IMG/VR virus record: IMGVR_UViG_3300049447_000008
Location: 1 to 43,653 of that record
Strand: one strand, 5' to 3'
DNA from: a virus
Length of the DNA stretch: 43,653 nt
Below, in pieces: positions 1 through 43,653 of this stretch. Position 1 is the first letter of the stretch; every line of letters starts with the position of its first letter. The notes beneath the pieces are model-generated. The model was not told the DNA's origin. It saw only the letters and a list, made by a program, of their open reading frames with translations, and searched no databases. Position numbers and translations under genes: made by a program.

Positions 1-38
1 GGATTACCCTATTCTAGCTTGCGTCGAGAGGGTAATCC
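1..38. repeat. Inverted repeat at the left edge, operator-like
   Basis: GGATTACCCT (1-10) and AGGGTAATCC (29-38) form a perfect 10-bp inverted repeat separated by 18 nt. A related half-site, GGATAACCC, lies at 43637-43645 near the right edge. Such symmetry suits a repressor site, but no protein can be assigned. Frame 1 is open from base 1 to the TGA at 109-111; if the molecule is circular this frame joins an ATG at 43648 (see findings). Bases 39-136 show nothing else I can support. Confidence 0.45.
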
Positions 39-136
39 GAAATCTGGGCGTTGTCAAGCAGCTAACCCCGCCCGGGAACTGGCGCAAGCTCATACTCAGA
101 TGTCTCAGTGAGCGCTTTGGCGCTTGACTTCGCGCG

Positions 137-198
137 AGTGTGCAGCATCCGCACACTAGGCCGCACACTTGACGCACGCTGGCTCCACGTGCTAGTGA
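137..198 (+). promoter_or_regulatory. Promoter for the gene at 206, with an overlapping operator-like repeat
   Basis: TTGACG (169-174), an 18-nt spacer and TAGTGA (193-198) lie 7 nt before the ATG at 206, so transcription would begin at or next to the start codon and the mRNA would be leaderless. No Shine-Dalgarno is visible. AGTGTGC (137-143) and GCACACT (151-157) form a 7-bp inverted repeat, and a third GCACACT (163-169) abuts the -35, which suggests a regulator binding over the promoter. The -10 is the weakest of the set. Confidence 0.45.
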
Positions 199-205
199 CA
201 GCGGC

Positions 206-541
206 ATGAGAATCAACAAGACCGCGAAGCGACTCGAAGCCGCCAAGCACAAGGCCGAACTCGAGCACACTGCCAAGCGCAACTACCAAGCCGAGCGAGA
301 CATCCTCGTCGCCGTCCTCGCCACACTCTGGCCCGCGCACGTGACGCGAGCTAAGCGACAAAGCCTCATTTGGAGCGAAGTCATCTGCATCCATTCGCCG
401 GCCGGACAGCTTGCCTGGGGTTTGCCAGTCGACCGGCTCGACTTGTTCCGCCATCTCTCACGCGAGCCTATTGACTGCACCTATGATGGGCATAGCGTGA
501 GCGATAGACTCGCTCGACTGCGGTCACTGGTCATTAAGTAG
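206..541 (+). CDS. Conserved phage-type hypothetical protein (DGH motif)
   Basis: A 111-residue, mostly helical, charged protein with a basic N-terminus. The C-terminal half (WGLPVDRLDLFRHL, then CTYDGHSVSDRLARL) resembles a small-protein family common in phage early regions, in which a W/YDGH element follows a DLxLFxHL helix. The function of that family is unknown to me. The ATG has no Shine-Dalgarno and sits 7 nt after a -10-like TAGTGA, so leaderless initiation is likely. First gene of the left rightward cluster. Confidence 0.7.
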   Translation: MRINKTAKRLEAAKHKAELEHTAKRNYQAERDILVAVLATLWPAHVTRAKRQSLIWSEVICIHSPAGQLAWGLPVDRLDLFRHLSREPIDCTYDGHSVSDRLARLRSLVIK

Positions 542-616
542 TGCTACGTCCGTAGCATCATTTTATCTAATTTTCATTGGCGTTTTCGCTCATTTCGCCA
601 TCGTCTCATTTGGTTG

Positions 617-645
617 TTGACAATGTATTCAGACTAGGCTACTAT
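617..645 (+). promoter_or_regulatory. Strong sigma70-type promoter, leaderless spacing
   Basis: TTGACA (617-622), exactly 17 nt, then TACTAT (640-645). The -35 is a full consensus and the -10 fits TAnnnT. Only 7 nt separate the -10 from the ATG at 653, so the predicted transcript starts at the initiation codon. The sequence around 550-650 is clearly more AT-rich than its surroundings, as expected for a promoter. Confidence 0.75.
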
Positions 646-652
646 TCTTCAC

Positions 653-811
653 ATGATGAAGACAGAACAGCCCGTCGCCGCTCCCGTCAAGACCAAGCGC
701 GTCACCATTCGCCTCGTGTGTTTGGAGTGTGGTCACAAGTGGTCCGTCTCGCCGAACGCGTGCGATCCGCAGTGCCGCAAGTGCAACTCGGTTGATTGCG
801 AGGTGGCGTAA
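653..811 (+). CDS. Small zinc-ribbon protein
   Basis: A 52-residue protein starting MMKTEQPVAAPVKTKR. Cysteines are arranged CLECGHKW ... C ... CRKCNSVDC, a treble-clef/zinc-ribbon pattern with two CxxC knuckles, so zinc binding is likely; such small phage ribbons often act by protein or nucleic-acid contact. Two in-frame ATGs (653, 656) follow a consensus promoter by 7-10 nt and there is no Shine-Dalgarno. Its TAA overlaps the ATG of the next gene (TAATG). Specific function unknown. Confidence 0.7.
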   Translation: MMKTEQPVAAPVKTKRVTIRLVCLECGHKWSVSPNACDPQCRKCNSVDCEVA

Positions 812-1131
812 TGAACATGACGCACAAAACAGCCCTTCGCGTCCGCTCCCGCGTGACGCCGTCTGTGCCTCCCTCGATTTCGGGCTTGATAGCTCGCCGC
901 GAAGCTGACGTGCGGGCTGGACGACTGGCCGAGATTATGGCGAAGGCCCCCGAGGTTCACTTCGCGCTCATGGCGGCTCTCTGGGCACAGCAAATCGGCC
1001 TGCCGGCTGGCAACTACTGGGAGTTCGGCCTCGTGCGGCACATGTTGCAGGAGTATCGGCAGAGTGGCGACGTGGCGGACGTCGTGGCGGCTACGGCTCT
1101 GCGGCTTGGGCTCGACTTGGAGGCGAAATGA
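811..1131 (+). CDS. Hypothetical helical protein
   Basis: A 106-residue protein. The ATG at 811 is chosen because it overlaps the stop of the preceding zinc ribbon; an in-frame TTG at 796 lies inside that gene and is less likely. The N-terminus is basic (HKTALRVRSRVTP) and the rest is helical and Ala/Leu-rich (LAEIMAKAPEVHFALMAALWA). No catalytic motif or membrane segment. It is read from the promoter at 617-645 and is coupled to the following gene through ATGA. Function unknown. Confidence 0.65.
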   Translation: MNMTHKTALRVRSRVTPSVPPSISGLIARREADVRAGRLAEIMAKAPEVHFALMAALWAQQIGLPAGNYWEFGLVRHMLQEYRQSGDVADVVAATALRLGLDLEAK

Positions 1132-1334
1132 CGCCGACCCTCGACACGCTCAGCCACGCCATCAACCAGCTGCTGCGCGAGCTGTCCGACGCGCGCGACG
1201 CCGCAGCGCAGGGCGAAGTGCTCCAAGTGCTCGGCATCCTCGCCGGCTTCGAGTTCCGGGCGGCTGATGTCGCGGCCTGCATCCGCATCCTGGCCTATGA
1301 GCAGCGCGACGCGGCTGATGCCCCGCGCGTCTGA
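1128..1334 (+). CDS. Hypothetical helical protein
   Basis: A 68-residue protein (MTPTLDTLSHAINQLL...) predicted entirely helical, acidic, with no cysteine cluster or membrane span. The ATG overlaps the upstream TGA by 4 nt, typical of translational coupling in this genome. It is the last rightward gene before the repeat cluster and faces the 3' end of the leftward primase gene. Function unknown. Confidence 0.6.
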   Translation: MTPTLDTLSHAINQLLRELSDARDAAAQGEVLQVLGILAGFEFRAADVAACIRILAYEQRDAADAPRV

Positions 1335-1368
1335 GCCTCACTGCCTCGCGCGCGCGCGATTCATGCCC

Positions 1369-1688
1369 GGAACTTGGGTACTAGAACGACCTAACTCACA
1401 CAATCTAAAGGCTCATTGCTGGTTCCGACCCCATGGGAACCAGCATGGTACTAGCATTCCCATCGGGAACTAGCATTGTCATATAGAGTCCTAAGTTCGA
1501 TATGACTCTAATACTAGTATCAGGTTCCCACCCCTAGTAGGGGGGAACTAGGAACTACCATTCGCGACAGGCTAGCTCATCAGGCAAGCTAGTTTCCCCG
1601 TCAAGAATCGTCAAAATATCGTGTCGTCGGCTGCTGGTTCCGCCGTGAGTAATGCTGGTTCCCGCCCGTGGGAACTAGCAGGAACGGG
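1369..1688. repeat. Dense cluster of GGAAC/CTAG inverted repeats, candidate replication origin
   Basis: This stretch holds about ten copies of GGAAC or GTTCC. Perfect or near-perfect hairpins include TGCTGGTTCC/GGAACCAGCA (1417-1426/1436-1445), TTCCC/GGGAA inside the direct repeat ACTAGCATT (1450-1458, 1469-1477), TAGAGTC/GACTCTA (1484-1490/1504-1510), the palindrome ATACTAGTAT (1511-1520), GTTCCC/GGGAAC (1524-1529/1543-1548), CTAGCT/AGCTAG (1572-1577/1587-1592) and GCTGGTTCCC/GGGAACTAGC (1654-1663/1670-1679). The tetramer CTAG occurs nine times. The block lies between converging genes and enters the 3' end of the primase-helicase gene. An origin with iterons is my favoured reading; a two-way terminator or recombination site are alternatives. 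Confidence 0.55.
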
Positions 1689-3437
1689 CATCGCGCCGCT
1701 ACTCGGGGCCGCCACGACGTAGATAAAGGGGTCGCCTTTGGTGCCCTCGCCCTCGCGGATGATGCGTTGCGCCTTGAGGAGCGTCATTTTCGCGGCGAGC
1801 TTGGCATCGCGCCGGCCTTGCACCCGCGCCAGCCATGCGGCTTCAGTGGGGCGTTCGTTGTGCAGATTCGCTTCTTCTAGCGCCGTGAATAGTTCCTCAA
1901 CGAGTTCTTGGGTGCGATGGAGCGCGACGTCACCCGCGAATCGCAAGAGCCCGCTCGTCTTGTCAAACTGCAAAATCGTGGGCGTGAGCGAGTCGCCAAT
2001 ACGCTGTTCAGTCTGAATCGTGCGATAGGAACCCGTCGCGCCGCCCCGCGCCTTCCGTAGCAGGATGTAGGTGTCGCACGCGCCGCCGAAACTGCCGGCG
2101 CCAGCCAATGCATCAATGGCGTCTTCTTCCGGTCCGCCCTGTTGTCCCTTTCTGGCGTGTGCGAGAAAGAGAAACGCCGTGCCCGTCTCGCGGCTGACTT
2201 CGATGAACGGCTGAAGCGTTAGCGTCACGATCCCGATGTCATTCATCTTCGGAATCTGTAGCGCGAGCTGCATGTGGTCAATGATGACCAGTGTAGGATG
2301 CCGCTCGCGGATTTTCGCGAACATCGCGTCCAGGTGGCCGGGTAGCGGTGATTGCTCTTGCAGCACGATGGGATCATCGCGGTGGACGCCGAGTTGAATG
2401 AAGTGCGCGCGATGGTCCACGAGCCGCCCTTCATACGCCAGATACCAGACTTCGCCCTTCTGGCACGCCATACCGAGCCATTCAGTGCCCTGACCAATGG
2501 CGACGGCGAGCGAGCGCGCGAGCGTCGTCTTGCCGACCTTCGGCTTTGCCACAAGGAAATTGAGTCCGCCGGCCGGGAGTAGTCCATCCACGATCCAGCG
2601 CGGTGGCGTGAGTGTCATATCGAGCACCTCGATGATGAATTGCAATGGGAACGGATCGCGCGGTTTCGCGGCAACAGTGAGCGCGTCAAGGTCAGCGACG
2701 GTATGTCCAAGGTCTAACCAGTCGGAGACATCGCCCTTAGGTGCGACACCTGGGAACGGCGGGAGGACGGTGACGCCGAGTCCTGCCTTACCTGCGCTCG
2801 ATTGCACGACGCCGGCATGTGCCGCGCCTTCCGCGTCGAAGTCTTGGCAGATGACGACCTCAAGCACGCCGGCGGCTTGCACATGCGCGCTGTCGCTGTC
2901 GCGCCATTTCTTGGCGCCGCCGGTGTTACATGTCGCCGGCACACCGAGCGACCAGAGGCGATCCACGTCCTTCTCACCTTCGCAGACGAACACGCGCGAA
3001 TGGCCGGCGAGTTCATGGAGCCGATACGGCAACCGCGCGATGCCGTCCATCTTCCACGACCAGTCACCAGAGCCGTTAGGATGGCGCTGAAGGAACTGCT
3101 TCGGCTTTCCTGCCGCCGTGGTCTTGCGGACGACCTGATAGCGCAGGACGCCCGCTGAATCGCGGTAGTTATAGACGGCCGCGAAGTCATCGCCGTTCTT
3201 TGAGACGGGCGCGCGATCTGGAAGGACATCCGCCCATGTCAGGCCGGCGCCTTTCAGGATGTCAGCGACCGAGCATCCCTTCGTTCGACAGGTGAAGAGG
3301 ACGCCAGTGCGACCATCAGCTATTTCGAGCGACGGATGTCGCGCGTCGTCAGGATGCGCCGGGCAAACCGTGCGGTATTCCTTCCCGTGCTTTTTGGCAG
3401 GCGGGAAGCGCGAGAGCACCTCCGCGAACGACAGCAC
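1611..3437 (-). CDS. Primase-helicase (CHC2 zinc finger, TOPRIM, RecA-like ATPase)
   Basis: A 608-residue replicative protein. Residues 25-55 carry CHC2-type ligands (C25, H28, C50, C55). The TOPRIM domain (about 147-240) has FVCEGEKD (E153) and CQDFDAEG (D199, D201). A RepA/DnaB-like ATPase follows, with Walker A AKPKVGKTT (297-305) and Walker B LVIID (383-387). It would synthesise primers and unwind DNA, like T7 gp4 or other bifunctional primase-helicases. The start is GTG: TAG of the 39-residue ORF, one codon (CCC), then GTG, suggesting translational coupling. The repeat cluster overlaps its last codons. No replicative DNA polymerase is encoded in the window, so the host enzyme is probably used. 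Confidence 0.88.
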   Translation of the reverse strand: MLSFAEVLSRFPPAKKHGKEYRTVCPAHPDDARHPSLEIADGRTGVLFTCRTKGCSVADILKGAGLTWADVLPDRAPVSKNGDDFAAVYNYRDSAGVLRYQVVRKTTAAGKPKQFLQRHPNGSGDWSWKMDGIARLPYRLHELAGHSRVFVCEGEKDVDRLWSLGVPATCNTGGAKKWRDSDSAHVQAAGVLEVVICQDFDAEGAAHAGVVQSSAGKAGLGVTVLPPFPGVAPKGDVSDWLDLGHTVADLDALTVAAKPRDPFPLQFIIEVLDMTLTPPRWIVDGLLPAGGLNFLVAKPKVGKTTLARSLAVAIGQGTEWLGMACQKGEVWYLAYEGRLVDHRAHFIQLGVHRDDPIVLQEQSPLPGHLDAMFAKIRERHPTLVIIDHMQLALQIPKMNDIGIVTLTLQPFIEVSRETGTAFLFLAHARKGQQGGPEEDAIDALAGAGSFGGACDTYILLRKARGGATGSYRTIQTEQRIGDSLTPTILQFDKTSGLLRFAGDVALHRTQELVEELFTALEEANLHNERPTEAAWLARVQGRRDAKLAAKMTLLKAQRIIREGEGTKGDPFIYVVAAPSSGAMPVPASSHGREPALLTAEPAADDTIF

Positions 3438-3440
3438 GGG

Positions 3441-3560
3441 CTAGCTCTCGCGGAACCCGGACCAGAAACTCGTCACGAATTGCGAGAGCGGAATACGGAT
3501 ACTCCAGGGGAACCATTCAAACACGACGATGAGCGAGGACTTGACGCGGGACGCAATCAT
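3441..3560 (-). CDS. 39-residue peptide gene with a consensus Shine-Dalgarno, upstream of primase
   Basis: A short ORF encoding MIASRVKSSLIVVFEWFP and onward to residue 39, ending FRES. It starts at ATG (3558-3560 on the complement) preceded by AAGGAGG (complement of 3567-3573) with 6-nt spacing, the best ribosome-binding site seen in the window. Its TAG is followed 3 nt later by the GTG of the primase gene, so translation of this ORF could load ribosomes onto primase. The peptide is aromatic and hydrophobic (four Phe and three Trp in the central and C-terminal part) and might touch a membrane or a protein partner. Function unknown. Confidence 0.6.
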   Translation of the reverse strand: MIASRVKSSLIVVFEWFPWSIRIPLSQFVTSFWSGFRES

Positions 3561-3572
3561 TGGAGACCTCCT

Positions 3573-3665
3573 TCAAGGCATCAGGGGAAAGCGCCGGGCC
3601 ATCCAACGTGAAGGCGTCAGATGCTTACGGGCGGCGGCCAACCGACAACCCGGCTCAGGTTGCAT
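3573..3665 (-). CDS. Possible 30-residue ORF between VRR-NUC and the 39-residue ORF
   Basis: An ATG one nucleotide after the VRR-NUC stop opens a 30-residue frame (MQPEPGCRLAAARKH...) that ends in TGA overlapping the Shine-Dalgarno of the next gene. The end-to-end packing is suggestive, but the composition (Arg/Pro-rich) is what random GC-rich DNA gives. Alternatively this is an untranslated spacer or a regulatory RNA element before the strong ribosome-binding site. Confidence 0.2.
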   Translation of the reverse strand: MQPEPGCRLAAARKHLTPSRWMARRFPLMP

Positions 3666-3666
3666 A

Positions 3667-3951
3667 TTACTTCGGCTTCGCTGGCGTCACGCTGACAATC
3701 TCGGCGCCGATGGCGTGCAGGGCTTCGATGGGAGTTCTCACGACCGGCCACGGCGCGCCGACCTGCAACGGCTTCAACTTGCCCTTGGCGGTTTTGATCT
3801 CAAGGGGCATCCATCGCCCGCGCCACAACACGAGCACGTCGGGCGACCCGGCGCCGTTGAGATACCAGACCCGCGCGCCGGCGGCTTCGAGCGCGGCGAC
3901 AATCTCCGGCTCGACGGCATCTCTCCGCTTGCCGGCGCCGCCTAATCGCAT
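3667..3951 (-). CDS. VRR-NUC-type PD-(D/E)XK nuclease
   Basis: A compact 94-residue nuclease. The catalytic core is visible as SPDVLVL (D38) ... PLEIKTAKGKL (E51, K53) followed by LKPLQ, the usual arrangement of the small phage VRR-NUC family (PD-ExK, then a helix with Q). These enzymes are structure-specific endonucleases, often Holliday-junction-type in phages. It sits one cistron away from the primase-helicase, consistent with processing replication or recombination intermediates. Its start overlaps the end of the upstream coiled-coil gene by 10 nt. Confidence 0.8.
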   Translation of the reverse strand: MRLGGAGKRRDAVEPEIVAALEAAGARVWYLNGAGSPDVLVLWRGRWMPLEIKTAKGKLKPLQVGAPWPVVRTPIEALHAIGAEIVSVTPAKPK

Positions 3952-4157
3952 GGCGCCACCTGCGAGCGGATGTAGCGGCGCAGCTCGTCGCGCAGTTCTT
4001 GATTGCGCACCGATTGCGCCGCGAGCCGTCGATTCAGTTCGCGCGATTGCTCGAGACTCACCTGGGTCATCTGGCGGTAGCTGACAAGCTCCGCCTCGAG
4101 TGCGGCGACTTCATCCGCGAGGTATTCGACGGCGAGGGCGAGCGCAGCGTCCGACAT
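3942..4157 (-). CDS. Small coiled-coil protein heading the leftward replication block
   Basis: A 71-residue protein (MSDAALALAVEYLADEV...) that is almost entirely heptad-like helix rich in Glu, Leu, Arg and Gln. It has no catalytic motif. It is the first gene of the leftward block. The ATG is preceded on its strand by TAGGCT, 7 nt upstream, a leaderless-type -10; AGAGG also precedes the ATG but too closely for a good Shine-Dalgarno. Possibly a scaffold or partner of the replication proteins; function unknown. Confidence 0.65.
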   Translation of the reverse strand: MSDAALALAVEYLADEVAALEAELVSYRQMTQVSLEQSRELNRRLAAQSVRNQELRDELRRYIRSQVAPCD

Positions 4158-4164
4158 GCCTCTG

Positions 4165-4255
4165 AGCCTACACCGCGAGACAATCTCTACCGGTGGTAGC
4201 CGACACGCCGGCGCTGTCTATATGCGCGGATGGGCTGGCGTCTGGTGTAGACTAC
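4165..4255. promoter_or_regulatory. Divergent control region with palindromic operators
   Basis: Between the leftward gene (start 4157) and the rightward appendage cluster lie GAGA-CAA-TCTC (4177-4187), CTACC-GGT-GGTAG (4187-4199) and GTAGACTAC (4247-4255). On the minus strand, TAGGCT (complement of 4165-4170) is 7 nt from the ATG at 4157, and the CTACC/GGTAG palindrome covers the place where its -35 would be. The core TACC-N3-GGTA recurs at 43601-43611. On the plus strand, TAGACT (4248-4253) could serve as a -10. The -35 elements are poor, so an activator or a phage factor may be involved. Confidence 0.4.
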
Positions 4256-4263
4256 GGCGACCG

Positions 4264-4482
4264 GTGTCCTGTTCTGCTGACGCCTTCCTCGCGGCTCATC
4301 GCACGCACGCGCAGCACGTGGCGGATACGACGTGGCAGCAGACCGACCTGTATCGCGACCGCGAGGGCAACCCGCGAACCGTCGTGAGCGGCTGGCCGCT
4401 GGCGGACGCGGACTACATCGCGACGATCACGCCGAACTGGCGCGGCACGCGCGCGCCGCACCCGGAGGCGCATGTCGAATAA
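4264..4482 (+). CDS. Hypothetical protein, uncertain start
   Basis: About 72 residues from a GTG at 4264; an in-frame ATG at 4222 is an alternative. The C-terminal part (TTWQQTDLYRDREG, then GWPLADADYIATITPNW) reads like a genuine folded segment. The TAA overlaps the ATG of the next small gene (4472). I chose the GTG because TAGACT (4248-4253) lies 10 nt before it, as in other leaderless starts here, but there is no Shine-Dalgarno at either start. Function unknown. Confidence 0.45.
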   Translation: MSCSADAFLAAHRTHAQHVADTTWQQTDLYRDREGNPRTVVSGWPLADADYIATITPNWRGTRAPHPEAHVE

Positions 4483-4612
4483 AGAGATCCGCCATCAAGG
4501 CGCGAAAGAAAAGGCGCGCCGGCTGGCGCAGCAGCAGCGACTCGCTGCGACCCTCGCGAAGCTCGCCCCTCGTCAACCACGCATTCGCCCAAGCGCGAAA
4601 GCCACGCCATGA
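4472..4612 (+). CDS. Small basic protein
   Basis: A 46-residue, strongly basic protein (MSNKEIRHQGAKEKARRLAQ...) with one helix and an RPRI tail-like C-terminus. CGGAGG (4464-4469) precedes the ATG, and the TGA overlaps the ATG of the following secreted-type gene (CCATGA). The composition would allow nucleic-acid or acidic-protein binding. Function unknown. Confidence 0.55.
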   Translation: MSNKEIRHQGAKEKARRLAQQQRLAATLAKLAPRQPRIRPSAKATP

Positions 4613-5328
4613 AACCACGTCCCATCCTCATCGCGCTGGCGCTCTCCTGCGCGGCCGCCATCGTCTCCGCTCAGCCGCCCTTGCAGCAGTTTCTGCAGAT
4701 GTCGCTCCGCGCGGTGAATGGCGCGCTGCTGGTCACCAGCGCGGCGCCGGGCGCACAAGGGCCACTACAGAACGTCGCCAACATGCGCCTGCGCGCGGCG
4801 AATGGCGCGCTCTACGTGACCGGCACCGAAGGCATGCTCTTCGCGCCGCAATTCAATATCAGCAACGTCGCGGACACGAACTACAAATGCGTGGCACTCG
4901 GCACCATCCCGGCGAACACCATCGGCGCGGTCGGCGATGAAATCGCCATCGAAATGGATTTTCTGAACGCGAGCGGCACGAGCACGCGGACGTTCGCGAT
5001 GAATGTCGCGGGCACCTGTGCGGCTGACGGAACCGGCTTTACGGGCGGGTTCACGTTCTACAGCGCCACGAACGCCGTCAGCGTCCAGCAAACGTTTCAC
5101 TCCGTCCGACTGCAATGCACGGCGAGTTGCACGACGACCGCCGCGGCGATGAATGGGTCTGGCGGCTATTACGCGACGAATGCGAGCACGACGCAAGGTT
5201 CAGCGCAAACGACCGGCACCGCGAACACGACTGTGGCGCTCGCGCTCGGACTCGCGTTCAAAGATTCAGCCTCAGCCGTCAACACGTTATTCGGCGTGAC
5301 CGTTTTTTGGAAGCCGGCGCCCCGATGA
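4609..5328 (+). CDS. Putative virion or appendage protein with signal peptide
   Basis: A 239-residue protein with a clear Sec signal peptide: KPR, a hydrophobic core (ILIALALSCAAAIV) and a cleavage-like SAQ at about residue 22. Residues 31-44 and 59-72 are an internal repeat with core LRAxNGALxVT. The rest is Gly/Thr/Ala-rich beta-type sequence, as in phage fibre or receptor-interacting domains. It opens the appendage cluster and is followed, with an ATGA overlap, by a second signal-peptide protein. A signal peptide on a phage appendage gene is odd: export to the periplasm or surface, rather than packaging in the virion, is possible. Confidence 0.7.
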   Translation: MKPRPILIALALSCAAAIVSAQPPLQQFLQMSLRAVNGALLVTSAAPGAQGPLQNVANMRLRAANGALYVTGTEGMLFAPQFNISNVADTNYKCVALGTIPANTIGAVGDEIAIEMDFLNASGTSTRTFAMNVAGTCAADGTGFTGGFTFYSATNAVSVQQTFHSVRLQCTASCTTTAAAMNGSGGYYATNASTTQGSAQTTGTANTTVALALGLAFKDSASAVNTLFGVTVFWKPAPR

Positions 5329-6005
5329 GAGCGGCCGCACTCATTGGCGCCGTGGCCCTTGTGGGGGCGTCACTGGTGGGCGCGCAGAATCCGTCGACGC
5401 GGGCGAATGGGACGGCGCTGCCGACCGACTGGTGCGACCCGGGCGCGCTCTTTTCTCTGCGGGCGACGGATGGCGGCAACGTGATCGGCCTCTATTTTTG
5501 CTCCGCCTACAACCCGCCGGTCTGGAACCGACTTGCCTTCACCACTGAAGCGGTCAGCGTGGGGCTCGTGCCCAGCGGCGCGATTCTCTTCACGGCGGGC
5601 GCCGCGTGTCCGGTCGGCTACGCGGAAGTCGCGGGTCTGAACGGCAAGACGATCATCGGGACGCTCGCGGCGAATCTCAACGTCGGCACGACGGGCGGAT
5701 CGGATTCAGTCACCCCGACATTCACCGGTTCAAGCGCGACGAGTAGCGCCGTCAGCGGCGGGACGCCGGCCGGCACGAACAGCGCGACGGCGACGACGGG
5801 GAACTGCGCGGCGACGAATCTCGCCATCGGCACGGGCGCGGCGACGGCGTGCAAAGCGACTGCGCCGAATCTAACAGTGCCGGCGGAGACGTTCACGGGG
5901 AGCGCGCTCGCGACGCACCAGCACACCGTGACGGCGACCGGCACGATTAGCGCTGTCGATACACGCAGCGCGTTCGTGCGGTGGATTGCCTGTCAGAAAA
6001 ACTGA
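5325..6005 (+). CDS. Tail-collar-like protein with signal peptide
   Basis: 226 residues from an ATG overlapping the previous stop. Residues 1-20 are a signal peptide (MRAAALIGAVALVGASLVGA, then QN). The middle contains GAILFTAGAACPVGYAEV, the hallmark opening of phage collar domains (normally IxxxxGxxPxGWxxCDG), then Gly/Thr-rich repeats, a THQHTV histidine motif and the end FVRWIACQKN, also collar-like. Such domains form the distal knobs of tail fibres. Cysteines are frequent, compatible with disulphides after export. The pairing of collar fold and signal peptide is unusual. Confidence 0.75.
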   Translation: MRAAALIGAVALVGASLVGAQNPSTRANGTALPTDWCDPGALFSLRATDGGNVIGLYFCSAYNPPVWNRLAFTTEAVSVGLVPSGAILFTAGAACPVGYAEVAGLNGKTIIGTLAANLNVGTTGGSDSVTPTFTGSSATSSAVSGGTPAGTNSATATTGNCAATNLAIGTGAATACKATAPNLTVPAETFTGSALATHQHTVTATGTISAVDTRSAFVRWIACQKN

Positions 6006-6010
6006 ATCAC

Positions 6011-6295
6011 ATGATCGCTGCGTTGATCCTCATCGCCGTTTGGCTCCTCGCGCTGACGTGGCAGGTGTGGCGACTCTCGCGTCCGCCGGCTCCCGTCCTC
6101 AGCACCGCGCCCGTCCTCGTCGAGCCGCTACCCGCGACGCATGTGCTGCAATTGCTCGACGCGCAGCAGTCCGTGCGCCATGAAGTCTCGTGGCATCAGT
6201 CGGAGATTCCCGCGGTGTATACCTACGGCGGCCACACCTATCGCCGCACGTCACGCGACCGCGCGGGCGTCTGGCGCTTCAGCCTCGTGGCGTGA
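6011..6295 (+). CDS. Small membrane-anchored protein
   Basis: 94 residues, starting ATG at 6011. Residues 2-22 form a transmembrane helix (IAALILIAVWLLALTWQVW) followed by a Pro/Val-rich stalk and a small C-terminal domain (YTYGGHTYRRTSRDRAGVW). It lies inside the appendage cluster, 5 nt after the collar-like gene. It could be an inner-membrane protein with a periplasmic domain. Function unknown. Confidence 0.65.
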   Translation: MIAALILIAVWLLALTWQVWRLSRPPAPVLSTAPVLVEPLPATHVLQLLDAQQSVRHEVSWHQSEIPAVYTYGGHTYRRTSRDRAGVWRFSLVA

Positions 6296-6296
6296 C

Positions 6297-6836
6297 ATGG
6301 GGAAGGCGCCGAACAATCTTCTGCACATCCAAGGCACCGCGCGCCCGCTGACGAATGCGCAACCGCTGGACGTGTCGGTCGTCGACGGGAACGGCGATCA
6401 CGTCACGAGTTTCGGCGGCATCGGCGGGACGAACTCCAGTTTCGGCGCGGCGTTTCCGACGCCCGGCACGGCGGCGGGGTTCAAGGATTCGACTGGCGTC
6501 AATATGGCGCCGGGCAATCTGGACGCCGCGGGCAATCTCCGCGTCAGTGGCGTCGGAGCCACGGCGGCGGGCACGGCGACGCTCTCGAACATCAGCGCGA
6601 GTGCGAGCTCGGTCACGCTGCTCAGCGCGAACGCCGCACGACTCGGCGCGACGATTCTGAACGATTCAGCGGCGCTGTTGTATGTGAAGTTCGGCACGAC
6701 GGCGAGCGCGTCGAGTCACACGGTGCAACTCGTGACCGGCGCGTATTACGAAGTCCCGGCGAATTACACGGGACGCATTGATGGCATTTGGGCGAGCGCG
6801 ACGGGCTCCGCGCGTGTCACTGAGATGAGCGCCTGA
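6297..6836 (+). CDS. Putative tail fibre or appendage protein
   Basis: 179 residues, ATG at 6297 one base after the previous stop. The sequence is low in charge and rich in Gly, Ala, Ser and Thr (NLLHIQGTARPLTNAQPLDV, AGTATLSNISASASSVTLL), with LDAAGNLRVS and LLYVKFGTTASASS segments typical of beta-rich trimeric fibre parts. No signal peptide, unlike its two neighbours. Its last base is the first base of the tailspike ATG. Probably a structural component of the host-recognition apparatus. Confidence 0.6.
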   Translation: MGKAPNNLLHIQGTARPLTNAQPLDVSVVDGNGDHVTSFGGIGGTNSSFGAAFPTPGTAAGFKDSTGVNMAPGNLDAAGNLRVSGVGATAAGTATLSNISASASSVTLLSANAARLGATILNDSAALLYVKFGTTASASSHTVQLVTGAYYEVPANYTGRIDGIWASATGSARVTEMSA

Positions 6837-9736
6837 TGCCGCTCTATGCGCCGCTACGCATCGGCTCACCGATTGCGAGTGGCGTCATCGGCGCGTTGCT
6901 CTATCCGGATCTGAACGGCTTACTTGCCGACGGCGTGAATGCGCCGAATTGGGACGCCGCAGTCGGCACGTTCGCGGTCCGCGGTCCTCGCCCGTATGTC
7001 GACCTGATGCACCCGTCGTTCAACGTGAGCGGCTCCACCACGACCACGACCGGATCGATTACGAGCGGCACGGCATCGCTTGTCGTGGCCTCCGCGAGCA
7101 CGTTCGTCATCGGGCAGGGGATTTACGTCGTCGGGGCTGGCGCCGCCGGGGCCACGCTCGAAACCGTCATCGATAACATCGTCGGGACGACCGTCACGCT
7201 GCATGTGAATGCGGGCACGACCGTCGTCAGCGCGGCGACGGGGCATTCCGACACAGCAGGCATCACGGCAGCGCTCGCCGTCGGCGCGACAGGGAAAATC
7301 TACGCGCCGGCCGGCACGTATAACATCAGCCAAATCTCCATCCCGACGAATACCTGGCTTGAGGGTGCGGGGCGAGTCGTCAGTGTGTTCAAGGCGATCC
7401 CCGGCGATACGTCCACGGCGGTGATTCTGATCGGCGGAACGACCAAGCGATGCAAGCTCAGTGACCTCGGCGTCGATGGGAATAAATCAGCGACCGGCAC
7501 CACGTGCGCGGGGATCTCCCTGACCTCGTCAGCAGGTGGCGTGCAAGGGCACATCCTCGACAACGTCCGGATTGCTTCCTGCAAATCTGACGGCCTCCTC
7601 CTCGGCGCCAGCATGGTCAGTTGTTCACTAAAACACGTGCAAGCGCTTTCGAATGACGGCCACGGCATCAACGTCACGAACGGCACCAGCGACTGCATGT
7701 TTGAGCACTGTTTCACGAATCTGTCAGGACTGAATGGCTTTCAGGTCTCTGGCGGCGCGAATCACTTCACGAATTGCGGCGCGGATGATAGCGGACAAAT
7801 TGACGCGACGAACTACGGCGATGGCTGGTTGTTCACGGGCGGCACGTTCGCGATTTGCAACACGCTGGCCGGCTGCTGGTCTCAGGATAATTTACGCGAC
7901 GGCGTGCAACTGACCGCGGCGGCTGATTCCAACAACATCGATATCACCATCTCTCGGTGTCATCGCGACGCGATCCGGATTACGTCCGGCACGTCCAATT
8001 ACATTCACGTCGTGGGTTCGAAGGATACTGGGACGCCGATCATGGTCAGCATGGTCAATTGCGTCGGCGGCGCAAGCAATGTTGTTGACCTGATTTATCA
8101 TTCGACCGCGATTGTCGCCGGTAATCCGCCCGTCATCGGCTCCGCCGTCGCGAGCAACGTCATCGGGATTAACGGGCCGCTCTCGATCGGCTCCACGGTC
8201 GGCGGTGGCACGTCTGGCGCGATTCCCTACGTGAGCACGGCCGGCCTCCTCGCGCAGGACCCGACACATCTTGCGTGGGACCCTGTGACGCAACTCCTCA
8301 CGGTGAGCACTGGGCAGATCTACTTCGATAGCTCAAATCAAACCATCTCACTCGGCCCAAACAATCCCGGCAATATCGGCTGGCGTCAAGGGCAAGGGGC
8401 CAGCAGTGGCGCCACCGGCCTCGTCGCCATCGGCGATTCAGCGCTCGGGGTCACGACCACGGGCGTCAACAACATCGCGATCGGCGTCGATGCGCTGGCG
8501 GCGAATACGACCGGCTATCAACAGACGGCGATTGGCGCCAATGCGTTGAAGGCGAACATCGGGGGCGCGTTAAATCTCGCGATTGGCGATTATGCGCTCT
8601 ACTCGAACGTAAGCGGTATCTACAATCTCGCGATCGGGAGTAGCGCGCTCTACTACAACACGAACAATTACAACACGGGGATCGGCGCGCTGGCGTTCGC
8701 GAACACGGTGGGCGGCTATCAAAACGTGGGCGTCGGCTTTGGCGCAGGCTACGGCAATGTCTCGGGCGTGTTCAATACCGCCGTAGGTGTCCAGGCGCTG
8801 TATGCGGGCGGCGACGCGAACGGACAGAATACGGCCGTCGGTGGCAACGCATTGACGGCGGCGACGGGCTATTTCAATACGGCCATCGGCGCGGCGGCGG
8901 CGTTGTCGTTACAAGACGGGCACGACAACACGATTATCGGGTGGGTCGCGGGCGTCAGCCTCGTCCACGGTTCCGGCAATATTCTCATTGGGAGCTTGAG
9001 TGGCGGCGTGGACGTGCCGGCCGCGACGACGAGCAATTTCCTCAACATTGGCGGGACGCTCTTCGGGAATCTCGGCGCAGGCAGTATCGGCGTCGGCGTG
9101 CAAGCGCCGACCGCGTCGTTGCATATCTGGGCTGGCAACACGGGCGTCAATTCTGCACCTTTGAAGTTCGATAACGGCGCGCCGATGACGACGGCGGAAG
9201 CGGGCGCCGTCGAATATAACGGCACGCATCGCGTGACGAACGCCTCCCTCTTGCGCTATCCGATCGGCGGCGTGCTCTTCGATCACTTCGCGGATGCGAA
9301 CAACGGCACGACAGTCGAAACCGACCTCTACGCGGATACGCTCATCGCGTCGACGTTCGCGACCAACGGCGACAAGCTCGAAGCGCAGTATGGCGGGTCA
9401 TTTGTGGGCGATGTCACATCGACGCAGCGATTGCGCGCCTACTTTGGCGGCACGTTGATTTTCGATTCCGGCGCGCTCGGGATCGGCGTGACCACCGCGT
9501 ATTGGAATATGCTCGTGACGTGCGTGCGTGAATCGTCGAGCATCGTCCGATGCACCGTCTCGCTCACGACGTCATTCGCCACACTCAACGCCTACGCCGC
9601 GTATACGAAAGTGACGGGTCTCACGTTGACGAACACGCAAGTGCTCAAGATTACGGGCCAGTCGGCCGGCGCGTCGGGCGCCTCGAATCAGATCACGGCC
9701 CGTGAAGGCTATGTCGAATTTAAGCCGGCGGCATGA
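6836..9736 (+). CDS. Tailspike: beta-helix plus YadA-like AIG repeats
   Basis: A 966-residue appendage. After an N-terminal attachment region, residues about 140-430 form a parallel beta-helix of the pectate-lyase/tailspike type (YAPAGTYNISQISIPTNTWL at its start, N- and C-rich rungs). Residues about 530-725 hold roughly twelve 15-18-residue repeats of the AIGxxAL form (IAIGVDALAANTTG, TAIGANALKANIGG, LAIGDYALYSNVSG), like the left-handed beta-roll of YadA-type adhesin heads. The C-terminal 220 residues look like a beta-sandwich cap. Role: receptor binding and possibly polysaccharide cleavage by the helix part; no catalytic residues can be assigned by eye. Confidence 0.82.
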   Translation: MPLYAPLRIGSPIASGVIGALLYPDLNGLLADGVNAPNWDAAVGTFAVRGPRPYVDLMHPSFNVSGSTTTTTGSITSGTASLVVASASTFVIGQGIYVVGAGAAGATLETVIDNIVGTTVTLHVNAGTTVVSAATGHSDTAGITAALAVGATGKIYAPAGTYNISQISIPTNTWLEGAGRVVSVFKAIPGDTSTAVILIGGTTKRCKLSDLGVDGNKSATGTTCAGISLTSSAGGVQGHILDNVRIASCKSDGLLLGASMVSCSLKHVQALSNDGHGINVTNGTSDCMFEHCFTNLSGLNGFQVSGGANHFTNCGADDSGQIDATNYGDGWLFTGGTFAICNTLAGCWSQDNLRDGVQLTAAADSNNIDITISRCHRDAIRITSGTSNYIHVVGSKDTGTPIMVSMVNCVGGASNVVDLIYHSTAIVAGNPPVIGSAVASNVIGINGPLSIGSTVGGGTSGAIPYVSTAGLLAQDPTHLAWDPVTQLLTVSTGQIYFDSSNQTISLGPNNPGNIGWRQGQGASSGATGLVAIGDSALGVTTTGVNNIAIGVDALAANTTGYQQTAIGANALKANIGGALNLAIGDYALYSNVSGIYNLAIGSSALYYNTNNYNTGIGALAFANTVGGYQNVGVGFGAGYGNVSGVFNTAVGVQALYAGGDANGQNTAVGGNALTAATGYFNTAIGAAAALSLQDGHDNTIIGWVAGVSLVHGSGNILIGSLSGGVDVPAATTSNFLNIGGTLFGNLGAGSIGVGVQAPTASLHIWAGNTGVNSAPLKFDNGAPMTTAEAGAVEYNGTHRVTNASLLRYPIGGVLFDHFADANNGTTVETDLYADTLIASTFATNGDKLEAQYGGSFVGDVTSTQRLRAYFGGTLIFDSGALGIGVTTAYWNMLVTCVRESSSIVRCTVSLTTSFATLNAYAAYTKVTGLTLTNTQVLKITGQSAGASGASNQITAREGYVEFKPAA

Positions 9737-9960
9737 CGCTCACTTATCGACTATCGGACGCGAACTGGCAGCGCATGGTGACGGCCATCGTGGCGGTCAA
9801 TACGCGCGGCGGGAGCTTGCAGGGTCTCGCGCCGGCGGAGTTCGCCAAGGCGTGGATCATCAACCAAGCGATCGGTCTCACGCGACAATTCGAGCAGAGC
9901 GAAGCCGCGAAAGCCGCCGTGAGCGGGCTGCCGGCTCCGGTCGACATTCCCATCACGTAA
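9733..9960 (+). CDS. Hypothetical protein downstream of tailspike
   Basis: 75 residues (MTLTYRLSDANWQRMVTAIV...). The ATG overlaps the tailspike TGA by 4 nt. The content is helical with a hydrophobic face and an apolar C-terminus (LPAPVDIPIT). It could be a small structural or assembly factor for the spike. No recognisable motif. Confidence 0.6.
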   Translation: MTLTYRLSDANWQRMVTAIVAVNTRGGSLQGLAPAEFAKAWIINQAIGLTRQFEQSEAAKAAVSGLPAPVDIPIT

Positions 9961-9976
9961 GCTAGGGAGAGACACT

Positions 9977-10189
9977 ATGACGCCTGCTGACGCCCGCGCC
10001 TACGCCGACGAACTCACCGAACGCATCGCGGCCTACGGCGTGTCGGTGCCGCATCCGGAAGCCGCGCGCATGCAGAAAGCCGCGGACGTGATTCGCGACC
10101 TCGCGACGCAACTCGAACAAGCGTCACCGACGACGATGCGCGACCTCGCGACACAGGTGAACCGCCTCACGCCGGAGCCGCCCGCGTGA
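9977..10189 (+). CDS. Hypothetical helical protein
   Basis: 70 residues (MTPADARAYADELTERIAAY...), acidic and helical, with a repeated RDLATQ element (twice, C-terminal half). GGGAGAG precedes the ATG at 9977 with good spacing. It lies two genes before the large terminase, where a small terminase subunit is often found, but it is short and shows no helix-turn-helix that I can defend. Confidence 0.55.
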   Translation: MTPADARAYADELTERIAAYGVSVPHPEAARMQKAADVIRDLATQLEQASPTTMRDLATQVNRLTPEPPA

Positions 10190-10398
10190 CGCTGGCGCTG
10201 TTCTGGGAGCGGCCGTTGACGCGCGTCAAGGCATGGGCGCGACGCGAACGCGCGCTGGCGTTGGCGCGTGCTGATGGCTATGCGCGCGGGAAGCGTGCCG
10301 GCTATGACGACGGCGTCAAGGACGGCTATCGGCAGGGCTACACCATCGGCTTCGAGACGTGCAAGCACACGATCAGCGAGCTATGCGCGAAACAATAG
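10186..10398 (+). CDS. Hypothetical basic helical protein
   Basis: 70 residues from a GTG that overlaps the previous stop (GTGA). Basic N-terminus (LTRVKAWARRERALALARAD), then glycine/tyrosine-rich turns (GYARGKRAGYDDGVKDGYRQ) in which G-Y pairs recur every 8-11 residues. That spacing resembles amphipathic EF-like or GYxxG repeats, but no known family is recognised. Its 3' end overlaps the terminase start at 10383. Confidence 0.55.
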   Translation: MTLALFWERPLTRVKAWARRERALALARADGYARGKRAGYDDGVKDGYRQGYTIGFETCKHTISELCAKQ

Positions 10399-11963
10399 CG
10401 CAACCCTGGCGACCGGACCCGCGCTGCTGCTGGTGTCAGAAGCGCTTCGTCGAGGTGACGGTCACAGACGTGACGGTGTGGGTGTGTCCGTCGGCGAAGT
10501 GCTTTGCGCGGTGCGCGAAGTGGGCGCAGTTCGAAATCATCACCGTCGAGAAAACAGACGACAAGCCGGCGCATCAGGCGCCCGGTCCGCTCGCGTATCT
10601 GCCGCTGCCGAAGCAGGCGATGATTTACGAGGCGATTGAGACCGGCACGTATCGGAAAATCCACTGGGGCGGCGCGGTCGCCGGAGCCAAATCATTTGGC
10701 CTCCGCTGGCTCGCGTATCACTTCTGCCGGCGCTTCGAGCACTTCCGTGTGCTGCTCTTGCGCCGGACGTTCAGTGAACTCGAAGCCGACCATCTGGATT
10801 TTGCCGAACGCGAAGTCGGCGCGATTGGCGGCAAGCTGTCACGTCATCGCGTGACGTTCCCGGCGACTGGCGCCCAACTCGTGTTCGGCCACTGCGCGAA
10901 TCCGAACGACTACGCGGCGTATCGGTCGTCTCAGTGGGATCTCATCCTGTTCGATCAGCTTGAGACGTTCATCGAAAAACAGTTCCGTGAAATCGGCGCT
11001 CGGACGGGCCGTATTCGGCGTATCGGGTGGCGCGGCCTCGTGCTGTCAGCGGACAATCCCGGCGGACCGCTCGCGAAGTTCATCGACGAACTGTTTATTT
11101 CGAAGAACCCAGACCGCGCGAAGTTTCCCGCGTATGACCCCGCGGAGCATCTCTTCATCCCGGCGTCGTTGTCGGATAACCCCTACGTCGATTCCGGTTA
11201 TGCCGATTTTTTGATGGACCTCGACCCTGATACGCGGGAGATGTATCTGCACGGCCGGCGCGATATCTTCCCGCGGCAGTTCTTTCCGAGCTTCAAGGCG
11301 GCGACGCACGTCGCACCAATGACGGAACCCGCGGTGAAGTGGTTCCGGTCGCTGCGCTGGGGCTATCATGATGCGGGCGCCGTGCTCTGGTGGGCGGTGC
11401 TGGCGGATGGCCGGCTGCACGTGCGCGCGATGCTGCCCTTAGAGAAACTGGACGAAGCCGACGCGGCGCGCCAGATGCGCGCGGTCGATGCGTCGCTCGG
11501 CATCCGCGCAATCGCCTACACGGTCGCGAACGCGGAGGTGTTTCATGCGACGACGCCGCGTCTCTCGTCGGGGTTTGTCGGCGCGTCCATCGCGGACACG
11601 CTGTCGAGCGCCGGCATCAGCCTTACGCGCGGTGACGATGATTGTGCAAATGGGTGGCAGCGTCTACGTAGCGTCTGGCGGCCACGGGTATCTGATCGTC
11701 GGCCGTGGCTCACGGTCGATGGCGGCTGTCCTGCGCTGGTGGCTGCAGTCCAGCACGCACTGAGCGACGAGACGCATCCGGACGACCTCGACTTGCAACA
11801 ACCATCGGCGCTGCTGGACGCGCTGCGGCTCGGCGTGATGAGTCGACCGGCGCCTGATGCGGTGACGACGCCGGTGGTCTATCCGGTCGGGTCGCCGGGT
11901 TACTACATGCAGCAGGATCGGCGCGAAGGACAGCGGAGTATGTTCGGGAAACGGATCGCCTGA
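10383..11963 (+). CDS. terL: Terminase large subunit with N-terminal zinc ribbon
   Basis: 526 residues from ATG 10383, inside the end of the previous gene; an in-frame GTG at 10359 is less likely. Residues 15-44 carry C15, C16, C18, C35, C40 and C44, a zinc-ribbon-like addition. The packaging ATPase shows Walker A GGAVAGAKS (about 96-104) and Walker B DLILFDQ (186-192). The nuclease half contains WGYHDAGAVLWWAV, the first acidic strand of the RNase H-like fold. Two motif positions deviate: Ala replaces the Gly before the P-loop Lys, and Gln192 replaces the usual catalytic Glu. Role: ATP-driven packaging and cutting of concatemeric DNA into the portal. Confidence 0.88.
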   Translation: MRETIAQPWRPDPRCCWCQKRFVEVTVTDVTVWVCPSAKCFARCAKWAQFEIITVEKTDDKPAHQAPGPLAYLPLPKQAMIYEAIETGTYRKIHWGGAVAGAKSFGLRWLAYHFCRRFEHFRVLLLRRTFSELEADHLDFAEREVGAIGGKLSRHRVTFPATGAQLVFGHCANPNDYAAYRSSQWDLILFDQLETFIEKQFREIGARTGRIRRIGWRGLVLSADNPGGPLAKFIDELFISKNPDRAKFPAYDPAEHLFIPASLSDNPYVDSGYADFLMDLDPDTREMYLHGRRDIFPRQFFPSFKAATHVAPMTEPAVKWFRSLRWGYHDAGAVLWWAVLADGRLHVRAMLPLEKLDEADAARQMRAVDASLGIRAIAYTVANAEVFHATTPRLSSGFVGASIADTLSSAGISLTRGDDDCANGWQRLRSVWRPRVSDRRPWLTVDGGCPALVAAVQHALSDETHPDDLDLQQPSALLDALRLGVMSRPAPDAVTTPVVYPVGSPGYYMQQDRREGQRSMFGKRIA

Positions 11964-13999
11964 TGGCTATGCCGACACGCGAACCGACGCCGCTCACGTC
12001 TGACCAGGTGCGCGAATGGTGGGCGCGCATCGATTTGGACAGGCAGAAGCGGAAGAAAGAATCACAGCGCTGGCGGCGGCTACTCGCGGCCTATCTGCCG
12101 CCGACCGGCGCGAGCATCACCGACCTCAGTTCCAATATCCACTTCCGCAACACGCAACTGAAGATTGCGGAAATCTGGGCACAGTTGCCGGAGCTGCATC
12201 TGACCGCGCTCGAACCGTTGCAGGGCGTGCGCGATCCGCAGACGGGTCAACCGATGGAACCCGCGACGCTGGCGGCCATCAAAAAGGCCGTGCTCGGGAA
12301 ACTGCTCGGCCGCGATCATGCGGATGTGGATGCCACGGTCCGCGCCGCGCTGTTCGACGTGTTCGCAACCTCCGGCATCGGCTGGACGAAAATCTGTTAC
12401 GAAGTCGACACGCAACCGATTGAGCAACAGGTGCCGGGTCCGCCGGTCGCGCAACCGGGTGCCGTGCTCGGCTTGCAGACGATGCCGGGTCCGATGGTGA
12501 CGCAGATGGTGCCGGTGCCCGTGTGCGAACGCTGGCGCTGGTATAAGTTCAGCGCCGAGAAAGCGATTCTGCCGTATGACTTCACGTCGACGGACTTCGA
12601 CGAAGCGCCGTATCTCGGGATGGAGTTCGTCGAGCCGTTCACGCCGCAAGCGGCGGAGAAGTATCGGCTGCCACAAGATTTCCAGCCGAACGAATCACGC
12701 GATGACATGCTCCTGACGGCAGACCGCGACGCGATGCCGTCGAGCAAGACGATGATTAAGGGCGTGGAACTCTGGCTGCACGCCTCGCGCTACGATCCGG
12801 CGGTCGCGCACGCGCAGGTGTTTTACCGGCTCGTGCTCATCGAAGGCATGCGCGATCAAGCGGCGATTTACGAGCAGTCGCCGTATCAGACCATCGGGCC
12901 GGATGGCCGTTTGACGCCGGATTCAATGATCGGGAGCCCGATTCATCCGGTCGTCTTGCGCACGGTGTCGGACATGGCCTACGTGCCGTCCGATTCCGCG
13001 TTCACCGATCCGCTCGTCTCGCTTGAAAATCTCTGGACGAAGCAGGACGTGCTCCTACGGGAATCAAACATCGCGCGCTTTTTCCATTCAGACGCGATTT
13101 CTGTCGCGGTCGACCAACTGAAAGATGCCGACGTGGGGCAAGGCGTGGCGATTCCGGCCGGCGAGATGGCCAAAGGGATCGGCGCGCTGATGATTCCGTT
13201 GCCGCATCTCGAGCACGCGCAATCGGACAGCGCCGGCCGGCAGGAGATTCAGCGCGCGTTGCAAGAGACGCTCGGCCTCGGCGCGAATCAGGCGGGCACG
13301 TATAGCTCCACGACGCGCAGCGCGACCGAAGTCGCGACGATTCAGCAGAACGTCAGCGTGCGGCTGAAGTCTGAACAGAACATCGCGCTCAGTTGGTTTC
13401 TCAAGGGCGTGCGGAAGTTCGATGCGCTGGCGCAGCGCTATCTGACGGAGCGGGGCTATGTGGAACTGGTCGGCCCGGACGGCGTGCGGGCGCTCGTGGC
13501 GTTCACGCAGGCGCATCTCTCCGGCCGCTACGCTTACGATGCGCATCCCGACTCCCAGTTGTCGATGGACCAATCGACGCGGATCAAGCGCGCGATCGAT
13601 TACATCAACTTCCTGGCGAAGTCGCCGTTCCTGAACCAAAAAGGCGCCGCGGAACTCATCACGTCAGAGTTCGGGTATGACCCGTCGCGGCTGATTGCGG
13701 ACCCGCAACCGCCGCCATCGGAGAAGCCGAATATCTCGTTTCGGTTCTCGGGGCCGGATCTGGCGATTCCCGAAGTGCGAGCAATTCTGCAAGCGGCGGG
13801 TATTCCGGTGCAGCCGGCGCCGTCACCTGAAGCCATCATGGCGCATCAACTGGAAGCCGCGAAGGCGCTGCCGCATGGCGGAACGGCGGAGCGGGCCGAT
13901 ACGCTGTCGAAACATCACGCGGCCGAGACGGACCAGCAGCCCGGGCGGCCGACGGCGGTCGGCCCGGTGCCAGCGGCGCCCGCGCCGCGCGTGCAATGA
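11963..13999 (+). CDS. Portal protein
   Basis: 678 residues, ATG overlapping the terminase stop. The size and the features SATEVATIQQ and ALSWFLKGVRKFDALAQRY, with a long helical wing and a Pro/Ala-rich C-terminal tail, match the large portal proteins of podovirus-type phages (P22 gp1 class). Twelve copies would form the ring through which DNA enters and leaves. Position directly after the terminase and before scaffold and capsid supports the call. Confidence 0.83.
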   Translation: MAMPTREPTPLTSDQVREWWARIDLDRQKRKKESQRWRRLLAAYLPPTGASITDLSSNIHFRNTQLKIAEIWAQLPELHLTALEPLQGVRDPQTGQPMEPATLAAIKKAVLGKLLGRDHADVDATVRAALFDVFATSGIGWTKICYEVDTQPIEQQVPGPPVAQPGAVLGLQTMPGPMVTQMVPVPVCERWRWYKFSAEKAILPYDFTSTDFDEAPYLGMEFVEPFTPQAAEKYRLPQDFQPNESRDDMLLTADRDAMPSSKTMIKGVELWLHASRYDPAVAHAQVFYRLVLIEGMRDQAAIYEQSPYQTIGPDGRLTPDSMIGSPIHPVVLRTVSDMAYVPSDSAFTDPLVSLENLWTKQDVLLRESNIARFFHSDAISVAVDQLKDADVGQGVAIPAGEMAKGIGALMIPLPHLEHAQSDSAGRQEIQRALQETLGLGANQAGTYSSTTRSATEVATIQQNVSVRLKSEQNIALSWFLKGVRKFDALAQRYLTERGYVELVGPDGVRALVAFTQAHLSGRYAYDAHPDSQLSMDQSTRIKRAIDYINFLAKSPFLNQKGAAELITSEFGYDPSRLIADPQPPPSEKPNISFRFSGPDLAIPEVRAILQAAGIPVQPAPSPEAIMAHQLEAAKALPHGGTAERADTLSKHHAAETDQQPGRPTAVGPVPAAPAPRVQ

Positions 14000-14178
14000 T
14001 GGACTACGCGCGAATCGCTCGCGTGACGGCCGACCTCGCGGCGATCCGCGGCGTCGATGCGCGCTGGCGCTACTGGGACCGGACGTATGGCGGCGACGAG
14101 CGGCAAGTGGTCGCGCTGGCGCTGGAGGCGTGGGTCGGCCCGCCGTCCTGGGAGGTGCCACACGCCTCTTTACGATAA
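13996..14178 (+). CDS. Hypothetical small protein after the portal
   Basis: 60 residues (MMDYARIARVTADLAAIRGV...). The ATG overlaps the portal stop by 4 nt; a second ATG follows immediately. Helical with Trp/Tyr-rich centre (RWRYWDRTYGG). Its 3' end overlaps the proposed ACG start of the following gene by 17 nt. Function unknown; possibly a small head-assembly factor. Confidence 0.55.
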   Translation: MMDYARIARVTADLAAIRGVDARWRYWDRTYGGDERQVVALALEAWVGPPSWEVPHASLR

Positions 14179-14602
14179 AAAATGCACAGCGTGCGGCTGG
14201 CAGGCGATTGACGTGTGGGAGCCGGTCGCGGCGTCGGCTGTCGCGTGTCCGCAGTGCGGCCAGCCGACGGAGCGAGCGTGGCTGACGAAGGCCGTGGCCG
14301 TCATTCCAGACTCGATGGACCATCTCCAAATTAACGGCCTGAAGGAGCCGCGGCGGTTCCGGTCGAAGGCGGAGCGCAAGCGGGCGCTGAAGGAAGCCGG
14401 GTTCGTGGAAGCGAACTGCCACGTGCCGCGCTACGGCTCAGATAAGGGGCTGGATACGACGAACTGGGCGGCGCAGTATGACCCCTATACGGCCGCCAAC
14501 GTGAAGGAGCTACTGGAACGCGCCTTCCAGCAGACGCCGGAGCCAGCCGTCAAGCCGTTGAACATCCGCTGGCACGAGGACGAAAGTCAGCCGTGGGAAT
14601 AA
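14162..14602 (+). CDS. FmdB-like zinc-ribbon protein with probable ACG start
   Basis: 146 residues. The N-terminus reads (M)PLYDKKCTACGW, then CPQCGQPTERAW, the two CxxC knuckles of the FmdB/putative regulatory zinc-ribbon family, whose members normally begin MPxYxxxC. The codon in the Met position is ACG (14162-14164), preceded by GGGAGG (14150-14155) with 6-nt spacing. No ATG, GTG or TTG lies close by in frame; upstream ATGs in the frame would add about 25-35 residues of Arg/Gly-rich sequence from another gene's frame. Either ACG initiates or the source has a T-to-C change. The C-terminal half is acidic/basic helical; it may be a virion or assembly protein. Confidence 0.65.
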   Translation, partial: TPLYDKKCTACGWQAIDVWEPVAASAVACPQCGQPTERAWLTKAVAVIPDSMDHLQINGLKEPRRFRSKAERKRALKEAGFVEANCHVPRYGSDKGLDTTNWAAQYDPYTAANVKELLERAFQQTPEPAVKPLNIRWHEDESQPWE

Positions 14603-14721
14603 CGGCGCAAATACGCGGCTTTTTGGCGTCAGACGGCGGCGGTAAGGGTGTAGTGGCCCCCCCCTGTGGAAAACTTCGTGGAGTGGCGTATATGGCCTCG
14701 CGTCGGCGGTCGTAGCGCCTT

Positions 14722-14751
14722 CTGGCACTTGGGGCGCATCGGGCGTATGAT
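14722..14751 (+). promoter_or_regulatory. Promoter for the small-gene cluster at 14761
   Basis: CTGGCA (14722-14727), 18 nt and TATGAT (14746-14751), 9 nt before the ATG at 14761. The -10 matches TATAAT at five of six positions. No Shine-Dalgarno precedes the ATG, so a leaderless or nearly leaderless message is likely. The preceding 120 nt (14603-14721) hold a C-run (14657-14664) but no gene. Confidence 0.55.
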
Positions 14752-14760
14752 GACAACCGC

Positions 14761-15036
14761 ATGCGCGAAGCTTTATGGACGCCGAACGGCCTCGTCAGCC
14801 TGTCAGGCCCGAAACCGGAGCGCGTCGAGCTCAGGCCCGGCTTGATCGAGTGGTTCTGTCAGGCTGATGCCGTGTTCAAGCACTTCGGCCTCGGGCTCCA
14901 CTGCTCAAAGTGCAAGGCCGATGTCATCGGCAAGAACGGCGCGAACGACCGCGTGTTCACGGCCGCGTGCCAATGTAGGGAATTCGTGGGTCAAAATCGC
15001 GAGTATCGTGAGCCTACCGCTGAGGTGGCCAACTGA
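14761..15036 (+). CDS. Hypothetical protein with cysteine knuckle
   Basis: 91 residues (MREALWTPNGLVSLSGPKPE...). CSKCK and a later CQC suggest a zinc or metal site. The protein has a hydrophobic centre (LIEWFCQADAVFKHFGLGL) and a charged end. It is the first gene behind the promoter at 14722-14751 and has no Shine-Dalgarno. Function unknown. Confidence 0.62.
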   Translation: MREALWTPNGLVSLSGPKPERVELRPGLIEWFCQADAVFKHFGLGLHCSKCKADVIGKNGANDRVFTAACQCREFVGQNREYREPTAEVAN

Positions 15037-15209
15037 TGACCACCACGGAAGCCCGCGCCTTAGCCAGGAAGGTGATCGACCACGTTGGGAACGACGCACG
15101 TGACGAAGAGTTCATCTGTCGCGCCGCCGCGCGACTGGCCTACGCGGTGCTCGAGTTGGCGGACCAAGTAGACGCGACGGTCGACACCGCGCCGCTGGAG
15201 CGGCGGTGA
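15036..15209 (+). CDS. Small acidic helical protein
   Basis: 57 residues (MTTTEARALARKVIDHVGND...). ATG overlaps the previous TGA by one base. Predicted fully helical, with a single cysteine and no signal or membrane segment. Its TGA overlaps the GTG of the next gene (GGTGA). Function unknown. Confidence 0.55.
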   Translation: MTTTEARALARKVIDHVGNDARDEEFICRAAARLAYAVLELADQVDATVDTAPLERR

Positions 15210-15328
15210 AGACGCACTGCACCTGCGCGGAGCCGCAACCTGACCAGCGACCGAGCGGGGCGACCTTCTGCATGCTCTGCGGCCTGCCCATCAAGCCACC
15301 GGCCGCACCGGAGCCGGAGCGCCCATGA
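15206..15328 (+). CDS. Small cysteine-rich protein (zinc-binding?)
   Basis: 40 residues from a GTG overlapping the previous stop. HCTC near the N-terminus and CMLCG further on give a CxC/CxxC pattern that could bind one zinc. The C-terminus is Pro/Ala/Glu-rich. The TGA overlaps the ATG of the next gene. One of many very small cysteine proteins in this genome. Function unknown. Confidence 0.5.
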   Translation: MKTHCTCAEPQPDQRPSGATFCMLCGLPIKPPAAPEPERP

Positions 15329-15444
15329 TCGCCCCGAAGGACCGCGGCAAATCCTACGCCTGTCAAGTGGTCGAGACGGTCATGGTCACGCTTGGGCTCG
15401 CCGCGCTGTTCGCCATCATCGTGAGGCTCGCGCCCTGTCGCTGA
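15325..15444 (+). CDS. Small single-span membrane protein
   Basis: 39 residues. A basic N-terminus (APKDRGKSY) is followed by one hydrophobic helix (VMVTLGLAALFAIIV). Four-base ATGA overlap with the gene before. It could be an inner-membrane peptide. Function unknown. Confidence 0.5.
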   Translation: MIAPKDRGKSYACQVVETVMVTLGLAALFAIIVRLAPCR

Positions 15445-15460
15445 GAAAAAATTAACGCCC

Positions 15461-15682
15461 ATGACTGACAAGCCGCCGCTGCTCAAGGGGACCAAGCCGC
15501 CGAAGAAGGTGCCGGACGATGCTGCGGCGCGGCTCTTCGCGCAGCTCAACGAAATCGGCTCGCGCGTGGATGCGCTGGGCGACTCGCTCACGGCGCTGGA
15601 TGCGCGGTTGACGGCCATCGAGAAGCAGCTCGGACCGCCCAAAGGTTTCGAGGGCGAACCGGAGGCGAGCGCAGGGAAGTAA
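15461..15682 (+). CDS. Small coiled-coil protein
   Basis: 73 residues (MTDKPPLLKGTKPPKKVPDD...). A basic, proline-rich N-terminus leads to a heptad coiled coil (RVDALGDSLTALDARLTAIE) and a loose tail. Last gene before the intrinsic terminator, so the 14761-15682 cluster behaves as one unit. Function unknown. Confidence 0.6.
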   Translation: MTDKPPLLKGTKPPKKVPDDAAARLFAQLNEIGSRVDALGDSLTALDARLTAIEKQLGPPKGFEGEPEASAGK

Positions 15683-15734
15683 GTCAAGATTTTGACGATC
15701 TCGCTTGAGCGCCGGTAGCTCCGCGCGCTGACAA

Positions 15735-15825
15735 CCGCTCCCCCGAGCGGGCGGGACGACAACGGGGCGCAATGATCGAGGGCGTTGCTAGTCACGGTTC
15801 ATCCGTGGTTGGCGATGCCCTTTTT
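15735..15825 (+). terminator. Strong intrinsic terminator, with a small upstream hairpin
   Basis: GGGCGTTGCTAGTCACGG (15780-15797) pairs along all 18 positions (13 Watson-Crick, 5 G-U) with CCGTGGTTGGCGATGCCC (15803-15820) around a 5-nt loop and is followed by TTTTT (15821-15825). This is a textbook Rho-independent terminator and the best one in the window. A second perfect hairpin, CCGCTC-CCCC-GAGCGG, lies at 15735-15750. The region 15683-15913 holds no gene; CACCATA repeated after the terminator might be part of a late promoter, but no -10/-35 pair can be defended. Confidence 0.85.
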
Positions 15826-15913
15826 CGTTTCGCCCTGCTCCTCGTGGGAAGCGCCACCATACGGCGCATCGTGGGCCGGCTCACCACCATAGCGTGAGCA
15901 TCAAAGGCAGGAC

Positions 15914-16972
15914 ATGGAAGCCATCGTCGCCCCGTCCAGTCCGACGTCGACCGACAGCGCCCCGACGCCAAGCGCGCCAGTTTCCATAGGCACGCCCGCG
16001 CCGTCCGCGCCGCCGGCTGAGGTCAAGCGACCGTCGTCCTTCAAGGCAGCTCTTGAGCAAGCCGCGAAGCGCACGGCCGTGGCTGAGACGCCCAACGCAC
16101 CGACCCCGGAGACGGCCGCCATACCGCCGGGTGCGCCGGAGACGATGGCTGTTCCACCGACTGCCCCGAAACCCAACGGGCCGATCCCGTTCGACGTCCA
16201 CACGAAGGCGCTGGAGAATGCGCGCACGAAAGCGGCGTCTGATGCCGTGGCGCAGTATCGGCAGAAAGTCGGCTGGGTCGAAGAGTTCCCGCAGCTCACT
16301 CGTGATGTCGTGTCCGAATGGATTCCGACCGCGCGAGCCATGCACGAGGATCCGGTCCGCTGGACGCTTGAACAGTGGATTCCGCGTCTCCAAGCCGATG
16401 CGCGCTTCGGGCCTCAACTGCAATCGCTCGGGGGCCGGCTGCTCTCGGGCCGTGCGGAGCCGATGCCCGGCCCCGACGTGGAAATCGTCGACCAGACGGG
16501 CGCGGTCACGGGGCGCACGTATTCGGCGCAGCAACTCGCGGCGCGGGATGAGTGGCGCGAGCGGCAACTGCTCGCGAAAATCGGGCAGGAACTCGCGCCG
16601 ATCAAGGCACGGGAAGCGAAAGCCAAAGCGGATGCCGACTCGAAAGAGCAGCATGAGCGATGGGCGAAGCAGACCGATGTCTTGATGACCCGTGCGACCA
16701 AGATTCTCGACGGTCGCATGGATTTGTTCCAGCACATCAAAGCGATCTTGGACCAGCATCCCACTGCCGATCCAGTCGATGTCGCGTTGCACGTGCGCGA
16801 GCAGTTCATTGTCCCAAATCAGAAAGCGACGGCGCAGTCCGACGCTGTCGCAGAAATGCAACGTAAAGCGGCTGGCAACACGGCCTCCGGGGCCAGTGCG
16901 GCCGGCACTCCGAAACCTCGACCAAAAAACCCGGCGGAACTCGCGGCCTTCATGCGCGAGATGACCCGCTGA
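15914..16972 (+). CDS. Head scaffolding-like protein
   Basis: 352 residues. A long Pro/Ala/Thr/Ser-rich, disordered N-terminus (about 1-95) leads to a helical, charged middle with a coiled-coil segment (about 215-260) and a basic C-terminus (KPRPKNPAEL). Composition and position directly upstream of the capsid gene fit an internal scaffold that guides procapsid assembly. GGCAGGA precedes the ATG. No protease motif is visible, so it is not an obvious protease-scaffold fusion. Confidence 0.7.
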   Translation: MEAIVAPSSPTSTDSAPTPSAPVSIGTPAPSAPPAEVKRPSSFKAALEQAAKRTAVAETPNAPTPETAAIPPGAPETMAVPPTAPKPNGPIPFDVHTKALENARTKAASDAVAQYRQKVGWVEEFPQLTRDVVSEWIPTARAMHEDPVRWTLEQWIPRLQADARFGPQLQSLGGRLLSGRAEPMPGPDVEIVDQTGAVTGRTYSAQQLAARDEWRERQLLAKIGQELAPIKAREAKAKADADSKEQHERWAKQTDVLMTRATKILDGRMDLFQHIKAILDQHPTADPVDVALHVREQFIVPNQKATAQSDAVAEMQRKAAGNTASGASAAGTPKPRPKNPAELAAFMREMTR

Positions 16973-16985
16973 AAGCAGGACCGTC

Positions 16986-18002
16986 ATGTTCAAGTGGCTC
17001 ACACAGTTCACGCAGAGCCCCGATGGGTATCTGTGGACGGCCATCAATTCAGGCCAGAACGTCGCCTTCGCGTGGGAAGCCTACGTGGGGCTCGATCCCG
17101 TCGACAACATTTTCCAGCGGCACTGGCTCCTGGAGCAACTGCGCAGCAATGGCAGTTTCGAGAAGCAAAACGGCACAGTCATTCGACACAACCTCGAATA
17201 CGCGCTGAACCCGAACGTGAAGTGGATGTCGGAAATGGAGACCGTGACGGTCTTCCGGCCCGACACGTTCGACAACGCGGAGTATTCGTGGAAGTTCATC
17301 GGCGGCGATGTGCCGATGACCGACTTCGAGCGCGACATCTCGGCGGGCGGCGCCGGCAAGTTCGATGTCGAAGCGAAGAAGCTCGACAACCTGAAGAACA
17401 CGATGGAAGAGCGGTTGAATACGTCGATGTTCTCGGACGGGACCGGCACGTCCTCGAAGGAAGCGGGCGGCTTGCAGTTGCTCGTGTCGACGACGCCGAC
17501 GACCGGCACGGTCGGTCTGATTCCGCGCGCGACGTATTCGTTCTGGCGCAATCAGGCGACGACGGCGACGAAGACCTCGACGCCCGGTGACAATCTGCTC
17601 GCCGCGATGACGAGCATCTACAACTTGTGCAGCAACGGCATCGGGAAAGAGAACCCGACCTTCGGCGTGTCCGATCAGGCGTCGTTTCAGATTTACGAAG
17701 GCCTGACGCCGTCGATCGAGCGGCTGGTCCGCGACAACGAATCGAACAAGCTGGTGCGTGGGTTCAAGGGCCAGAACATCGCGTTCAAGGACATCATGCT
17801 GGGCTATGACACGGCGTGCCCGGCCGGCTCGATGTATATCCTCAACAACCGCAACCTGCATCTCGTCTACATGGCCTGGATGAAAGGCGAAGCGGCCATC
17901 CGACCGAGTGACGGGTTCTGGGACGTGTTCAAAGTGAGAAGCACGTGCAACTTGACGACGGACAATTCGCGGCGTCTCGGGGTCATTTCCGCGATCACGT
18001 AA
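16986..18002 (+). CDS. Major capsid protein
   Basis: 338 residues. Size, mixed alpha/beta composition and features such as an early helix (WLTQFTQSPDGYLWTAINSG), a long middle beta region and an end rich in Asp/Asn/Arg turns (CNLTTDNSRRLGV) suit an HK97-fold coat protein. It follows the scaffold and precedes a decoration-like protein, as in most tailed phages. I cannot place it in a named subfamily by eye. Confidence 0.8.
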   Translation: MFKWLTQFTQSPDGYLWTAINSGQNVAFAWEAYVGLDPVDNIFQRHWLLEQLRSNGSFEKQNGTVIRHNLEYALNPNVKWMSEMETVTVFRPDTFDNAEYSWKFIGGDVPMTDFERDISAGGAGKFDVEAKKLDNLKNTMEERLNTSMFSDGTGTSSKEAGGLQLLVSTTPTTGTVGLIPRATYSFWRNQATTATKTSTPGDNLLAAMTSIYNLCSNGIGKENPTFGVSDQASFQIYEGLTPSIERLVRDNESNKLVRGFKGQNIAFKDIMLGYDTACPAGSMYILNNRNLHLVYMAWMKGEAAIRPSDGFWDVFKVRSTCNLTTDNSRRLGVISAIT

Positions 18003-18036
18003 ACCGCCTGAGCGCAACGAAAGGAGTGAGTGAACC

Positions 18037-18780
18037 ATGAATCTTTCGAATCGTGACGTGCAGTTGGCTCAGGCGATGTTCGAATCGTCGGCCACGCAGA
18101 AGCACAAACTCGGGACGCGCGGTTACACCGAAGACGGCCGCGCCTATCGCTATGTCAAAGCGGGCGTGGCGGATCTCGTCGCCGGGTCAGTCGTGCAGAG
18201 CCCGTCGTTCGTCGCGGGTCACGCGGCGAACGCGGTCAGCACGACCTCGCCGGTCCTCGCGGGGTCCACGTCGGTCGATGTCACGTGCGCATCGAGCGCG
18301 GCGGCGAATCAATACGCCGAAGGCTACCTGTGCGTCGCCACGGGCGTCGGCATGGGCTACCTCTACACCATCGACAAGCACGCGGCGGTGTCGACGGGCG
18401 CGGTGGGTAAGTTCTTTCTGCACGCCGAAGAGTCGTTGCAGGTGACGATCACGACCTCGGCGACGGTGACGTTACTGCTGAACAAATACGCGGGCGTCCT
18501 GCTCTCGCCGGCCAATACGGCACTCGGGATCATCGTGGGCGTGGCGACCTACATCATCACGGCCGCGCAGTATGGGTGGGTGCAGACGTGGGGGCCGGCG
18601 CTGGTGTTCTGTGGCGGGGGCGGGACGTTGGGCGCGCCGCTGCTCGGGACGGCGACCTCTGGCGGGCGCGTGAGTCTGGTCACGGCCGCGACGTTGCTCA
18701 CACAGCGGATCATCGGCTTCGCCGCACAAACGATGGTCGAGGCCCAGTATGTGGTGATCGATTTGACCATTTCACCCTAG
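18037..18780 (+). CDS. Structural protein, capsid decoration candidate
   Basis: 247 residues, with AAGGAG (18021-18026) 10 nt before the ATG. The N-terminal 50 residues are charged; the rest is Ala/Gly/Thr/Val-rich beta sequence without long helices (AGSTSVDVTCASSAAANQYA, VTITTSATVTLLL). It follows the coat gene at 34 nt, the usual place of decoration or head-completion proteins. Alternative: a tail-tube-like protein. Confidence 0.6.
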   Translation: MNLSNRDVQLAQAMFESSATQKHKLGTRGYTEDGRAYRYVKAGVADLVAGSVVQSPSFVAGHAANAVSTTSPVLAGSTSVDVTCASSAAANQYAEGYLCVATGVGMGYLYTIDKHAAVSTGAVGKFFLHAEESLQVTITTSATVTLLLNKYAGVLLSPANTALGIIVGVATYIITAAQYGWVQTWGPALVFCGGGGTLGAPLLGTATSGGRVSLVTAATLLTQRIIGFAAQTMVEAQYVVIDLTISP

Positions 18781-18808
18781 GCATTCGCTCATCACCCCGG
18801 TGGCGAAT

Positions 18809-18852
18809 CGGGTCGGCTCGAAGGTGCTGGGACGTAGCTTCGAGCCGATTCG
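18809..18852 (+). other. Long hairpin between decoration and glycosyltransferase genes
   Basis: CGGCTCGAAG (18814-18823) and CTTCGAGCCG (18838-18847) pair perfectly; five more pairs (two G-U) extend the stem to 15 bp, around a 14-nt loop. No T-tract follows, so it is not a classical terminator. It lies 8 nt before AAGGAG (18860-18865) of the next gene and could protect, process or attenuate the transcript, setting GT41 expression below that of the capsid. Confidence 0.6.
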
Positions 18853-18870
18853 TGTTCACAAGGAGCGTGC

Positions 18871-20301
18871 GTGCAGGCCGCGTCACCCGTCGTCGTCGAT
18901 CTCTACGGCCTCGCGAATGAGCGCGCCGAGTGGGCGCACGTCGAAGGCCGCGTCTCGGATCTGCTCCCGTCGACATGGGACGCGGCGACCCGCGCGCACG
19001 CGATGGGCGATGCCGCGCTGCAACTTGGACAAATCGATCAGGCGATTCGCTACTACCGCGAAACGCTGCGACTGAATCCGCAGGACATCGGTGCGCACGA
19101 AAATCTCATCTTTCTGACCGATGCGCAGCCGGAGACCACCGCGCACGAGGCGGCGGCAGAGCGATTGCGCTGGTGGCATCAGTTCGGGCGGGCGCGATTC
19201 GAGGCGCGCACGCCGCACGTCAACGTCCGCGACCCAGAGAAGCGGTTGCGCGTCGGCTACGTGTCAGGCGATTTCCGGTTTCATTCGGCCGCGTTCACCT
19301 GTCATCACGTGATTCGTCAGCACACGGCACAGATCGAGCCGGTCTTCTATTCGACGCTGCCGCCGGCGCACTACGACGACGTGACGCGCGTGCAGTGGGT
19401 GGACTGCCCGGGGTTTGTGGATGTCTCCGCGCACAACGCGGCCGAAGTCGCGCGCATCATCCAGTCCGACGAAATTGATATCCTGGTGGACCTCTCGGGT
19501 TACACGGCGGGCAATCGGCTGTTGTCGTTCACGCATCAGCCGGCCCCGATTCAGGGCACGGCCTGGGGCTATGCGACGGGCGTCGGCTGGCCGGCGATGC
19601 AGTTCCTCTTCGGTGACGCCACGACGATGGCCGGCTATGACGGACCCGAGCGCGTCGTGCATCTACCGAGTGTCATCAGTTTCAATCCGCGGCCGAACCT
19701 GCCCGAGGCGGGGCCGCTGCCCTGCCTGACCGGTCCGCCGATGTTTGCGGTCTTTCAGCGCGCGATGAAACTCAACCCGGACGTGCTCGCGACGTTCGGG
19801 GAGATTCTGGCGCGCGTGCCCGATGCGCATCTCGTGTTCAAGGCGGCCGATTATTCGTCGCTGGCGCGCACGATGATTGCGGACTGCCTGCCGAACGCCC
19901 GCCATCAGATCGAGTTCCTGCCGTCGACCTCGCAGGCGCATCATCAGGCGTTCTATCAGCAGATGGATCTGTCGCTCGACCCGTGGCCACAGACGGGCGG
20001 GATTTCGACGCTCGAAGCGTTCTGGATGGGCGTGCCGACCGTGACGCTGCTCGGCTCGCGCGTGATTCAGCGGTCGAGCGGCGCGTTCTTGCGGCTGCTC
20101 GGCTGCGATGACTTCGTGACCGAGACCCGCGAAGATTACATCACGCGCGCGGTCGCGCTGGTGACGACGGACCGCGCGCGACTGGCCGCCGTGCGCGCAT
20201 CGGCCCGCGCGACGTTGGCCGCGTCACCGATTCTCGTCGGCTACGTCGAGGCCGTCGAAGCCGCGTATCGCACACTCTGGCGTGACTACTGCGCCATGTA
20301 A
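18871..20301 (+). CDS. GT41 family O-GlcNAc-transferase-like glycosyltransferase
   Basis: 476 residues from GTG, 5 nt after AAGGAG. One tetratricopeptide repeat (about 43-76) is followed by a two-lobed GT-B enzyme of the OGT/SPINDLY class: RVGYVSGDFRFHSAAF (127-142, with H138), DILVDLSGYTAGNRLLSF (203-220), APIQGTAWGYATGVGWPA, FAVFQRAMKLNP (292-303, K300), then DPWPQTGGISTLEAFWMG (370-387) for UDP-sugar binding. H138 and K300 line up by eye with catalytic His and Lys of OGT. Bacterial family members have many TPRs; one is few. Predicted role: transfer of GlcNAc or another sugar to Ser/Thr of a virion or host protein. A phage GT41 enzyme inside the head genes is unusual. Confidence 0.85.
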   Translation: MQAASPVVVDLYGLANERAEWAHVEGRVSDLLPSTWDAATRAHAMGDAALQLGQIDQAIRYYRETLRLNPQDIGAHENLIFLTDAQPETTAHEAAAERLRWWHQFGRARFEARTPHVNVRDPEKRLRVGYVSGDFRFHSAAFTCHHVIRQHTAQIEPVFYSTLPPAHYDDVTRVQWVDCPGFVDVSAHNAAEVARIIQSDEIDILVDLSGYTAGNRLLSFTHQPAPIQGTAWGYATGVGWPAMQFLFGDATTMAGYDGPERVVHLPSVISFNPRPNLPEAGPLPCLTGPPMFAVFQRAMKLNPDVLATFGEILARVPDAHLVFKAADYSSLARTMIADCLPNARHQIEFLPSTSQAHHQAFYQQMDLSLDPWPQTGGISTLEAFWMGVPTVTLLGSRVIQRSSGAFLRLLGCDDFVTETREDYITRAVALVTTDRARLAAVRASARATLAASPILVGYVEAVEAAYRTLWRDYCAM

Positions 20302-20316
20302 CGAACAAGGACACCT

Positions 20317-20931
20317 ATGCCGACCGAGAAGACCGCCACGCTCAGCCTCGAAGAACGACAACTCGCGAACGAAGAACGGCAACTCGCCATTCAAGAGCGC
20401 CAGATTGCGCTGCAAGAAGAGGCGCTGAAGGTTTCACGGGCACACGAGAAACTGGCGCGCAAGAAGTCGCTCGACTATCCGCCGATGATTTCGCCGTTCA
20501 ATCCGCGCGGGGAGAAAGACTTCCCGATGCCGGACCTGAAGTGCGAGATCCATGCGCCGTGGTCCATGAAACCAGGCTTGCACGGGAACGACCGCGAGGA
20601 AGTCGAGCTATTCAATCTGCTCGAACCGGGCGAGTATCAGGTGGAGTTGCTCGATCAGACGACCGTGACACTCTGTGTCCTCGCGGAGAAAAACGCCGTG
20701 ACCGGGAAGCTTGAGCACATGGCGCTGATGGGCGCCTACGATCCTGGCGAGAAGCAGCACGCGGCGTTTTTCACGCAGGACAGGAAGCAGATTGTCCCGC
20801 CGATGCGCCATCTCCTGCGGCAGATGCTCGGCGAGAAAGCGGCGCATGTGCTGCCGATGAAAGAGGAGCTGCGGCGGATTGCGCTGCCACCGGACCATCC
20901 GCAACATCTGCCCGTCTCGGTGGGTGAATGA
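20317..20931 (+). CDS. Structural protein with N-terminal coiled coil
   Basis: 204 residues. Residues 8-50 form a Gln/Glu/Arg coiled coil with the repeat EERQLA and ERQIAL, then a globular part follows (SPFNPRGEKDFPMPDLKCEI; EVELFNLLEPGEYQVELLDQ). AAGGA precedes the start. It is coupled by an ATGA overlap to the connector-like gene. Likely a head or head-tail junction protein of unknown family. Confidence 0.6.
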   Translation: MPTEKTATLSLEERQLANEERQLAIQERQIALQEEALKVSRAHEKLARKKSLDYPPMISPFNPRGEKDFPMPDLKCEIHAPWSMKPGLHGNDREEVELFNLLEPGEYQVELLDQTTVTLCVLAEKNAVTGKLEHMALMGAYDPGEKQHAAFFTQDRKQIVPPMRHLLRQMLGEKAAHVLPMKEELRRIALPPDHPQHLPVSVGE

Positions 20932-21926
20932 ATCTCACGGCGCTGCTCGCTGATTGCTATACGCGGCTCCGCGAGCCGCCGAGTCCGGCCGCGACGACGG
21001 TCGCGCGGCTCACGTCCTTCGTCAACGAAGTCCAGCGCGAACTCCTGGCCGATCCGGACATCGCGCGGTTGCGGGATGATGTGCTGCCGGTGACGGCCTA
21101 CGCGAACCGGGCGCGGTCGGGCCTGCCGCCGTCCGTCGCGCGGATCAACAAGCTCGTCGACCGTGCGAACAATCTCCCACTGAAGCAAGTGCCGCTGAGC
21201 GACTTGCGACTGACCGATCCCGGTCAAACATACACGGGCGGGTATCCGCTGCGCTACAGCGTCATCGGCCAGCAGGCGGTCGCCGCGCAGCCGACGACGG
21301 TCGGATCGGGGCTCTGGGTGGTCAGTTCGTCGGCGACCGATGTCGGACGCAAAGCCTACTTGGAAACGCAGGTGCTCGGCGGCTATCCGAATCAAACGCT
21401 GACGGCGGGCACGACACTCAACGGCACGACGCGCGTGGCCGTCGGGACGCGCACGGATCACGTGCTGGTCGAAAAGTTCTATCTCGACTTGGCGGCGCCG
21501 GCCGGGTCGACGGCCGCGGCTGGGTTCATCAGCCTGTATGATGCCGCGGTCTCCGGCACCGAACTCGCGCGCATTCCGTTGCCGAACACGTTCTCGCGGT
21601 ATCTCGCGGTCGAATGGTGGCCGATTCCAACGGTCGACGTGATCGAGACGGCAGATGTCACGCGGACGATTTTCGACCTCGTCAACGGCACGGATGAACC
21701 GCTCCTGCCGCCAGATTTCCATTACGTGCTCCTGGCCGGCGTGCGGATGAAGGCGTATGAAGTGCTGGACGATAACCGCGTGGCGCGTGCCCGGGCGGAT
21801 TACGAAGTCGGCAAATCGGCGCTGCGGTCGTGGGTGCTGACGAACGGCGACCGGATTGCGTCCTTGCGGCCGACGCGCGTCCGCTGGAACAATCTCGGCT
21901 ACATGTATCCGATGGACCGCTCCTGA
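20928..21926 (+). CDS. Head-tail connector or adaptor-like protein
   Basis: 332 residues. N-terminal helices (LTALLADCYTRL, LTSFVNEVQRELLAD) begin as in podovirus adaptor proteins, a beta-rich insertion follows, and the last 80 residues are helical (FHYVLLAGVRMKAYEVLDDN, ARADYEVGKSALRSWV). Head-proximal adaptor proteins show this pattern of short helical N-terminus and helical C-terminus. It probably joins the portal to the tail nozzle encoded downstream. Confidence 0.62.
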   Translation: MNLTALLADCYTRLREPPSPAATTVARLTSFVNEVQRELLADPDIARLRDDVLPVTAYANRARSGLPPSVARINKLVDRANNLPLKQVPLSDLRLTDPGQTYTGGYPLRYSVIGQQAVAAQPTTVGSGLWVVSSSATDVGRKAYLETQVLGGYPNQTLTAGTTLNGTTRVAVGTRTDHVLVEKFYLDLAAPAGSTAAAGFISLYDAAVSGTELARIPLPNTFSRYLAVEWWPIPTVDVIETADVTRTIFDLVNGTDEPLLPPDFHYVLLAGVRMKAYEVLDDNRVARARADYEVGKSALRSWVLTNGDRIASLRPTRVRWNNLGYMYPMDRS

Positions 21927-22036
21927 TGGACACGCCGGCGCCAAAGGTCGACGAACTGCGCGCCATCCTGCAAGCGTTGCGCGAGCGCCGCGACGAGACA
22001 ATCTGGCGTCCAACCTTGCCGCGTGAGCCGCGATGA
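21926..22036 (+). CDS. Small acidic/basic helical peptide gene
   Basis: 36 residues (MDTPAPKVDELRAILQALRE...), one amphipathic helix and a basic tail (RPTLPREPR). The ATG overlaps the connector TGA by one base, and its own stop overlaps the next ATG (CGATGA). Packing supports a real gene. Function unknown. Confidence 0.55.
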   Translation: MDTPAPKVDELRAILQALRERRDETIWRPTLPREPR

Positions 22037-22281
22037 AGGATCTGCACGATCCGCGCGAGTTTCAGCAGTTCGTCAAAGTGGATGACGACGGGACCATCGT
22101 CGCCGTCGTGGAGTCGACGCTGCCGATGCCGACCGATGCCGAAGGCTACTTCTACGTGGACATCACGGACCTGCATCCCTTCGACGTGACGGGCGTCAAG
22201 CTGAAGAAGGCGACGGTGACGAAAGCGGACCAGAAGGCGGCGCGGGCCGAACTGCGCGCGGCGAAAGTGGCGCGTGGCTGA
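22033..22281 (+). CDS. Hypothetical protein, virion-module
   Basis: 82 residues. Beta-rich N-terminal half (VKVDDDGTIVAVVESTLPMP, EGYFYVDITDL) and a basic helical end (LKKATVTKADQKAARAELRA). The ATG overlaps the previous stop; the 3' end overlaps the GTG of the next gene by 8 nt. It may be a small tail or junction component. Confidence 0.6.
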   Translation: MKDLHDPREFQQFVKVDDDGTIVAVVESTLPMPTDAEGYFYVDITDLHPFDVTGVKLKKATVTKADQKAARAELRAAKVARG

Positions 22282-24217
22282 CCCGCGCAAAGTCCTCGTC
22301 ATGGATGACCTGACGGGCGGCCGGAATGGCCGCGACGCGCCGTGGCAACTCGCGGCCAATGAGTGCGCCGAAGCGCTCAACATCGACTGGTATCAGACGC
22401 GGTTTGCGCGCAAGGTCGGCGGGGCGGGCGCGGTCTCGACCACGTTCTCGTCGGGCGGACCGTTCACGGGTGTCATCTCATCACTGATTCGCCATGTCCC
22501 GTCGGTGGATGCGACGTCGGCGGAGCTCTGGGCGATGGATGGGGCGGCGACGCCTGTCATCGGCCGGCTCGCGGGTGCGGCGACGTGGACCGCGCCGAGT
22601 ATTCAGGATGCGCCAACGGGCAACGGCTGGGACTTTCACGGCGCGAGTATCAACGGCAAACTGGCGCTCGCGTATAAATCGGCGACGGCGCGGTTGCACG
22701 GGTGGGATGGGTCGACGGTGCGCCGCTTCGGGTTGCCGCAGGCGGGCGTGCATACGGTGGTGGATTCAGGCGGCGGCGCGTATCCGGCGATTCTCCGGTA
22801 TTACCGGCTGCGGTGGACGACGCAAGTCGCCGGCATCACGACGCGCCGGTCAGAGCCGAATGCCTCGGTCGCGTTCACGCCCAGCGGGGCGAATGGGTCC
22901 GCGCAAATCAGCCGACCGACCGGCGCATCGGAAGGTGAGACGCATTGGGAAGTGGAAGCCAGTTCGGACAATGCGATCTTCTATCGGATCGCGACGGTCG
23001 TGATTGCGACGACGACCTACAACGATAGCGCCGATCCGGCGACCTACAGCGCGTCGCCGCTGTCGGCCTTGACGGGCGTCTACACGCTCCAGAAGCCGTA
23101 TAAGTTCGTGGCGACCGACCAGAATCGGTTGCTCGGGCTCGGCTCATGGACGGCGACGGACAAGCAGAATCGACTAGAAATCAGCGCGGTCATCGGCAGT
23201 CTGAATGTGTCCGACGAAGAGCGCGTCGACACGACGACGAATTACTACCTGGATTTCGATGAAGCCTCCGCGGGTCAGGCGATTGGACTCGCGGGGCCGG
23301 TCTTCGGGTCATTCTTCGTATTCTTCGAGTCGCAAATCTGGCAGTTGACGCCGACGGGTGTCGTGACCGCACCGTATCGCGCGGAAGCGATCTCGAAAAC
23401 GATTGGCGCGATTGCGCAGAAGAGCATCATCCTCGGCGAAGACGCCGACGGGAATCCGGCGCTCTATTGGATGAGCGCGCGTGGTCCGTATCGCTGGTCG
23501 CTGAAGGGGCTCGAATATCTCGGACACAACGTCGAAGACCTCATCCTCGGCGTCGTGACTGGGATTACGCCCGCCATCAGCATCACGAAGCTCGCCGTGG
23601 CGGGCACCGCGTCGATTCTCTGTCACGGCGTCTATTACGCCGACTTGCATCAAGTCTGGTTCTGGTATGCGACGACCGTCGACACGTTCCCGACGGTCAT
23701 CATCAAATACCATATCGATGGCGGCGGCTGGTCCCGCGATAACCGCAACGCCACCAATGCGCGCTGCTCATGCATGTTCGCGACGACCGTCGGCGCGACG
23801 ATGTCGCGGGATCTGAAACCCTATATCGGCTACGCCATCACGAATACGACCATCTGGAAACTGGAAACGGGCACGGACGATGCGGGCTCGGCGTTTCAGG
23901 GCGAACTCACGCTACGCGCGATTGAACCGGGCGGGCCGGGCTATGTCGGCGAAGTCGGCGACCCGGAACTCTGCGGCTCCGCGGCGCTGCTGGCGGGATC
24001 GGCCGTCACGATTACGCTCTCGATGGATTTCAACGCGAATATCCTGACGACGGTCAGTTTGAACTCGACGTCAACCGAATGGCGTGTGTTGGTGCAGGCC
24101 GACGGCATCGCGCGGTCGAATATCCGATTCGCGCAATACAAGATTCAAGCGACCGAGCAGTTTGTGATGGATCGGTTGACGGTGCCGATTGGCCGCCACG
24201 GCAAGAGCACGTCATGA
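22274..24217 (+). CDS. Tail nozzle-like protein
   Basis: 647 residues from GTG. The N-terminus (DDLTGGRNGRDAPWQLAANE, CAEALNIDWYQTRFARKVGG) matches the opening of podovirus nozzle/stabilisation proteins, which start with a Gly/Asn-rich strand followed by ExxxxxNvDf...RxG. The rest is beta-rich with propeller-like repetition. By analogy with T7 gp12 or P22 gp10 it would form the tail tip tube that closes the connector. The call rests on pattern and position; no catalytic motif exists. Confidence 0.65.
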   Translation: MADPRKVLVMDDLTGGRNGRDAPWQLAANECAEALNIDWYQTRFARKVGGAGAVSTTFSSGGPFTGVISSLIRHVPSVDATSAELWAMDGAATPVIGRLAGAATWTAPSIQDAPTGNGWDFHGASINGKLALAYKSATARLHGWDGSTVRRFGLPQAGVHTVVDSGGGAYPAILRYYRLRWTTQVAGITTRRSEPNASVAFTPSGANGSAQISRPTGASEGETHWEVEASSDNAIFYRIATVVIATTTYNDSADPATYSASPLSALTGVYTLQKPYKFVATDQNRLLGLGSWTATDKQNRLEISAVIGSLNVSDEERVDTTTNYYLDFDEASAGQAIGLAGPVFGSFFVFFESQIWQLTPTGVVTAPYRAEAISKTIGAIAQKSIILGEDADGNPALYWMSARGPYRWSLKGLEYLGHNVEDLILGVVTGITPAISITKLAVAGTASILCHGVYYADLHQVWFWYATTVDTFPTVIIKYHIDGGGWSRDNRNATNARCSCMFATTVGATMSRDLKPYIGYAITNTTIWKLETGTDDAGSAFQGELTLRAIEPGGPGYVGEVGDPELCGSAALLAGSAVTITLSMDFNANILTTVSLNSTSTEWRVLVQADGIARSNIRFAQYKIQATEQFVMDRLTVPIGRHGKSTS

Positions 24218-24792
24218 GAATCGGGCTGTCGTTTCTCAATCAGGTGCGGGGGCTGAAGCCGAGCGGTGGGCTCCTCGCGCAGACGTTTCAGCAGATTGTC
24301 TCCGGTGTGACGGCGGGCTATCACATCGAACATACCGTCGATGACCATCACGGCACGATTCACGCGACCGGGCCGATGTATGAGCGGGGGCGGACGGCCG
24401 CGCTCGGTGAATCGCAAGTGCCGCCGTTTCTGGCGACGGATTTCAGCGCGGTGGCGCCGCTCACGTGGGTCGTCGCGTCAGCCGGTCTCGAGACCTACGC
24501 CTATGCGTGGGTCGGTCCGCGGCTGCTGTTCGACCTGTCGATTAGCGGCACGACGGGCGGCGCGAACGGTCCGTATCTGACGATTCGGTTGCCGTTGAAT
24601 CTCACGGCGAAACGCACGGCGTATGTGCCATTGTTCATCTACGAAGCGGGTGTGGTCATCAACGGCGGACTGCTATACTCAACCGTCGGGAGTCGGGTGC
24701 TGACGTTGATCAAGCCGTTGGCCGCGAACTGGGTCGCGGGGTCGCTGACGATTGTGCGCGCACAAATCGGCGTGGAAATGGTGCTCTTATGA
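24214..24792 (+). CDS. Virion protein of unknown family
   Basis: 192 residues, ATG overlapping the nozzle stop. Beta-rich with few charges: ATDFSAVAPLTWVVASAGLE, LTIRLPLNLTAKRTAYVPLF, SRVLTLIKPLAANWVAGSLT. Reads like a small fibre or tail-associated jelly-roll protein. A CTATAC sequence at 24671 is inside the coding frame and not a defended promoter. Confidence 0.6.
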   Translation: MRIGLSFLNQVRGLKPSGGLLAQTFQQIVSGVTAGYHIEHTVDDHHGTIHATGPMYERGRTAALGESQVPPFLATDFSAVAPLTWVVASAGLETYAYAWVGPRLLFDLSISGTTGGANGPYLTIRLPLNLTAKRTAYVPLFIYEAGVVINGGLLYSTVGSRVLTLIKPLAANWVAGSLTIVRAQIGVEMVLL

Positions 24793-26129
24793 AATCCGCC
24801 TACGACCCGACTAGTGAGAACAGTTACGACGCGGTGCGCAAGCGCGTCCTCGCGCAGCAGGGGATGGCGGAACCCTCCGCGGCGCTCGGGGGCGGGACGG
24901 CCGTCACGACGGGCGGCGACCAACTCGCGCCCGCCGAGTTCGCGGCGGCTGAGCCGGACCAGAACTACACGGGCGGATCGTCGACGTTCGACGAGAGCGG
25001 CGGACACGCGATTGCGACGCCGCCGCTTGGGCTCGTCGGGCCTGGTGGTCCGGTCACGAATGCGAATCAGCTCATCAACATCGGGCAAGGCGGGCAGGGC
25101 GCTCCAGATTCGACCTACGGCGAGACGGGCGGAATGCCGCAGGACACCAGCACGGCGGCGCCAGCAGCGCCGTCCGCCATCAGTTGGGGCACGGGCGACC
25201 CGATGCAGGATTGGCTGGGGTTCATCCAGCACGCGACGGGCGGGCAAGTCGCGAGTCGTGGCGGGTCGCAAGGCGGATTCATCACGGGCGGAGGCGCGGC
25301 GCTCGGCAAGCTCCAGCCATTCGTCGACCAATACAATGCGACCTACGGACGGAAAGCCACGGTCGTCGGTGACGACAAGATTGATTTCAACGACGGCCGC
25401 GGGCCGATTGATGTCATCACGTCCGACGGCGATTTCTGGTATGGCGGTGCGGCCGGGACGGGCGGCGGCGCGGGGGGCTATGGCACGGGCACCGCGGCAC
25501 CAGCCGGCGCGTCAACGGCCGCTCCAGCTCCCGCAGCGGCTGCCACGTCAACCGCCGCGCCGTCAGCCTCGGCTGTTCAATCGCCGAACGCCGTCACTGC
25601 CGCGGCCGGCGGCGGGTCGACCTCCGCCAGCGCGGGGACCGCCGGCAGCGCGCCAAGCGACTGGCAGCAGCAGGTGCGCGCGATTCTCATGCAACGGCTG
25701 GCCGCGGCGGGGCGACCAGTCGACGCGAACTCGCCGGAGATTGCGGGCGCGGTGACGGCGGCGCGGGACGAAGCGACCCGGGCGACGGACACGGAACGCA
25801 CGGCACTCGCGGAACGGCTCTACGCGCAGGGCGGGCTGAACAGCAATGAGCTGAATCAGGGCATCCAGCAAAGTTCCGAACGGAACGCCCAGAACATCGG
25901 CGGCTTGCGGGCGAGTCTCATCATGCAGGAATACGGCAAGCGGCGTCAGGAGCTCGATTCGCTGTTGCAGACCGCGACGGCGAGCGGGGACGCGGAATCC
26001 GCGCGACAGGTGCAGATGGAGATGGCGGCGCTCGATGCGACGCTGAAGCGCGAAGGATTTGGCATTGACCTCGCGAAATATTCTGCCTACCTCAATCAAA
26101 ACGCCGCACTGGCCGGATTGAACGGCTGA
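24789..26129 (+). CDS. Internal virion protein candidate
   Basis: 446 residues. A Gly/Thr-rich N-terminus leads to a globular segment (about 130-220: MQDWLGFIQHATGGQ ... LQPFVDQYNATYGRKATVVG ... DGDFWYGG), a long Ala/Pro/Ser/Thr linker (about 225-290), and a helical C-terminal third (QVRAILMQRLAAAGRPVD, SGDAESARQVQMEMAALDAT). This mosaic, and location after the nozzle, suits an ejected internal protein. The globular segment vaguely recalls a NlpC-like or lysozyme-like fold but lacks a defendable catalytic set. Confidence 0.6.
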   Translation: MKSAYDPTSENSYDAVRKRVLAQQGMAEPSAALGGGTAVTTGGDQLAPAEFAAAEPDQNYTGGSSTFDESGGHAIATPPLGLVGPGGPVTNANQLINIGQGGQGAPDSTYGETGGMPQDTSTAAPAAPSAISWGTGDPMQDWLGFIQHATGGQVASRGGSQGGFITGGGAALGKLQPFVDQYNATYGRKATVVGDDKIDFNDGRGPIDVITSDGDFWYGGAAGTGGGAGGYGTGTAAPAGASTAAPAPAAAATSTAAPSASAVQSPNAVTAAAGGGSTSASAGTAGSAPSDWQQQVRAILMQRLAAAGRPVDANSPEIAGAVTAARDEATRATDTERTALAERLYAQGGLNSNELNQGIQQSSERNAQNIGGLRASLIMQEYGKRRQELDSLLQTATASGDAESARQVQMEMAALDATLKREGFGIDLAKYSAYLNQNAALAGLNG

Positions 26130-26130
26130 T

Positions 26131-27579
26131 ATGGCTGATCCACATTCTGTCGTCAAAGGCGATACCGCCGTCCAGATCGACACGTTCAATCAGTGGATGC
26201 GCGGGCAGCCGTGGTATCAGTCGCTCATTCGCTCATTCGGACAAGATCCGAACAGCGTCCACCTGAACGACGCGCAAAAGACGCAAGTGGTCCGCGCGGC
26301 GCAAGCCAACGGCGCGCGCATCGATGAAGGGAACGAAGAAGTCGACAACAGCGGCAACTTCCGCAACAAGGGCCACGCGCTGCGCAACACGATTATCGTC
26401 GCGGGCATCGTGGGGGCGACGATTGCGACGGCTGGCGCGGCGGGCGCGTTCGCGGGGGCTGCGGGGGCTGCGGGGGCTGCGGGCGCGGGGTCGGCGGGTG
26501 CCGCGGGAGCCGGCGCAGGTCTCGCGGGCGCTGAACTCGGGATGGCGACCGCGCTCCCTGGCGCGATTGGCGTGGGCGCTGGAGCGGCCGGCGCGGGCGC
26601 GGCAGGTGCAGCCGCCGGCGGCGCGGGGCTCGCGTCGACGCTGACGGGCGTCGGGGGCACGGCGCTTCCCGCTGCGACGGTGCCGACCGGCATGGCGGCG
26701 ACGGCTGGCGGCGCGGGTGTCGGGTCGACGATTCTTCAGACGGCCGGGAAACTGGCGGGCAACAAAGGCACAGTCGGCAACATCCTCGATGCCGCGGGCG
26801 TCATCGGCGGCGCGTTCGGTGCCGCGGGGAAAGGCGCGGCGGATGCGCGGATTCAGGAAGCGAATCTCGCGCTGGCGCAGGGTCGGATTTCGGTGGACCG
26901 CTACCGCGCCATCGTGGACGCCGTCAACAACGAGAACCGCTACAACCAGACCGCGGCCGAAGACAAGAATCAGTTCGGGCTGACGAGCGCCGGGCAAGCG
27001 AACAGCTTCGAGCTCGGGTCGACGGGGCAAGAGAACAACTACAACCTGTCGTCTTCCGGGCAAGCGAACAATTTCGCGCTCGGTCGCATCGGGGCCGCGT
27101 CGACGATCAACGACATGGACCTCGCGCAGCGGAAGTTTCAACTGTCCGCGCCTGGCCAGCGCGCCGGCAATGCGGTCCGTGGTGACATTCTGGCGAATGC
27201 GCGCGACGTGTCGATTGCGGCCGGGCCGAATATTCCGGTGCCGACGATTACAGGCGGTTTGCGGCCGTCGATGTTCTCTGACGCGACGCGGTCGCTTGGG
27301 ACGGACATCACGAATCAGGCGCTCGAAGGGCAGCGGAAGGGCGACACGTTCGCGCCGTTGCCAGACCTGCCGAATTATCAGGCGCCGGCCGGTTTCGTGC
27401 GACCGACGCCGACGACCGCGACGTATACCGCGCCGCCGCCGTATGTGCAGCCGCCGGGCGCGCCTGACCTGCCGGGGATGCCGCAGGCGGGCGGGCTGGA
27501 TACGTTTCTGAACACGGCGGGCGTCATCGGGAATCTCGCGAGCCTGCTCAAAAAGAAACCCGTCACGATGGGGGCCTGA
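26131..27579 (+). CDS. Internal virion/ejection protein with Gly-Ala-rich membrane-active segment
   Basis: 482 residues. After a soluble N-terminus, residues about 90-200 are an extreme Ala/Gly stretch (IVGATIATAGAAGAFAGAAG) that could insert in a membrane; its DNA holds three tandem GCGGGGGCT units (26452-26478). Four imperfect 11-residue repeats follow (26968-27099), of form NxFxLxSxGQA: NQFGLTSAGQA, NSFELGSTGQE, NNYNLSSSGQA, NNFALGRIGAA. The C-terminus is Pro-rich. Ejection proteins of podoviruses that bridge the periplasm have such features. No enzymatic motif. Confidence 0.62.
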   Translation: MADPHSVVKGDTAVQIDTFNQWMRGQPWYQSLIRSFGQDPNSVHLNDAQKTQVVRAAQANGARIDEGNEEVDNSGNFRNKGHALRNTIIVAGIVGATIATAGAAGAFAGAAGAAGAAGAGSAGAAGAGAGLAGAELGMATALPGAIGVGAGAAGAGAAGAAAGGAGLASTLTGVGGTALPAATVPTGMAATAGGAGVGSTILQTAGKLAGNKGTVGNILDAAGVIGGAFGAAGKGAADARIQEANLALAQGRISVDRYRAIVDAVNNENRYNQTAAEDKNQFGLTSAGQANSFELGSTGQENNYNLSSSGQANNFALGRIGAASTINDMDLAQRKFQLSAPGQRAGNAVRGDILANARDVSIAAGPNIPVPTITGGLRPSMFSDATRSLGTDITNQALEGQRKGDTFAPLPDLPNYQAPAGFVRPTPTTATYTAPPPYVQPPGAPDLPGMPQAGGLDTFLNTAGVIGNLASLLKKKPVTMGA

Positions 27580-27581
27580 CC

Positions 27582-28823
27582 GTGGGAATCGGTTTACAAG
27601 GCGCCTACGCAGTCGATGCGATGTCGCAGCACGTGCGGCAGCGGATTCAGGACCAGATTGCCGAAGAGGAACGGCAGCGCAACGCGGCGCTTCAAGCGCG
27701 TGCGGCTGACCGCGCAGATCAGTCGCTGGCGCAGCAGGACGAACTGAAGCGGCTCCAAATCGACGCGCAGCGCGCGAATCAAGCCGAGACGCAGAAAAAC
27801 CGCGAAGAGGCGAACGTGATCCGCGCGGTCAATCTGCGGCCGACCGGCGGCGTCGTGAGTGCGGCCGAACAGGCACGCGAAACGGCGCTCGGGATGCCGT
27901 CCGCGCTCTATGAGAGCCAAGGCATTCCAGAACCGCAAGCGCCAGAAGGGATCGCGGCGCCGGGTCAGGTGCGCGGCGCGCTGCGGATGATGCCCGACAC
28001 CATTGCGAACAGCCCCGCGCCGTCGCAGCGGTCGTATACCTTCGGCGAAACGCCGGCCGCTGAGGCGAAGCGGCGTCAGTTGGAGATTGAGCAGCAGAAG
28101 GCAGACGCGGACAAAGCCAGCGGACCCGGCATGGATGCCGCCGCGCAAGACCTCTACGCCAAACGGGCCTCCGGTCAACCGTTGACGCCCACGGAGAGCG
28201 CGACGTTGACGGGTTACGAACAGCGGAAGCGCGTCGTGAGCGATCCGGCGCAGCTGGCCGCGACGGAGCGACAAACGAACAGCATCGCGGCACAGACGGC
28301 GCAGCAGTCGCGCGCGCAAGGCTTCACGGAAGCGCAAGCCGGGCGCGCGGCGCTCACGAAGGCGGAAGGGGACCGCGCCACGGCGCTCGCCTCCGCGCAG
28401 ACAATGCGGGACACCATCGCCGCGGCGCAGGGCGGCAACATGACGGCGGCAGCGCTTCAGAACCTCGAAACGACGATGGCGGCCATCCGCGCGCAGGGCC
28501 TGAATCGGATCAACACGGCCGAAATTGGCGTGACCGCAAATGCGGGCTCGCTGTGGGATCGGTTGCAGAATTGGGCGGGCAAGGCGACCGTAGGCCAACC
28601 GGTCGATCCCACGATTCAGAAGGACATGACGGAGTTCGCGGGCATTCTGGAGAAAGGCGCGCACAAGAAGTATCTCGACGCGCACGCGAACATCACGACG
28701 CGCTACGGGCTCAAGGGCGAGAAAACATTACCGGCGCCGGGCGGTCCAGTTCTTGGCGAAAAGCGCACAGCGAACGGCGAAACGCGCGAGTGGACCGGCA
28801 CGGAATGGCGCTTGGTGAAGTGA
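27582..28823 (+). CDS. Coiled-coil internal virion/ejection protein
   Basis: 413 residues from GTG. Nearly all helix, rich in Ala, Gln, Arg and Glu (QIAEEERQRNAALQARAADR), with long coiled-coil stretches over residues 15-75 and 180-300, and a small C-terminal domain (GEKRTANGETREWTGTEWRL). In this block of large soluble-to-membrane proteins it most likely is an internal protein released at infection. The start is set by the 2-nt gap to the previous stop. Confidence 0.6.
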   Translation: MGIGLQGAYAVDAMSQHVRQRIQDQIAEEERQRNAALQARAADRADQSLAQQDELKRLQIDAQRANQAETQKNREEANVIRAVNLRPTGGVVSAAEQARETALGMPSALYESQGIPEPQAPEGIAAPGQVRGALRMMPDTIANSPAPSQRSYTFGETPAAEAKRRQLEIEQQKADADKASGPGMDAAAQDLYAKRASGQPLTPTESATLTGYEQRKRVVSDPAQLAATERQTNSIAAQTAQQSRAQGFTEAQAGRAALTKAEGDRATALASAQTMRDTIAAAQGGNMTAAALQNLETTMAAIRAQGLNRINTAEIGVTANAGSLWDRLQNWAGKATVGQPVDPTIQKDMTEFAGILEKGAHKKYLDAHANITTRYGLKGEKTLPAPGGPVLGEKRTANGETREWTGTEWRLVK

Positions 28824-28824
28824 C

Positions 28825-29868
28825 GTGCCGCAGAATCCGACCGATCCGAACTGGGGGCTGAAGACATCCGCAGTCGTGACGGACCCGACCGATCCCGATT
28901 GGGGAAAGCCGCGCGAGTTGCCCTCGTCAGAGAACATGGCGCCGAAGCCGGACCAGCCGGCGCCGGGCGGTATCGCGGAACGGTTCCTCGGTCGCATCCT
29001 GCCGTCGACGACGCCATCGGACTACGTGGCCGGCCCGCTCCGCGCGCTGACGCATCCCATTGACAGCGCAAAGCTCATCTATGACGCCGTGAAGGCCGAT
29101 CCCGTCGGCGCGGTGCCGGTGGTCGGCCCACTCAAGCGCGGCGTCGAAGATGTGGCCGCGGGCAACTACGCGGGCGCAGCGGGCGATGTCGTGTCGGCGA
29201 CGCTGCCGTTCGCGCTGAAGGGTGTGCGGGCGCCGACCGGACGGCTTGTTGCGGGCGTCGGCAGTATCGCGGAGGATATCGGGAGTTCCAAGCCGGCGCA
29301 GTATGCCGCCGGGGCCGGGGCCTATCACGGGCTCATGCGCGGGAACGTGGGCGAAGCGGCGGCGGCGGTCGCGGCACCCTACGCGCTTCGGCAGGCTGGC
29401 AAGGGCCTGAAGCTATTCGGCCGCATGATTCAGCCAGAGGAGACGCCGCCCCTACTCCGCCCGCCGACCGGCTCGACCGACTGGGCGGGCATGGCGGCCG
29501 AACATCCGAATCTCCCGATTCGCGAGATGCAGTCTGAATTGAACGCGCCGGCTCAGCGGCCGTGGTCCGCGAAGACCGACATCGCGAATGAACAGGCTGC
29601 GCGCTCGGCACCAGCCGTGAGCGATACGCGGTATGGCGAACTGCGCGACACGTTCGGCGGGCGTCAAGGCGCGGCACCGGCAACGGCACCGAAACCGCGT
29701 CTGTCGGCCGAGCAAATGGTCAAGATTCAGACCATGATTCAGCAGGGCATGGACCAGCAGACGGCGTATGACCTCGTGACGAAACCATCGTCGCTGTCGT
29801 CCTTCATCCGTTCGGATGCGGACGTGGCTGGCGAAATCGCGGCGCGCAACAAGACGGGGCGCTGGTGA
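28825..29868 (+). CDS. Internal virion/ejection protein candidate
   Basis: 347 residues from GTG, one base after the previous stop. The N-terminus has a short repeat, DPTDPNWG-like units (PTDPNWGLK and PTDPDWGKP). A central hydrophobic, Ala/Gly-rich part (GAVPVVGPLKRGVEDVAAGN, AAAVAAPYALRQAGKGLKLF) could be membrane-active, and the C-terminus is helical (MVKIQTMIQQGMDQQTAYDL). Last of the ejection-like series, coupled by GTGA overlap to the endopeptidase gene. Confidence 0.58.
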   Translation: MPQNPTDPNWGLKTSAVVTDPTDPDWGKPRELPSSENMAPKPDQPAPGGIAERFLGRILPSTTPSDYVAGPLRALTHPIDSAKLIYDAVKADPVGAVPVVGPLKRGVEDVAAGNYAGAAGDVVSATLPFALKGVRAPTGRLVAGVGSIAEDIGSSKPAQYAAGAGAYHGLMRGNVGEAAAAVAAPYALRQAGKGLKLFGRMIQPEETPPLLRPPTGSTDWAGMAAEHPNLPIREMQSELNAPAQRPWSAKTDIANEQAARSAPAVSDTRYGELRDTFGGRQGAAPATAPKPRLSAEQMVKIQTMIQQGMDQQTAYDLVTKPSSLSSFIRSDADVAGEIAARNKTGRW

Positions 29869-30248
29869 CGGACCATGACCGCGCCAAGCTCGCCGGCTGT
29901 CATCCGGACCTCATCGCGCGACTCGATCGCGTGCTCGCCGGGATGCAGGCGGCCGGCTTTCCGATGATGGTGACAGACGGCAAGCGGACGGCTGTCGAGC
30001 AAGCGGCGCTCTACGCGCAGGGCCGCACGGCGCCGGGCCACATCGTGACGTATGCGGATGGCGTGATGAACCTGTCGAACCATCAGAGCGGGCGCGCGGC
30101 TGACTCCTGTTTCGTGGTGGACGGGGCGCCGTCGTGGGCCGTCTCGCTGCCGTGGCATGCCTACGGGGCGCTGGTGGTGGCCGTGGGGCTCGTCTGGGGT
30201 GGCGACTGGCATCGATTGGTAGATTTACCACACGCGGAGTTGCCGTGA
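29865..30248 (+). CDS. Endolysin: M15/VanY-type peptidase
   Basis: 127 residues from GTG. The zinc site is plain: SNHQSGRAAD (H73, D80), the SxHxxGxAxD signature, and WGGDWHRLVDLPHAEL with H123 as third ligand. This is the fold of L-alanyl-D-glutamate or D-Ala-D-Ala peptidases used as phage endolysins, such as T5 Lys. It cuts peptidoglycan peptides. It has no signal peptide, so it would need the holin encoded next. Glu125 after H123 and Asp in the last motif match the family. Overlaps both neighbours by 4 and 1 nt. Confidence 0.88.
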   Translation: MTDHDRAKLAGCHPDLIARLDRVLAGMQAAGFPMMVTDGKRTAVEQAALYAQGRTAPGHIVTYADGVMNLSNHQSGRAADSCFVVDGAPSWAVSLPWHAYGALVVAVGLVWGGDWHRLVDLPHAELP

Positions 30249-30739
30249 TGCGGAGCGATCCGGTGTTCTGGCGACACGTGCTGCTTGTGCTCATCAGCAT
30301 GATGATTGCGGTCGCGCAGGTGGTCGCCTTGCGGCAAACACCAGCCACTGCGGGCGTCGGCCCGATAGGGGCGTCGCAGCCGGTGCCGCTCATCGTGCTC
30401 GATTGGGCGGTGGTCATTCCGCTGCTGTTTGCGGGCGGCGCGACGCTGATTACGGCCGTCGGCGGCGTGATTATTTCCGTCCGCAACGGGAAGAAGTCAG
30501 ACGCGATTCACGTCCTCGTCAACAGCGGGATGAGCAAGGCGCTCGCGGACCTTGCGACCTCACAAGAGGAGATTCGCGTGTTGCGCGAATTGGTGACGTC
30601 GTTGAATGTGCGGGTGGTCGGCGCGTTGCCGTCTGGCGACGTGCAAACCGTCGCGGACGCGGCGAAGCTCCCCTCGGCTGAAGTGCAAGCGGCGCAAGCG
30701 GCGACGCCCGCATTTGTGGAACGGCGGAAGCAGCCATGA
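30248..30739 (+). CDS. Holin-like two-span membrane protein
   Basis: 163 residues, ATG overlapping the endolysin stop. Two hydrophobic helices (about 9-27, VLLVLISMMIAVAQVVAL; about 48-78, VLDWAVVIPLLFAGGATLIT and on) are followed by a basic turn (RNGKKSD) and a cytoplasmic coiled-coil tail (LATSQEEIRVLRELVTSLNV). Position between endolysin and a lipoprotein makes a holin the best guess. The long C-terminal coiled coil is unusual for a holin; an inner-membrane spanin-like role is the alternative. Confidence 0.6.
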   Translation: MRSDPVFWRHVLLVLISMMIAVAQVVALRQTPATAGVGPIGASQPVPLIVLDWAVVIPLLFAGGATLITAVGGVIISVRNGKKSDAIHVLVNSGMSKALADLATSQEEIRVLRELVTSLNVRVVGALPSGDVQTVADAAKLPSAEVQAAQAATPAFVERRKQP

Positions 30740-31167
30740 ACCTGATTCAATTTCTCTGGTGGCGGATCACGGGGCGCAAGTTGCCGCCGCCGCCGAAGGC
30801 ACAGAAGCGCGTCGCCATCGTGCTCGTCCTCGCGCTGGCGCTCTCAGGCTGCGCGTCCAATCCGACGCCGCAACCGCCGCCGACGCCAGCGGCGCAGCGC
30901 GCGCTGACGGCTGACGCCATCGCGGGGCGGTTCCACGAGGCCGCCGCGTTCGTCATTCTGCAAGCCGACGCGGGGAACATCCCGACGTCTGTCAGTCGCC
31001 CCTTCGTGAAGTTCTGCCGTGACACGATTCTCGCGCTGGACAAGGCCGACGCGAGTTGGCAACTCGTCGCGCGCAGTGGTTGGAACAGCATCCGCGCGGA
31101 CATGCAGCGGTATCCGGTGCTCGCGCCGTGGCTGCGGACCATCGATACGCTCGTCGGGAGAGACTGA
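30736..31167 (+). CDS. Lipoprotein, possible o-spanin
   Basis: 143 residues. A lipobox LALSGCAS (cysteine at about residue 39) follows a basic region and hydrophobic core (VAIVLVLALALSGC); the N-terminal extension before the core is long (about 24 residues, including KLPPPPKAQKR). Past the cysteine come PTPQPPPTPAAQ, a flexible Pro linker, and a helical domain. In the lysis cassette such a protein may be the outer-membrane spanin subunit. Alternatively it is a host-surface (superinfection) lipoprotein. Confidence 0.62.
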   Translation: MNLIQFLWWRITGRKLPPPPKAQKRVAIVLVLALALSGCASNPTPQPPPTPAAQRALTADAIAGRFHEAAAFVILQADAGNIPTSVSRPFVKFCRDTILALDKADASWQLVARSGWNSIRADMQRYPVLAPWLRTIDTLVGRD

Positions 31168-31379
31168 TGGCGAACGTCAACATCGACTTGAACACGGTCG
31201 CGGCCGGCGTGGCGACGACGGTCATTTCGGAGCTATTCGCGCTCATCCACCGACGATCCGCCGCACTGTTGCCGCCGCCGACCGAAGACGAAGCGCGCAG
31301 CCATCTTCACATCGACACGCGCGATTGGGCGGCGGACCTGCAGATCTATCTCGATCGCACGGACCCGATGGTCCCATGA
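31167..31379 (+). CDS. Hypothetical small protein
   Basis: 70 residues, ATG overlapping the lipoprotein TGA by one base. N-terminal hydrophobic stretch (VNIDLNTVAAGVATTVISEL) could be a signal or weak membrane anchor, followed by a Pro-rich linker and an acidic end. Function unknown; possibly a lysis accessory protein. Confidence 0.5.
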   Translation: MANVNIDLNTVAAGVATTVISELFALIHRRSAALLPPPTEDEARSHLHIDTRDWAADLQIYLDRTDPMVP

Positions 31380-31813
31380 GCGACGTGACCATCTTCAGCG
31401 CGATGCGCCGACAGGCACAGGCGCAACTCAAGGCCATGCCGCGCGAGACGTATGCGTTTCAGCGCTTCGCGCCGTCGCCGTCGCCACGCCAGCGCCGCCC
31501 GTCTCGGTGCGGACTGTGCAAGGAACCCATCGTCCGCGTGTGGAACAACAAGACCGGCACGTGTCGCGCGTGCTGGAATGCGACGCGCGTGGCCATCGCG
31601 AAAGACCGTCACCGGAGCCAAGGAACTCCGTATCATGCGCACAGTGAGCGCCCGTGGATTCGTCGTGCTGGCGGCCGCGAGCATAGCAATGCTGTGCGCC
31701 GCGCCCGCTACCGCGCAAACCTTCACCAGTTACGAACTGCAAGTGACGGGGCCGGTCGGGAACAACAGCATCACGACACCGTTTCCGATTGCGGCGTCGG
31801 CGGTCCTCTGTAA
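31376..31813 (+). CDS. Zinc-finger protein ending inside the next gene
   Basis: 145 residues, ATG overlapping the previous stop. CGLC and CRAC knuckles spaced by 14 residues (CX2C-X14-CX2C) form a GATA- or ribbon-like zinc finger. The rest is basic (RHRSQ, RRARYRANLHQL). Its last 179 nt overlap, in another frame, the start of the secreted protein gene at 31635, so one of the two C- or N-terminal regions is constrained by both frames. Possible DNA/RNA-binding protein. Confidence 0.45.
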   Translation: MSDVTIFSAMRRQAQAQLKAMPRETYAFQRFAPSPSPRQRRPSRCGLCKEPIVRVWNNKTGTCRACWNATRVAIAKDRHRSQGTPYHAHSERPWIRRAGGREHSNAVRRARYRANLHQLRTASDGAGREQQHHDTVSDCGVGGPL

Positions 31814-32114
31814 CCTGACGCCGCTGCCCGCGCCGGGGTCGAAGGTCACAAACCCGACGATCTTTCAGATCAACGACCCGGACCATGCGGGGAAAGCCTG
31901 CACCTTTACGGTTGCCGCCATCGGCGTCGGTGGGCAAAGCTACGCCAACCTACTCCCGGGCGATTACACGGCCACCATCACCGGGACGACGGCTGCTGGT
32001 CTGCGCTCCGTCCCATCGCTGCCCGTGCCAGCGTGGACGATTGCGCCGGTCGCCCCTCCGCCTCCGCCGCCGCCGCCTCAGATCACGGGGCTCCTCGCAA
32101 TTCGACAGGAGTAG
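31635..32114 (+). CDS. Secreted Ig/Fn3-like protein with signal peptide
   Basis: 159 residues, with AAGGA (31620-31624) 10 nt upstream. Signal peptide about residues 1-28 (hydrophobic FVVLAAASIAMLCAAPATAQ), then a beta-sandwich-like domain (FTSYELQVTGP...; YANLLPGDYTATITGT) and an octaproline run before a short tail. The third signal-peptide protein in this phage. It lies between the lysis genes and the glycoside hydrolase and may act in the periplasm or on the surface. Confidence 0.6.
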   Translation: MRTVSARGFVVLAAASIAMLCAAPATAQTFTSYELQVTGPVGNNSITTPFPIAASAVLCNLTPLPAPGSKVTNPTIFQINDPDHAGKACTFTVAAIGVGGQSYANLLPGDYTATITGTTAAGLRSVPSLPVPAWTIAPVAPPPPPPPPQITGLLAIRQE

Positions 32115-32120
32115 TTCGAG

Positions 32121-33206
32121 ATGAAGGATTACGAACAGACATTCGGCGGCGACGCGGGCAGCGATGCGCTCTCGGCCGCCCTGCGCGCCGATTACCACGA
32201 TGCCGGCCAGAGCATCGACCAAGATGACCGCTTCGGCCGCTGGCTCTGGCGCGCGATGTTCGACGTAGCGATTGCCGGCTTGTCGGTGAATGCGGCGCTG
32301 GAGAAGCATCGGAACGAATGGCGCGCGGCGCTCGGCTTGCCGTCATTGAGCATCAGCCTTGAGCCGCCGCGGCCGATTCACGTCGAAGGGGAGCGGTTCA
32401 TCGATGACCGCGGCAAGGTCTGGCCGTGGCGCGGCATGACGCATTTCTGCCTCCTCTCGAAATGGCTGCAAAGCGGCGACGTGCGCGCACTTGTCCGCGA
32501 GGCGCGCGGCTACGGTGCGAATTTACTGAGGGTTTTTGTCGAAGTGCCAGATTGGGCCGGGAATCTGGCGCTGAATCCGACGCAGGTGCCGGACTTCTAT
32601 CACAAGCTCGGCGCGTTCCTTGACCAGCTCGCGGCGGAAGGGATGCGCGCGGAACTGACGGTATTCACCGACCGTGACATCATTCCGGCCGATCAGGACA
32701 AGCGCGTGCATTTCAATCGCGTCTGTGACGTTGTGCGCACGAAAGGCGGCGTGCATGTCATCGAAGCGTTCAACGAGGACCACATCGATTACACGCTGCT
32801 CTCCAAGCCGGTTGGCGTGGTGTCCTGCGCCGGATCGCGCGGCGGCGACCAACCGCCCCATCTGCCGCCCTATATGTGGGACTACGCCACATTCCACGAG
32901 CGCCGCGACTACCCGGGATGGATCAAGGACGCGGTGACGCACGAGCTCATCGACGGCTATCCCGGCTATGACGGGACACGGCGCGCGACGGTGCATGATG
33001 AGCCGATCAAGTTCGGAGACGAGGACATTCCAGACAGGCAGACAAGCAGCCTACAGCTCATCGAGCAGTTCGGCTACATCTGCGCCGCGACGTGCGCCGG
33101 CGGATCGTTCCACCCGGAGCGCGGCAACTACTCGGAGCCGCTGACGCCACATCAGGCTGATGGCGCTCGGCACATGTTCGCGGCGATGATTGCGGTGACG
33201 GGATGA
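32121..33206 (+). CDS. GH5-like glycoside hydrolase
   Basis: 361 residues. After a helical N-terminus (about 1-80) begins a TIM-barrel-like enzyme: DDRGKVWPWRGMTHFCLL, GYGANLLRVFVEVPDW, AELTVFTD, then VIEAFNED with the classical N218-E219 acid/base pair and VHDEPIKFGDE with E294 as nucleophile candidate. The pattern resembles cellulase-family (GH5-like) proteins. No signal peptide is visible. It may be a depolymerase released at lysis or a virion enzyme. Family and substrate are uncertain. Confidence 0.65.
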   Translation: MKDYEQTFGGDAGSDALSAALRADYHDAGQSIDQDDRFGRWLWRAMFDVAIAGLSVNAALEKHRNEWRAALGLPSLSISLEPPRPIHVEGERFIDDRGKVWPWRGMTHFCLLSKWLQSGDVRALVREARGYGANLLRVFVEVPDWAGNLALNPTQVPDFYHKLGAFLDQLAAEGMRAELTVFTDRDIIPADQDKRVHFNRVCDVVRTKGGVHVIEAFNEDHIDYTLLSKPVGVVSCAGSRGGDQPPHLPPYMWDYATFHERRDYPGWIKDAVTHELIDGYPGYDGTRRATVHDEPIKFGDEDIPDRQTSSLQLIEQFGYICAATCAGGSFHPERGNYSEPLTPHQADGARHMFAAMIAVTG

Positions 33207-33322
33207 TGGCTGAAGATAAGCCGGATTTAGTGCAGGCACTAATTATGCTGCTCGCGGCGCTGGCACAACTGGCGCAGGCGGCGACGCGCTACCTCGAAAC
33301 CGAAAGGACTGGACGGCAATGA
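33203..33322 (+). CDS. Small hydrophobic protein
   Basis: 39 residues from an ATG overlapping the hydrolase stop; a second ATG at 33206 is in frame. The middle (LVQALIMLLAALAQLAQA) is a hydrophobic, Ala/Leu-rich helix, with acidic N- and basic C-termini. Possibly membrane-associated. Its TGA overlaps the next ATG. Function unknown. Confidence 0.5.
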   Translation: MMAEDKPDLVQALIMLLAALAQLAQAATRYLETERTGRQ

Positions 33323-33465
33323 GTCTGATTCTGCTGACGTTCGCGCTGGTGCTGTTTCTCCTCGCGGCCGGCGTGCCTCCTGGCGCCGCCGATCCGTGGC
33401 GACTGCGCATCATGGCCTTTGGCCTCGCCGCATGGGTCGCCTCGCAGTATCCGTTTTTTAGGTGA
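33319..33465 (+). CDS. Small membrane protein
   Basis: 48 residues. Two hydrophobic stretches (SLILLTFALVLFLLAAGVPP and LRIMAFGLAAWVASQYPFF) around a short charged loop. Two transmembrane spans are likely; the small size would suit a pore or lysis accessory peptide, but its distance from the endolysin leaves this open. Confidence 0.55.
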   Translation: MSLILLTFALVLFLLAAGVPPGAADPWRLRIMAFGLAAWVASQYPFFR

Positions 33466-33485
33466 TGTCATCCTCCCCGCTGCTG

Positions 33486-33540
33486 ATGCTGACCATGCTG
33501 ACCATGCTGACTTGACACGCGGCCGTAGCCATGCTAGTAT
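33486..33540 (+). promoter_or_regulatory. Promoter with consensus -35 and upstream 9-bp tandem repeats
   Basis: ATGCTGACC is repeated in tandem at 33486-33494 and 33495-33503, with a third partial copy (ATGCTGAC) at 33504-33511 that abuts TTGACA (33512-33517). A 17-nt spacer leads to TAGTAT (33535-33540), and the ATG of the next gene is 6 nt further on (33547). The repeats suggest an activator or repressor binding in phase with the promoter; the start is leaderless. Confidence 0.75.
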
Positions 33541-33546
33541 ACGGGC

Positions 33547-33855
33547 ATGGCATCAATCTTCGGACGGGAACTCGCGGCGCGGTTCACGGGCTACAAGCCG
33601 TCGCAAGCCAAGCAGGCTGACCCGCGCGGCGGCGTCTGCGTCTGCGGCCGGCCCGTGCGCGCACATTTCACCCTCGATAATCGCAAGCTGTCCTGTGAGC
33701 AGACCGCCGCGGCCGATGTTTACGAGTTACCTGACGGCCGGCTCGTGCTGACCGACGCGACGGCGACGAAGGGCGCGCGCTGGTCGACGTTCACGCTTAA
33801 GGGCGGCCGCTCGGTGGACATGTTCCTCGTGTGCGCCGCGAAGGAGAGCCGATGA
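33547..33855 (+). CDS. Hypothetical protein with cysteine motif
   Basis: 102 residues (MASIFGRELAARFTGYKPSQ...). A CVCG motif and a later C could bind metal (GGVCVCGRPV ... LSCEQTAAADV). Beta-rich second half (LVLTDATATKGARWSTFTLK). Leaderless start 6 nt after a strong -10. First gene of a unit running to 35768. Function unknown. Confidence 0.65.
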   Translation: MASIFGRELAARFTGYKPSQAKQADPRGGVCVCGRPVRAHFTLDNRKLSCEQTAAADVYELPDGRLVLTDATATKGARWSTFTLKGGRSVDMFLVCAAKESR

Positions 33856-34148
33856 ACCGCGAACAGACCATCCGTCGCGCCGAGGATGCCGCGTTCATCG
33901 CCAAGGCGCGATTGAAGGCGCTGCCCGATTGCCCCGATTGCGGCGGCGCGGGCTACCTCGATATCTGCTACGGTGGCAACCCGGACAAGGAAGGCCGCGA
34001 GTTGTGCGCGTGCGTCAACCGGACCACGTGCGAAAACTGCGGCGAACCGTGCGATACGGGCATCGTCTGGTCGCCGAGCGGCCGGTCGGCTTACTGCTCC
34101 GAGGCGTGTTTCGAGTCGTCTGCTGATTCACTGGAGGCGCAATCATGA
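33852..34148 (+). CDS. Zinc-ribbon protein with multiple CxxC pairs
   Basis: 98 residues, AAGGAG (33841-33846) before the ATG. CPDCGGAGYLD and later CENCGEPC form ribbon knuckles (DnaJ-type CxxCxGxG in the first), with LCACVNR between. Acidic helical N-terminus (REQTIRRAEDAAFIAKARLK). DnaJ-like or DksA-like zinc clusters are possible. Its ATGA overlaps the previous stop. Function unknown. Confidence 0.62.
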   Translation: MNREQTIRRAEDAAFIAKARLKALPDCPDCGGAGYLDICYGGNPDKEGRELCACVNRTTCENCGEPCDTGIVWSPSGRSAYCSEACFESSADSLEAQS

Positions 34149-34414
34149 GCCGCTATTCTGACCCGGGCACCGACCCGGACTACACAGCCGGCCTTGAACC
34201 TGACCCGGACGTGCAGGAATGCGACGGATGCACAGAGCTGAGCACGCAGCTCCAGCAGATTGCGCGCGTGCTGCGCATCTTCTACCTGTCGCCGCTGAGC
34301 ATGTCGTCGGTTCAACCGCTGCTGACGCTGGCGGAAGAACTGAACCCGGGCCTGAAAGGCTTAGCCGCATATCTCGACCGCGACATCATCACGCCAGACA
34401 AGGCGCCGTTCTAG
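34145..34414 (+). CDS. Hypothetical acidic protein
   Basis: 89 residues (MSRYSDPGTDPDYTAGLEPD...). ECDGC provides a cysteine pair; a helical C-terminal part (LQQIARVLRIFYLSPLSMSS). ATGA overlap upstream, a 2-nt gap to the next GTG downstream. Function unknown. Confidence 0.58.
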   Translation: MSRYSDPGTDPDYTAGLEPDPDVQECDGCTELSTQLQQIARVLRIFYLSPLSMSSVQPLLTLAEELNPGLKGLAAYLDRDIITPDKAPF

Positions 34415-34416
34415 TC

Positions 34417-34614
34417 GTGAAAATCACCGAGACGACTCAGCGCGAGTGCTGTCAGCCGAAAGACCTCAAGGCTGTCGAAGGCTCGGAGATGCGCGGGGGC
34501 TATCCTCTCCAGAAGTTCTGTATCCACTGCGGCGCGCGGCACGTCTACACGTCGTTCATGGACGCTGCTGGGTCAAGCGATTGGGAGTATCGAAAAATCG
34601 AGGAGCCGCGGTAG
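34417..34614 (+). CDS. Small zinc-binding protein
   Basis: 65 residues from GTG. ECC in the N-terminal part and FCIHCGARH suggest a single zinc site. Ends in a charged strand (WEYRKIEEPR). Its stop overlaps the GTG of the next gene by one base. Function unknown. Confidence 0.52.
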   Translation: MKITETTQRECCQPKDLKAVEGSEMRGGYPLQKFCIHCGARHVYTSFMDAAGSSDWEYRKIEEPR

Positions 34615-34802
34615 TGAAATCAACCAAACGGATACCGCCTGATTCTCCGTCATGGAAAAGCTATCCGGTGCGGCACTGCCAGTCTCTCCATCATTGCGCC
34701 GTCTGCAACCGCGCGATCACGCTCGGACAGTTGTATCGAGATGGCGGTTTATCGCGGCGCGCACATGTATCCTGCTGTCCAATGGATACGGGAAAAGAAT
34801 AG
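34614..34802 (+). CDS. Small cysteine/histidine-rich protein
   Basis: 62 residues from GTG. Basic (MKSTKRIPPDSPSWKSYP), with HCQSLHHCAVCNRA forming a His/Cys cluster, and SCCPMD near the end. Likely metal-binding. Function unknown; one in the run of tiny ribbon proteins between 33852 and 35001. Confidence 0.5.
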   Translation: MKSTKRIPPDSPSWKSYPVRHCQSLHHCAVCNRAITLGQLYRDGGLSRRAHVSCCPMDTGKE

Positions 34803-34804
34803 TC

Positions 34805-34894
34805 GTGGCGCGCTGGAAGCCGACCGCCGCGATGCGCGACTGGTTACATGCGCTCGCCAGTTACCAAAATGCGGAGTATGGCCGATGCGCCTGA
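34805..34894 (+). CDS. Possible 29-residue ORF
   Basis: MARWKPTAAMRDWLHALASY and onward to residue 29, from a GTG 2 nt after the previous stop; overlaps the next ATG by 10 nt. The packing is like its neighbours, but very short frames are weak evidence on their own. Confidence 0.35.
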   Translation: MARWKPTAAMRDWLHALASYQNAEYGRCA

Positions 34895-35001
34895 TCCTCG
34901 CGTGCCTCGCGCAGTGCGGGCGCTTGCTCACTGAGGCGTGCGAGCGGCGACTGGACGACCGCGACGATATCGCGCAGATGGTCAAAGAGCGCTGGCTGTG
35001 A
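34885..35001 (+). CDS. Small protein before the cytosine methyltransferase
   Basis: 38 residues (MRLILACLAQCGRLLTEACE...), helical, with a charged C-terminus (RRLDDRDDIAQMVKERWL). Its TGA overlaps the GTG of the methyltransferase gene. Function unknown. Confidence 0.5.
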   Translation: MRLILACLAQCGRLLTEACERRLDDRDDIAQMVKERWL

Positions 35002-35768
35002 AGCCGTTAGCGATAGACATCTACGCGGGCCTTGGTGGCTGGACGGAAGGACTACTCGCGGAAGGCTACCGAGTTGTTGGGTTTGACATCGAACAGCACG
35101 TCTACGGTGATGCGCGCTATCCCGCGCAACTCGTGGTGCAGGACGTGCTGACGCTACATGGCCGACAATTCAGAGACGCCGCGCTGATTGTCGCGAGTCC
35201 GCCGTGTCAGGCGTATTCGTATCGCGCGATGCCGTGGAAGAAGGCGAAGGCGCTGCCGCCGCCGGATAACGCGCTGTTCGAGGCGTGTTTTCGGATTCAG
35301 CGGGAAGCGTGCGACGCGGCAGGCCGACACGTTCCGCTGGTGGTGGAGAACGTGTGCGGCGCACAGAAGTGGGTCGGCCGTGCGCGCTGGCACTACGGCA
35401 GCTTCTACCTATGGGGCGATGTGCCGGCGCTGATGCCGATGACGCGACGCGCTAAAGTTGGCGGATTTCGCTTCGATGGTAATGACGGAAGTTTCCAGAC
35501 AGCTAGCGTGCGCGCGATAAAGAACGATGGCGGCTCCTGGTTCGGCATCGCGCACAACACGGCGAGCGGACACGGAAACAATCCAGCGCGACGGAATGAC
35601 CCGCGTGACGGCATCAAGCAAGGTGGCGATTGGTTCAACGCTTCCGAGCCGTCTATTTCTCGTCGCACGGGCAGCAAGAGCACGGCGCGCAAAGCCGCCT
35701 CGGCGCATATCGCGAAGATTCCCTTCGAGTTGGCCCGACACATCGCGCGGGCGTGGAAGCCTGCGTAG
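34998..35768 (+). CDS. DNA (cytosine-5) methyltransferase
   Basis: 256 residues from GTG. Motif I DIYAGLGGWTEGL (7-19), D30 of motif II, ASPPCQAYSYR (66-76) with catalytic C70, and ENV (117-119), the usual C5-methylase set. The C-terminus (KIPFELARHIARAWKP) is like motif X. The recognition domain region (about 150-235) is short, so its target is unknown. There is no matching restriction enzyme nearby. It probably modifies phage DNA to resist host restriction, or acts as an orphan regulator. Confidence 0.88.
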   Translation: MKPLAIDIYAGLGGWTEGLLAEGYRVVGFDIEQHVYGDARYPAQLVVQDVLTLHGRQFRDAALIVASPPCQAYSYRAMPWKKAKALPPPDNALFEACFRIQREACDAAGRHVPLVVENVCGAQKWVGRARWHYGSFYLWGDVPALMPMTRRAKVGGFRFDGNDGSFQTASVRAIKNDGGSWFGIAHNTASGHGNNPARRNDPRDGIKQGGDWFNASEPSISRRTGSKSTARKAASAHIAKIPFELARHIARAWKPA

Positions 35769-35784
35769 CCTGTCCTCGCCAGTG

Positions 35785-35790
35785 TATACT
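35785..35790 (+). promoter_or_regulatory. -10 element of the HTH gene, leaderless type
   Basis: TATACT at 35785-35790 lies 8 nt before the ATG at 35799, which has no Shine-Dalgarno. No good -35 is present (TGCGTA at 17 nt upstream is poor), so the promoter may be weak or activated. Confidence 0.4.
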
Positions 35791-35798
35791 GCTATCCC

Positions 35799-36008
35799 AT
35801 GTCCAAGCCGATGCTGACCCTGAGTGACATTCGCGCGCTGGTCCGCGCGCATGTGGAGCGCTGCGGCAGTTATCGTCGTGCGGCCAGCGAGTTGGGCATT
35901 CACTTCTCCTACCTGTCGAACTTCCTGCATGACTCGACGCGGCGGCCGGGGCCAGTGATGCTCGCGGCGTTGCAGCTGCAAGAGCACGTCAGCTACTCCA
36001 AGAAATAA
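35799..36008 (+). CDS. HTH transcriptional regulator
   Basis: 69 residues with a helix-turn-helix at about 25-45 (YRRAASELGIHFSYLSNFLH), Cro/repressor-like in size and pattern, and a basic C-terminus. A single-gene unit between two promoters, which is typical of phage Cro-like regulators. It could bind the TACC-N3-GGTA palindromes seen at 4187-4199 and 43597-43615, but that is inference. Confidence 0.7.
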   Translation: MSKPMLTLSDIRALVRAHVERCGSYRRAASELGIHFSYLSNFLHDSTRRPGPVMLAALQLQEHVSYSKK

Positions 36009-36009
36009 G

Positions 36010-36038
36010 TAGACATCGTTTCCGCTATAGACTACACT
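36010..36038 (+). promoter_or_regulatory. Promoter of the right-hand operon, leaderless type
   Basis: TAGACA (36010-36015), 17 nt, TACACT (36033-36038), then 7 nt to the ATG at 36046. The spacing matches the other leaderless promoters; no Shine-Dalgarno is present. It would transcribe the 13 overlapping genes to 43495. The sequence TAGACTAC recurs at 4248-4255. Confidence 0.6.
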
Positions 36039-36045
36039 TCGCGGC

Positions 36046-36231
36046 ATGGTGAAAGAGACGAAGCCGGCGCGGGCATACGTCGCGCTCCAGCGCAAGCGCA
36101 TCAAGACGCCATCGCAAGACCTGCAAGTGTTCGCGACGGTCGTGATGGCGCTCGAAGAACTGTGGAGCGAGTCGTCGCGCGAGCGCGTCTGGCGTCAGGT
36201 CGGCTGGTGGAAAGGATTCAAGTCATCATGA
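36046..36231 (+). CDS. Hypothetical protein, first of the recombination operon
   Basis: 61 residues (MVKETKPARAYVALQRKRIK...), basic N-terminal half, aromatic end (RQVGWWKGFKSS). ATGA overlap downstream. No motif recognised. Confidence 0.58.
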   Translation: MVKETKPARAYVALQRKRIKTPSQDLQVFATVVMALEELWSESSRERVWRQVGWWKGFKSS

Positions 36232-36383
36232 AACAATCTGCAATCGATAAGGCGCTGGCTGAACTGAGGGACGAGCGCGACGTGCTCGAACGCGCAATCC
36301 GAGTCATTGAAGCCAATCGCGAGCCGAAGCCGGCGAAGGCGCGCAAGCCGAAGCTGGCAGGCAGTGAGGCGGCAAGCAAGTGA
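36228..36383 (+). CDS. Small coiled-coil protein
   Basis: 51 residues (MKQSAIDKALAELRDERDVL...). A short coiled coil with a basic, Lys/Pro/Ala-rich tail (KPAKARKPKLAGSEA), which suggests nucleic-acid contact. Overlaps both neighbours by 4 nt, directly before the exonuclease fusion. Function unknown. Confidence 0.55.
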   Translation: MKQSAIDKALAELRDERDVLERAIRVIEANREPKPAKARKPKLAGSEAASK

Positions 36384-37993
36384 CCGCGCGCAACGTGCTA
36401 TTGATTGACCTCCCGTCTATTCTGGTGCCGATCTTCCACATGTCGGCATCGGAGCCGGACCCGAATGCCACTAGCACGCAGACCGTCGCGCGCGTGCGCG
36501 GACTGGCATCCGGTCAGCCACACGTCGCGATTGCACTCGATGCGCCGCCGTATCTGCGCAAGCAGATTGACCCGTCGTATAAGGCGAATCGCCCGGAGTC
36601 CATCGCGCCGTTGCAGCATCAGATGGACCTCGCGGCGGAGATTCTCGCTGGAGACGGGTTCCCGGTGTGGCGCGCAAAGGGCCATGAGGCCGACGACATC
36701 TTGAGTTCGGCAACGTGGCAGGCGCTCGCGGCCGGTGACGACGTGACGGTGATGCTGGTGTCAGCCGACAAGGACGCGCTTCAGTTGATCGGGCCGCGCG
36801 TCACGGCGAAGTCGCTGAAGGACGGCTCCATCATCGATGCTGATGCCGTCGAGTTCAAGTTTGGCGTCCGGCCGCATCAAGTCGCTGATTACCTCGCGCT
36901 GGTTGGCGACACATCCGACAATATCAAAGGCGCTAAGGGCATCGGCGGGATTACGGCCGCGAAGCTCCTGAAGCAGTTCGGGAACCTTGACGACTTACTC
37001 AAGGCGGTCGTTGACGGCGCGTCGGACTTGACGCCAGCGATGCGCGCCAATCTTGTCGAGTTCGGGCCGCGGCTGCCCGTGGTCCGCGCTCTGATTGCAC
37101 TCAGAACAGACGTGCCGCTACCGTTCGCGGACATCTGGCGCCCGCGCGTGCCGGCGGATGTCGCGGTGTTCGGTGATGACCTCGAAGCCGGCATCGCGGC
37201 GGACATTGAGGAGACCATGCCTTCGCTCCAGCAGGCGGTCGAGATCATCAAGGAGGCTGACCCAGCCAACCCGCACGCGGTGCGCGCCGAACAGCTCATC
37301 GACGAAGCGCGCGGGCAGGCCCATCAGGCACGTCAGGCTGCCCCACAGGCGGCGAACGGCACGCCGGCGGCCCCTGAGCCTGTCCCGGCGCCGAAGCCGC
37401 TCACAGGGCCAGCCATCGGCCCGCCTGGTGCCTTGCCGGTGCCCGCGCACACCAGCGGCTACCTGCAAGTGCTGCCAGCGGCACCCGTGGACTACGAGCG
37501 ACAGCTTGAGCCGCGCAACATGTCGGAGGCGAAGCAGCTCGCTCAGGACATGTTCGCCGCGCGTCTGTTTTCGGCATGGGGGAACGCGCCCGCTGTGCTG
37601 GCCATCATTTTGTCAGGGCGAGAGTTGGGGATGGCCGCGATGCAAAGCCTCCGCGCGTTTGACAACATCGACGGCAAACCGACGATGAAAGCCGACCTGA
37701 TCCGCGCGCTCGTCATGCGGTCTGGCAAAGCGGAGTATTTCTCCTGCACGAAGCGCACGGCGGACGAAGCGACGTTCGTCACGAAGCGCAAGGGCGACCC
37801 AGAACCCATTGCGCTCACGTATACGCTCGAAGAAGGGCGCATCGCGTGGCAGAAGAGCGATCAGGCGTGGAAGGCGAGCGGATGGGGGCGCAACAGCGCC
37901 GATATGTGCGTCGCGCGCGCCGGGGCAAAACTCGCGCGGCTTGTGTTTCCAGATGTTGTTCACGGGTTGATTTCCGGCGAGGAGATGGAATGA
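36380..37993 (+). CDS. 5'-3' exonuclease fused to a RecT-like annealing domain
   Basis: 537 residues. The N-terminal ~275 residues are a FEN/PolI-N-type 5' nuclease: D10, D54 with YLRKQIDPSYKANRP (58-72), GHEADDIL (E103, D105, D106), SADKD (D130, D132), and the helix-hairpin-helix part GDTSDNIKGAKGIGGITAAK (176-195). A Pro/Ala linker follows (about 320-368). The C-terminal part (about 380-537) matches the phage RecT-like pattern: APAVLAIILSGRELGMAAMQ, IDGKPTMKADLIRALV, then ARLVFPDVVHGLISGEE. A nuclease that resects 5' ends joined to an annealing protein would be a single-chain counterpart of lambda Exo-Beta. Placed at the head of the operon with DNA-modifying genes. Confidence 0.82.
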   Translation: MTARNVLLIDLPSILVPIFHMSASEPDPNATSTQTVARVRGLASGQPHVAIALDAPPYLRKQIDPSYKANRPESIAPLQHQMDLAAEILAGDGFPVWRAKGHEADDILSSATWQALAAGDDVTVMLVSADKDALQLIGPRVTAKSLKDGSIIDADAVEFKFGVRPHQVADYLALVGDTSDNIKGAKGIGGITAAKLLKQFGNLDDLLKAVVDGASDLTPAMRANLVEFGPRLPVVRALIALRTDVPLPFADIWRPRVPADVAVFGDDLEAGIAADIEETMPSLQQAVEIIKEADPANPHAVRAEQLIDEARGQAHQARQAAPQAANGTPAAPEPVPAPKPLTGPAIGPPGALPVPAHTSGYLQVLPAAPVDYERQLEPRNMSEAKQLAQDMFAARLFSAWGNAPAVLAIILSGRELGMAAMQSLRAFDNIDGKPTMKADLIRALVMRSGKAEYFSCTKRTADEATFVTKRKGDPEPIALTYTLEEGRIAWQKSDQAWKASGWGRNSADMCVARAGAKLARLVFPDVVHGLISGEEME

Positions 37994-38436
37994 CCGCGAG
38001 AGCCGAAGACGTCGTCGCGCTGCTGACGAGCATCGATGCCAGCCTGAAGATCATCGCAGGCGCCGTGCAGCAGCGGGCCGCGAAGCAGGCGCACAGTCCG
38101 GCGCTGGCGAGCGCGGCTGACCTCGACGGCCCGCACGGCGACCCTATCATCGTCGCGAAAGACCCGCGCGACTGGAGCGGGGAGACGATGAAGGGCCGCA
38201 AGTTCAGCGAATGCCCGCCGGAATACTTGGCACTCGTGGCCGATCGTCTCGACTACTTCGCGCAGCATAATACGGAAGCCGGCGACGCGAAGAAGGCCGG
38301 CTACAACCGGAAAGACGCGGCTCGAGCTCGAGGCTGGGAAGAGCGCATCCGTGCCGGCTACACGCCGCCTGCGCCCGTCGCGGCGGATGAGATTTGGCCG
38401 AGCGATGATGCGAAAGACGATGAGGTGACGTGGTGA
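37990..38436 (+). CDS. Hypothetical protein following the exonuclease/annealase fusion
   Basis: 148 residues. Helical N-terminus (AEDVVALLTSIDASLKIIAG), a centre with PPEYLALVADRLDYFAQ and an acidic end. The segment KGRKFSECPPEYL resembles phage proteins that accompany RecT-like annealases. Possible accessory factor. ATGA overlaps on both sides. Confidence 0.6.
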   Translation: MTARAEDVVALLTSIDASLKIIAGAVQQRAAKQAHSPALASAADLDGPHGDPIIVAKDPRDWSGETMKGRKFSECPPEYLALVADRLDYFAQHNTEAGDAKKAGYNRKDAARARGWEERIRAGYTPPAPVAADEIWPSDDAKDDEVTW

Positions 38437-38645
38437 GCGATCTCGTCACGTTGCGCGACGGAACAACCATCGTCGTCGACGCGCTCCGCTTAAGTTGGGC
38501 CATCGAGGAGCAAGGCTGCGCGATGACGGCGCAGGACGGCAAACTTCATGTTGCGAACGGCTCGCGGCTGACGCCGGCACAGTGCGCGGCCATCAAACAG
38601 CACAAAGCGGCGCTGCTGCATATCGCCGGATTGGAGCATCCATGA
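38433..38645 (+). CDS. Small protein with TubC-like helical motif
   Basis: 70 residues from GTG (the preceding codon, GTG 38430, is possible too). The end LTPAQCAAIKQHKAALLHIA resembles the helical C-terminus of the TubC N-terminal-like domain found in several phage small proteins. N-terminal half beta-like. Function unknown. Confidence 0.52.
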   Translation: MSDLVTLRDGTTIVVDALRLSWAIEEQGCAMTAQDGKLHVANGSRLTPAQCAAIKQHKAALLHIAGLEHP

Positions 38646-38884
38646 CCCTGACGCAGATTCGCGATGAACTGGACAAGATTGACGCGCTGACAATGGACGG
38701 CATCGTCATCGACGATGAAGATGACGGCGAGAAGAATCGAGCGCGCGTCTTCAAAGTCGACGGCTACGAGCGCCTGACGAATCTGCGACTGAACCTGGAC
38801 CGCGCCATCCTGCGCGAGTCGGAGGCGAAGCGCGGCACGTCAGACGGATTGCGTCTGCATCAATACGAGGAGATGGACGAATGA
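38642..38884 (+). CDS. Hypothetical acidic protein
   Basis: 80 residues (MTLTQIRDELDKIDALTMDG...), Asp/Glu-rich (IVIDDEDDGEKNRARVFKVD), helical ends. ATGA overlap at both sides. No motif recognised. Confidence 0.55.
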   Translation: MTLTQIRDELDKIDALTMDGIVIDDEDDGEKNRARVFKVDGYERLTNLRLNLDRAILRESEAKRGTSDGLRLHQYEEMDE

Positions 38885-39108
38885 GTAACGACCTCCACCC
38901 GGCGACGGCTGATGACCTCGCTGACAGTCGGGTAAGGCGCGTGTTCGCCGAGCGCGGGAGCATCGGCCTATCTTTCATCATCGGCCGCGCGCACTGCGAG
39001 CCGTGCGGCACCGTGGCGGCCGTCATCCGGCATCCGGACGTGTGCGAGGTGCACTGTCCGCGCTGCGGCGAACTGGCGACGATCGGAGCGAGCGGCGATG
39101 AGTGCTGA
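38881..39108 (+). CDS. Zinc-ribbon protein preceding the helicase-methyltransferase
   Basis: 75 residues. CEPCG and CPRCG (with C of VCEVHC between) form a zinc ribbon at the C-terminal half. Its end overlaps the next gene by 11 nt. Possible adaptor of the large fusion enzyme next to it, by neighbourhood only. Confidence 0.58.
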   Translation: MSNDLHPATADDLADSRVRRVFAERGSIGLSFIIGRAHCEPCGTVAAVIRHPDVCEVHCPRCGELATIGASGDEC

Positions 39109-41356
39109 AGACTATGCGGCGTTTCTCGCGGGCAAGTGCCTCGAATGGCGCGGCATCGACGGCATTACCGATGCCGTGCTCCCGCTGAAGCTCTTCGACT
39201 GGCAAGCCGCGGTCGTCCGCTGGGCACTTCGGAAAGGCCGGGCGGCCATCTGGGCGGATACAGGTCTCGGCAAAACCGCGATGCAGCTCGCATGGGCGCA
39301 AGCCGTCGCGGTCCACACGAATGGCCGTGTCCTCATCCTGACGCCGCTGGCCGTGGGCGCACAGACCGTGCGAGAGGCCGCGAAGTTCGGCGTGCGGGCC
39401 GTGCAACATCGCGAGGGACCGCTTCCCGATGCGCCGGTTATCGTCCTGAACTACGAGCGCCTGCATCACATCAATCCCGCCGATTTCACTGGCGTCGTCC
39501 TCGACGAAAGTTCGATCTTGAAATCCTATATGGGCGCGACGAAACGTAAGCTCTTGGAGGCGTTCGCCGAGACGCCGTATCGGCTCTGTTGCACGGCGAC
39601 CCCCGCGCCGAATGACCATCTCGAACTCGGGAACCACTGCGCGTTTCTCGGCATCATGCCGAGTCACGAGATGATTATGCGCTGGTTCATCAATGACCCG
39701 ATGGAAGCGGGCGCCTATCGGTTGAAGGCGCATGGCGCCGCGGACTTCTGGCGCTGGGTCGCCTCGTGGGCGCTCTCGATGACGTCGCCGACGGACTTGG
39801 GCTACGACGGCGCGGCGTTCGTGCTCCCACCGTTGCGCACGCATCACGTCGACGTCGGTTACGTGGACGTGGCACCGACAGCCGGACAACTCTTCGTCGA
39901 CCCGCAGCTCTCCGCGACGCAGATGCACGCGACGATGCGCCAGACGGCGCCCCTGCGCGCGGCCCGCGTGGCTGAACTGATCGCGGCCGAGCCTGACGAG
40001 CCGTGGCTGATTTTCTCGCATACGAACTACGATGCCGATGCGCTCGTTGCGCTGATGCCGGACCTCGTGGACCTGCGAGGTTCGGACAGTATCGACGTGA
40101 AAGAACAAAAGCTCGTCGGCTTCAGCGACGGCTCCGTCACGCATCTCCTGAGCAAGCCATCCATAGTTGGGTTCGGGATGAACTTCCAGTTTTGCGCCCG
40201 CGTGGCGTTTCTGGGCGTGTCCTATTCATTTGAGCAGTTCTATCAAGCCATCCGGCGGACATGGCGCTTCGGGCAAACGCGGCCCGTCGACGTCTACGTC
40301 GTGAGCGCGACGAATGAATACGCCATTCTCAACACGCTCACGGAGAAAGCGGCGTCCCATCAGACGTTAAAGTCGGAGATGCTCGCGGCGAGCCGCGAGG
40401 CTGGCGTTGCCGACACGACAGCATCGAGAGGATTTATGGATCGAGCGCACACGAGCGAACGCGGCGAGCGCTGGGAACTCATCACGGGCGACTGCGTGCC
40501 GGCCGTCAGTGCGCTGGCGCCGGAGACGATTCAGCTCTCGGTCTTTTCGCCGCCGTTCTCGAATCTCTACGTGTATTCCGACGCCCAACAGGACATGGGC
40601 AACTCGACGGACCATGCCGAGTTCCTGCAGCACTACGGGTATTTGGCCGCGGCGCTGTTGCGCGCGACGGTGCCCGGGCGCATCTGCGCGGTGCATTGCA
40701 AGGACTTGCCGCTCTACAAAGGCCGTGACGGCGCGGCAGGCCTCTACGATTTCCCAGGCGCGCTGATTCGGACCATGACCGAGGCGGGCTGGACGTATCA
40801 CTCCCGCGTGACGATTTGGAAAGATCCGGTCATCGAGATGCAGCGGACGAAGAATCACGGCCTGCTCTACAAGCAGTTGCGGAAGGATTCGTGCGCGTCG
40901 CGGCAAGGCATGGCGGACTACGTGCTGGCGTTTCGGAAATGGACCGACACGCCGGAACAGGCATTCCCTGACCCCGTGCCGCACGAGCGCGCCGACTTTC
41001 CGCTCGACCAGTGGCAAGCGTGGGCGTCGCCAGTCTGGGACGACATTCAGCAGACGAACGTGCTGAAGTATCAGATGGCGAAAGAGAGTGAGGATAGCCG
41101 GCACATCTGCCCGCTCCAGCTCGAGGTCATCGAGCGCTGCGTCCGGCTCTGGAGCAATCCTGGCGACTTCGTGCTGTCACCGTTCGCCGGCATCGGCAGC
41201 GAAGGCTACGAAGCGGTGCGACTCGGGCGGCGTTTTATCGGTGTGGAGCTCAAGGAGAGCTACGCGAAGACGGCCGCGAAGAATCTGCGCGTGGCGGAGA
41301 CGCTACTGGCGCAGGGCGGTTTGTTTCACGCTGAGCCGGCCGCGGTGCAGCCATGA
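39098..41356 (+). CDS. SNF2-like helicase fused to DNA methyltransferase
   Basis: 752 residues. Helicase half (about 25-440): ADTGLGKTA (53-61), VVLDESS (133-139) as a DExx box, CCTATPAPNDH (164-174), and QFYQAIRRTWRFGQTRP (380-396) of motif VI. Methyltransferase half (about 455-735): SPPF (484-487) and then SPFAGIGSEGYEAVRLG (694-710) with IGVELKESYA; the order IV then I fits beta-class amino-methylases (N6-adenine or N4-cytosine). Such fusions occur in phages and mobile elements. It may translocate on DNA to modify it or act against host restriction or nucleoid proteins; recognition sequence unknown. No partner nuclease is adjacent. Confidence 0.86.
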   Translation: MSAEDYAAFLAGKCLEWRGIDGITDAVLPLKLFDWQAAVVRWALRKGRAAIWADTGLGKTAMQLAWAQAVAVHTNGRVLILTPLAVGAQTVREAAKFGVRAVQHREGPLPDAPVIVLNYERLHHINPADFTGVVLDESSILKSYMGATKRKLLEAFAETPYRLCCTATPAPNDHLELGNHCAFLGIMPSHEMIMRWFINDPMEAGAYRLKAHGAADFWRWVASWALSMTSPTDLGYDGAAFVLPPLRTHHVDVGYVDVAPTAGQLFVDPQLSATQMHATMRQTAPLRAARVAELIAAEPDEPWLIFSHTNYDADALVALMPDLVDLRGSDSIDVKEQKLVGFSDGSVTHLLSKPSIVGFGMNFQFCARVAFLGVSYSFEQFYQAIRRTWRFGQTRPVDVYVVSATNEYAILNTLTEKAASHQTLKSEMLAASREAGVADTTASRGFMDRAHTSERGERWELITGDCVPAVSALAPETIQLSVFSPPFSNLYVYSDAQQDMGNSTDHAEFLQHYGYLAAALLRATVPGRICAVHCKDLPLYKGRDGAAGLYDFPGALIRTMTEAGWTYHSRVTIWKDPVIEMQRTKNHGLLYKQLRKDSCASRQGMADYVLAFRKWTDTPEQAFPDPVPHERADFPLDQWQAWASPVWDDIQQTNVLKYQMAKESEDSRHICPLQLEVIERCVRLWSNPGDFVLSPFAGIGSEGYEAVRLGRRFIGVELKESYAKTAAKNLRVAETLLAQGGLFHAEPAAVQP

Positions 41357-41706
41357 GCGATGATCGCGTCTCCGGCGACGAACTGGTGACGCTGGCGCAG
41401 CGGCATCTCAACGGCTACGGTTTATTGCAGGAAGAGAAGCGGCGACTCGCGCAAGGCGTCCTCGATCTGACGGCGAAGTTAGCCGCCGAGCAGCAGATGC
41501 AGCGGTTCGTATTGGATGCGTTGACGACGGATCTAACGCAGCGCGCGGAGCAAGCCGAGTCCACGATTACCGCGTGGCGTCAGCAGATTGCGCAACTGGC
41601 TGAACGAGAAGCGTCCGATTTCAGGAGCATTAAAGGCCGGCCGATTGCGGCCGAATTACGAGGATTACTCGCGGTGTTGGATCGAACAGGGGAGCCGACC
41701 CGATGA
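41353..41706 (+). CDS. Coiled-coil protein
   Basis: 117 residues, predicted coiled coil in the middle (LLQEEKRRLAQGVLDLTAKL, AEQAESTITAWRQQIAQLAE). ATGA overlaps on both sides. Position after the helicase-methyltransferase suggests an accessory role, but nothing identifies it. Confidence 0.58.
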   Translation: MSDDRVSGDELVTLAQRHLNGYGLLQEEKRRLAQGVLDLTAKLAAEQQMQRFVLDALTTDLTQRAEQAESTITAWRQQIAQLAEREASDFRSIKGRPIAAELRGLLAVLDRTGEPTR

Positions 41707-42101
41707 CGGCAGATGAACGCCGCGAACAGCTTGCGCAGTTAGAGCAGGAGAATGCTTTACTGCGTCTGAGCCTCCGCATCAAGCGCGACGCCGAAGATCA
41801 CGAGCGGCTGATCGCGCGACTCAAAACTGAAAACCTCGCGCTTAGCAATGGAGCTATCCCGATGACGCAGACTGATCGGCTCCGGGCGCTGGTGGAACAC
41901 TTGAAGGCGCAACTACAAAGCGCCGAGCATTTCGACCCTGAAGAGTCGCCAGAGGATACCGAGTTTCACCGTGGGCGCCGGTATGCACTCCATCACGTCA
42001 TTGGCGAACTCGACGCCGTCCTTCGCCTCGACGGCGCGCAGGATTGTTGCATTGTGTGTGGTGAACGGCGTCCGTGTTCAACAGCGAAAGGTCAGCCATG
42101 A
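41703..42101 (+). CDS. Coiled-coil protein with a C-terminal cysteine cluster
   Basis: 132 residues. Residues 5-50 are a coiled coil (LAQLEQENALLRLSLRIKRD), then helical linker, then CCIVCGERRPC near the end, a small zinc site. Function unknown; possibly DNA-linked. Confidence 0.58.
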   Translation: MTADERREQLAQLEQENALLRLSLRIKRDAEDHERLIARLKTENLALSNGAIPMTQTDRLRALVEHLKAQLQSAEHFDPEESPEDTEFHRGRRYALHHVIGELDAVLRLDGAQDCCIVCGERRPCSTAKGQP

Positions 42102-42295
42102 GCCAGTCCCCAGAGGGCACCGGAGCCGTCTTCATCCCGCACGGGAGCACGTGCGAAGCGGATCAGCAGTTCCCTGATGACAATGTCGCTCACTGCGGCG
42201 AACCAGCGGCCGGACGTGTGACGGATTCGCGCGGCGTCGACCGCATGGTGTGCGCGACGCATCTGCGGCTGTGGAAAGAAGGCAAGCGTGGCTGA
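42098..42295 (+). CDS. Small cysteine-containing protein
   Basis: 65 residues (MSQSPEGTGAVFIPHGSTCE...). Three cysteines (STCEA, AHCGE, MVCATH) plus His give a possible zinc site. AAAGG precedes the ATG. Overlaps the next start by 8 nt. Function unknown. Confidence 0.52.
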   Translation: MSQSPEGTGAVFIPHGSTCEADQQFPDDNVAHCGEPAAGRVTDSRGVDRMVCATHLRLWKEGKRG

Positions 42296-43241
42296 TGAAC
42301 GAATAGAGGGCGCCGGAGCCGTCGGCGCGCCCCTGCGCGAGCCGATGGACGAGAGTCGAGTGCAAGAAATCATTCAGGAATTCAACATTCGCGCGAGCGC
42401 CAGCACGTTCAGTGTGGCAACGCGAGAGATCGCTGAAGCGCTCGAACGTGCGGAACGGGAGGCGCTGCGGCCCGTCCCCGGAGGCACCCCCTCCCCGCTT
42501 GAGGCCAGAGCGGCGGTGTGGCTGAAGCAGTCGCTGCTGGCGCAGCCCTACGGTGAACACGAAGATATGAGCGCCGTCGAGCGCTGCGTCGTTCGAATCT
42601 ACGGGTCAGATAGCCGTCCAGTGCCAGCACTCGTATCGCTCATCCACGCGTTGGCTGAAGGATGCGCCCCCTCCCCACCGCAGGAGCCAGCACAGACAGC
42701 GGAACAATTTGAACTTCTCGGCGATGGTTCGGCCCACACGCCGACTCCGACGGCGTCGCCTGCCGGTCCATCGTCGCGCAACCCGTCGGTCCCGAACGGG
42801 GAAGAAATCGGGCATATTCCATTTGACCATATTGACCAAGAGACTGCGGCCGATCCCATCCCCGTGTCGCAGGAGCAACCGATGGCGCAGACGCCGATCG
42901 AGAACGACGACATCCGCCACCGCGCGGCCGGCAATCTCGGTTTCTTGCTGTCAGTCATTCGCTGCGGCGAGCAGTTGTCGACGGATGAGGAAGCCTGCAT
43001 CCGCAAGACGATGACGCTCCTCTCAGAGGCCGCGCGCGTCGGCCCGGATCGCCCGTCCCTGCCGCCCCTCCGCGATCTATTCTGGCCCCCAACAACACCG
43101 GAGGAGGAACACATCTACGAGATCCGCAACGGCCACAATGCCGACTACGTGCGCGCTCACGTTGATGAACTGATTGCGTTGCGGCTCGCGGCGTCTCCCG
43201 CCTCCCCGCCGTCCCCAACCGAGCAGGAGCAGACGACATGA
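42288..43241 (+). CDS. Large hypothetical protein
   Basis: 317 residues from GTG, GAAGG upstream. Acidic helical N-terminal third (VQEIIQEFNIRASASTFSVA, REIAEALERAEREAL), a Pro/Ser/Thr-rich middle (about 125-175), and a second helical domain (AAGNLGFLLSVIRCGEQLST, YEIRNGHNADYVRAHVDELI). Mosaic look suggests two domains joined by a flexible linker. No known family recognised. Confidence 0.6.
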   Translation: MADERIEGAGAVGAPLREPMDESRVQEIIQEFNIRASASTFSVATREIAEALERAEREALRPVPGGTPSPLEARAAVWLKQSLLAQPYGEHEDMSAVERCVVRIYGSDSRPVPALVSLIHALAEGCAPSPPQEPAQTAEQFELLGDGSAHTPTPTASPAGPSSRNPSVPNGEEIGHIPFDHIDQETAADPIPVSQEQPMAQTPIENDDIRHRAAGNLGFLLSVIRCGEQLSTDEEACIRKTMTLLSEAARVGPDRPSLPPLRDLFWPPTTPEEEHIYEIRNGHNADYVRAHVDELIALRLAASPASPPSPTEQEQTT

Positions 43242-43495
43242 CGCGCGATGAAGCGCGAGCAGCGGAAGCCTTGGAACTGGCGACGGAGATCGCCACACTG
43301 CTGGGTCTGCGTCAGTTGCCGCTGCGCGCGCCAGGGCTCGCGATGCTCTTCGTCATATTTGCGCAGCGATGGGAACAGCCCAGGCAGCCGAGAAAGCGAC
43401 TCCTCACACCGCGCGGATGCGCAAGAATCCCACATCGCGCCCGCGCGCCGCTGACCCCTCCAGATCGCAAGAATCTCACATCCGCCGCTAGCTGA
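43238..43495 (+). CDS. Hypothetical protein at the operon end
   Basis: 85 residues, ATGA overlap with the gene before. N-terminal half helical and plausible (EARAAEALELATEIATLLGL), whereas the C-terminal half (about 46-85) is Arg/Pro-rich and coincides with a repeated DNA element (43420-43482). The real protein may be longer or the frame may have been altered there. Confidence 0.45.
   Translation: MTRDEARAAEALELATEIATLLGLRQLPLRAPGLAMLFVIFAQRWEQPRQPRKRLLTPRGCARIPHRARAPLTPPDRKNLTSAAS
43420..43482 (+). repeat. 17-bp direct repeat inside the last gene
   Basis: CGCAAGAATCCCACATC (43420-43436) and CGCAAGAATCTCACATC (43466-43482) differ at one base and are 46 bp apart. They are encoded in different frames of the local gene, so protein repetition does not explain them. 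Candidates: protein-binding sites, a deletion-prone repeat or an attachment-type sequence. Confidence 0.5.
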
Positions 43496-43558
43496 ACCGG
43501 CGCCAAGGACGGGCGCCGATGCACGACCACGGCGCGGCTGTCAACCGCATGCCCAACT

Positions 43559-43633
43559 TGTATGGTTGTCCATACATGTATGGTCCGGTCCTGAAAGTGT
43601 TACCTTTGGTAACACCCAGAAACGCTCTAAACT
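43559..43633 (+). promoter_or_regulatory. Right-end operators and promoter
   Basis: TGTATGG (43559-43565) is followed by the perfect palindrome CCATACATGTATGG (43570-43583), giving three half-sites. GTGTTACC-TTT-GGTAACAC (43597-43615) is a second perfect palindrome, with core TACC-N3-GGTA as at 4187-4199. TTGGTA (43606-43611) and TAAACT (43628-43633), 16 nt apart, could be a promoter, so the second palindrome would lie over its -35. An ATG follows at 43648; its gene leaves the window. GGATAACCC (43637-43645) resembles the left-edge repeat. Confidence 0.6.
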
Positions 43634-43653
43634 GACGGATAACCCGTATGTTT

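Follow-up and report, generated by a model that had tools for sequence, protein, structure and literature searches.

A GT41 glycosyltransferase gene in the head-gene block of an uncultured phage, with the phage's own head proteins as likely acceptors

The closest described relatives of the enzyme in this report are the plant protein O-fucosyltransferase SPINDLY and the O-GlcNAc transferase OGT. Mutants of SPINDLY in His495 or Lys665 are inactive, the effect of His495 being possibly structural according to the authors (PMC9715652, PMC10027727), and the residue that separates the two enzymes is Cys917 in OGT and Tyr744 in SPINDLY (PMC9715652). In Caulobacter, FlmG, which combines TPRs with a GT-B domain, glycosylates flagellins in the cytosol before their export (PMC7591256). 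Phages are also known to encode enzymes for glycosylating their own particles; mycobacteriophage capsids and tail tubes are glycosylated by the phage enzymes Che8 gp110 and Corndog gp38 (as cited in PMC12619734, PMC12363180). A GT41 enzyme in that role appears to be new. We found no report of a phage GT41 in the open literature, none in PHROGs, no match in 50,697 phage genome records searched by tblastn with three queries, and no GT41-like fold in BFVD (best TMq of 0.51, at ~10% identity). If their genomes are included in those records, Che8 gp110 and Corndog gp38 are not recognizable GT41s, because the tblastn search came back empty.

The window, i.e., the whole stretch of DNA analyzed here, is a virus record of 43,653 bases. 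Its plus strand carries, in order, genes for terminase, a probable portal, a scaffold-like protein, capsid, decoration, GT41, p204, and adaptor (Table 1), and the place claimed for the GT41 gene in an earlier note on this DNA, between decoration and connector genes, is the one found, with the decoration gene on its 5' side and p204 and the SU10-type adaptor on its 3' side. Elsewhere, the window encodes a DEAD/SNF2-like helicase fused with an N6/N4 DNA methylase (39098 to 41356); a 966-aa tail-spike-like protein, 5' of the terminase gene (6836 to 9736); and, as the chief gene of the opposite strand, a primase-helicase-like protein with AAA_25 and a weak DnaG zinc ribbon (1611 to 3437, minus strand).

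Table 1. Positions in the window of the head-gene block and of features of the GT41 gene
Feature	Position	Strand	Details and basis
Terminase large subunit	10359..11963	+	phrog_979, 2.2e-14
Probable portal protein	11963..13999	+	Position after terminase; same-place homologues in relatives; no library match
Major capsid protein, SU10-type	16986..18002	+	phrog_9953, 1.2e-35
Decoration/virion structural protein, candidate acceptor	18037..18780	+	phrog_29386, 2.9e-7
Strong hairpin in decoration-GT41 gap	18781..18870	+	-44.5 kcal/mol, z = -4.6
Ribosome-binding site AAGGAG	18860..18865	+	5 nt 5' of the GT41 GTG; read from sequence
GT41 glycosyltransferase gene	18871..20301	+	476 aa, GTG start; ORF list, Pfam PF13844, Foldseek SPINDLY
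TPR and capping helices, GT41 residues ~42-111	18994..19203	+	Pfam TPR_2 and model helices
H138 codon (SPINDLY His495 equivalent), S139 (Ser496) next	19282..19284	+	Alignment; invariant in 16 phage proteins
K300 codon, equivalent of essential SPINDLY Lys665	19768..19770	+	Alignment; role from PMC9715652, PMC10027727
Donor loop D370PWPQTGGISTLE382	19978..20016	+	Alignment with SPINDLY
p204, conserved head-block protein	20317..20931	+	Synteny in relatives
Head-tail adaptor	20928..21926	+	PF24175 SU10_adaptor, 3.6e-6

The hairpin that had been claimed to precede the GT41 gene is real. Its region has no T-run and no match to a sigma-70 promoter, and since a T-run is missing it is not a classical terminator; it may instead reduce how much transcription of the strongly expressed structural genes reads through. 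Hairpins of other sequence occupy the equivalent gap in the related contigs L142 and L143, and L047 and L048 are almost gapless before GT41.

The gene had been described in the earlier note as coding for a GT41-like enzyme with one TPR, to be checked by structure prediction and a GT41 profile search, and both of these place the protein inside GT41. Its match to Glyco_transf_41 has an E value of 2.1e-31 and a score of 109.3 bits, for a Pfam cut-off of 25 bits. Pfam recognizes one TPR (TPR_2, residues 43 to 72), and the model has a second helical hairpin in the N-terminal part (helices 38 to 51, 55 to 68, 73 to 85, and 91 to 111). A sequence search of the PDB returned SPINDLY (1.9e-49), Thermobaculum OGT (1e-47), and Xanthomonas OGT (1e-21). 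The AlphaFold2 model, calculated from an alignment of 16 sequences, has a pLDDT of 86 and a pTM of 0.86, with only residues 1 to 30 poorly modeled. Foldseek ranks SPINDLY first for this model (TMq of 0.84 to 0.88), followed by the Thermobaculum, Xanthomonas, and animal OGTs; the top matches are all GT41, and the fold is GT-B like that of OGT and SPINDLY. The ORF is a full-length, intact GT41 protein, chance being excluded, and its nearest characterized relative is SPINDLY, not OGT.

Pattern scans with single sequences found no GT41 relatives, but scans with alignments did, giving 61 viral loci, or 49 after dereplication. We placed these in a maximum-likelihood tree of 113 proteins, a quick tree with SH-aLRT values and no bootstrap from which human and Xanthomonas OGT were left out. 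All but one of the 49 viral rows form a single clade with 14 cellular rows (SH-aLRT 100), apart from SPINDLY and the Thermobaculum OGT, and 37 viral rows cluster within that clade (SH-aLRT 91). A recognized capsid gene lies at most two genes away from at least 22 of the 49 phage GT41s, any recognized head gene is within three genes of 26, and about 20 are outside any recognizable head block, counts that are descriptive because the contigs are mostly fragments. The linked capsid proteins belong to four families unrelated in sequence: phrog_9953, the family of the window group; phrog_10, in the order portal, S78 protease, GT41, capsid, with L154 as a further case; phrog_283, in the order capsid, decoration-like, GT41; and PF19821, in the order GT41, capsid. 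In L155 and L177, GT41 lies near a capsid gene of a fifth family, phrog_1005. Enrichment of Ser/Thr in the products of all genes neighboring GT41 was not significant (p = 0.18); for the upstream neighbor only, p was 0.0014 in a test picked post hoc.

Of the bacterial rows in the clade, two (L065 and L073) lie directly next to flagellin genes. Like capsid proteins, flagellins are abundant, assemble by themselves, and are synthesized in the cytosol, which would make a change from one substrate to the other plausible. Three further loci, L066, L068, and L069 from Desulfobacterota, encode very long proteins, of at least 2,900 to 3,800 aa, with at least four tandem GT41 domains.

Because the linkage to capsid genes recurs in unrelated phages and bacterial relatives are flagellin-linked, virion proteins of the same phage, proposed earlier as the target, are supported as the probable substrate; as would be expected of a virion-glycosylation enzyme, the window GT41 is encoded with virion genes. 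The best explanation, to which we give a probability of about two in three, is a cytosolic O-glycosyltransferase acting on the phage's own head proteins. The neighboring flagellin genes of the bacterial clade members would also suit an enzyme that modifies a host protein (a surface protein such as flagellin or pilin, or a regulatory one) and thereby blocks superinfection or alters host behavior, as would two temperate-looking carriers, L049 and L159, with integrase and methyltransferase genes nearby. However, both in the window lineage and in four or more other capsid contexts, the gene has its place among the late head genes instead of in an early or moron region, and a lytic phage would gain little from altering the flagella of a cell that it has already infected; we consider a host target unlikely.

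The residues named in the earlier note, H138, K300, and D370-P-W-P-Q-T-G-G377, are all where it had put them, and a check of the alignment for loss of H138 or K300 showed both to be kept, opposite SPINDLY His495 and Lys665. Ser496, Lys665, Lys689, and Glu752 of SPINDLY likewise have conserved equivalents in S139, K300, K324, and E382, and H138, S139, A140, R297, K300, and K324 are identical in all aligned phage GT41s. A methionine at the lysine position in PDB 5djs was considered as a natural loss and rejected, as it is the engineered K341M. The window enzyme is presumed to be active. Four SPINDLY residues are substituted, Tyr744 by Gln374, Thr747 by Gly377, Thr748 by Ile378, and Asn662 by Arg297. 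Among 17 phage members, position 374 is Gln or His in 16, position 378 is Val or Ile in 16, and positions 377 and 297 are Gly and Arg, respectively, in all 17. The donor pocket thus has neither the OGT-type Cys917 nor the SPINDLY-type fucose and ribose contacts Tyr744, Thr747, and Thr748, while it does have the SPINDLY set of Lys665, Lys689, and Glu752. With the residues near the sugar and ribose matching neither OGT nor SPINDLY, the donor cannot be inferred from either.

Of the earlier label, O-GlcNAc-transferase-like, the family membership stands and the O-GlcNAc sugar is unsupported, SPINDLY being the nearest structure and Gln374 standing in for Cys917. A true O-GlcNAc transferase would be in keeping with membership in GT41 and would use UDP-GlcNAc, which, as far as we know, is common to all bacteria. 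This is quite improbable, however, since the nearest structures are SPINDLY and the Thermobaculum OGT, the selectivity residue is Gln374 as opposed to Cys917 in human OGT, Lys324 corresponds to the guanine-contacting Lys689 of SPINDLY, and bacterial "OGT" homologues without the Cys had little or no O-GlcNAc activity (PMC9715652). Glycosylation of asparagine, as by HMW1C/NGT, would agree with the place of NGT in GT41 and with a weak NCBIfam NGTferase match of 18.6 bits, but that score is far from the cut-off of 1000 bits and both sequence and fold searches prefer SPINDLY and OGT, making N-linkage very improbable. DNA glycosylation was set aside: GT41 enzymes are protein-directed, and the protein has a TPR.

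Five other contigs have GT41 in the identical slot (L142, L143, L144, L188, and L189; 48 to 67% identity), with GT41 between the decoration gene and p204 and/or the adaptor, as in the window, and when contigs were scanned for the decoration gene, every one with GT41 had it immediately after that gene. In closer relatives without GT41, few or no small genes separate the decoration gene from p204, which is followed by the adaptor. GT41 is absent from 43 viral loci, mostly fragments, whose capsid gene is related, and from most phages that share the decoration gene; this lack in most relatives of the window phage is a point against a head-protein role. Comparison of the window GT41 with that of L142 gave a dN of 0.28 and a dS of 1.21, i.e., purifying selection, and the gene is a lineage-specific insertion that has been retained. 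The absence from most capsid relatives would suit recent capture from a host, an artifact of the contig, or a non-catalytic structural protein, yet with an equal slot in five more contigs, purifying selection, and catalytic residues kept, this is scarcely credible, the shared synteny and selection already contradicting recent capture and a chimeric contig and bearing out the earlier judgment that accidental host acquisition was less likely.

The decoration gene is duplicated in two of six GT41 carriers compared to two of about 48 other contigs, numbers too small for a conclusion; the tandem pairs are at L144:1-1255 and L188:6327-7857. A long decoration protein of 569 aa in L189 proved to be a gene-calling error. 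We found no Ser/Thr excess in the decoration or capsid proteins of GT41-positive phages over those of GT41-negative relatives, which, like the p of 0.18 for the neighboring genes and the GT41s outside recognizable head blocks, weighs against head proteins as acceptors.

Many larger carriers have long repeat proteins of 24 to 31% Ser plus Thr adjoining or near GT41. These candidate acceptors include L056:702-4964, L057:738-5978, L061:6630-8945, L160:4820-7693, and nine more loci, and in L061 the repeat protein lies between two diverged GT41 genes (1908 to 3743 and 8955 to 10742). An HldE-like nucleotidyltransferase is encoded in 15 of 43 GT41 contigs and in none of 29 capsid-related controls, which were unmatched for size and lineage, and all of these HldE-like matches are below the cut-offs of the curated HldE models. 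Several of these carriers also have an HldE domain I-like kinase, two TPP-enzyme halves, and a radical SAM/SPASM protein; kinase, nucleotidyltransferase, TPP, and radical SAM genes occur in L050, L055, L059, L061, L165, and others. Perhaps, to judge from these matches, the gene set of the larger phages makes an unusual nucleotide sugar. The window has none of the HldE-like, TPP-enzyme, or radical SAM genes; for this reason, and with the controls unmatched, a heptose donor was rejected for the window enzyme and is a lead for the large phages only.

Tentatively, and with somewhat less than even confidence, we suggest that the GT41s of uncultured phages make up a distinct viral family whose task is to O-glycosylate capsid, decoration, or Ser/Thr-rich appendage proteins. 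On this reading the family, akin to the bacterial flagellin-linked enzymes, was acquired more than once, next to capsid genes that are not related to each other, and in larger phages the phage's own HldE-like kinase and nucleotidyltransferase, the two TPP-enzyme halves, and the radical SAM protein would supply it with an unusual nucleotide sugar.

For the window phage, an enzyme acting on its own head proteins would be a soluble, cytosolic GT41 with a shortened TPR arm, probably expressed alongside the head genes late in infection. It would place a single sugar on Ser/Thr of those proteins before or during particle assembly, with the decoration protein as the first candidate acceptor and the capsid protein as the second. 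The mechanism would be as in SPINDLY and OGT, with the nucleotide sugar in the C-terminal lobe, K300 at the pyrophosphate, and H138 and S139 at the acceptor; substrate choice, limited to one or a few proteins, may lie with the short TPR arm. The phage would presumably benefit from the glycosylation. If this is true, GT41 not only regulates eukaryotic proteins via single sugars but also serves viruses, repeatedly, for the decoration of capsids; an unexplored branch is added to the family; and a soluble enzyme with its acceptor becomes a simple system for asking why phages glycosylate their particles. The Ser/Thr-rich repeat proteins and sugar-nucleotide genes point to a larger virion-glycosylation system that is absent from phage annotation.

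Among known systems, SPINDLY (GT41; PDB 7y4i, 8dtf) is similar in fold, with a TM of 0.84 to 0.88 over ~457 residues at 26 to 28% identity, and its His495, Ser496, Lys665, Lys689, and Glu752 all have equivalents in the phage enzyme. It differs in its long TPR superhelix, compared to about one TPR in the phage protein, and in Tyr744, Thr747, Thr748, and Asn662, which contact fucose, ribose, and pyrophosphate and are Gln, Gly, Ile, and Arg in the phage. The human and Xanthomonas OGTs share GT41 membership, TPRs followed by GT-B, and the catalytic His and Lys, but are weaker matches than SPINDLY, and Cys917 of human OGT is Gln in the phage enzyme. FlmG of Caulobacter, likened here by its description, is also a soluble, cytosolic TPR plus GT-B enzyme that acts on a self-assembling structural protein (PMC7591256), although it is bacterial and its donor is pseudaminic acid. 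With Che8 gp110 and Corndog gp38, the shared feature is phage-encoded glycosylation of virion proteins, there the capsid and tail tube (as cited in PMC12363180, PMC12619734).
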